Positions 1-37,436 of a stretch of 37,436 nucleotides of DNA are shown piece after piece. The DNA comes from Magnetococcales bacterium. Its GTDB lineage: Bacteria > Pseudomonadota > Magnetococcia > Magnetococcales > Magnetaquicoccaceae. The notes below the pieces were generated by a model. It worked only from the letters and a program-made list of their open reading frames with translations. It searched no databases and was not told the DNA's origin. Numbering within the stretch: the first letter of the stretch is position 1; every line of letters begins with the position of its first letter. The DNA is taken from contig JADFYY010000008.1 in the NCBI GenBank assembly GCA_015232825.1, forward strand, positions 1 to 37,436, in the 5' to 3' direction. The position numbers were made by a program, and so were the translations under genes.

Positions 1-9
1 CCCACTCAA

Positions 10-145
10 GGGACAGTTCAAAAAAAAGCGATGTGAAAAACGCCTTTTTAAAGGGTGATTTTATGGGGTTTGTGCGGGGTGAAAATGGGAGATTGGAACC
101 AGAAAAGATTGTGGCTTGTTGTGCGATGTTTTTTTCAACTGTCCC
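10..145. repeat. Short imperfect inverted repeat, possible MITE or REP-like remnant
   Basis: GGGACAGTT followed by an A-run at 10-27 is repeated in inverted orientation at 129-145 (T-run, then AACTGTCCC). Further TGTCCC and GGACAGTTC copies lie at about 151-156 and 177-186. The 100 bp between the arms has no convincing gene. The layout resembles the GGGACAGTT/AGTGTCCC ends that flank small mobile or REP-like elements in many proteobacteria. No transposase is present, and the element may extend past the window edge. The rest of 1-205 shows nothing else I can name. Confidence 0.4.
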
Positions 146-205
146 GCTAGTGTCCCATTGGGAAAAGACAAAATCAGGACAGTTCGTCTAACTCATTGAT
201 TTAAT

Positions 206-292
206 TGGTGCCCACATCCGGAATCGAACCGGAACGACCTTACGGTCAGCGGATTTTAAGTCCGCTGCGTCTACCTGTTCCGCCACATGGGC
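206..292 (-). tRNA. tRNA-Leu (anticodon UAA)
   Basis: The minus strand folds as a long-variable-arm tRNA. It has a 7-bp acceptor stem (GCCCATG with its partner), a GCGGA/TCCGC anticodon stem around the loop CTTAAAA (anticodon TAA), a variable arm, a GGTTCGATTCC T-arm and an encoded 3' CCA at 206-208. The length of 87 nt and the long variable arm fit a leucine tRNA. It starts 14 nt after the stop codon of the JAMM peptidase gene and may be cotranscribed with it. Confidence 0.95.
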
Positions 293-306
293 TTTGATAC
301 ACCATT

Positions 307-708
307 TTAATCACAAATCACCAGTTCTTGCACCTCAAAACGACCTTCACGCAATAAAAATCCATTGATCTCCAACCGTCCTTCCGTATCCATGGCTACA
401 ATGAGCGTTAAAGCCTCAGGATAGTTGGTTTGTTCTAGATCATAAGCCGATGGGGTGGCTGGTCCGTTGGGATGGCTGTGATAGATGGCCACAACCTCTT
501 GACCCTGCATCCGCATTTTCCGAAACAGCTCGATCTGCTCAGCAGGATCCGCTAAAAAACGATGCGAATCTCCTTCCACATTGGTCAGTGAATGCCATCC
601 ACGCACCTCCTCTCCCACACCAGTCAACACCCCGACACACTCTCGTGGATGGGTGCGTTGCGCGTGAGCAAGCATTTTGTTGACAAAAATACGCGGGATC
701 ACCCACAT
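307..708 (-). CDS. JAMM/Mov34 (M67 family) metallopeptidase
   Basis: This 133-aa protein carries the complete JAMM zinc-protease signature: Glu23 in the PREC segment, His77-x-His79, Ser87 and Asp90 (H-x-H-x10-D). Bacterial members of this size cleave ubiquitin-like sulfur-carrier proteins or small C-terminal extensions, often in cysteine or thiamine synthesis. No ThiS/MoaD-like or ThiF-like gene is nearby, so the substrate is unknown. The start MWVIPR fits the family's usual beginning, although no strong ribosome-binding site precedes it. The promoter just upstream on the minus strand (750-778) drives it, divergently from the WGR/MBL pair. tRNA-Leu follows 14 nt downstream. Confidence 0.88.
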   Translation of the reverse strand: MWVIPRIFVNKMLAHAQRTHPRECVGVLTGVGEEVRGWHSLTNVEGDSHRFLADPAEQIELFRKMRMQGQEVVAIYHSHPNGPATPSAYDLEQTNYPEALTLIVAMDTEGRLEINGFLLREGRFEVQELVICD

Positions 709-749
709 CGTTCAATTTTCACACGGTTTAAGGAGGAGCAATTGGTTCA

Positions 750-778
750 ATTATAGTGTATCCTATTCACAATAGCAA
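750..778 (-). promoter_or_regulatory. Sigma-70-type promoter for the JAMM peptidase gene
   Basis: On the minus strand TTGCTA (778-773) and a perfect TATAAT (755-750) are separated by exactly 17 bp. The predicted start near 743 gives a leader of about 35 nt. Its -35 box lies one base from that of the opposing promoter at 766-794. Confidence 0.6.
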
Positions 779-794
779 CCTCGACCGCTATTAT
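766..794 (+). promoter_or_regulatory. Sigma-70-type promoter for the WGR/MBL pair
   Basis: TTCACA (766-771), a 17-bp spacer and TATTAT (789-794) each differ from consensus by one base per box. Transcription would start near 801, about 40 nt before the WGR gene start. The element interleaves with the divergent promoter at 750-778, so the two polymerases should exclude each other. Confidence 0.55.
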
Positions 795-841
795 ATCGTT
801 CGTGTTGCGCAAATTCACGGATTATTGATTGGAACTTTTGA

Positions 842-1126
842 ATGAAGGTTTATCTACAACGACCCAGCTCGACCAATGGGGCGGTCCTGTTCTACTCTCT
901 GCAGATTCAGCGGGATCTGCTGGGACGTTGGCACGTGATCCGCGAATGGGGACGCTCTGGCTCACCAGGAACCCTGCGTCAAACCCCTTACGACGCCTAT
1001 GAAGTGGCCATGGAAGCGATGCTTAACGTGGAATCTCAACTGCTGGACAAGGGCTATCAAGCAATGATGCGGGAAGGAATGAACTCTACTTTGGCAGGTC
1101 TGCTCTCACAAGGAAATCACGGATGA
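842..1126 (+). CDS. Small stand-alone WGR-domain protein
   Basis: This 94-aa protein consists almost entirely of one WGR domain: N-terminal beta strands with LQIQRDLLGRW, then the defining EWGRSGSPG segment and a helical end. WGR domains are nucleic-acid-binding modules best known from PARP proteins and from MolR-like bacterial proteins. Stand-alone versions are common in proteobacteria but their function is not established. Its stop codon overlaps the start of the MBL hydrolase gene by 4 bases (ATGA at 1123-1126), so the two are translationally coupled. The ATG at 842 is preceded by a weak GGAA and by the promoter at 766-794. Confidence 0.8.
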   Translation: MKVYLQRPSSTNGAVLFYSLQIQRDLLGRWHVIREWGRSGSPGTLRQTPYDAYEVAMEAMLNVESQLLDKGYQAMMREGMNSTLAGLLSQGNHG

Positions 1127-1749
1127 CACACATTCATGAAATTTTGGAAACCGGCGCGCTCCAAGTTAATTGTCAGATTTTGGGGAATCTATCTAAAGGA
1201 GAGGCCATTGTGGTGGATCCAGGTGGTGAGGCCCACAAGATCCTACAACGGCTTCAGATTTTGGGGCTCAAGCTGACCCATATCATCGCCACTCATGGCC
1301 ATTTTGATCACATCGGCGGCGTGGCCGAACTCAAACAGGCGAGTGGTTGTCCATTCTGGATCCATGAGGCCGACCGTAAATTCGTCGAAGGCGCGGCCAA
1401 GCATGCCGCATTATGGGGACTCCCCTTTGGTGCGGTTCCAACCATTGATCGTACCCTCAGCGATCATGAGATTCTGGAAGTCGCCGGGTTGCGCTTGGAG
1501 GTGATCCATACCCCCGGTCATACCCCCGGTGGTGTCTGTCTGCGTTGGGAAGATGGACTCTTAGTCGGGGATACCCTGTTTGCTGGCTCCATCGGTCGTA
1601 CCGACTTGCCCGGCGGTCATCATGCGACTTTGCTTAACTCTATTCACTCACGGCTGTTGGTTTTGGACGAAAAAATCCAATGCTTTCCAGGTCATGGCCC
1701 TGCCACAACCCTGGGTCGGGAACGTCGCAATAACCCCTTTCTTGATTAA
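1123..1749 (+). CDS. Metallo-beta-lactamase-fold hydrolase, glyoxalase II-like (YcbL type)
   Basis: This 208-aa protein has the full MBL metal site: His58-x-His60-x-Asp62-His63, His133, Asp150 and His191. Length and motif order match short glyoxalase II-like hydrolases of the YcbL group, which cleave S-lactoylglutathione or related thioesters; the C-terminal glutathione-binding domain of true GloB is absent. It is coupled to the WGR gene by a 4-base overlap. Its stop lies only 15 bp from the stop of the convergent chemoreceptor gene, with no clear hairpin between them. The exact substrate cannot be read from the sequence. Confidence 0.85.
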   Translation: MTHIHEILETGALQVNCQILGNLSKGEAIVVDPGGEAHKILQRLQILGLKLTHIIATHGHFDHIGGVAELKQASGCPFWIHEADRKFVEGAAKHAALWGLPFGAVPTIDRTLSDHEILEVAGLRLEVIHTPGHTPGGVCLRWEDGLLVGDTLFAGSIGRTDLPGGHHATLLNSIHSRLLVLDEKIQCFPGHGPATTLGRERRNNPFLD

Positions 1750-1764
1750 ATCGCGGCCATCTTT

Positions 1765-4203
1765 TCAGCCGGTTGTTTGTGTGGTGCTGGCGAGCAGATA
1801 GAGTTCATCCAGTTTGACAAACAGTCGGCTGCGTACTTCATTGAGCAACGCATATTTTTCAAAGGCCGCTTCCATTTGGGTCTGTCGAGCCAACACGTGG
1901 GCTTCCTGGCCAACGCGATGAATCTCCTCATGCACCACGCCGAGTTCCTTGAAAACGGTCGTGTCGCCAAAAAGAGTCTTGCCTTCACTGTGAAACCATT
2001 TGCCGAAAGCGCATTCAAAGTGACTGCTGACCTCCTGTTCGTTCATTTGAACACCACCGCGAATGTCTTGACTGAGATTGGCCAGCCATTTCAAGTGAAG
2101 ATACTTGACCTTCTGTACATCAAAAGGTGGCTGGCTGATTATCAACCCCTTCACAGCAGAATCCATCGACTGACTGGTATTCTGAATGACCTCAGTCAGC
2201 ATGATCGATTGTCCAATCCAGCCGTTCATGTAGCGAATGCGGTCCAAGGTCTGCACCCCGCGTTTTTGAACCTCAGCCGAAGAGAATAAAATCCCCTGAC
2301 CAGATTCCAGTACCTTGACAACACGCTCATGCGCCTCCTGGCCGTCCACCGCCAATTCTCCAGCCGCCCCTGCGGCCTGCGTGACCAATTGGGCAATTTT
2401 ATTGGTACTTTGGGCCGCTTCGAAGGCAGAACGTGAGACCTCTTGCGAGGCAACACCAATCTCTTTGGCGTTGCGAGTCACTTCATCCGCTGCAGATTTC
2501 AGTCCCTCCATGGAGGTGGAGATTTGTGTGACCATCCGACTTTGCTCATTGACAGCCACCGAAATTTCCCAATTGGAGGCGTTGATCCGATCAAATCCAC
2601 CGGTGACCCCTTGAACCGCTTCCATGGCACTGCGCGAATGCAGTTGAATCTCATCCACCATGCGAGAAATTCCAGAAGTGGCGGCTGCAGTCTGACGGGC
2701 CAGATCCTTGACCTCTCCAGCTACCACCGCAAACCCAGCTCCAACACTTCCAGCACCAGCGGCTTCGATGGCCGCATTTAAAGAGAGCATGTTGGTTTGC
2801 TCGGCAATGCTGTTGATGATTTCCACGACCTTGCCAATCTCCAAGGCTGAGGCGACCAGTTTGGTCATGATATCATTGTTCTCTTGCACCATCCGCATGG
2901 CGGACGAGGTTTCGTTATTGGCGTGTTCACACCGCTGCCGCACCCCATCAAAAGAGTGGGTTAACTCCTGAATGAAGTTTGAAACCGTATGGACATTCTC
3001 CTGAACCTGGGTAAGATTGCAATTGACCCCCTCAATGTTGGCACTCATCTGCTCCGCAGCCGAGGCCACTGAATTGACATTGCCGCTGGCGTTTTCCCCT
3101 TCACTGGCCACGGATCGGATATTATTTGACAACTGCTCCACTCCAGACCGAACTCCCGAAATATTGTTCGAAGTCTGTTCAATCAGTGTCACCAAAGCCC
3201 GTGTTTCCGAATCAACCCGGTCATTTTCAGCAACCGTCTTGTGCGCCATCTCTTCGATCAGGGCCGAATCTCGCGATAGATTTTCGGATGACCCCGATAA
3301 TGCCGTTGAAATGGCCGATGCCGTTTCTGATTGCAGACGAACCAAACCTACAGTTTTGGCAAGACCTTCTACCATCTCGTTGATATGAATCGCCATTTCA
3401 TCGATTTCATCTCGATTGCTAGAGATCTGAACGCGCTCCATTAAATTGCCCTTCGAAATGCCATTTACCGCTTGCATAATGCGTTGAAGCGGCTTTAAGA
3501 TTCCAAGGGTGACGCCCCTTTGCACGAGAATAATTACGAGCAGGCCAACCACAAGTACGCTTCCCATGACCAGCATGGTTTGTCGAATCAAGGTGCTGCC
3601 TCTGATTTCTGCTTCATCGTGCGACGAGATCAACCTTTTGGAGATAGAGGTCTCTTCTCTGGTGAAATCGCGGATCAAAGGTTTGAGTCTCGTGATTAGA
3701 TCCTGCAGACCAGCAGGAATTTGCGCGACAAAAATCAGATACCCCCGATGGGCCTTCGTGTGAAAGATCGGCCCATAGGCAACCAAAAGAGTATCGACCA
3801 CGACAAATTGTGCCTTGCCAATTTGGATGGGTGTCTTGGTTAGAACCTCGTCCAAACCCTTTGGCAACGCACCTCCCTGCGGAAAAAGCGGTTTTTTGTT
3901 CAGCCCCGTGATGATCATATCTGTCAGGCCCAAAGGCCGTAAATCTTTCATCAGAGATTGCGCCTGATTGGGGTCATTGGCTTCCAATCCCCGTAAGGCG
4001 TCCGCTGGACCCAATGTCGAAAGCAGTATCTCCAGTTCAATGGTCATTTGCCGACCTTCCATCAGCATCTGACGAATCATTTCGTCATCGTGGGTTTCAT
4101 CGGCATGCCGCATGAGTACGGAAAATAATATTCCCCCCATGACAAAGAAGATGCCTATTAATACGGCGGTTGGCAGTACAATAGTCTTCGTTTTAATGCC
4201 CAT
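1765..4203 (-). CDS. Methyl-accepting chemotaxis protein with C-terminal CZB zinc-sensing domain
   Basis: This 812-aa chemoreceptor has TM1 at about 8-30, a periplasmic sensor at 31-206, TM2 at about 207-227, a HAMP segment, then a long cytoplasmic signalling coiled coil. The conserved hairpin tip reads [21 protein letters not shown]. The last 120 residues form a chemoreceptor zinc-binding (CZB) domain: YLHLKW, then HFECAFGKWF, then HEEIH, giving the usual three His and one Cys ligand. CZB domains bind zinc and can sense oxidants such as hypochlorous acid through the Cys. GAGAGGGAT precedes the ATG. It lies 23 nt downstream of the cyclase/cold-shock gene and probably ends that transcript. No che genes are in the window. 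Confidence 0.93.
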   Translation of the reverse strand: MGIKTKTIVLPTAVLIGIFFVMGGILFSVLMRHADETHDDEMIRQMLMEGRQMTIELEILLSTLGPADALRGLEANDPNQAQSLMKDLRPLGLTDMIITGLNKKPLFPQGGALPKGLDEVLTKTPIQIGKAQFVVVDTLLVAYGPIFHTKAHRGYLIFVAQIPAGLQDLITRLKPLIRDFTREETSISKRLISSHDEAEIRGSTLIRQTMLVMGSVLVVGLLVIILVQRGVTLGILKPLQRIMQAVNGISKGNLMERVQISSNRDEIDEMAIHINEMVEGLAKTVGLVRLQSETASAISTALSGSSENLSRDSALIEEMAHKTVAENDRVDSETRALVTLIEQTSNNISGVRSGVEQLSNNIRSVASEGENASGNVNSVASAAEQMSANIEGVNCNLTQVQENVHTVSNFIQELTHSFDGVRQRCEHANNETSSAMRMVQENNDIMTKLVASALEIGKVVEIINSIAEQTNMLSLNAAIEAAGAGSVGAGFAVVAGEVKDLARQTAAATSGISRMVDEIQLHSRSAMEAVQGVTGGFDRINASNWEISVAVNEQSRMVTQISTSMEGLKSAADEVTRNAKEIGVASQEVSRSAFEAAQSTNKIAQLVTQAAGAAGELAVDGQEAHERVVKVLESGQGILFSSAEVQKRGVQTLDRIRYMNGWIGQSIMLTEVIQNTSQSMDSAVKGLIISQPPFDVQKVKYLHLKWLANLSQDIRGGVQMNEQEVSSHFECAFGKWFHSEGKTLFGDTTVFKELGVVHEEIHRVGQEAHVLARQTQMEAAFEKYALLNEVRSRLFVKLDELYLLASTTQTTG

Positions 4204-4226
4204 TCATCCCTCTCTGAATGTTCGAT

Positions 4227-5585
4227 TTATAAATCTAAACCTTTCTTTTTAATCAATCGGACGGTGTTGGCCCGATAGGTTTCATTTCGACCTGGATAAA
4301 CTTCAAATTCAATATGATCACCGGGTGCGGGTGGGTGTTCTGGATCGGTTAGTTCGGATACGTGAATATAGATGCTGTTGCGTTTGCACTTGGCAAAACC
4401 ATACCCCTTTTCAGGAAAATAAACCGTCATCAAGGCTTGTTCCACCGCTCCAATGACGAGATTCTCGCCAATATCGGCTTGTTGAACCGTTGCTTCTCCT
4501 GGGCGAGTGACCTGCAGGGCAACCAAACCTTCTGTTTCTGATCCAGAACTGGCGGTAAACTCCACGATATCATCAAGGGTTAGTTTATCATAGTGTACTT
4601 CTTGTGGCAGAACAAAAAAGCGGACCAGTTTGGCATCATGATCCCGTATGGTGATGAATCCAGCCCCTTCTTCGGTGCAAGATTCCACCCGACCCTGAAA
4701 GCGACTGCCCAAAACCAGTACAGAACAGGCTTGAGGTCGCCCCTCCTTGCCGGGCTTGACAATAAAGCGGACATGGTCATTCTCAAGGACTGGGACTTGA
4801 TGAATAACATATGTCATGTGAAAATAAATTTCCTGATACTCCTGATTCTCGGCATAGTATTGGATAAAGCCAAACCCTCGCTCTTTTTTGAAGGCGGAGA
4901 CCTTGCCAAAAAAGTTTTTCCCTTGGAATAGTTCTTCTTCGGTGGATGGCTTGGTGGGTTCGATGGGAAAGGTCGTGAGGTATTCGCCTGGATTGCCTTG
5001 CCAATGAACCGCATAGCGTTTGATTGGCGTGGAGGTGTTCACAATGCGCAAGGGTGGCATTTCTTGGAAGTAATCCAGACAAAAACGGTCTAGGAGTTCC
5101 CCGGCCTTGGAATGGATCGGAAATTCGGTTGCAAGCAGTGGGTCTGGGTGGTGAAAGAGAATGGCATGTCCTCTGGCCTGTTCGCTTAACGCTAAAGCCA
5201 CATCGTTCACGGTTCCCAGACAATCCATCCGCTTGCCATTTGAAAGTTGGAGCAGGTGAACTCGACCTGTGGCAAGGCCGATGCCACAGGAGAGGCCAGA
5301 GGTGGAGTGGCGGCGTTTTTCTAACAGGAGTTCCTGTAGATTGATGGCAGCCTGGACTCCATCCTTGGGTGAGGAAAAAGAACACAGGATGCCAGACGCC
5401 AAAGTTTTTATGAATTCACCATGGCACTGCTCGGCAACAGTGACCGCAGAAGCGTAGAATTCGATAAAAAGATTAACCCAATCGGCATCCGGTTGTGTCG
5501 TCTTATATTGATCGGCGTTATGAATTCTGGCGTACAGAAGGGTTCTGACGGCAGGTTCTTTTTCCGCATTTTGGATGAAAGTCAC
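4227..5585 (-). CDS. Degenerate class III nucleotide-cyclase domain fused to three cold-shock domains
   Basis: The 452-aa product combines an N-terminal cyclase-like domain (about 12-185) with three cold-shock/S1-like OB folds. Cyclase features are a strand at 15-22, the [11 protein letters not shown] segment at 60-70, [10 protein letters not shown] at 101-110 and [14 protein letters not shown] at 124-137. The two metal-binding aspartates appear lost: Arg20 sits where the first is expected and Ser64 where the GD motif is expected, so cyclase activity is unlikely. The OB folds are CSD1 (about 225-292, GFGFI and IYFHM), CSD2 (about 296-360, GAGFITI) and CSD3 (about 383-446, GYGFAK and IYIHVSEL). 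It starts with GTG and overlaps the cyclophilin stop by 4 bases. Probably a nucleotide-gated RNA-binding regulator; the function is inference. Confidence 0.75.
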
Positions 5586-6166
5586 GTGCGACTTGCCTTA
5601 ATGATCGTGACCGCCTCCATTGGGACATCGCCATGACCTTTGCGGTTGCCGGTTTTTACTTGAGCGATTTTGTCCACCACTTCCATCCCGGATGTTACCC
5701 GACCGAAGACCGCATAGCCAAAATCACGTTTGCCGTTGTTCAGGAAGGCATTGTCTGCCAGATTGATGAAAAATTGCGAGGTCGCGCTGTCCACCACCTG
5801 GGTACGTGCCATGGCCAGCGTCCCACGGCTGTTGAGCAGACCGTTATCCGCTTCATTTTTAATGGGATCTTTGTTGGGTTTTTCCTGCATGTCCGGGGTC
5901 ATGCCACCACCTTGAATCATGAAGCCAGGAATGACCCGATGGAAAATGAGTCCATCATAAAAACCGGAGTCTACATAGCTTAGAAAATTTTTGACGGTGA
6001 TGGGTGCTTTTTTTTCATCGAGTTCAATGACAATGTCGCCATGATTTGTAGTCAGGGTCACCATAGGGTTGGCTCCAGTTTTTTTGGTTACGGGGTCAGC
6101 CGCAAAGGAGGTACTGACCGCCAAGGTTAAGAAAAATAGAAAAGTATAAAGAAAACGACGAGTCAT
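5582..6166 (-). CDS. Periplasmic cyclophilin-type peptidyl-prolyl isomerase
   Basis: From the ATG at 6166 this encodes 194 aa: a signal peptide (MTRRF start, hydrophobic core, cut near Ala22-Ala23) and a compact bacterial cyclophilin. [13 protein letters not shown] carries the catalytic Arg77 and Gln85, and [13 protein letters not shown] is the second active-site strand. The enzyme speeds cis-trans isomerisation at proline and should act in the periplasm (PpiA-like). The reading frame is open upstream to 6283, but that start lies inside thyX and would bury the signal peptide. AAGGAT sits about 9 nt before 6166. The stop overlaps the GTG start of the next gene. Confidence 0.93.
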
Positions 6167-6269
6167 GGTCAATGGATCCTTTTTGGGTGATGCTTTGTTG
6201 ATTGAGAATCGATCCTCTCTATAAAAACCGAGAACGGGCTTGGAATGCAAGGTTTTGAAGATAAGGGTA

Positions 6270-7091
6270 TCAACTTGACTCACGCAACACGCGCTCCATG
6301 GTTTCGGCTAGCAGGGGGAGCTTGTGGCGAAACATCTCAAAGGCGGCGTCGGCATACTGGCGTATTTCGTATTGGGCGTCGGGTTTACGCCGCAAATTGA
6401 AAAAGTTCATCAAAGAGCGAAAATTGATGGTCCAGTAGAGATCCGAATAGGTGGAAACCGGCATGGCATTGCGTAACAGTTCCCTAGCGCGGGCTCGATA
6501 GGGATTTTTGCCTCCCTTGATGACTGGGATGGTGCCTGCCTCTTCGGCTTGTTGAATGCGTTGGCAGATGGCGTTGTACTCTTCTTGATAAAAAAGATGC
6601 AAACCATTCATCCGTGCTTCATAGCGTTCCAGAAGATCGGGGGTCAGTACCTCGAAGCCATTGACGGTTAAGGCCTCGGAGTCCGGGACATAATAGGCGG
6701 TGATCGGTTCCCGGTAGCGTTGTGAGAATTCGTTATACGAACAGATGCGATGGCGCATCCATTGGCGCAACACAAAAATGGGTGCAATCACCCGCCAACG
6801 GAAGTGGACGGTTTCAAAAGGGGTGCCGTGATTTTTGGACAGCAATTGATACAACAGATTTTTTTCACGTTCACCACATTGGGAGACGTCGGTAATTCGC
6901 GAATTGGTGGTGGAGATGCGAGCGGTATTGATGATCGTGGCCTCATCGCCCCAACTCTCTTCCAGCTCTAAAAAACCGAACGAGCCAATGCGGCGGGTAT
7001 AAAGCGGATTGGCGTGACAACGGGTTTCGATTTCCGTCAGGAGTTCGCGGGTTCCAGCGTTGATGGGGGGGTCTTGCGTGGACTCGGTCAT
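6270..7091 (-). CDS. thyX: FAD-dependent thymidylate synthase ThyX
   Basis: This 273-aa protein contains the ThyX signature RHRxxSxNExSxRY as [14 protein letters not shown] at 113-126, plus FETVHFRWR upstream and a C-terminal region (NFFNLR, then [10 protein letters not shown]) typical of the family. ThyX makes dTMP from dUMP using methylene-tetrahydrofolate and FAD/NADPH, replacing ThyA. The ATG at 7091 follows AAGGAAAC at good spacing, only 9 nt after the aldo/keto reductase stop. A 103-bp gap separates it from the cyclophilin; I see no convincing promoter or terminator in that gap. Confidence 0.96.
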
Positions 7092-7100
7092 GATGTTTCC

Positions 7101-8249
7101 TTAAGTTTTTGTGCGTTGGTGAAACTCAAGCAGCAGTTCCATAATGGGCAAAGCCCGTGGACAACGGGGCAGACACTCCCCGCAGCGATTGCACACATCC
7201 AGTTTGGCTCCCGGAACCCATGGGTCAGCCGGGTGCATCATTCCATAACGATATCTGGCAAATAAATCCATGTTGAAGCAGTGAATCAAATGGAGCATGC
7301 GCAACACCTCTGGGATGTTGATCCCCTTGGGGCAGGGTTCACAGGCCAGACAATCGGTTCCGCAAGGCTGCAGTGGGGAGCCGGTTTCAACGATGGCCAG
7401 ACGGTGGGCGATCTCCTGTTCCCGTTTTCCCCAAAGGGGGGTCTCTTGTAGCCCATCGAGATGCAAAGGCAATTGTTCGGCTTCACTCAAGCCGATGCTC
7501 AAGGTATGAACGCGGGATTGGGAGAGGAGCCACCGTTCATTGAATTGGGCGGGGTGCAAAGGGGAGGTCAGGTTGTGGAGTGTTGCTGTGGGTTCATAGA
7601 GTCGTCCCCCTTTGTCGTTGGGAGAGATGATCAAAACGCCCATATCCAGGGCAGAGGCCAGCTCCACGGCGGCCCGGTTGGTGGTGCGAAAGCGGTAGTA
7701 GTGCAGATTGACAAAATCAAACAGCCCGGTGGCGATGAAGCGCAACAGCAAGGGTAATGGCGCGTGACTAGAGAATCCTACGGCACCAATCAACCCTTCA
7801 TCCTGGGCCTGACGAATGGCGGTCAGAACGCCACCCTTGGCTTGCAATGCTTTGAAGTGAGCCTCCTGATTCAGGCCGTGCAGAGCGAACAGGTCGATGT
7901 AAGAGGTCTGCAGGCGTTGCAAGGACTCTTCAATCCACAGGCGCATCTCTTTAGCCGTGGAGGCTGGAGAGGCCTTGGTCATGAGCCGATAGGAGTCGCG
8001 TGGTTGGTCAAGGGTTGATAAGACTTCTCCGAGCAATCGTTCGCTTTTGCCGTAGCCACGTGCGGTTTCAATCAAGTTGATGCCTGCGTTCAGGGCGGCG
8101 GTGACGATTTCATGAGTATTTTGTAGGCTGTCATCGGGCAAGTGGTCGTGGGGTGCATCCCAGCCATGCAACAGTCGCATGGTGCCTAGGGTAAGAATCG
8201 AAACCGGCATGCCGGTTTTGCCAAAGCGTCTTGTTTCCATAGGGATCAT
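7101..8249 (-). CDS. Aldo/keto reductase with C-terminal dicluster ferredoxin domain
   Basis: The 382-aa protein has an aldo/keto reductase barrel (about 5-265) followed by an iron-sulfur domain. Catalytic positions visible are Tyr66, Lys92 and His124; the usual acidic partner is Glu61 rather than Asp. The C-terminal part has two cysteine clusters, Cys296/300/303/306 and the ferredoxin-like Cys353/356/359/363 followed by Pro. Such AKR-ferredoxin fusions are widespread oxidoreductases of unknown substrate, probably passing electrons between NAD(P)H or a substrate and a 4Fe-4S carrier. The ATG overlaps the nnr stop (ATGA), and thyX follows after 9 nt. Confidence 0.88.
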   Translation of the reverse strand: MIPMETRRFGKTGMPVSILTLGTMRLLHGWDAPHDHLPDDSLQNTHEIVTAALNAGINLIETARGYGKSERLLGEVLSTLDQPRDSYRLMTKASPASTAKEMRLWIEESLQRLQTSYIDLFALHGLNQEAHFKALQAKGGVLTAIRQAQDEGLIGAVGFSSHAPLPLLLRFIATGLFDFVNLHYYRFRTTNRAAVELASALDMGVLIISPNDKGGRLYEPTATLHNLTSPLHPAQFNERWLLSQSRVHTLSIGLSEAEQLPLHLDGLQETPLWGKREQEIAHRLAIVETGSPLQPCGTDCLACEPCPKGINIPEVLRMLHLIHCFNMDLFARYRYGMMHPADPWVPGAKLDVCNRCGECLPRCPRALPIMELLLEFHQRTKT

Positions 8250-9778
8250 TGATTGCGCAAACGGTGGATAAAAGGGAGCAGGTCACTGGCCACCATGCCC
8301 ACCATACCAAGGGATTGGGCGGCAGCATCCCCGGCGGCCCCATGAAGCCACACCCCCATGCGCACCGCACTCTCGGTTGTCCACCCCTGCGCCAGAAAAC
8401 CGGCAATGATCCCGGTCAACAGGTCACCACTTCCTCCAGCGGCCATTCCTGGATTGCCGGTCGGATTGATCCAGACGCGACCATTGGGAGCGGCAATGAC
8501 CGTCAAAGCCCCTTTGAGTACCACCCAAACCCCCCACGTTGTGGCACTATTGCGGGCTGAATTGAGGCGGTCTTTTTGGAGATCTTGAATGGTTATGCCA
8601 AGCAGACGGGCCATTTCACCAGGATGGGGCGTGAAGATCAGGGGAGAGTGGCGGTTTTTGGTCCGCTGAGTGAGGCTCTCTCTCTGATCAGCCAGAATGT
8701 TGAGAGCATCGGCATCCAGCACCATGGGGAGGTCGAAATGATTTAAAATATCGTCTACCAAGGCGCGGCTCCAGGGGGTGACACCCAGACCCGGCCCCAT
8801 GGCGATGACCTGGGGATGAAATCGGCTTGCTAGAATGGATTGCAAGGCGGGTTTGTCCATGGAGAGGGCCAGAGTCATCGCTTCTACGACTCCAGAGGTG
8901 ATAACGGGCTGGCAATAAACGGGAGTGGCCACCGTGATCAAGCCAGGGCCGGTACGCAAGGCTCCTTGGGCCGTCAGAATCGCGGCTCCTTCCATTCCTG
9001 GCGAGCCAGCCAAGATCAACAACCGTCCGCAATCCCCCTTGTGGGCGTCTAGGGCGCGGGTTGGAATAACGAGATCATCGATTTGGTTGAGGAAAACTGT
9101 ATGTTGAGGAATCTCGATTAGGGTATGCGGGATGCCGATATCAATCACCGTGATCTCTCCGCAGAGTGCGGCCCCAGGATGACTGCGATGGCCGATTTTC
9201 TCTGTGGCGAAAGTAACCGTCCAGTTGGCAGGTAGGGCATAGCCTAACACTTGTCCCGTATCTGCGCATACCCCAGAAGGAAGATCCACAGCCAGGACGG
9301 GTAGACCGCTTTGGGCAACCTTGCGGAGTGCGTCGGCAATCAAGCCAGTCACCGGGCGGGTCAGACCCGTACCAAAAATGGCATCCACCACCACCCCGCA
9401 CTGGGTGAGCAGAGGGTCTAGGGTGTGGCATTGGGTTTCAGGATCGGTAATTTCGTGTACCTTCCCGCCGAGATTGAAAAAAACCTGATAATGGATGCGG
9501 GCATCTCCACGCAGGGATTCACTCAAACCAAAGAGCAGCACCGTGACCTTTCCTCCTGCTTGCAGCAGGCGTCTAGCCATGACAAACCCATCCCCACCAT
9601 TGTTGCCGCAGCCAGCTAAAATGAGGATGGGTCGCTGTTTCCATTCTGGCAGACGTGCTTGCAGGAGTGCCGTAGCCCCGGCCCCAGCGTTTTCCATCAA
9701 CACGATGCCTGGCAGGCCCATCTCCTCAATGGTGCGGCGGTCTGCTTCGCGCATTTGCGCGCTGGTCAATAAGTGCAT
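8246..9778 (-). CDS. nnr: Bifunctional NAD(P)H-hydrate epimerase / ADP-dependent NAD(P)H-hydrate dehydratase
   Basis: The protein repairs damaged NADHX/NADPHX. The N-terminal YjeF_N epimerase domain spans about 1-215 (QMREADRRT, LMENAG, GNNGGDGFVMAR, GTGLTR). The C-terminal ribokinase-like dehydratase spans about 225-505 (GPGLG, LDADALN, FTPHPGEMARL, AAGGSGDLLTG). Length (510 aa) fits the fused family. A GTG at 9790 is possible, but the family normally begins as MxLLTxxQMREAD, so I chose the ATG at 9778; neither start has a strong ribosome-binding site. It heads the minus-strand run and overlaps the aldo/keto reductase start by 4 bases. Confidence 0.94.
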   Translation of the reverse strand: MHLLTSAQMREADRRTIEEMGLPGIVLMENAGAGATALLQARLPEWKQRPILILAGCGNNGGDGFVMARRLLQAGGKVTVLLFGLSESLRGDARIHYQVFFNLGGKVHEITDPETQCHTLDPLLTQCGVVVDAIFGTGLTRPVTGLIADALRKVAQSGLPVLAVDLPSGVCADTGQVLGYALPANWTVTFATEKIGHRSHPGAALCGEITVIDIGIPHTLIEIPQHTVFLNQIDDLVIPTRALDAHKGDCGRLLILAGSPGMEGAAILTAQGALRTGPGLITVATPVYCQPVITSGVVEAMTLALSMDKPALQSILASRFHPQVIAMGPGLGVTPWSRALVDDILNHFDLPMVLDADALNILADQRESLTQRTKNRHSPLIFTPHPGEMARLLGITIQDLQKDRLNSARNSATTWGVWVVLKGALTVIAAPNGRVWINPTGNPGMAAGGSGDLLTGIIAGFLAQGWTTESAVRMGVWLHGAAGDAAAQSLGMVGMVASDLLPFIHRLRNQ

Positions 9779-9913
9779 GGTTTTTATCACGTATCATCGG
9801 CTCGGCTGATAGGGTCAGCGGCAATTTGTCAAAGAACAGTCTATAGACTCTTGCATCCTTTTTCAATTGTTAAGAATCGAGGTCAAGTTGAGAGGTGCGG
9901 GATTGAAAAGTTC

Positions 9914-9942
9914 TTGACGGTTGATCTCTTTGTCTTCATCAT
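9914..9942 (+). promoter_or_regulatory. Putative sigma-70 promoter of the TRAP transporter operon
   Basis: TTGACG (9914-9919), a 17-bp spacer and CATCAT (9937-9942) lie 49-77 bp before dctP. The -35 box is near consensus and the -10 box weak, which suits activator-dependent control. No candidate regulator is encoded beside it. Confidence 0.4.
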
Positions 9943-9990
9943 TTTCTTTTACTGTTGTTTATTCTTTGACATTTAAAGAGGAACCAGAAC

Positions 9991-11001
9991 ATGAAAACAT
10001 GGAAAATTGGCATTGGGGCGTTGGTAATGATGATGGCTGTGTGTGGTACTTCTTCGGCGGAAGAGCCGATTTTGATCAAGTTCAGTCATGTGGTGGCTAT
10101 CGATACGCCCAAAGGCAAAGCCGCAGAGAAGTTTCGTGAACTGGCTGCCCAATATACCCGTAATAAAGTCAAGGTGGAGATTTATCCCAACAGTCAATTA
10201 TTCAAAGATAAGGAGGAGTTGGAGGCCGTACAGATGGGAACCGTGCAAATGCTGGCCCCTTCGCTTGCCAAATTCGGTCCCCTTGGAGTTAAGGAGTTCG
10301 AGGTTTTCGATCTTCCTTATCTGTTTGATAGTTATGAACAGTTGCATAAAGTCACGCAAGGCTCGGTTGGTCAAGAACTGCTGGATAAGTTGTCAGCCAA
10401 GGGGATTCTTGGCATCGCCTATTGGGATAATGGCTTCAAGCAGATGAGTGCTAACAAGCCTCTCAAGAGCCCGGCTGATTTTCAGGGGGTGAAGATGCGC
10501 ATTCAATCCTCCAAGGTATTGGAGTCCCAGATGCGTTCCCTGGGGGCCAATCCTCAGGTTATGGCCTTCTCCGAGGTGTATCAAGCTTTGCAGACCGGGG
10601 TGGTAGATGGCACAGAAAATCCGGTTTCCAATTTCTATACCCAGAAGATGCATGAGGTGCAAAAGCATCTGACGGTTTCCGATCATGGATATTTGGGTTA
10701 TGCCGTAATCGTCAACAAGGCGTTCTGGGAGTCGTTGCCCAAGGAGATTCGAGCCCAATTGGGACTCGCTATGGTCGAGGCGACGGTGTTTGCCAACCAG
10801 ATCGCCAAAAAGGAAAACGACAAGGCCTTGGAGGCGGTGCGTCAATCTGGCAAAACCGAGATAACGACACTCACACCTGCGGAACGTTCGGCTTGGAAGC
10901 GAGTCTTGATCAAGGTGCATCAGGAGATGGCCAGCCGGGTTGGTGCGGAGTTGATCCAGTCGATTTATAAAGTGACCGGCTTTGATCCGAATAAACTGTA
11001 A
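9991..11001 (+). CDS. dctP: TRAP transporter substrate-binding protein, DctP type
   Basis: This 336-aa periplasmic protein begins with a signal peptide (MKTWK, hydrophobic core, SSA cut near residue 23). It continues with the DctP fold: FSHVVAIDTPKGKAAEKF near the N-terminus, GVKMRIQSS with the substrate carboxylate-binding Arg170, AFSEVYQALQTGVVDGTENP, and YAVIVNKAFWESLP. DctP proteins capture organic acids and hand them to the DctQM permease. The sequence looks closest to the C4-dicarboxylate branch, but the ligand is not certain. GAGGAA precedes the ATG. The dctQ gene begins 13 nt after the stop. Confidence 0.94.
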   Translation: MKTWKIGIGALVMMMAVCGTSSAEEPILIKFSHVVAIDTPKGKAAEKFRELAAQYTRNKVKVEIYPNSQLFKDKEELEAVQMGTVQMLAPSLAKFGPLGVKEFEVFDLPYLFDSYEQLHKVTQGSVGQELLDKLSAKGILGIAYWDNGFKQMSANKPLKSPADFQGVKMRIQSSKVLESQMRSLGANPQVMAFSEVYQALQTGVVDGTENPVSNFYTQKMHEVQKHLTVSDHGYLGYAVIVNKAFWESLPKEIRAQLGLAMVEATVFANQIAKKENDKALEAVRQSGKTEITTLTPAERSAWKRVLIKVHQEMASRVGAELIQSIYKVTGFDPNKL

Positions 11002-11014
11002 GGGTTGTTTTGGA

Positions 11015-11578
11015 ATGCCAATGTTGCGGATGCTAGACCATCTCGAAGAAGGGGTGGTCACCTTGTTGATGGGATGTGCCACCGTGATTATCTTTGTGGC
11101 GGTGGTGCATCGTTATGCCATGGGCATTCCAGGATTCTATCCCTATTTATCGGGTTTTAGCACCAGTTGGGCGCAGGAGGTCTGCATTTATCTATTCATC
11201 TGGATGGCGAAATTCGGGGCGGCGTATGGTGTGCGTACCGGAATCCATATGGGGGTGGATGTGCTGGTCAGACGCTTGCCAGAAGAGATTCGTAAGCGGG
11301 TTACATTTTTTGGTTTGTTGTGCGGCGTGGCGTTCACAGCCATTATCGGCACGCTTGGAGCCCATTTTGTCTGGGCTATGAGTCAAACCGATCAAACCTC
11401 CGCAGATCTGGAACTGCCTATGTGGGTGGTTTATCTGTGCATTCCGTTGGGCTCCTACCTGATGTGTTTTCGTTTTGTGCAAGTGGCTTGGCACTTTTTT
11501 CACACAGGAGAGATGCCTCACTATAATCAACTCCAAGTGGCTGGCTTGGATGAGAAGATGGAGTTGAGCCGTTCATGA
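11015..11578 (+). CDS. dctQ: TRAP transporter small permease subunit
   Basis: This 187-aa membrane protein has four hydrophobic segments. It contains the DctQ-like SWAQEVCIYLFIWMAKFGAAYG segment and GIHMGVDVLV. It pairs with DctM to form the Na+-driven TRAP permease. A longer frame opens at 10982 but overlaps dctP; the ATG at 11015, following AAGGG, is the better start. The stop overlaps the dctM start (ATGA at 11575-11578). Confidence 0.92.
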   Translation: MPMLRMLDHLEEGVVTLLMGCATVIIFVAVVHRYAMGIPGFYPYLSGFSTSWAQEVCIYLFIWMAKFGAAYGVRTGIHMGVDVLVRRLPEEIRKRVTFFGLLCGVAFTAIIGTLGAHFVWAMSQTDQTSADLELPMWVVYLCIPLGSYLMCFRFVQVAWHFFHTGEMPHYNQLQVAGLDEKMELSRS

Positions 11579-12858
11579 CCGGAATTATTATTTTTATTTT
11601 GCTTGGAGTGTTACTTTTTACCGGCATGCCCATTTCCATTGCCTTGGGATTGACGGTGTTGATTTACATGTTTGCCCTGACCTCTGTCCCCATGGAGGCG
11701 GTGGCATTGAAACTGTTCACGGGTATTGAACGGTTTGAGATCATGGCCATACCCTTTTTTATTCTGGCGGGTAACTTTTTGACGCATGGTGGCGTGGCGC
11801 GACGGATGATTCGTTTTGCCACGGCCTTGGTGGGTCATTGGTATGGTGGATTGGGTTTGGCGGGAGTGGTCTCTTGTGCGTTATTTGCGGCCATATCGGG
11901 TTCTTCGCCAGCCACGGTGGTGGCGGTTGGTTCGATTTTGATGCCTGCGATGGTCCGTGCTGGATTTCCCAAAGAGTTTGGCACCGGGGTGATCACCACG
12001 GCGGGAGCTTTGGGGATTTTGATTCCACCCTCCATTGTCATGGTGATGTATGCGGTCTCCACCAGTACCTCTGTGGGCGCATTGTTCATGGCTGGGGTGA
12101 TTCCAGGGTTGGTATTGGCTTTGATGTTGGGGTTGGTCACTTGGGAGCGTGCCCGTCGGTTTGGGTATCCCCGTCAACCGGTTGCCAGTTGGGCGGAGCG
12201 CGGGGTTGCTTTTCGGGATAGCATTTGGGGGTTGTCGCTGATTTTTTTGGTGATGGGTGGGATCTATTCGGGCCTGTTCACCCCCACGGAGGCTGCGGCC
12301 ATGAGTGCGGTCTATGCCTTTATTGTGGCGGTTTTCATCTATCGGGATTTGAAGATCTCTGATGTTCCCAGGGTATTGTTGGAAGCGGCCAACATGAGTG
12401 CCATGTTGCTCTATATCGTGACCAACGCCATTTTATTTTCGTTTTTATTGACTTATGAAAACATCCCCCACGCCTTGAGCAACTGGATGTTGGCGCAGGG
12501 GTTTGGACCGGTCCTGTTTCTCTTGGCGGTGAATCTGATTTTATTGCTGGCTGGTGATTTCATGGAGCCATCCTCCATCATTTTGATCATGGCTCCATTG
12601 TTGTTTCCGGTAGCCGTGGGTTTGGGGATTCATCCGGTTCATTTTGGAATCATTTTGACAGTCAACATGGAGATTGGCATGGTAACCCCGCCCGTGGGTT
12701 TGAATCTTTATATTGCCAGCGGCATCAATCGCATGGGTTTAACTGAGGTCACGGTGGCCACTTTACCCTGGATGATGGCCATGTTGGTTTTTTTACTGCT
12801 GGTCACTTATTGGCCCGCGCTTTCTTTGTGGTTGCCAAAGGCTTTGGGGATGTTGTGA
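11575..12858 (+). CDS. dctM: TRAP transporter large permease subunit
   Basis: This 427-aa protein has about twelve transmembrane segments. DctM hallmarks are the N-terminal LLFTGMPISIALGL, PFFILAGNFLTHGGVARRMI, SGSSPATVVAVGSILMPAM, GALGILIPPSIVMVMY, FTPTEAAAMSAVYA, DFMEPSSIILIMAPLLFPV and VTPPVGLNLYIASGI. It is the elevator-type transport subunit that, with DctQ, moves the DctP-bound acid inward with Na+. The gene is coupled to dctQ by a 4-base overlap and ends the TRAP operon; no clear hairpin follows, and the next gene has its own promoter. Confidence 0.95.
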   Translation: MTGIIIFILLGVLLFTGMPISIALGLTVLIYMFALTSVPMEAVALKLFTGIERFEIMAIPFFILAGNFLTHGGVARRMIRFATALVGHWYGGLGLAGVVSCALFAAISGSSPATVVAVGSILMPAMVRAGFPKEFGTGVITTAGALGILIPPSIVMVMYAVSTSTSVGALFMAGVIPGLVLALMLGLVTWERARRFGYPRQPVASWAERGVAFRDSIWGLSLIFLVMGGIYSGLFTPTEAAAMSAVYAFIVAVFIYRDLKISDVPRVLLEAANMSAMLLYIVTNAILFSFLLTYENIPHALSNWMLAQGFGPVLFLLAVNLILLLAGDFMEPSSIILIMAPLLFPVAVGLGIHPVHFGIILTVNMEIGMVTPPVGLNLYIASGINRMGLTEVTVATLPWMMAMLVFLLLVTYWPALSLWLPKALGML

Positions 12859-12882
12859 GTAGATTATACCCATCGAATGCCG

Positions 12883-12911
12883 TTGACATTGCGATAAAGT
12901 CTTGTTAACAT
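12883..12911 (+). promoter_or_regulatory. Putative sigma-70 promoter of the Cache-type chemoreceptor gene
   Basis: A perfect TTGACA (12883-12888), a 17-bp spacer and TAACAT (12906-12911) lie 53-81 bp before the chemoreceptor start, in the 105-bp gap after dctM. Confidence 0.5.
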
Positions 12912-12963
12912 TAAATAATGCTGGGTATCGTTCTCATATATTCTAAAGTGGAGCAAATCATCA

Positions 12964-14880
12964 ATGAAACTTAAATACAAAATGGGTGCTGGATTTTTGT
13001 CTCCCCTAGTGGTCGGTTTCTGCGGATTGGCCTTATTCCTGATTCTATTGATTTCACGACAATTCACAAACAACTATGAGACGGATATTGATCATCGCCT
13101 TCAAGGCGTTAATAATTTGTTTCAGGAATTAGGCACAGCAATGCTGGCGGATGCATTCGTGCTGTCGAACACACCTGGGGTGGGCGAAGCATTGAAGTCG
13201 GGGGATCGGAAAAAGCTCCAGGAGATCATGGTGCCAGCTTTTAAGGGATTGCACGCCATTCATGAGGCCGTTCACACTCTTGAAGTGTCGGACGCCAAAG
13301 GAATTATGTTAATGCGGGGACACAACCCGGAAAAATATGGGGATGATAAGTCCAAAACAACTCTTTTTGGCAAAGCTCTCCAGAGTGGCAAGCCACAGAT
13401 TGGTATGCAGGTATCCACCACCACCGGTTTGTTAAGTCTGGATTCTATTCATCCAGTTTTTATCGATAAACTCCTCGTGGGACTGGTAAAAGTGGGGTCT
13501 TATCCAAAGGAAGAGGCGTTGATGGCTATGAAAGCCGTCACGGGGGTGGAGATCGTCGTCTGGCATGAAAAGCTGAAAAAAACCATTGGGGCAACCATTA
13601 AGGGAGTTGAGGAGCATATTCCCGGTCTGAGTCAAACCATGCAAGAGTTGACTGTGGGTGGAAAGTCGTGGTTCGTCAAAAAACGTCCTTTGACCTACAA
13701 AAATGAAACTGTGGAAGATACCAGTATCCTTATTCTGGTCGATGGGTCCAACATGGCGCAGATGGTTGCTTTTGTGACCAACAGTATTGTCTCCGTCAGT
13801 CTGGTGTTGTTGGTGGTTATGGTGGTGGTCACTCTACTGATGACACGCGATATTGTGGGAGCAATCACCAGTGCCAGCACCTGCATGAGGCGTTTGTCAC
13901 AAGGGAATTTGGCGATAACCTGCGAGATTGATCGAAAAGACGAACTCGGTCAACTGACAGCGGCCATCCGGGAGACGGTGATCAAGTTACGCGAGGTGGT
14001 CTCCAAAGTGCAGGATGCGACAGGGCGTGTTATGTCGGGAAGTGGAGAACTTTCTGAAACAGCTCAGGGTATTTCTCAAGGAGCCTCCGCCCAGGCGGCC
14101 AGTATTGAGGAGACCTCCTCTGCCATGGAACAAATGGTTGCCAATATTCAGCAAAATACCGACAACGCCAACACCACTCAAAATATTTCACAAAAAGCGG
14201 CCAAGGATGCGGCAGCCGGGGGAATGGCGGTTGGTGAGGCTGTGCATGCCATGAAGGAAATTGCTTCAAAAATCGGCATTATCGAAGAGATCGCTCGTCA
14301 GACCAACCTGTTGGCATTGAATGCGGCAATTGAGGCCGCCAGGGCCGGTGAACATGGCAAGGGGTTTGCCGTCGTTGCCGCCGAAGTGCGCAAATTGGCA
14401 GAAAGAAGCCAAGCTTCAGCAGGAGAAATCAGTCATCTGTCCGCCTCCAGCGTGGATGTGGCAGAGCGGGCTGGCGGGATCATCAACAAATTGGTGCCAG
14501 ACATTCAGAAAACAGCAGAGCTTATTCAGGAAATTGCGGCTGGCAGCCAGGAACAAAATCAGGGAGCCTTACAGATCAATCAGGCGATTCAACAACTGGA
14601 TCAAGTGATTCAAAAAAATGCGGGGGCTTCCGAGGAGTTAGCCTCAACCGCTGAAGAGCTGATCGCCCAGGCTGACCTGCTTAATCAATCCATTTCGTTT
14701 TTTGATGTTGGCCAGAAGCCAAAAAGCCCCCCCCGTGGCCAATTGACTCATACTCCCAGCACCCCCGTGCGTAAACAGACTCCCAAAGCCTTACCCGCTC
14801 CAGCTCGCACTTCTTCTGGCGGGGTTGCCCTGAAAATGGGGTCTGGTCGTCCTAACGATGATGAATTTGAATCCTTCTGA
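12964..14880 (+). CDS. Methyl-accepting chemotaxis protein with periplasmic Cache-type sensor
   Basis: This 638-aa chemoreceptor has TM1 at about 11-32, a large periplasmic sensor at 33-269, TM2 at about 270-293, HAMP at about 294-346 and the MA signalling domain to about 590. The sensor includes [10 protein letters not shown] at 119-128, a feature of Cache-type chemoreceptor sensors (dCache_3-like as I recall). The signalling tip [22 protein letters not shown] starts near residue 440. The tail is Pro/Ser/Lys-rich and ends in DDEFESF, without a classic NWETF-type pentapeptide. It directly follows the TRAP operon, so it might sense the same organic acids; that is only suggestive. GGAGC precedes the ATG. 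Confidence 0.94.
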
Positions 14881-14903
14881 TCGCCTCTCTCATACAAAGA
14901 AAT

Positions 14904-14928
14904 CGGGCCAATTATGATGATTGGCCCG
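14904..14928 (+). terminator. Rho-independent terminator after the Cache-type chemoreceptor gene
   Basis: CGGGCCAAT and ATTGGCCCG form a perfect 9-bp stem around the loop TATGATG, followed by TTT. The T-tract is short but the stem is strong. It lies 24 bp after the stop codon and isolates the chemoreceptor from the potassium operon. Confidence 0.75.
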
Positions 14929-14944
14929 TTTCCCTTGAAATCCA

Positions 14945-14973
14945 TTGCAATCAGTAACTTTCTTTGATAGTAT
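14945..14973 (+). promoter_or_regulatory. Possible promoter of the potassium operon
   Basis: TTGCAA (14945-14950), 17 bp, then TAGTAT (14968-14973), about 87 bp upstream of trkA. Both boxes match consensus at four positions, so this is only a candidate. Nothing else stands out in the 131 bp between the terminator and trkA. Confidence 0.3.
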
Positions 14974-15059
14974 CCGATAATTTGGATCGATCTTGTGCGT
15001 TATCAAACTGCGAAGACTCTTTTTGCTTGGTGGTTTTATTATTTCATAGGTAAGACGAT

Positions 15060-16409
15060 ATGAATATCATTATTATCGGTGCTGGTGTGGTTGGAATCTC
15101 CCTGGCCAAACACCTTTCTAGGGAAGAACACAACGTCATCGTCACGGACAACAATGCCGCTGTTATTCGCCATCTGCAAGAGACCATGGACTTGCAGGCC
15201 TTGCATGGGGACACCTCAGATAGCGATTTTTTGCAATCTGCGGGTATGGATAAGGCCGATATTGTTCTGGCGGTCACCAATTCGGATGAGAGCAACATCA
15301 TCATCACCCTGATGGCCCGTTCCATGAATCCCACCGCCCGGATTGTCGCACGGGTGCGCAAAAAACAGTTCTTGAACAATCCGCAACTTCTCAAGGTCAA
15401 CACCTTAGGGGAGACTTCGTTCTTCAGCCCGGAACATGCCGCTGTTGACATGGTGATGGATTTGCTGCAAATCGATCAGGCTTTTGAAGTCGTTCCCTTT
15501 GAAAATGGCTCCATTAGCATTGTCGGGTTTCGTCTTGGTGAGGAGAGCGTCCTGATCGGACGTCCACTTAGCCAGATCCAGGAGTTGTCCAATGTGGGTG
15601 CCCTGATTGTGGCTGTGGACAAGGGGGGAGAGGTGGTCATTCCCAATGGTCAAACCATTTTGAGTGTCACAGATCGGGTGTTTATCACCACCGGCATGAA
15701 AACCGAGTTGCCGAAAATTCTCCATCTTTTGGGCAGACGCCCGGTCCAACATCGCAAAATCGTGATTGCTGGAGGCGGTTGGAAGGGGGAGCAAATCGCC
15801 GCCAAACTAGAAAAAATGGATGTTCCGGTCCATCTTTTAGAACAATCGCTGGACCGTTGTCAGGAGCTGGCAGCCACCTTAGATAATACCATTGTGCTGC
15901 ACTGTAATGCCACCGATCCAGAGATTCTACAGAAAAATTCTCAGGGAGCGTCCACATTTATTGCCATGACTGGCCATCAGGAGGTCAATCTGGTGTTGTG
16001 CCTCCTGGCACGCAAATTCGGGGCTCGCCGCGCCATCGCTTTGATGGATAACGAAGCCTATATCACCATGTCCCCCTCTCTGGGAATCGACGCAGTGGTC
16101 AGTTCAAAACAGGCCGCTGTGGGCAAGATCCTCCGTTTCTTGAGTAAGGGTAAAATCCTGGATGCGGCCACCATGCTTAACGGGAAATTGGATGCCCTGT
16201 ATATGGAAATTCAAGAACATTCTCGCATGGTTGGGGCTCCCCTTAAATCATTAAAAATTCCTAAAACTTTAATTGTTGCTGCAGCCATTAAAAAGGGTCA
16301 GATGTTGGTTCCGAATGGGAACATGGTGCTGAATCCAGGGGATCATGTCTTGCTGATCGCCGATCCTGCTCACTTCAAACATGTCGATGAATTTTTGAGC
16401 GGAAAATGA
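15060..16409 (+). CDS. trkA: Trk system potassium uptake regulatory subunit TrkA
   Basis: This 449-aa cytosolic protein has two tandem RCK units, as in typical TrkA. The first starts with the Rossmann motif GAGVVGISLAKHL (8-20) and ends with its own RCK_C part. The second begins near residue 234 (IAGGGWKGEQIAAKLE) and ends with a second RCK_C (SLKIPKTLIVAAAIKKGQMLVPNG). TrkA binds NAD(H) and ATP/ADP and gates TrkH. AGGTAAG precedes the ATG. The stop overlaps the trkH start by 4 bases. Confidence 0.96.
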   Translation: MNIIIIGAGVVGISLAKHLSREEHNVIVTDNNAAVIRHLQETMDLQALHGDTSDSDFLQSAGMDKADIVLAVTNSDESNIIITLMARSMNPTARIVARVRKKQFLNNPQLLKVNTLGETSFFSPEHAAVDMVMDLLQIDQAFEVVPFENGSISIVGFRLGEESVLIGRPLSQIQELSNVGALIVAVDKGGEVVIPNGQTILSVTDRVFITTGMKTELPKILHLLGRRPVQHRKIVIAGGGWKGEQIAAKLEKMDVPVHLLEQSLDRCQELAATLDNTIVLHCNATDPEILQKNSQGASTFIAMTGHQEVNLVLCLLARKFGARRAIALMDNEAYITMSPSLGIDAVVSSKQAAVGKILRFLSKGKILDAATMLNGKLDALYMEIQEHSRMVGAPLKSLKIPKTLIVAAAIKKGQMLVPNGNMVLNPGDHVLLIADPAHFKHVDEFLSGK

Positions 16410-17842
16410 ACATAATTTTTGATATTCGTATTTTGTGCATGTTGATCGCCCTTGTGACGGTTTTTCAGGTTTTTCCGTTACTGTTGGCGGTGGGGATGGG
16501 TGAGAGTCTGATCCCTTTGGCGAAATCAATGCTTGTTTCATCGGTGGTGTGTGGCGTGGGACTCTTTTTGACCCGCAAGGCGCGTCCAGTCATGGAGCCC
16601 AGAGATGGTTTCCTGGTCACCAGTTTGGGTTGGTTTTTGGCTTCTTTTTTTGGCGGTCTGCCTTATGTGTTTCACGGTGGACTGGATTTTCCTTCTGCCT
16701 TTTTTGAGACCGCATCTGGATTCACCACCACTGGCTCTTCAGCCATGACCGACATTGAGATATGGCCGCAGAGCATTCTATTGTGGCGCAGTACCACCCA
16801 GTGGTTGGGAGGGATGGGTATGGTGTTGATGGCCATTGCCATTCTCCCTTTTTTGGGGGTGGGGGGGACGCAATTGATGAAGGCCGAAGTGCCTGGTCCC
16901 ACTAAAGATCGCATGACACCACGACTGATTTCCACGGCCCGCGCCTTGTGGGGCATCTATTGTTTGATCACCGTGGTCTCCATCATCGGTTATGTCTTGT
17001 GTGGCATGACTTGGCTCGATGGGGTCAATCATACCTTTGCGGCCTTGGCTACTGGCGGATTTTCTACTAAAAATTTAAGCCTTGGGTATTTCTCACCAGC
17101 CGCCCAGTGGTGGTCGATTGTGATCATGGGGGCTGGAGGTATGAACTTCCTGATCCATTATCGGGTCATCATTTTGCAGGATTGGAAGGCACTGACCTAC
17201 GAGGAGTTCAAGGGTTATCTCCTTATTATTGCCATTTTTACCATGTTTATTGTAGCGGTACTGCTGCGGACGAGCGATTGGGGTTTGGAGGAGGTGGTGC
17301 GCCATGCCCTGTTCCAGGTGGTGAGCATCATGACCACCACCGGTTTTGCCAGTACGGACTGGGAGTTGTGGCCTGCTGTTTTGCAGCTTTTGTTGGGTTT
17401 GACCATGGTAATCGGGGGGATGTCAGGTTCCACGGGGGGCGGTATTAAGGTGGTGAGAACGATGGTTTTGTTGAAAACCATTCCCAGTGTTACCAGTCGG
17501 CTTTTGCAGCCTCAACAGGTGGTGATCCAGAAAATAGATGGTCAGCCCATTTCCAGGGAAATTTTAGAGAATGCGGTGGCTGTGTTTATCCTGTCGTTGG
17601 GTTATGTCTTGTGCGGAGGCCTTCTTTTGAATGCTTTAGGCATGGATCTGCTCTCGTCCATCGGGGCCTCTCTTACCGCCTGGGCCAATGTGGGGCCTGG
17701 ATTCAATACCGTGGGAGCCATGGATAATTTCGCTCATGTCCCTGATTTTGGCAAAATCATTTTAGGCTCTATGATGATTGTTGGTCGGCTGGAGATTTTT
17801 ACCATTCTTTTGCTGTTCTCGCGGCAATTCTGGCGTGATTAA
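16406..17842 (+). CDS. trkH: Trk-type potassium transporter membrane subunit TrkH
   Basis: This 478-aa membrane protein has four M1-P-M2 repeats with recognisable pore loops: ETASGFTTTGSSAM, FAALATGGFSTKNLS, IMTTTGFASTDWE and WANVGPGFNTVGAM. These loops line the K+ path, and the protein works with TrkA as a K+ importer. The start codon is inside the trkA stop (ATGA). The potassium-channel gene begins 16 nt after its stop, so all three potassium genes are probably one transcript. Confidence 0.96.
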   Translation: MNIIFDIRILCMLIALVTVFQVFPLLLAVGMGESLIPLAKSMLVSSVVCGVGLFLTRKARPVMEPRDGFLVTSLGWFLASFFGGLPYVFHGGLDFPSAFFETASGFTTTGSSAMTDIEIWPQSILLWRSTTQWLGGMGMVLMAIAILPFLGVGGTQLMKAEVPGPTKDRMTPRLISTARALWGIYCLITVVSIIGYVLCGMTWLDGVNHTFAALATGGFSTKNLSLGYFSPAAQWWSIVIMGAGGMNFLIHYRVIILQDWKALTYEEFKGYLLIIAIFTMFIVAVLLRTSDWGLEEVVRHALFQVVSIMTTTGFASTDWELWPAVLQLLLGLTMVIGGMSGSTGGGIKVVRTMVLLKTIPSVTSRLLQPQQVVIQKIDGQPISREILENAVAVFILSLGYVLCGGLLLNALGMDLLSSIGASLTAWANVGPGFNTVGAMDNFAHVPDFGKIILGSMMIVGRLEIFTILLLFSRQFWRD

Positions 17843-17858
17843 CCACGATAGAGACTCC

Positions 17859-19886
17859 ATGACGAAATGGAAAGAACAGTACCAGCTTGTCAAGAAGTCG
17901 GTCTATAGAGTTATTGAAGAGCCAAGCAACGAACGCCGCTGGTATCATTACGGCATGATCTTGCTGGTGATGATCTCCATCTGGCAACTGGTGATGCAGG
18001 TTGAACTCGCTAACGATCTCATTCTTGCCAATCGTTTTCACCTCTTGGGAGATTTGCTGAACGGGTTGTTTCTGATTGAATACCTGCTACGCTGGTGGAT
18101 CAATACCTCCCTGACCAATGATTACCGCACCGCCGTAGAAAAATATCATCGAAGCAGCTACAACCCAAAGCGTTCGGCTGAGATCCTTCATGGCCTCTCC
18201 TTTGCCATTCTCAACAAACTACGCTGGATGGTCAAACCCTTGTCGTTGGTTGACTTGCTGGCCATTTTGCCGATGTTTCGCGCCCTTCGTCTGCTAAGAG
18301 TGTTGCATTTTTTGAAATTGTTTCGTTATTCCAAGCGAATCAGCTTTTTTTCCAATATCATCGGTGAACGACGCTATGAGATGGTCTCACTGTTGTATGC
18401 GGGCTTGATCGTTTGGGGCATGGTGGCGGTGGCTTTTTTTATTGCGGAACACGGCATCAACAGCAAGGTTGAGACCCTCTCTTCTGCAATGTATTGGTCG
18501 ATCATTACTATTACCACTGTTGGGTATGGAGATATTACTCCTGTAACAGAGTTTGGTCGTGTTATTGCTGCTTTTGGTGTGTTGGTTGGCATGTCTGTCA
18601 CGGTCATGTTCACCTCGCTCATTGTCTCGGTGTTCACGGATCGCATTTTCAATCTACAGGAGTATCACATGGAGCAAAAGATCGCCAAGCTTCAGGACCA
18701 CTTCATTGTCTGTGGTTTGAATGCCTTGGGGCAGTTTACTTGCCAGAGCCTGATTACGGAAAATCGTAGTTTCATTGCCATTGATAGTGACAAGGCGCGG
18801 GTGGACAGTGCGTTGGAAAAGGGATGGATTGCCATTTGTGGGGATGTTACCGAATATAAGACTTGGGAGCAGGCCCGCATCTCTCGTGCGTCTGGTGTGG
18901 TCAGTAGCATCCTCAACGAGGCCATCAACGTTTATATTATCATGATGGTGCGGGAGATCAATCCAAAATGCTTTGTTGTGGCTTGCGGTAATCAGTTGAA
19001 CTCGGAAAAACGTCTTTTGCGGATCGGGGCGGATCGGGTGGTCTCTCCTTTCCAGAATGCCGGTCAGCATTTGGCGCAAACCGCCATTCGTCCCAATGCG
19101 CTTCATTTTTTAAATCTGGCACTCAATCAGGGGTATGCGGATCTCGTGGTTGAAGAGGTTGCCATTGCACCGGGTTCTATTTTTGATTTTACTTTGCTGC
19201 GTGACTCTAAGTTGCGGGAGGATTACAACGCTTTTGTCATTGGTGTTCTCTCCCAAGGGGTGAAGATGATCACCACCCCGCCACCTGAATACCGCTTGGT
19301 TGCAGGTGATGTACTCATCTGTCTGGGTCATAAACTCGATCTGCAACGATTGAAACATGCCGCCAGTCAGATGTCCATTGACAATGTATTGGACAAACTA
19401 GAGCTTGCCCAGATTTTGGTAACTCCCGGTTCGTCCATTGTCAATACACCTCTTAAAGATGCGGAATTCCGTTCTCGTTTCCGGGTGCAATTGGTGGGTA
19501 TGGTTCATGCCAAACAAATCATGTTCAAGCTCGATATGGAAATGCACTTTTCCCTAGGGGATATACTCATATGTCTGGGTTTCCGTGATCAACTTGAAGT
19601 GATGCGGAAAGCATTGAGTGGCACCTCTTCGGCCCCCTTAGACTCATTCGATTTAAATTTGGATTTGGAGCGTATCCGCATTCCTGAGTACTCTTTCTTG
19701 CAAGGCAAGACCTTACGCAACTCCATGCTTCGCAGCAATTTTTTCTGTACGGTGGTGGCTGTGCAACCTGTCGGTGAGGATTTGATTCTCAATCCATTAC
19801 CGGATTACCGTTTCACGGGGGATGAGACCATTCTCTGTTTGGGCCGTCGTGCGGATTTGGATCGCATGAAGGGAGTTGTCGGCTAG
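17859..19886 (+). CDS. Voltage-gated-like K+ channel with RCK domain and three RCK_C domains
   Basis: The 675-aa product has a six-helix channel core with an S4-like helix rich in spaced basic residues (141-156). The pore follows, with an intact K+ selectivity filter TVGYGD at 220-225. A cytosolic RCK_N (TrkA_N-like) unit starts near residue 281 (HFIVCGLNALGQF). Three successive RCK_C modules follow at roughly 435-515, 520-590 and 605-672, each ending in a DxxxCLG or DxxICLG strand. One or two RCK_C modules are more usual. The frame opens further upstream inside trkH, but the ATG at 17859 gives the natural N-terminus. It probably balances TrkAH uptake, gated by a ligand bound at the RCK_C domains. 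Confidence 0.9.
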   Translation: MTKWKEQYQLVKKSVYRVIEEPSNERRWYHYGMILLVMISIWQLVMQVELANDLILANRFHLLGDLLNGLFLIEYLLRWWINTSLTNDYRTAVEKYHRSSYNPKRSAEILHGLSFAILNKLRWMVKPLSLVDLLAILPMFRALRLLRVLHFLKLFRYSKRISFFSNIIGERRYEMVSLLYAGLIVWGMVAVAFFIAEHGINSKVETLSSAMYWSIITITTVGYGDITPVTEFGRVIAAFGVLVGMSVTVMFTSLIVSVFTDRIFNLQEYHMEQKIAKLQDHFIVCGLNALGQFTCQSLITENRSFIAIDSDKARVDSALEKGWIAICGDVTEYKTWEQARISRASGVVSSILNEAINVYIIMMVREINPKCFVVACGNQLNSEKRLLRIGADRVVSPFQNAGQHLAQTAIRPNALHFLNLALNQGYADLVVEEVAIAPGSIFDFTLLRDSKLREDYNAFVIGVLSQGVKMITTPPPEYRLVAGDVLICLGHKLDLQRLKHAASQMSIDNVLDKLELAQILVTPGSSIVNTPLKDAEFRSRFRVQLVGMVHAKQIMFKLDMEMHFSLGDILICLGFRDQLEVMRKALSGTSSAPLDSFDLNLDLERIRIPEYSFLQGKTLRNSMLRSNFFCTVVAVQPVGEDLILNPLPDYRFTGDETILCLGRRADLDRMKGVVG

Positions 19887-20016
19887 ATGTTGAATTGAAT
19901 CTGATATTGGCTTCGATGGTTTTTATGATTGCGTGAGGGGTTCATGATCATTTATTCTTAACCTGGATTCGGTGTGTATCCGGTCAATCCTGGTCTTTTG
20001 GATGGGGGGAATGGTC

Positions 20017-22527
20017 ATGAGGGAGACGTTTGATGGAGAGATTTCGGACAATTTATATTTGAATGCGGTGACGGGTTTGCCGAAATGGAACTGGTTTCAA
20101 AAAACGCTGCAAAAGGAAATTTTAAGCGCAAAACGTTCTGGGGATGGCGTGGTCTTGATGATGCTGGGGCTGGATCGTTTCAAAGCGGTCAACGAAACCA
20201 TGGGACACAAGGCCGGGGATTTGCTGTTGCAAGAGACGGTGCGTCGTATTCAATTGTGTTTGCGTCCTTATGACCATGTCGCTTATTTGGGCGGGGATGA
20301 GTTTGCCATCATTTTATCCCGGACCATTCGTTCCGACATGCTGGATTTAGTGGCCAATCGTCTTTTGGAAAAATTGTCGGATCCATTCATGACGCCCTTT
20401 GGCGAGGTCATGGTAGAGGGTAGCATCGGTATTTCGGTCTATCCCGAAGATAGTCTGGACTATGCGGAGATTATCCATCACGCCAATACCGCTTTAGTCC
20501 ATGCCAGACAGACGGCACGATCCAATTTTCAATATTTTACCCGCGCCATGCACACCCATGCCCTGCAACGTCTGGAGATGGAGGTCGCTCTGCGGGCGGC
20601 TTTGGAGAACGGGGAGTTTCGTCTCTATTATCAGCCCAAGATCGACATTGCCACACGTCGGGTCGTTGGGGCGGAGGCCCTCGTGCGGTGGCAGAAGGCC
20701 GATGGTACTTTGGTTCCACCGAACGATTTTATCCCCTTGGCTGAGAGTACTGGGTTGATTGTACCCATGGGCAAGTGGATTCTCTACGAGGCTTGCAGAC
20801 AAAACAAACGCTGGCTGGACGAGGGCCTTGATCTGGGTGCCGTGGCTGTGAATATATCCGCTCGCCAATTCAGAGATAGCGATGCCCTGGTAACAACTGT
20901 CAAGGAAGTTCTGCATGCCACCGGATTGGCTCCGAATCGTCTGGAATTAGAAATTACCGAAAGCATGATGATGGACGATGTGGATCGAACCATCTCCACT
21001 TTGACTGAATTTAATCAAATGGGAATCAGTATCGCCATTGATGATTTTGGTACGGGATACTCCTCTCTGGCCGCACTGAAAAAATTGCCCATTCAATTGT
21101 TGAAGATTGACCGGGCTTTTGTACAGGATCTCAAGGATGGCATGTCGGACGATGCCTCCATCATCTCTGCCATCATCTCCATGGCCAAGAATCTAAGGAT
21201 CAAGGTGATTGTCGAGGGTGTGGAAACCAAGGATCAGTATCTGTTTTTGAAAAGTGTGATGTGCCATCAGATTCAGGGATATTATTTCAGCAAGCCCATG
21301 CCTGCGGATGCCTTTCAGGCTTGGATGATGGCCAATAGCCCAGTGGTCCAAAAGATTGCCCCTAGCCTGCCTAGCCATGGCGAGGAGGAAACTTCACTGG
21401 TTCATCAACAGGTGGAACAGGAGTATGCGCGGGCATTGACCGCCAAAATTGCCAGCAGTGCCTTGCTGGAGACACTTTTGGAACCCATGACCCTGACCAA
21501 GCAAATCGATGTGATGTTGGAGATTATCCTGGCTATCCCTTGGCTGGCCCACCATTACAAGGGCGCGGTTTTTCTTGTCAATGATACGGGTGATAAACTG
21601 ATTTTGACTGGGCGAAAAAATCTTCCTGAAACCCTTCTTACTCAGTGTGCCCAGATTCCTTTTGGTCATTGTCATTGTGGGCGGGCTGCGCAGAAGCGTG
21701 AGATTGTTTTTTCCAATCATGTGGATGAACAGCATGATGTCACATTCGAGGGGATGCAAGATCATGGACACTACTGCATTCCACTGCTTGCCCAAGATCA
21801 ACTCTTGGGCGTGCTGACCCTTTATTTAAAAAGCGGCCACAAGCGTGATTTGGCCGATGACGCCTTTCTCACCACCATTGCCATTACCCTAGCCTTGGCC
21901 ATCAATCACCGTCGCATGGAAGAGATTCTGCGTCAGTCTGGGAATGAGTTGCGGCGCATGGCCTATCACGACGCCCTGACAGGTCTGCGCAACCGTCAAT
22001 CCTTTGATGAGATCATCGGTGATGTCTACAAAAAATTGCAGAAAAATTTACGTCGGGAATCGGATTCTTATCATGACTTCGCCTATTTGGCTATGCTGGA
22101 CATCGATCATTTCAAGAAGGTCAATGATACCTATGGCCATCTGATTGGGGATGAAGTTTTGGTGACTTTTGCCCATCTGTTGATCAAGACCTTTCGGGAA
22201 AATGATGTTGTGTTTCGCTTTGGTGGTGAAGAGTTTGTTGTGCTGCTGGTGGATGTTACTGAGGAGCAGGCTTTGGCGGCCTTGAACCGTTTTCGGGAGG
22301 TGGTGGCAGATTATGCTTTCCCGCAGGTGGGTCGTGTAACGGTGAGTCTGGGGGCTATTGAAATTGTTACGGAAGAAATGCCCAACACCTTGATGGAAAA
22401 GGCTGACAAGGCCCTCTATTTCGCCAAGCAGCATGGCCGCAACCAAGTGGGTTTTTATCAGCATTTGGTGCGGGATGGGCATATCGTGGAAACCGAAATT
22501 GAGTCGGGTGAGATTGATTTGTGGTAG
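20017..22527 (+). CDS. GGDEF-EAL-GAF-GGDEF cyclic-di-GMP signalling protein
   Basis: This 836-aa cytosolic protein has four domains: GGDEF (motif at 92-96), EAL (EALVRW at 220, ELEITES, DDFGTGYSS, KIDRAFV, EGVET all intact), GAF (about 480-640) and a second GGDEF (GGEEF at 736-740). It can plausibly both make and degrade cyclic di-GMP. The EAL active site looks complete; the first GGDEF has a Tyr-Leu before the motif instead of the common Arg-x. The GAF domain contains a Cys-His-Cys-Gly segment. I chose the ATG at 20017 because GGGGGA lies 6 nt upstream; in-frame starts at 19972, 20002 and 20011 are less well placed. The 130 bp before it shows no clear promoter. Confidence 0.93.
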   Translation: MRETFDGEISDNLYLNAVTGLPKWNWFQKTLQKEILSAKRSGDGVVLMMLGLDRFKAVNETMGHKAGDLLLQETVRRIQLCLRPYDHVAYLGGDEFAIILSRTIRSDMLDLVANRLLEKLSDPFMTPFGEVMVEGSIGISVYPEDSLDYAEIIHHANTALVHARQTARSNFQYFTRAMHTHALQRLEMEVALRAALENGEFRLYYQPKIDIATRRVVGAEALVRWQKADGTLVPPNDFIPLAESTGLIVPMGKWILYEACRQNKRWLDEGLDLGAVAVNISARQFRDSDALVTTVKEVLHATGLAPNRLELEITESMMMDDVDRTISTLTEFNQMGISIAIDDFGTGYSSLAALKKLPIQLLKIDRAFVQDLKDGMSDDASIISAIISMAKNLRIKVIVEGVETKDQYLFLKSVMCHQIQGYYFSKPMPADAFQAWMMANSPVVQKIAPSLPSHGEEETSLVHQQVEQEYARALTAKIASSALLETLLEPMTLTKQIDVMLEIILAIPWLAHHYKGAVFLVNDTGDKLILTGRKNLPETLLTQCAQIPFGHCHCGRAAQKREIVFSNHVDEQHDVTFEGMQDHGHYCIPLLAQDQLLGVLTLYLKSGHKRDLADDAFLTTIAITLALAINHRRMEEILRQSGNELRRMAYHDALTGLRNRQSFDEIIGDVYKKLQKNLRRESDSYHDFAYLAMLDIDHFKKVNDTYGHLIGDEVLVTFAHLLIKTFRENDVVFRFGGEEFVVLLVDVTEEQALAALNRFREVVADYAFPQVGRVTVSLGAIEIVTEEMPNTLMEKADKALYFAKQHGRNQVGFYQHLVRDGHIVETEIESGEIDLW

Positions 22528-22541
22528 CCTTGAATTGTGAC

Positions 22542-23906
22542 TCACTCCTCACTGACTAGACGCAACCGTTTCAACTTGCGCCATAGGGAGACCCGGTCAA
22601 TGCCGAGAATTTCTGCGGCCATGGTTTGATTGCCGCTGGTTTCATTCAGCACCCATTGGATGTAGTCGGACTCCAGTTCTTCCAGGGTTGGCGCACGATC
22701 CCCGCGTTTGCGAAAGGTCCGAATCATTTGAATGCGCAACTCGTCGGGTAGATGTAAGGTGGTGATGGTCTCTTCGTTGCAGAGGGCTACGGCTCGCTCC
22801 ATGATGTTTTCGAGTTCGCGAATGTTGCCGGGAAAATCATACTCCCGCAATAGGGCCATGGCATCGGCTGCAATGGTACGGGCAGGGCGTTCCATTCGTT
22901 CGGCTCCCCGTTTGAGAAAATAGTCTGCCAGTAGGGCAATGTCACCGCGACGTTGCTTGAGTGGGGGGATGGGGAGTGTGATTACATTGAGTCGGAAAAA
23001 AAGATCCTGGCGAAATTTCCCTTGGGCCACGGCTTCAGCAAGATTGCGATTGGTGGCAGCGATGAAACGGACATCAATGTGAATCGAGCGGGTTCCGCCT
23101 ACGCGCATTATTTCTCGTTCTTGAATGGCTCGCAACAGTTTGACCTGCATGGAGAGGGTCATTTCGGTGACTTCATCTAGAAACAGAGTTCCCCCTTGAG
23201 CGGATTCCATCAGGCCGATTTTGGTGGTGGCCGCGCCGGTAAAGGCCCCTTTTTCGTGACCAAAAAGTTCACTGGAGAGCAGTTCTTCGGTAAAAACACC
23301 GCAATTGATGGCCACAAACGGGCCATCTGGGTGTCCACTATGTTGATGGAGATAATGGGCGATTAACTCTTTGCCAACGCCGCTTTCTCCGGTGATCAGG
23401 ATGTTGCATCCGGTTGGTCCCACTTGACGGGTGGTTTCTAATAGTTTGATCATGACTGGATCCCGTGTGATGATGGGACCGCCTTCTTGGATGCGACGCA
23501 ATTTTTCTTTGAGTTCGCGGTTTTCGCGATGCAAGTGTACTTTGTGCATGGCCTCGCTGACCATTTTGCGCACTTCATCCAGACGGAAGGGTTTGGCAAT
23601 ATAATAAAACGCCCCATCACGCATCGCTTCCACAGCGGATTCTAGGGTGGCAAAACCAGTGATCAGGATGACTTCGGATTCAGGATAGAGTTTCTTGCAT
23701 GTTTGTAAGATTTCCATGCCATTGGCCCCATCCATGCGCAAATCGGTGAGGACGACATCAAAGGATTGACGTTTCAATAAAGTCAAGGCTTGTAAACCAT
23801 TGTCAATGGCCGTGGTATGATATCCCTCTTTGCGCATGACGTGGGCCAGATTGCGTACTGCAATGGGTTCATCGTCAATGATCAGCAGAGTTCCTTGTTC
23901 GGACAT
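22542..23906 (-). CDS. NtrC-family sigma-54-dependent response regulator
   Basis: The 454-aa activator has a receiver domain (1-120, phospho-acceptor Asp55, Lys105) and a AAA+ domain (about 142-375) with Walker A GESGVGKE at 173-180, the sigma-54 contact loop GAFTGA at 220-225 and Walker B LFLDE. A Fis-type helix-turn-helix lies near the end (MAAEILGIDRVSLWRKLKRL). GAFTGA shows it can activate sigma-54 RNA polymerase. It lies 17 nt after the histidine kinase gene on the same transcript. The sigma-54 promoter and paired palindromes across the divergent gap (25356-25563) make the carbon-uptake operon its likely target. Confidence 0.96.
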   Translation of the reverse strand: MSEQGTLLIIDDEPIAVRNLAHVMRKEGYHTTAIDNGLQALTLLKRQSFDVVLTDLRMDGANGMEILQTCKKLYPESEVILITGFATLESAVEAMRDGAFYYIAKPFRLDEVRKMVSEAMHKVHLHRENRELKEKLRRIQEGGPIITRDPVMIKLLETTRQVGPTGCNILITGESGVGKELIAHYLHQHSGHPDGPFVAINCGVFTEELLSSELFGHEKGAFTGAATTKIGLMESAQGGTLFLDEVTEMTLSMQVKLLRAIQEREIMRVGGTRSIHIDVRFIAATNRNLAEAVAQGKFRQDLFFRLNVITLPIPPLKQRRGDIALLADYFLKRGAERMERPARTIAADAMALLREYDFPGNIRELENIMERAVALCNEETITTLHLPDELRIQMIRTFRKRGDRAPTLEELESDYIQWVLNETSGNQTMAAEILGIDRVSLWRKLKRLRLVSEE

Positions 23907-23923
23907 GTCAATACTCCATGAAT

Positions 23924-25327
23924 TTAATTTTTTGGATCCGATGTCGCAACCGGCAGACGAATGGTGAAGCAGGTGCCTTGATTCGGTAGGGCCTCAACCG
24001 CAATGCATCCCTCATGCTCTTCAATGACATCAAAAACCACGGATAACCCAAGGCCAGCCCCTTTACCAATCGGCTTGGTGGTGAAGAATGGATCAAAAAT
24101 TCGCGCAATGTGTTCTTTTGGAATGCCTATCCCGGTATCTTGTATTTGGATTTCTGTCCAAGGGGCCGGACAGAGGCACCCGGCAAAAAGAGGAGAGTCG
24201 GTGGCACCAGAGATCGCTTTTATGACAACCTCTCCTTTCTCTGGAATGGCATCCAAAGCGTTCTTCAACAGATTGATGAAGGCTTGCTGCAAACGCTGAC
24301 GATCCCCCATCAAAATGAGATTAAACGGTATCTCACTACGTACCCGAATGCGTGCGGGAATGTTCCCCTTGCTAAAACGAATGACCTCTTCAATCAAACC
24401 AGACAACAAAACCGGTGCTTTTTGAAACGTCCGATCCCGGGCAAAGTCCAGCAGGGAACGAACAATATCTCTGGCCCGACGGGTCTGTTCATCAATCTGA
24501 CCCAACAACTCCCGATGAAAGGAGGGGTCCGGGGAGTCAACCTCTTCGGTAAGGATCTGACAGGAGGTGAAAATGTTGGATAACGGATTGTTCAACTCAT
24601 GGGCCACCCCAGCCAACAAGGTGCCCAATGAGGCCAGTTTCTCCGAACGAAGCAAATGCTTCTGACGCTTTTGCAGCTCATCCAAAACCAAATTGAACGC
24701 ACGGGTCAAAGAGAGAATCTCGCGGTCGTTGGATTGAATGTAAATGCTGGAAAAATGGCCATTGGCTACCCCGATCATACTCTCTTCCATACGACGCAAT
24801 GGCAGCACAACCCGGTGAGAAACCAAAAGGCCCAACAATAGAATTACCCCAATCACCACAACCATGGCCGTGACCAAAAAGAGTCGATGTCGCTCCAAGG
24901 AGTGCTGAACTTGAATCTGCTCCTTGGCGGAAATCTCTTCTGCGGTCGTGACAAGGGCTTTTCCTAATGTGCGGATTTTTCCTTCTGTTTCCGTGGTGAT
25001 CTCCTCGGAATTATGGACGAGGGCTTCATAGGCGTTCATTTGGGTATGGGTCGAATCCAAATCCAGCTTTTGCCACTCCTGCTTTACCAGATCAATATAT
25101 GATAAAAGTTGATACATATCTTCTGGTTTATGATAAAGGAAAAAATTTTTCTCGAAACGTCGCATCTCCAGCACATTATTGAGCAAAACAAACGCCTGTG
25201 AGCCCGATTGTACCCGTTGCGAAATCAAACGTAGCTCCATCAGGGTAAACAGGCTTAAAGCCAAGGTCAGGGCACTGATCAGGTAGTATCCGAGAATTAC
25301 TTTGTGTCGCAATGAGCTTTTTCGCAT
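23924..25327 (-). CDS. Membrane sensor histidine kinase, partner of the adjacent sigma-54 activator
   Basis: This 467-aa kinase has TM1 (about 10-31), a mainly helical periplasmic sensor (32-147), TM2 (148-170), HAMP (171-223), a HisKA domain with phospho-acceptor His243 in GVAHELNNPLSN, and an ATPase domain with N box (LLKNALDAI), DTGIGIP and GAGLGLS. The MRRFEKNFFLY segment at 55-65 resembles four-helix-bundle or HBM-type sensors; the ligand is unknown. AAGGAG precedes the ATG. It is transcribed from the promoter at 25360-25388, divergent from the operon it is inferred to control. A bicarbonate, CO2, pH or redox signal would fit, but none can be read from the sequence. Confidence 0.94.
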   Translation of the reverse strand: MRKSSLRHKVILGYYLISALTLALSLFTLMELRLISQRVQSGSQAFVLLNNVLEMRRFEKNFFLYHKPEDMYQLLSYIDLVKQEWQKLDLDSTHTQMNAYEALVHNSEEITTETEGKIRTLGKALVTTAEEISAKEQIQVQHSLERHRLFLVTAMVVVIGVILLLGLLVSHRVVLPLRRMEESMIGVANGHFSSIYIQSNDREILSLTRAFNLVLDELQKRQKHLLRSEKLASLGTLLAGVAHELNNPLSNIFTSCQILTEEVDSPDPSFHRELLGQIDEQTRRARDIVRSLLDFARDRTFQKAPVLLSGLIEEVIRFSKGNIPARIRVRSEIPFNLILMGDRQRLQQAFINLLKNALDAIPEKGEVVIKAISGATDSPLFAGCLCPAPWTEIQIQDTGIGIPKEHIARIFDPFFTTKPIGKGAGLGLSVVFDVIEEHEGCIAVEALPNQGTCFTIRLPVATSDPKN

Positions 25328-25355
25328 GGGGAAACTCCTTCATTCAAAGTAGGTG

Positions 25356-25368
25356 TTGCATTATGCAA
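25356..25368. promoter_or_regulatory. Palindromic operator TTGCATTATGCAA (distal activator site)
   Basis: This 13-bp palindrome has the form TTGCA-N3-TGCAA. The same form recurs at 25468-25480, 112 bp away centre to centre. It contains the whole -10 box of the kinase promoter. It lies about 190 bp upstream of the -24/-12 promoter, a usual enhancer distance for NtrC-type activators. Confidence 0.7.
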
Positions 25369-25388
25369 GCATGAATGGCAAAAGGCAA
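25360..25388 (-). promoter_or_regulatory. Sigma-70 promoter of the kinase/activator operon
   Basis: On the minus strand TTGCCT (25388-25383), a 17-bp spacer and CATAAT (25365-25360), with transcription expected near 25353 and a leader of about 25 nt that carries the AAGGAG ribosome-binding site. The -10 box sits inside the palindrome at 25356-25368. Confidence 0.6.
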
Positions 25389-25467
25389 CACTCGTGTAAC
25401 ACTGTTAAAATTTGGTTAAATTTTAGATAAATATTAACAAGTATCTCGTTGTTTTGTTGCGTAGATA

Positions 25468-25480
25468 TTGCAAAATGCAA
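25468..25480. promoter_or_regulatory. Palindromic operator TTGCAAAATGCAA (proximal activator site)
   Basis: This is the second copy of TTGCA-N3-TGCAA, with both five-base arms identical to those of the site at 25356-25368. It lies 68 bp upstream of the -24 element, in the position expected for a sigma-54 enhancer. Confidence 0.7.
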
Positions 25481-25513
25481 TAGTAAGGATGAGGCTAAAA
25501 TGACCGCTTTGTC

Positions 25514-25526
25514 AATCAATTAATTG
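25514..25526 (+). promoter_or_regulatory. IHF-type site between enhancers and sigma-54 promoter
   Basis: AATCAATTAATTG matches the IHF consensus WATCAANNNNTTR at every position. The surrounding ATCAATTAATTGAT (25515-25528) is a perfect 14-bp palindrome, so the reverse strand matches as well. The location between activator sites and promoter is where IHF bends DNA at sigma-54 promoters. A separate dimeric regulator binding the palindrome is the alternative. Confidence 0.55.
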
Positions 25527-25547
25527 ATAGAGTTGGTTTTTTTGCCG

Positions 25548-25563
25548 TGGCATTTCGCATGCA
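25548..25563 (+). promoter_or_regulatory. Sigma-54 (-24/-12) promoter of the carbon-uptake operon
   Basis: TGGCA at 25548-25552 and TGCA at 25560-25563 place the invariant GG and GC exactly 10 bp apart, as required for RpoN. Transcription should start near 25574, giving a leader of about 30 nt before the ATG at 25606. The neighbouring gene for a GAFTGA-containing activator supports the call. Confidence 0.8.
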
Positions 25564-25605
25564 TATTGAAGATGGATGAATGACTACAACTTAAAGGAGG
25601 GTTTC

Positions 25606-25794
25606 ATGTCTCACTTGTTAAGCTCATTGGACCTTCACTGGATGGCCTCCACCTTTGCGCAAGCAGGTGAGCGGGATTCTGCCATGCAGATGCTCGATGC
25701 CGCTTTGCGTGCGGATCCAAAAAAAGGAGCGGAAAAAAAACCAGCAGCCAACCATCCCTTGATGACTCCATCGCCGGTGGTCTCCTCCAGATGA
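25606..25794 (+). CDS. Small protein with AxTFAxAGExDxA motif, first gene of the operon
   Basis: The 62-aa product starts after AGGAGGG, the best ribosome-binding site in the region, so the ATG at 25606 is preferred over one at 25576 that would lie almost at the transcription start. Residues 13-28 read ASTFAQAGERDSAMQM, a motif also found in the next protein. The tail is Lys/Ala/Pro-rich and probably flexible. It has no signal peptide or membrane helix. I do not recognise the family with confidence. It overlaps the next start by 4 bases. First position behind a sigma-54 promoter suggests a regulatory or assembly role in carbon uptake; this is inference. Confidence 0.7.
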   Translation: MSHLLSSLDLHWMASTFAQAGERDSAMQMLDAALRADPKKGAEKKPAANHPLMTPSPVVSSR

Positions 25795-26258
25795 TCTCTG
25801 TTGGCGTCCATCTGGATAAAATGTTTACTGCCACGACCTTTGCCGAGGCTGGCGAGTTTGATACGGCTAGGGAGCTGGCGCGGGAGTTACGGAATATATT
25901 ATTGGTTCTTCAAGCAGAAGATCCAGCTCCCGATGTGTTGTCTACGGCCTTGTCTATGATGGATCGCTTAGAGGCCGGGGTGGAGATTTTGTCTGGCATG
26001 CCAGCGGAAAAGGTCTCACCACTCCTGACCCGTTTTTTGGAAGATGTGGCCAAAAAAGGGAAAAATAGCCGTATGATTCACCGTCCCGGCATTCAGTGGG
26101 AAACCGTTGTGGGGTATGCCAGTTCGGTTCCTGATATTGTCTGCATTTTGGTGGAGTCATTGGAAAAGTGGGGTTTAAATAGTTTCCCAAAGAGGCGGCA
26201 TCCTCCCCCTTGGAGTAACCGTTTGCCTTGTCCTTTGGTGGTGGCCGCCGCCGGATAA
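25791..26258 (+). CDS. Small soluble protein with AxTFAxAGExDxA motif, second gene of the operon
   Basis: This 155-aa, mostly helical protein carries ATTFAEAGEFDTAREL near residues 14-29, matching the motif in the 62-aa protein before it, which suggests a duplicated family. The middle is amphipathic helix and the last 25 residues are basic and Pro-rich (PKRRHPPPW). It has no membrane helix, no cofactor motif and no recognised domain. Translation is coupled to the upstream gene (ATGA). SulP starts 50 nt after the stop. Possible roles are a cytosolic adaptor for the SulP STAS domain or for DabA; neither is shown. Confidence 0.7.
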   Translation: MISVGVHLDKMFTATTFAEAGEFDTARELARELRNILLVLQAEDPAPDVLSTALSMMDRLEAGVEILSGMPAEKVSPLLTRFLEDVAKKGKNSRMIHRPGIQWETVVGYASSVPDIVCILVESLEKWGLNSFPKRRHPPPWSNRLPCPLVVAAAG

Positions 26259-26308
26259 AGGGGTTGGCTTTTGTTCTTGGTTCTAATTTTTAGTTCAGGA
26301 TTGCTCCC

Positions 26309-28063
26309 ATGTTGTCAATTACTAAAATCTTTCCGTTTTTAAAATGGTTTCCCATGAGTCGTGGAAACTTGCAGGCCGATCTGATCGCTGGAATTACGGT
26401 GGCCTTGGTTTTGATCCCTCAGTCCATGGCCTACGCTAATCTGGCTGGATTGCCTGCCTATTATGGGCTTTATGCAGCCTTTCTGCCGGGTGCCGTGGCC
26501 GCTCTGTTTGGCTCCTCCAGGCAGTTGGCCACTGGTCCTGTGGCGGTGGTATCACTCCTGACCGCCTCGGCTTTGTTGCAATTCGCCCAACCCGGCACCG
26601 ATGCCTTTGTCTCGTTGGCCATTTTAATGTCTCTGTTGATCGGAGCCGTACAGTTGACCTTGGGTCTGTTGCGACTCGGTGTTGTGGTCAATTTTCTTTC
26701 GCATCCGGTCATTTTGGGGTTTACCAATGCCGCTGCTTTGATTATCGGTCTTTCGCAACTCTCTAAAATCTTTGGCGTCAAAATGGGGCGTAGCGAACAC
26801 TTCCTGGTTGATATCTGGGGGGTGATGCAACAGGTTCACTTAACCCATCTCCCCTCTTTGGTGTTCGGTGTGGTGTCGTTTGCCATGATGTGGACCTTGA
26901 AAAAATATCGTCCCAAATTGCCCAATGTCTTGATTGCAGTGGCTCTGACCACTTTGGCCAGTTGGCTGATGGGATTTCAAGAGATGGGCGGCAAGGTGGT
27001 TGGCCAGATTCCTCAAGGCTTGCCTACCCTGACGCTTCCGCAACTCGATCTTCATCTCATGGGGAGTTTGCTTAGCAGTGCCTTGATTATCTCTTTGGTG
27101 GGATTCATGGAGGCTATTTCCATTGCCAAGGCCATGGCCGCCCGCACCAGAGATTGTATTGATCCCAACCAGGAGTTGATTGGTCAGGGGTTGGGCAATC
27201 TGATCGGTTCGTTTACTCAAGCCTATCCCACTTCCGGTTCATTTTCGCGTTCGGCTGTCAATCTGGATGCCGGGGCCAAAAGTGGGTTTGCCTCGGTTGT
27301 CACCACAATTATGGTTTTGCTGACACTATTATTTCTCACTCCTTTATTATATCACCTCCCAGAGGCGGTTTTGGCCGCTGTCATCATGATGGCTGTGGTC
27401 GGTTTGATCAATGTGAAGGCCATCATGCATGCTTGGCACGCCAACCGGCATGACGGTGTGGCCGCTATTGCAACTTTTTTTGCCTCTCTGGCCTTTGCCC
27501 CCCATCTTGACAAGGGGATCTTTTTTGGAGCTGGGTTGGCGATTATCCTGTTTTTATATCGCACCATGAGCCCACGGGTCGCCCAGCTTGGTCTATTTTC
27601 CGATGGCACCTTGCGCGATGTGGCTGTTCACCCGCAATTGCCCACAGACCCAGAGATCATTGCCTTGCGCTTTGATGGCCAACTCTATTTCGCCAATGTC
27701 TCTTACTTTGAAGAGATGGTGCTGAATGCCGTCTCTGCCAAGCCCAATGCCCATTACCTATTATTGGTGTGTGATGGCATCAATCAAATGGATGCCTCTG
27801 GCGAAGAGGTTGTGCGTCATCTGGTGGAACGGGTGAGCAAAAATGGCATGACCGTCATTTTTTCAGGCGTGAAACGTCAGATTATGATGGTCATGCAAGC
27901 GACTGGTCTGTTTGATCTGGTCGATGGTGAGAAGAACATCTTTTCAACCGAGCAGGCCGCCTTGAGCAATATCTATGATCGTCTTGGTAGTGGCAAGCAA
28001 CGTCTGTTGCTGGGCATCCCCATGGAGGTGCGCAAGGAAATTTCTGCGGATTGTCGAGCATAA
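26309..28063 (+). CDS. SulP-family anion transporter with STAS domain, probable bicarbonate transporter
   Basis: The 584-aa protein has the SulP membrane core (about 15-430), with the signature LVLIPQSMAYANLAGLPAYYGLYAAFLPG near the N-terminus, GSSRQLATGPVAVVSLL, and AYPTSGSFSRSAVN. A C-terminal STAS domain (about 450-560) follows, with the conserved DASG loop. SulP proteins carry sulfate, bicarbonate (BicA type) or other anions, usually with Na+ or H+. No sulfate-assimilation gene is nearby, while DabA and its membrane partners follow 63 bp downstream with no terminator between. That makes bicarbonate the likeliest substrate, by context only. AGGA precedes the ATG. Confidence 0.92.
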   Translation: MLSITKIFPFLKWFPMSRGNLQADLIAGITVALVLIPQSMAYANLAGLPAYYGLYAAFLPGAVAALFGSSRQLATGPVAVVSLLTASALLQFAQPGTDAFVSLAILMSLLIGAVQLTLGLLRLGVVVNFLSHPVILGFTNAAALIIGLSQLSKIFGVKMGRSEHFLVDIWGVMQQVHLTHLPSLVFGVVSFAMMWTLKKYRPKLPNVLIAVALTTLASWLMGFQEMGGKVVGQIPQGLPTLTLPQLDLHLMGSLLSSALIISLVGFMEAISIAKAMAARTRDCIDPNQELIGQGLGNLIGSFTQAYPTSGSFSRSAVNLDAGAKSGFASVVTTIMVLLTLLFLTPLLYHLPEAVLAAVIMMAVVGLINVKAIMHAWHANRHDGVAAIATFFASLAFAPHLDKGIFFGAGLAIILFLYRTMSPRVAQLGLFSDGTLRDVAVHPQLPTDPEIIALRFDGQLYFANVSYFEEMVLNAVSAKPNAHYLLLVCDGINQMDASGEEVVRHLVERVSKNGMTVIFSGVKRQIMMVMQATGLFDLVDGEKNIFSTEQAALSNIYDRLGSGKQRLLLGIPMEVRKEISADCRA

Positions 28064-28126
28064 CTCCTTGACGCTCTGGAACGGATGAATTATTATATTG
28101 CAACCGTTCTTGTCGTGTAATGTTGC

Positions 28127-29611
28127 ATGGATGCGCCTATTGCCATGAAGCCTTTATTGGTTCTTCTGTTCTTGCCCGCTTTCGGGGCTGGTGTGATTGC
28201 TTTGCTGCCTGCACGTATGGCTGGATTAATGCGTGGCATGGCAGTTTTGGTTTCATTAATTACTTTGATTGTCGCAATTTGGGTTGTAATTCATTTTATT
28301 GGTACTAATAGTGATTTGCAGTTTTTGGCAAACTATCCTTGGCGGTCCCAACTGGACAACTCATTCGCCTTTGGCGTCGATGGCCTCTCTTTGCCCATGG
28401 TTCTTTTGGCCACGCTTTTGGCATTTGTGGCCATACTCGCCTCTGGTGGCGTGAAAGAGATGGCCAAGGGCTATTATGCCCTGCTCCTCTTACTAGAGAC
28501 CTCGATGCTGGGTGTCTTTATGGCCCAGGATTGGTCCATCTTCTACATTTTCTGGGAACTGACCCTGCTGCCGCTTTTTTTTCTGATCAACACCTTTGGC
28601 GGCAAACAACGCAATCAGGCGGCACTCAATTTTGTTCTCTACACCATGGGTGGATCGGTTTTTATGCTGATCGGCTTGCTGTTGGCCTATGACGCCTCCA
28701 CGCCTCACACCTTTTTGATGAATGAAATGGCAATCGGGACCGCCTCCCTTTCTGGTGAACGGCAGGTTCTGATATTCCTTGGTTTTCTCATCGGCTTTGG
28801 GGTCAAAATGCCGATCTTTCCCTTGCATGGCTGGCTCCCTTTGGCCCATGTGGAGGCACCAGCCCCGGTGAGTCTGCTGCTTTCTGGCGCGTTGCTGAAA
28901 ATGGGATCTTATGGCCTGATCCGTGCCGCCATGATGCTGCCAGAGGCGGTGGTTACTTTGCAGGTTTTTTTGGCGACTCTTGCCATGATCAATGTGATCT
29001 ACGGTGGGGTGTTAGCTTGGCGTCAGATCGACCTCAAACGGATGATCGCCTACTCTTCTGTGAGCCATATGGGGGTGGTGCTTTTGGGCATTGCCGCTTT
29101 GAATCTCAACGGCATCACTGGGGCCATGTTGCAGATGGTTTCTCACGGTTTGACCGCAGGAGCCCTGTTTTTGGTGATCGGCCTGCTTTATGAACGGACC
29201 CATACCCGTGATATTCGTCATTATGGTTCGCTGACCCAGGTGGCTCCCCGGTTTGCCTTTTTTGTTGCGGCGGCTTTTATGGCCTCTGTGGGGGTGCCAG
29301 GAACAGCGGGTTTTATGGCTGAGTTGCATGTCATGATCGGTAGCCTGCAACGGTGGGGGTGGTCTGCGGCCTTGTTAAGCGTGGGCATGCTGGTGGGGGC
29401 GGCTTATGCCGTGCGTACCATCGGCTGTTTGTGTACTGGACCCAAACATCAAGGTACTGAAATCCTGATCCCCATGAGACGGACAGAACTGGCCGCCGCA
29501 ACGATTTTGGTTATGGCCATTGTGGTGTTGGGGTTCTTGCCCGCGCCTCTGTTGGGGATGATGACCGCCTCTTTGGATCGCTTCGGCGACCTGTTTGTCA
29601 ATGGACTGTGA
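28127..29611 (+). CDS. ND4/NuoM-like proton-channel subunit of the expanded DAB module
   Basis: This 494-aa membrane protein of the Mrp antiporter/complex I NuoM family has about 14 hydrophobic segments. Proton-path residues are kept: Glu144 (FYIFWELTLLPLFFL), Lys227 (GVKMPIFPLHGWLP) and Lys258 (ALLKMGSYG). It could therefore move protons. No NADH-oxidising or quinone-site subunit is encoded here, and DabA follows after 3 nt, so it is assigned to the inorganic-carbon module. The start has no clear ribosome-binding site; an ATG at 28145 is an alternative that removes six residues. Confidence 0.9.
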   Translation: MDAPIAMKPLLVLLFLPAFGAGVIALLPARMAGLMRGMAVLVSLITLIVAIWVVIHFIGTNSDLQFLANYPWRSQLDNSFAFGVDGLSLPMVLLATLLAFVAILASGGVKEMAKGYYALLLLLETSMLGVFMAQDWSIFYIFWELTLLPLFFLINTFGGKQRNQAALNFVLYTMGGSVFMLIGLLLAYDASTPHTFLMNEMAIGTASLSGERQVLIFLGFLIGFGVKMPIFPLHGWLPLAHVEAPAPVSLLLSGALLKMGSYGLIRAAMMLPEAVVTLQVFLATLAMINVIYGGVLAWRQIDLKRMIAYSSVSHMGVVLLGIAALNLNGITGAMLQMVSHGLTAGALFLVIGLLYERTHTRDIRHYGSLTQVAPRFAFFVAAAFMASVGVPGTAGFMAELHVMIGSLQRWGWSAALLSVGMLVGAAYAVRTIGCLCTGPKHQGTEILIPMRRTELAAATILVMAIVVLGFLPAPLLGMMTASLDRFGDLFVNGL

Positions 29612-29614
29612 CCC

Positions 29615-32600
29615 ATGACCCATGAAGCTTCAGCGGCTCCTTTGACAGGTCGGGCATTGATTCAAGCCACAGTGCATCACTTGGAACACCTAGTGCCAGG
29701 ACAGGCGGTGATCACCGATTTTGTCCATCACAATACTTTGCATGGATTTCAGCACTATCCCTTTCCCAAGGCCTTGATCGAAGCGCGGAAAGTGACCGGG
29801 ATTTATGGCTATTTGCCGATCACGCGGTTTCGCGCATTGTATGCCCAGGGCCGAATCGGGCGGGATGACTTAGAAAGCGTCATTGCCGGGGATCGGGAGT
29901 TGGCGGCTGAGACTCCAATCGGTTCCACGCGACGCAGGGAGATTTTGCGTCTGTTGCTGGAACAGGAGATTAACCCCCTGACTGCCGTTCAGTTGGCCTG
30001 GGAGATCGAGGAACAAGGGGCGTTGAGTCGGGTTCATCCGGCTGTGGATGCCCAAATTCGTGCCGGGTTTCAGGCGGATGGTGAGGCGGAAACCGTGGCT
30101 GAGTTGTGGCAGGCCTGCCTGGAGTTGTTCGGTTTGCACCATAGCGACTGGTACAGCGAGGAGCGTTTGGATCTCTCTACTGAGGAGGATCCGCCTTTCT
30201 CTTTGGAGGAGACCGGACAGAGCGACCAACAACGGATTCTCGCGCAGATCAAGCAGGAGGCAGAGCGAATCTGGGACGAACTGGAGGCTAGGGTAGGGGT
30301 CACCCTGACGTTACGGGGTTTGCTCAAGGTGCTGACCGGGGAGGATATTTTAGATGGGGTTCGGCCCTATCTGTTGCGCTATCTGGCGTCGTTTTTGGAT
30401 CTTGGGGTGGCTGCTTGGCCGCTGCCACAACGCCAGCAGGGGTTTTATCTGGCTTGGAGGGAGTGTGCCGGTGTGGACATGGCCTTTGCCATGGAGGAGA
30501 CTCAAGATTGGAGCGCGGCTATTGCCGAGCTGCCGCCTACCGCGATGGAGGCGGTGGAGTGGTGTTTGAATCAAATCGGTCTGCCAGAGAGCCATTGGGG
30601 AGGGTATCTGGAGCGATTGGCTTTGGAGTTACCCGGTTGGTCTGGCATGATGATGTGGCGAGCCTTGCGCCCCGGTTATGCGGGTACAGGGGAAGGTGTG
30701 CGGGTGGAAATGCTCGATTATCTGGCCGTGCGGCTGGTGTTGGAGCGACTCTTTGCCGTGCGTTTATGTCGGGTTCGTTGGCGTTTGGAGCCCTCTTTGG
30801 CAACTCTTGGCGACTATTTTCGTCGCTTTCCAGGGGAACTGTACGGGCGGTGGTCGTTGGCTGCCGGGAATCTGCCTGATTTTTTGGCCATGCGTGCCAA
30901 TTCTTTGCTGCATGGTTCTTTGGAAGATCCCGATGTGGCGATGAAATGGCGCAAATTGGCGTTCATGATCCAGGATGGTCAGTATGGACCCCAGGAGGGG
31001 TATTGCGCGAGCAGGACGGCATGGCCGATCTTTTTGTTGTCGCAACATTTGGGGTGGCGTGCCGAGACGCTCCGTCAGGGGGGCCGGGAGATGGCTTTGG
31101 CCATGCTGGCCTGCCTGGAGCAACTCGATGACGAGAAGTCAGGGTATCTGTGGCTGCAAGCCTATGAACGGCACTACCGTAATCAGATTTTTGCCGCATT
31201 GATAGCCAATCATGGGCGTGGGGCGTGGAGCCAGCGTAAGTGCCGTCCTTCATCCCAGGTCATTTTTTGTATGGATGACCGCGAGGAGGGGATTCGTCGC
31301 CACCTGGAAGAGCAGACCCCTTCCATTGAAACCTTGGGTGCGGCAGGATTTTTTGGTGTCCCGGTACGCTGGAAAGGGGTGGATGATGCCAGCGAATCTC
31401 TACTGTGTCCCGTGGTGGTGACCCCGTCCCATGTGATTCACGAGCGACCCACGCCCGGTACGGAGTTGCAGCTTGCATCCCATCACCGGTGGCTTGAAAT
31501 GGGGAAATGGGGGCGGGAGCTTTTGTTTCGTAAGAGTCATCGGGGTTTGCTGGTGCCTGCTTTGCTCTCCATGATCGTGGCTCCTTTGGTTTTGTTGGCC
31601 CTGTTTGGCAAGGGGATGCTGCCTAGGTTGTGGGGGAGGCTGTTAGGGCGAATGGGACAGTGGATTGATGGGCCTGTCTCGACGACCGTGACCCTTACGG
31701 CGGCCAACGACGGCACCCCTGCCACGCCGACGCAACCGAGGGTCGGTTTTACCGATGAAGAACAGAGCGTGCGGGTGGCTGGATTCTTGCGCACCATTGG
31801 ATTGGTCAACGGTTTCGCACCTGTGGTGGCCATTTTGGGACATGGGGGGAGCAGTCAGAACAATCCCCACCTTTCTGCTTATGATTGTGGCGCGTGCAGT
31901 GGTCGTCATGGCGGTCCCAATGCCCGATTGTTTGCAGCCATGGCCAATCGCAACGAGGTACGTTCCCGTCTGGCTGAGATGGGAATACCGATCCCGGCGG
32001 ATACTTGGTTCATCGGGGGGGAGCACGATACTGGCAACGAAAAGATCACTTGGTTTGATGAGGATTTCGTGCCGGATTATGCCAAGGGAGCCTTGTTGGC
32101 CTTGACTGGCCAATTGGATGCAGCCCGGCAATCTTCAGCCCATGAGCGGGCGCGTCGTTTGGCCTCTGCTCCCAAGGGGGATTCCCCGGCGCGGGCATTG
32201 GCCCATATGGAGGGACGCGGTCTGGATTTCAGCCAGGCCCGTCCTGAACTTGGGCATGCCACCAACGCCGTGGCCCTGATCGGTCGTCGCGCCACCACCC
32301 GTGGGGTCTTTTTTGATCGGCGCATGTTTTTGATCTCCTATGATCCGACCATTGATCCAGAGGGAACCATCGTGGAAGCCATTCTTTTGGCCGCAGGACC
32401 GGTGGGGGCTGGCATTAGTTTGGAATATTATTTCTCTACGGTGGATAATGACCGTTTTGGCTGTGGTAGCAAGGTGGTTCATAATATTACCGGTCTGTTC
32501 GGGGTGATGGAGGGGACCGGCTCGGATTTGCGTACCGGCTTGCCGCAGCAGATGATCGAGATTCATGAGGCCATGCGTTTGCTGGTGGTGGTGGAACAAC

Positions 32601-32848
32601 GTCCGCCGATTTTAACCGCGATTTATCAGCGTCAACCCGAAATTCGCGAGCTGGTGGGCAATGGCTGGATTGTGTTGGCCTCATTGGATCCTGACAACGG
32701 CGAGATTCACCTGTTTCAACCGGAGAGCGGCTGGGCTTTGTGGGAGAATACCTTGCCACCAGTACCAAAGGTCAATCGTTCAGTGGCGTGGTATGCGGGC
32801 CATTCTGGTCCTCGGCCACCTGCGTTGGTCGCCATGGAGAGTGTGTGA
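29615..32848 (+). CDS. dabA: DabA-type (DUF2309) carbonic-anhydrase-like subunit for inorganic-carbon uptake
   Basis: The 1077-aa protein belongs to the DUF2309 family (UPF0753). In Halothiobacillus neapolitanus DabA2 the beta-carbonic-anhydrase-like site is Cys351, Asp353, His524 and Cys539. Here the matching set is Cys552 and Asp554 (FCMDDREEG), His743 (GHGG) and Cys758 (DCGAC), with the same 15-residue His-Cys spacing. The N-terminal signature VHHNTLHGFQHYPF is present. A hydrophobic stretch at about 645-665 could contact the membrane. The active site sits about 200 residues later than in DabA2, so this is a long form. It probably hydrates CO2 to bicarbonate in one direction, coupled to proton flow through DabB-like partners. 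Its stop overlaps the next ATG by one base. Confidence 0.93.
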   Translation: MTHEASAAPLTGRALIQATVHHLEHLVPGQAVITDFVHHNTLHGFQHYPFPKALIEARKVTGIYGYLPITRFRALYAQGRIGRDDLESVIAGDRELAAETPIGSTRRREILRLLLEQEINPLTAVQLAWEIEEQGALSRVHPAVDAQIRAGFQADGEAETVAELWQACLELFGLHHSDWYSEERLDLSTEEDPPFSLEETGQSDQQRILAQIKQEAERIWDELEARVGVTLTLRGLLKVLTGEDILDGVRPYLLRYLASFLDLGVAAWPLPQRQQGFYLAWRECAGVDMAFAMEETQDWSAAIAELPPTAMEAVEWCLNQIGLPESHWGGYLERLALELPGWSGMMMWRALRPGYAGTGEGVRVEMLDYLAVRLVLERLFAVRLCRVRWRLEPSLATLGDYFRRFPGELYGRWSLAAGNLPDFLAMRANSLLHGSLEDPDVAMKWRKLAFMIQDGQYGPQEGYCASRTAWPIFLLSQHLGWRAETLRQGGREMALAMLACLEQLDDEKSGYLWLQAYERHYRNQIFAALIANHGRGAWSQRKCRPSSQVIFCMDDREEGIRRHLEEQTPSIETLGAAGFFGVPVRWKGVDDASESLLCPVVVTPSHVIHERPTPGTELQLASHHRWLEMGKWGRELLFRKSHRGLLVPALLSMIVAPLVLLALFGKGMLPRLWGRLLGRMGQWIDGPVSTTVTLTAANDGTPATPTQPRVGFTDEEQSVRVAGFLRTIGLVNGFAPVVAILGHGGSSQNNPHLSAYDCGACSGRHGGPNARLFAAMANRNEVRSRLAEMGIPIPADTWFIGGEHDTGNEKITWFDEDFVPDYAKGALLALTGQLDAARQSSAHERARRLASAPKGDSPARALAHMEGRGLDFSQARPELGHATNAVALIGRRATTRGVFFDRRMFLISYDPTIDPEGTIVEAILLAAGPVGAGISLEYYFSTVDNDRFGCGSKVVHNITGLFGVMEGTGSDLRTGLPQQMIEIHEAMRLLVVVEQRPPILTAIYQRQPEIRELVGNGWIVLASLDPDNGEIHLFQPESGWALWENTLPPVPKVNRSVAWYAGHSGPRPPALVAMESV

Positions 32849-34374
32849 TGGGGTGGGTGATGGTGGTGCCTCTGCTGCCTTGGCTGGCGGCGTTGTGGAT
32901 CGGCGTGGGCATGTTGACCGGTCAGCGTCGCGGCGAGGCCGGTGAGCGGGGTACGGCTTGGGTTGCCTTGTTGGCTGCTACAGGCTCTTTGTTGGGGATG
33001 TTGGTGGTGGATGGTATGGCCGTACATCAGGGCGTGATGGGTCATGTGGTGGTGTTCCCTTGGTTGAGCAGTGGCCCTTTGCGGGTGACGATCAGTTTGC
33101 TGTTGGATCGTCCAGGTTTGGTGATGGGAACCTTGGTGGCCTTCGGCGCGTTGATGACGCTAAAATTTGCGGTCAATTATATGCACCGTGAGCCAGGATT
33201 TCATCGCTTTTTTGCTGTGCTGTGTCTGTTTGCCGGGGGCATGACGTGGATCGCCCTTTCTGGCAATGCGGTGTTGACCTTTGTGGGGTGGGAGGTGGCG
33301 GGTCTCTCATCTTATCTGCTGATTGCCTATGCCGACACCCGTACCACCGCCACCACCAATGCCACTCGCGCCTTTGTGACCAATCGTTTTGGCGATGCGG
33401 GGATGGTGTTTGGGATGGCCATGGTGTTTCTTTGGACTAAAGGCGTGGAGTGGCCTGCGATTTTTCAGGCTGCCAAACCACTGGGTTCGTTGCTGACGGC
33501 GGTCATGGTTGCGGGGTTTCTTTTGGCGGCTGTGGTCAAGTCGGCGCAAATCCCGTTTGTGGCCTGGATCAGTCGCGCACTGGAGGGACCGACCCCTTCG
33601 AGTGCGGTGTTTTATGGCGCGTTGATGGCTCATGCTGGGGCTTTTTTGGTCATTCGTTTGGAACCTTTATTGGTGCTAGCCCCGTTCTGGATGGTGATCC
33701 TGATGTTGATTGGTGGATTGACCGCCTTGTTCGCCTCTGCGGTTGGCCGGGTGCAAACCGATGTCAAGAGTGTTTTGATCTTTTCCACTCAGGCCCAGAT
33801 CGGGTTGATTTTTTTCGAGTGCGGCGCGGGTTTTTTTGATTTTGCTTTGTGGCATCTGGTCGCGCACACCCTGTGGCGTTTTTATCAGTTTTTGCTGTCG
33901 CCCTCTTACATCCATTTGGCTCCGGTTAGACCTTCTGCAGGAGGGGTGGCCAAGAGTCCTGCCCTGTATACGTTGCTTTTGCATCGCGGCTGGTTTGACT
34001 CTGTGACCGACGCGCTTATTACTCGTCCCACCTTGGCGTTGGCGCGGGATGTGCAGATTTTTGATGAATTGGTGATCTCTCGTATGTCTGGACGTCCCAT
34101 GCAAGAGAGCCTGTTGCGTCATATGGTCGCAGGCGTGGAGGTTTCTTCACTCTCTGGTGTGACCCAGGGTCGCGGGGTACTTGGACGCTTGTTGGAGAGA
34201 GTCGGGATGCTTTTTTTCTGGTTCGAGGAGCATCTGGTATTGCGAAGCAGTGGCGATGGTTTGCTTAAAGCGATGCGATTTTTGGGCGAATATGTCACGC
34301 GCATTGAGCTGTTGTTTGGTCAACCGCGTTATCTCTATTTAATGATTATGTTGACTTTTTTGGTTATTCTTTAG
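32848..34374 (+). CDS. dabB: ND5/NuoL-like DabB membrane subunit
   Basis: This 508-aa ND5-like protein directly follows dabA (TGATG overlap), the arrangement of characterised dab pairs. Family features are VNYMHREPGFHRFFAVLCLF, FVGWEVAGLSSYLLI with Glu149, KSAQIPF with Lys231, EGPTPSSAVFYGALMAHAG, and TDVKSVLIFSTQAQIG. The usual Lys in the later HAFFK-type helix is Arg344 (HTLWRF). The last 150 residues differ from NuoL: a soluble stretch, then a final hydrophobic helix, as in DabB-type proteins. It should form the proton route that drives DabA. A frame extends upstream inside dabA, but GGAGAG is 7 nt before the ATG at 32848. Confidence 0.88.
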   Translation: MGWVMVVPLLPWLAALWIGVGMLTGQRRGEAGERGTAWVALLAATGSLLGMLVVDGMAVHQGVMGHVVVFPWLSSGPLRVTISLLLDRPGLVMGTLVAFGALMTLKFAVNYMHREPGFHRFFAVLCLFAGGMTWIALSGNAVLTFVGWEVAGLSSYLLIAYADTRTTATTNATRAFVTNRFGDAGMVFGMAMVFLWTKGVEWPAIFQAAKPLGSLLTAVMVAGFLLAAVVKSAQIPFVAWISRALEGPTPSSAVFYGALMAHAGAFLVIRLEPLLVLAPFWMVILMLIGGLTALFASAVGRVQTDVKSVLIFSTQAQIGLIFFECGAGFFDFALWHLVAHTLWRFYQFLLSPSYIHLAPVRPSAGGVAKSPALYTLLLHRGWFDSVTDALITRPTLALARDVQIFDELVISRMSGRPMQESLLRHMVAGVEVSSLSGVTQGRGVLGRLLERVGMLFFWFEEHLVLRSSGDGLLKAMRFLGEYVTRIELLFGQPRYLYLMIMLTFLVIL

Positions 34375-35868
34375 ATGTCTGCATTTCCTTCTCTACTTGA
34401 GTTGTTGTTGCTTGTGCCAGCCATTGGGGCGGTCGCGCTCTTTTTTGTGCGGCGCAATGGTTTGGCTTGGGGCCTTGGGTTGGGCTGTGCGTTGGTGGAG
34501 TTGTGGTTGGCGGTGCATCTCTATCAGACCTTTGACCTGCATGACTCCTCTTGGCAATGGTATCGGCGGTGGTTTGTGACCAGTTGGGTGGTTTATACCG
34601 TGGGAGCAGATGGGATCAGTGTGATTTTTATGCTGCTGACGGCTTTTTTGTCGGTGTTGGTGGCCATTTATGGGGGATTGGTGCGCTGTTTTACCCCTTT
34701 GCCGCGTTTTCTGGCTGTGGTTTTGGCTTGCGAGGCGGTCCTGATGGGGCAGTTCGCCACGTTGGATTTGCTTTGGTTTGTTTTGTTCTCTGCGGTGCAG
34801 ATTTTGATTGTTGGCTATCAGTTTACCACGTGGTCCCTCTCTACTTTGGAGCGGTTGGCGATCAGTCGTTATTATCAATTCATGGGGACAAGCATTTTGC
34901 TGTTGGTGCTGGCCACGCTGATGTTGGGATGGAGTCACGGCGAGTTGGCTGGCGGGGCGTGGAGCTTTGAACTGGGTATTTTGCAGGCCGATCATCGTTC
35001 CTTATATATTCAGGAGGTTGTGTTTTTTTTGCTTTTTTATGGTTTGGCGATTCGTGTCCCGATATTTCCTTTGCACGGTTGGCTTCCCCATGTGATGGAG
35101 CATGGCACCGTGGCCTCGGCTCTGGTGTTGCTGGTGGGTTTGAAAACCGGGGTCTACGGGATGGTGCGTTTTATGTTTCCCTTGGTACCGGATGCGGTTT
35201 GGCATTGGCATGTCACGGTGATTGCCATTGCCGCTGTTGGGATTTTTTATAGTGCGCTTTTCGCGCTTGTTCAGAAAAATTTAAGAAAACTGCTTGCCTA
35301 CGCCGTGATCAGTCATACGGGTATTCTGGTGATCGGCTTGTTTAGTCTGCATCCGCAAGCCTTTCAGGGAACCATTCTTTTGACCATGACTTTTGGCTTA
35401 GCCATTTCGACTTTGTTGTTGATGGCGGGGATCGTTTATTTGCGCACCCATACCATGGTTTTGGTATTGCTTGGGGGGTTGTTTTCCGCCTTGCCTTGGA
35501 TTGGTATTGCCTTTTTGGTGGCGGCGTTCTCTGTGGTCGGAATGCCGGGAACGCCGGGTTTTGAAGCCGTCCATTTACTGTTGGAGGCGGCGATTCACCG
35601 TTTTGGGGCTTTGGTTACGGTGGCGGCGGCTCTTGGCAATGTGGCGGCGGCGGCCTGTTTGTTGTGGGCTTTTCAGCGTGCCTTTCTGGCTACACCTTTG
35701 CAGGTGGGAGCTGGTCGGGGTGTGGTGGCCCGTGCTACTTGGGTTGAACAGTCGCTGGCTATTTTGTTGCTTGCGGTTCAATTAATCTCTGGGTTTTATG
35801 CGGAACCGTGGCTTTCTCTGGTGGAAAATGGTTCTAAGACCCTGGCCACCCCTTATATGGAACGCTAA
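34375..35868 (+). CDS. Divergent ND4/NuoM-like subunit lacking the key glutamate
   Basis: This 497-aa NuoM-family membrane protein starts directly after the dabB stop (TAGATG), so it depends on coupled translation. The core VPIFPLHGWLPHVMEHGTVASALVLLVGLKTGVYG identifies the family. The conserved TM5 glutamate (Glu144 in NuoM) aligns with Ala140 in LWFVLFSAVQIL, and the TM7 lysine is Arg227; Lys257 in LKTGVYG remains. The loss suggests it does not pump protons by the normal route and may be a structural or modified channel subunit. Length and helix count are normal and the frame is intact, so it is not a pseudogene. Confidence 0.88.
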   Translation: MSAFPSLLELLLLVPAIGAVALFFVRRNGLAWGLGLGCALVELWLAVHLYQTFDLHDSSWQWYRRWFVTSWVVYTVGADGISVIFMLLTAFLSVLVAIYGGLVRCFTPLPRFLAVVLACEAVLMGQFATLDLLWFVLFSAVQILIVGYQFTTWSLSTLERLAISRYYQFMGTSILLLVLATLMLGWSHGELAGGAWSFELGILQADHRSLYIQEVVFFLLFYGLAIRVPIFPLHGWLPHVMEHGTVASALVLLVGLKTGVYGMVRFMFPLVPDAVWHWHVTVIAIAAVGIFYSALFALVQKNLRKLLAYAVISHTGILVIGLFSLHPQAFQGTILLTMTFGLAISTLLLMAGIVYLRTHTMVLVLLGGLFSALPWIGIAFLVAAFSVVGMPGTPGFEAVHLLLEAAIHRFGALVTVAAALGNVAAAACLLWAFQRAFLATPLQVGAGRGVVARATWVEQSLAILLLAVQLISGFYAEPWLSLVENGSKTLATPYMER

Positions 35869-35877
35869 AGAGCGACC

Positions 35878-37356
35878 ATGAATAGTCTACCTTTTTTGAG
35901 TCTGCTCATTGCCTTGCCCTTGTTGGGTGCGGTGCTGGCGTGGTTTGCTCCCAATGGACGTTGGGCGCGCAGTGTGGCTTTGAGTATCGGATTCTTTGAA
36001 TTGATTTTGGCGATAAAGGTGGTGTTTGCGTTTGATCCAAACAGCGCGGCCTTTCAATTGATTGAAAAACGGGCATGGATCCCTTCTTTGAACAGTCATT
36101 ACCATGTGGGCATTGATGGTTTGTCTGTTCTGTTTTTGCCCATGACCGCGCTTTTGTTTATTGCAACTTTGATTGCTGGTTGGAGTTTGGCCAATCGCAT
36201 GATGCCGCATCTTTATTTCGCCCTGTTGTTGTTTTTTGAAGGGGTGACCATGGGGATTTTTTGCGCCTTGGACACCATGTTGTTTTTTCTTTTTTGGGAA
36301 TTGACGTTGATTCCGATCTATTTTTTGGTCAGTTTGTGGGGTATCGGTCCCAATCGTCGTTATGCCGCGCTCAAGTACACCTTGTTTATGCTGGCGGGGG
36401 GGGCTCCATTGTTGTTTGGTTTGTTGCTGTCGGCGATGGCCAATTCTGGTCAACCTTTGTTGTTTGATTTGGTGGTACTGTTGCAAAATCCATTACCAAT
36501 TCAGGTGCAGTGGCCGGTATTTTTTTTGTTGTTGATTGGGTTTGGGGTTAAGGTTCCCTTTGTGCCTTTGCATGCTTGGCTTCCCACCATAGCCATGGAG
36601 GGGCCGGTGGCCATTACTGCCATTATGACTGGTTTGAAGCTTGGGGCGTATGGATTGATTCGTTTTTTGATGCCTTTGACTTCAGACGTGGCCCATGAAC
36701 TTCATTGGCTTTTGGAAGGGATTGCGGTTGTGGCTATTGTGTACGGGGCCTTGGCTGCGCTGGTACAGAGCAATTTGCGTCGAATGTTGGCTTTTTCTAG
36801 TATCAGTCATGTTGGATTGGTGGTGTTGGGGGTAGCATCGTTCTCTTTGCAGGGGGTGCAGGGGGCTTTGTATCAATTATTGAATTTCTCTTTGACTTCG
36901 GGGGGAATATTTTTGTTAGCGGGATTCCTTCATCAACGGCTTGGCTCCACTGATTTGACTCGGATGGGTGGTTTGATTCAACCGATCCCTTTGGCTACGG
37001 GAATGTTTTTGTTGATGGGATTGGCCAGCATGGGGATTCCATTGACTTCTGGTTTTCCGGGGGAGTTTTTGTTGCTTGTTGGGGCATTGCAACATCACAT
37101 TGGGTCTGGTTTAGCTGCTTTGGGAGGGGTTATTTTGGGTGCGGGGTATTTTTTAAGGTTTTATCGTCGTGCCTTTTTGGGTCCATTGGGTCCGAGTGTC
37201 CCGGAGCGGCTTCCGTCTCTTCTTCCACGGGAGATGTTGATTTTAATCACCTTTGCGATTTTGATTCTTGTTGGTGGGTGGTTTCCTTCCATTATTCTAG
37301 ATATAATTTTTACAGCGTCACAGAATTGGTTGGATCATATAAATTATAACTATTAA
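35878..37356 (+). CDS. ND4/NuoM-like proton-channel subunit, last gene of the operon
   Basis: This 492-aa NuoM-like protein keeps the proton-path residues Glu141 (FFLFWELTLIPIYFL), Lys225 (GVKVPFVPLHAWLP) and Lys254 (GLKLGAYG). It begins 9 nt after the previous stop, with AAAGAG as a weak ribosome-binding site. It is the fourth antiporter-like subunit in the operon. It resembles the 28127 gene product in the TM5 and TM7 regions but is clearly diverged from it elsewhere. A terminator follows 15 bp after the stop. Coding-strand composition is very rich in T and G, as expected for hydrophobic codons. Confidence 0.9.
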   Translation: MNSLPFLSLLIALPLLGAVLAWFAPNGRWARSVALSIGFFELILAIKVVFAFDPNSAAFQLIEKRAWIPSLNSHYHVGIDGLSVLFLPMTALLFIATLIAGWSLANRMMPHLYFALLLFFEGVTMGIFCALDTMLFFLFWELTLIPIYFLVSLWGIGPNRRYAALKYTLFMLAGGAPLLFGLLLSAMANSGQPLLFDLVVLLQNPLPIQVQWPVFFLLLIGFGVKVPFVPLHAWLPTIAMEGPVAITAIMTGLKLGAYGLIRFLMPLTSDVAHELHWLLEGIAVVAIVYGALAALVQSNLRRMLAFSSISHVGLVVLGVASFSLQGVQGALYQLLNFSLTSGGIFLLAGFLHQRLGSTDLTRMGGLIQPIPLATGMFLLMGLASMGIPLTSGFPGEFLLLVGALQHHIGSGLAALGGVILGAGYFLRFYRRAFLGPLGPSVPERLPSLLPREMLILITFAILILVGGWFPSIILDIIFTASQNWLDHINYNY

Positions 37357-37371
37357 AATAAAAGAGAGGGT

Positions 37372-37391
37372 TTGGGAGATTCATCTCCCAA
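37372..37391 (+). terminator. Rho-independent terminator of the carbon-uptake operon
   Basis: TTGGGAGA and TCTCCCAA form a perfect 8-bp stem with a TTCA loop, followed by GGTTTTG and a T-rich stretch. It lies 15 bp after the last stop codon. Confidence 0.75.
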
Positions 37392-37401
37392 GGTTTTGCC
37401 T

Positions 37402-37421
37402 TTGACTTTGACTTTGATTTT
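37402..37421 (+). repeat. Short TTTGAC-type tandem repeat at the window edge
   Basis: TTTGACTTTGACTTTGATTT contains three near-perfect hexamer units just after the terminator. It may continue outside the window, and no function is evident. Confidence 0.45.
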
Positions 37422-37436
37422 GCTTTTATTGCCTTT

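Follow-up and report, generated by a model that had tools for sequence, protein, structure and literature searches.

The window analyzed here, a 37,436-nucleotide stretch of DNA from a magnetotactic-type bacterium, carries eight genes on one strand (Table 1). ORF calling bore out their positions and their tight spacing or overlaps as given in a first-pass annotation, the intergenic gaps from sm1 to ND4c being −4, 50, 63, 3, −4, 0 and 9 nt. The eight genes constitute two modules, sm1-sm2-SulP and the five-gene DAB cassette ND4a-DabA-ND5-ND4b-ND4c. According to ORF calls and profile searches, the cassette encodes DabA and four PF00361 proteins only, with PF00662 additionally present in ND5. The NuoM model TIGR01972 is passed by ND4a and ND4c, while ND4b scores slightly under the cut-off (262.9 vs 263.8). 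As previously annotated, no hydrophilic complex I subunits were seen in the operon; redox subunits are absent from the locus, and the cassette contains no NuoH-like gene. A stray complex I fragment was considered and rejected, as the cassette is without other nuo genes and the same genome encodes the L, M, N and H membrane subunits of complex I on contig C217.

Table 1. Features of the locus (positions are those of the window).
Feature	Position	Strand	Remarks
NtrC-family sigma-54 response regulator	22542..23906	−	PF00158, PF00072, PF02954; divergent from operon
Histidine kinase (HAMP-HisKA-HATPase)	23924..25327	−	Domain matches
Sigma-54-like promoter TGGCATTTCGCATGCA	25548..25563	+	GG-N10-GC; upstream of sm1; suggestive only
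sm1	25606..25794	+	62 aa; small protein; similar short ORFs in related loci
sm2	25791..26258	+	155 aa; small protein; overlaps sm1 by 4 nt
SulP-STAS anion transporter	26309..28063	+	584 aa; PF00916 and PF01740
Sigma-70-like promoter match	28068..28096	+	TTGACG-17-TATTAT, 10/12; consensus match only
ND4a, NuoM-like	28127..29611	+	494 aa; PF00361; TIGR01972 472.6 bits
DabA, beta-carbonic-anhydrase-like zinc subunit	29615..32848	+	1077 aa; PF10070 786.9 bits
ND5, DabB-type (NuoL-like)	32845..34374	+	509 aa, GTG start; PF00361 and PF00662
ND4b, NuoM-like, degenerate channel	34375..35868	+	497 aa; PF00361
ND4c, NuoM-like	35878..37356	+	492 aa; PF00361; passes TIGR01972
Putative intrinsic terminator	37371..37392	+	9-bp stem, 4-nt loop, T-rich tail

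SulP with sm1 and sm2 is a separable neighbouring module. In three genomes (G040, G046 and G017) sm1-sm2-SulP forms a separate locus away from the DAB cassette, and SulP lies immediately upstream of the cassette in 14 of the 58 distinct loci with room for it, which speaks against the earlier inclusion of the transporter and the two small proteins in the unit. SulP passes TIGR00815 and fails the BicA equivalog cut-off (132.9 vs 880 bits). Profile searches gave no Pfam or NCBIfam match for sm2, which is present in 12 of 48 genomes of the class.

The SulP module is probably under its own regulation. A gene for an NtrC-family regulator is found beside sm2-SulP in 8 of the 13 related loci examined, as it is here together with a histidine kinase gene. 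The sigma-54-like site upstream of sm1, TGGCATTTCGCATGCA, is the single exact match in the window to TGGCAYN6TGCW, a pattern drawn up only after the site had been noticed and with a chance expectation of 0.66; it scores 9 out of 12, and two further sites, both within genes, reach 10. Four of five relatives have similar sites (8-10 of 12) between −82 and −59 relative to sm1. Since one of the window's three top-scoring sigma-70-like sites falls in the gap between SulP and ND4a, transcription of all eight genes from one promoter, as had been proposed, is not established. As to the single terminator, a hairpin with a T-rich tail does follow ND4c, but terminator-like matches in the stretch are no commoner than in shuffled sequence (24 found, 24.4 expected).

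The cassette resembles DAB2 of Halothiobacillus neapolitanus (DabA2/DabB2, PDB 9rd0), which its authors present as the prototype of the family (PMC13144422); MpsAB, known here from descriptions in papers only, is a further close system. Both DAB2 and the cassette have a PF10070 zinc subunit with a Cys-Asp-x-Arg...His...Cys site and one NuoL-like subunit. DabA was found to retain its active-site set, as annotated, the zinc ligands and the Asp-Arg dyad of DabA2 being kept in all 138 distinct DabAs readable at residue 658 (153 DabAs minus 10 duplicates gave 143, five of them without a residue at this position; the count of 128 in zinc-site checks and some locus counts include same-genome duplicates). 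Residue 658 (DabA2 numbering) is His in 102 of these and Leu, as in DAB2, in 36. The finger residue Glu444, essential for DAB2 activity (PMC13144422), is found in 36/36 Leu658-type and 0/102 His658-type DabAs. The DabA of the window belongs to the latter type, hereafter class II, with His881 at position 658, Glu557 in place of Ser356, a finger lysine (Lys666) and no Glu444, and no conserved acid was found in the DabA finger hairpin of the five-gene class. Class-II DabA genes precede the gene for the L subunit, whereas that of DAB2 follows it; a second DabA copy at L061, with ND5 upstream in a tandem array, is class II by its residues and was counted so. DabA length was rejected as a class mark, since two long DabAs (L239, L242) are of the Leu658 type. 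The predicted structure of DabA (pLDDT 84) gave no Foldseek match at E ≤ 0.001 and DabA2 was absent among the 50 hits listed, leaving sequence as the basis of the DabA match; by PDB sequence search, DAB2 was the only solved relative found.

The L subunits differ between the two classes as well. ND5, DabB-like as annotated, is NuoL-like up to about residue 358 and divergent afterwards, and a Foldseek search with its model returned NuoL; likewise, the complex I likeness of DabB2 ends after TM11 (PMC13144422). Glu144, which takes part in an ion pair close to where the subunits meet (PMC13144422), is retained in 94/94 class-II copies versus 0/34 DAB2-like copies, and Lys342 is replaced by Arg in 91/91 class-II ND5 proteins, the Leu658-type systems showing the opposite (for 15 DabAs in this comparison the L subunit was not assignable). 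Complex I NuoL controls carry Glu at 144 in both sequences readable there, of 37, most of which are truncated in this region. ND5 itself keeps the complex-I-type ion pairs Glu144-Arg175 and Lys229-Asp178; NuoL positions 144 and 342 correspond to Glu150 and Arg345 of the window's ND5. In DAB2, putting back the lost ion-pair Glu halved the growth yield (PMC13144422).

Most class-II loci add one to three NuoM-like subunits, while no M-like gene was found beside DAB2-like copies. This association of Glu144 with an M neighbour is a single evolutionary event, because it is based on one deep split. Against it count L257 and L258, where class-II DabA-ND5 pairs (four DabAs) keep Glu144 and no NuoM-like gene occurs in the stretch. 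A reading of one L copy as degenerate in these loci was rejected, since Glu stands for Arg175 in one copy and Asn for His338 in the other.

The three NuoM-like subunits are not equivalent. Counting distinct proteins that reach 440 aa and exceed the score limits, ND4a homologues have six of six key proton-channel residues in 62/62 cases and ND4c keeps them apart from His348, which is Phe; apart from this His348, both match the complex I NuoM controls, 36/36 of which have all six. ND4a and ND4c thus look channel-competent. ND4b homologues, on the other hand, lack Glu144 and Glu407 (0/56 each) and have Arg for Lys234 (56/56), and on these residues ND4b appears degenerate, with the standard ion route predicted to be closed. 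The earlier description of four proton-channel-like subunits is therefore wrong. The close gene spacing in the window would suit the corresponding model, in which four equivalent channels and SulP act as one eight-gene unit, but with the channel count contradicted and the SulP module located elsewhere in some genomes this model is very improbable.

Pump-like ND4a and ND4c, together with ion pairs in ND5 of which DAB2 has lost the Glu, would also fit the proposal of Klimchuk et al. (2017; PMC5700660, available text), made before DabA was characterized, that an energy-yielding DabA reaction drives ion export by the membrane subunits. Such reverse running is quite unlikely: the zinc site is the same as in a CO2 hydrase, relatives of which rescue carbonic-anhydrase-negative E. 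coli (PMC13144422, PMC12628692), and the cassette is without any other enzyme.

Of 73 distinct class-II DabAs with enough flanking sequence, 42 show the order ND4a>DabA>ND5>ND4b>ND4c; they range from Magnetococcales to Methylococcaceae, Thiotrichaceae and Azonexaceae. This upholds the annotated cassette of an intact-zinc DabA, a DabB-like ND5 and three ND4-like genes. The first-pass annotation would have been refuted by absence of the ND4-like genes from DabA loci in all relatives; as relatives do carry them there, this test fails to refute the cassette. Nineteen further DabAs of the 73 show DabA>ND5>PlM, with a single M subunit. Parts of the cassette are absent near DabA at three loci (L049, L130 and L038), and at L040 ND5 and an M-like subunit are fused in one 1054-aa ORF. 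In the tree, PlM, the single M subunit of the Planctomycetes loci, is the partner of ND4b, and ND4a lies outside the ND4b/ND4c/PlM clade, so a separate recruitment of ND4a is possible.

From the Planctomycetes loci, which have the DabA-ND5-M core without ND4a or ND4c, and from this tree position it could be argued that DabA, ND5 and ND4b by themselves make up the CO2 hydrase and that ND4a and ND4c form or belong to a separate supporting cation/proton antiporter, for instance for ion return or pH. We consider this unlikely, as none of the 73 DabAs has ND4b and ND4c without ND4a, ND4a adjoins DabA in 45, and no small Mrp subunits (MrpA-G set) were recognised by profile search in the cassette of the window. 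Moreover, ND4a co-diverges with the other cassette proteins (r 0.86-0.92 among the five over 49 loci, rows under 780 aa left out).

Taken together, we regard it as probable (roughly 60%) that 28127-37356 encodes one membrane complex, a CO2 hydrase driven by the proton motive force (PMF) and representing a second, class-II type of DAB (vectorial carbonic anhydrase). DabA would bind zinc and act as the CO2-hydrating subunit at the cytoplasmic face; as in DAB2, a helical finger of it would enter the TM12 region of ND5 to form a composite ion path. ND4b would sit against the face of ND5 that bears Glu144 and serve as a structural or coupling partner. DabA-ND5-ND4b may be the ancestral core, to which the channel-competent pair ND4c and ND4a would have been added in proteobacteria, possibly at the DabA side. 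Inward flow of protons (or sodium) would drive the uphill hydration of CO2 to bicarbonate, and spending more than one ion on each CO2 would permit operation at weak PMF or very low CO2. We found no biochemistry for any class-II member in the literature.

For the arrangement within the complex, two schemes can be drawn, both tentative. DabA may bridge ND5-ND4b, with a finger-completed ion path having Lys/Arg for Glu and the dead M kept for coupling, and ND4c-ND4a with its two channels. Intrinsic carbonic anhydrase activity above that of DAB2 might then come from the His at the transition-state position, and two or three ions per CO2 would concentrate bicarbonate at low PMF. About as doubtful is a linear stack of the same composition, ND4a/ND4c-ND4b-ND5-DabA, in which ND4b is an inert spacer as part of a complex I-like or NDH-1MS-like arm. 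Here the Glu144 face of ND5 is free for contact, and in NDH-1MS, as far as described in the available text of PMC6981117, CupA sits on NdhF3 (L) with ion pairs at the NdhD3 (M) interface. A spacer lacking Glu144 and Glu407 would, however, interrupt the lateral charge chain, and the partial correlation of divergence is higher for DabA-ND4c (0.44) than for ND4b-ND4c (0.09), with ND5-ND4b at 0.54 and ND4a-ND4c at 0.32; such correlations of distances, whose bootstrap ranges overlap below the top two and which are without an unlinked-gene control, are weak evidence.

Other known systems set the cassette in context. NDH-1MS (CupA-NdhF3-NdhD3) likewise places a CO2-hydrating subunit on an L-type subunit that adjoins one of M type and keeps the L interface ion pair, but it is driven by electron transfer and, according to the same text, CupA has a fold unlike known carbonic anhydrases. 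ND4a, ND4c and, in its N-terminal part, ND5 share channel residues with the complex I arm (NuoL/M/N); the hydrophilic arm is missing. By gene order, the cassette falls in the same group as the ybcC/COG3002 operons that Klimchuk et al. (2017; PMC5700660) named 'clade C', in which ybcC lies upstream of a nuoL homologue, often with NuoM-like and sulfate-permease genes. That article also tied extra membrane subunits to more ions, so both the arrangement and the notion that each turnover may use more ions were already in print. In its available text the membrane subunits are neither analyzed by residue nor divided into ND4a, ND4b and ND4c. We did not find the clade described in the literature as a molecular class distinct from DAB2; a residue-level account is possible in Desmarais 2019, Mangiapia 2017 or the supplement of Klimchuk et al.

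In the family of the window's bacterium, DabA is present in 17 of 18 genomes, several of them incomplete, and RuBisCO (PF00016) was found in none of the 18; a RuBisCO-linked CO2-concentrating mechanism is thus unsupported in this family. Replacement of carbonic anhydrase is not supported either, as an ordinary beta-carbonic anhydrase (PF00484) occurs in 14 of the 18, one below the curated cut-off. A cytoplasmic beta-carbonic anhydrase would short-circuit a bicarbonate pump and counts against the pump proposed here.

The class-specific gene order and residues suggest that CO2 hydration may be coupled to ion flow differently than in DAB2. Throughout the clade the catalytic zinc site is kept, the finger Glu essential in DAB2 is gone and the ion-pair Glu lost from DAB2 is retained, so that the coupling mechanism is directly testable by comparison. 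Loci in which DabA is joined by one, two or four membrane subunits also offer a natural series for testing how ion stoichiometry scales with the number of antiporter-like subunits, a relation still under discussion for complex I.

Open reading frame calls confirmed the eight genes on one strand that the first-pass annotation had placed in this operon. A profile scan found sulfate permease/STAS, DabA and four PF00361 proteins among their products (ND5, the NuoL-like L subunit, and ND4a, ND4b and ND4c, the NuoM-like M subunits), while Sm2, the one small protein scanned, gave no family match. A motif common to sm1 and sm2, perhaps duplicated, was spotted by eye. The window corresponds to contig C259 in a source genome of 3.03 Mb, assembled in 270 contigs and 77% complete. 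Its nearest DabA relatives, the best 8 of 64 from named genomes, are all from Magnetococcales (59-64% identity).

Features of the window and of two compared loci
Feature	Source	Coordinates	Strand
TrkA, TrkH and ion channel with TrkA domains (potassium uptake), upstream of the region	window	15060-19886	
NtrC-type sigma-54 regulator/kinase pair together with sm1 and sm2, from which (and SulP) the pair diverges	window	22542-26258	
FAxAGExDxA-like motif near the starts of both sm1 and sm2	window	25606-26258	
Operon sm1, sm2, SulP-STAS, ND4a, DabA, ND5, ND4b, ND4c	window	25606-37356	+
ND4a-DabA-ND5-DabA-ND5-ND4b-ND4c, tandem pairs within one cassette	L032 (Thiothrix caldifontis)	7243-21324	
ND5 and M-like domain in a single 1054-aa frame	L040 (MAG titled Deltaproteobacteria)	12868-16032	

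DabA was found at 64 loci in the contigs of named genomes, in 34 of 48 genomes of the taxonomic class, in 68 of 398 drawn from the phylum and in 27 of 199 drawn from the phylum of the Planctomycetales locus L041; these search sets overlap, and relatives of the window recur in several of them. Among 154 loci scored for gene order, one of which (L065) lacks a recognised DabA, three arrangements made up the majority: DabB>DabA (33 loci); ND4a>DabA>ND5>ND4b>ND4c, joined by SulP at some loci; and, mainly in Planctomycetes, DabA>ND5 followed by one M subunit (PlM). When 73 distinct DabAs with His658 (DabA2 numbering), at least 1.7 kb upstream and at least 5.2 kb downstream were considered, the full five-gene order was present in 42, DabA>ND5>PlM in 19 and another order in 12. 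The window is short of downstream room and hence falls outside the 73, yet has the full order.

The exceptions among the 73 vary in composition. L045 and L050 have one M subunit, scored as ND4c, L049 and L130 have none, L256 has two ND5 pieces, and L038 has ND4a alone, with ND4b-like and ND4c-like matches on another contig. L032 and L061 carry tandem DabA-ND5 pairs, as if two catalytic units shared the M subunits. L257 and L258 (genomes G459 and G532) each have two divergently transcribed DabA-ND5 pairs and no recognised NuoM-like gene; Arg175 is replaced by Glu in one ND5 copy, and His338 by Asn in the other. Separately, at L119, ND4b is split over two frames near a contig end, through either assembly error or pseudogene formation.

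Cys351-Asp353-Arg355-His524-Cys539 is present in all 138 distinct DabAs readable at position 658 in the alignment to DabA2; five more are unreadable there, several being cut by contig ends. The published second-shell and coupling positions fall into two classes. His658 DabAs (n = 102) have Glu356 in 101 cases and Glu444 in none, with Asp at 444 in eight, and their L subunits have Glu144 (94/94 DabAs with an L subunit) and Arg at NuoL Lys342 (91/91 readable). Leu658 DabAs (n = 36) all have Ser356 and Glu444, and their L subunits have Glu144 in 0/34 and Lys342 in 34/34. The two classes are separated in a FastTree DabA tree with support 100, and the residue differences therefore constitute one split. 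According to the DAB2 paper (PMC13144422), Leu658 stands where the transition-state Gln would be, activity is lost in Glu444 mutants, and NuoL Glu144 is replaced by Ile151, restoration of Glu halving growth yield. In place of Glu444, a basic residue stands in the finger: at the position of window Lys666 in 88% of the five-gene class, and four positions before an invariant Pro in 96% of the Planctomycetes class. The finger is the least certain part of the DabA alignment because it differs strongly between the two classes.

The six NuoM residues that we take to be key are invariant in 36/36 complex I NuoM controls. All six are present in ND4a (62/62) and five in ND4c (53/53), where Phe replaces His348 in 51. 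ND4b (n = 56) lacks Glu144 and Glu407 throughout, and has Arg for Lys234 in 56, Lys265 in 56 and His322 in 52. PlM (n = 22) is degenerate too, with Glu144 in none, Arg234 in 22, Lys265 in none and Glu407 in two. The conserved Arg argues for a retained function over decay. ND4b groups with PlM (support 98), these with ND4c (96), and ND4a forms a separate clade (100), in a quick tree of 81 rows that has several long branches, degenerate sequences among them, and leaves the placement of ND4a relative to NuoM unsettled.

The match of ND5 to NuoL extends as far as residue 358 or so, after which ND5 diverges; DabB2 likewise departs from NuoL where the DabA finger enters (PMC13144422). AlphaFold models of ND5 (pLDDT 83.6, lower past residue 360) and DabA (pLDDT 84.1) retain DabA helices at 617-640 and 646-668, in the part that aligns with the finger. 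Partial correlations of divergence across 49 loci (linked cassette genes only) were 0.54 for ND4b-ND5, 0.44 for DabA-ND4c, 0.25 for ND5-DabA and 0.32 for ND4c-ND4a, the bootstrap ranges of the last two overlapping those of other pairs. These values suggest a subunit chain ND4b-ND5-DabA-ND4c-ND4a. Klimchuk et al. 2017 (PMC5700660) reported that NuoM and sulfate-permease genes are frequent where ybcC precedes a nuoL homologue, and suggested that extra membrane subunits could mean extra ions. By our own arithmetic, one proton at 180 mV covers a bicarbonate excess of about 1000-fold, so extra ions per CO2 would be useful chiefly when the PMF is low or CO2 is very scarce.

SulP lies directly upstream of ND4a at 14 of 58 distinct loci with at least 2.2 kb there, and sm2 is present in 12/48 genomes of the taxonomic class. 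Across 13 related loci, both regulators are found at 57-77% identity in eight (L002, L003, L004, L006, L108, L269, L270 and L272), an NtrC match alone in L007 (34%), a kinase match alone in L126 (41%) and neither in L105, L054 and L058. No DAB gene was found beside sm2-SulP in L269, L270 and L272, and their genomes carry DabA on other contigs; in these three relatives, the regulator/kinase and sm1-sm2-SulP block stands apart from the DAB genes. A sigma-54-like site precedes sm1, with 0.66 chance matches expected for a pattern written after the site was seen; it scores 9/12, two intragenic sites score higher (10), and sites of 8-10/12 occur at similar distance in 4/5 relatives. Given this site and a good sigma-70-like match between the SulP module and the DAB cassette, the eight genes may form one or two transcription units.

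The group in which the DabA gene (ybcC) precedes the nuoL homologue is not treated in the available parts of the DAB2 paper (PMC13144422) nor mentioned in those of PMC10880623 or PMC12628692, and no residue-level description of it was found in the literature searched. In the family of the window genome, beta-CA is present in 14 of 18 genomes. DabA occurs in 17/18, but RuBisCO had no match in any of the 18; the family's DAB therefore probably serves something other than a RuBisCO CO2-concentrating mechanism.
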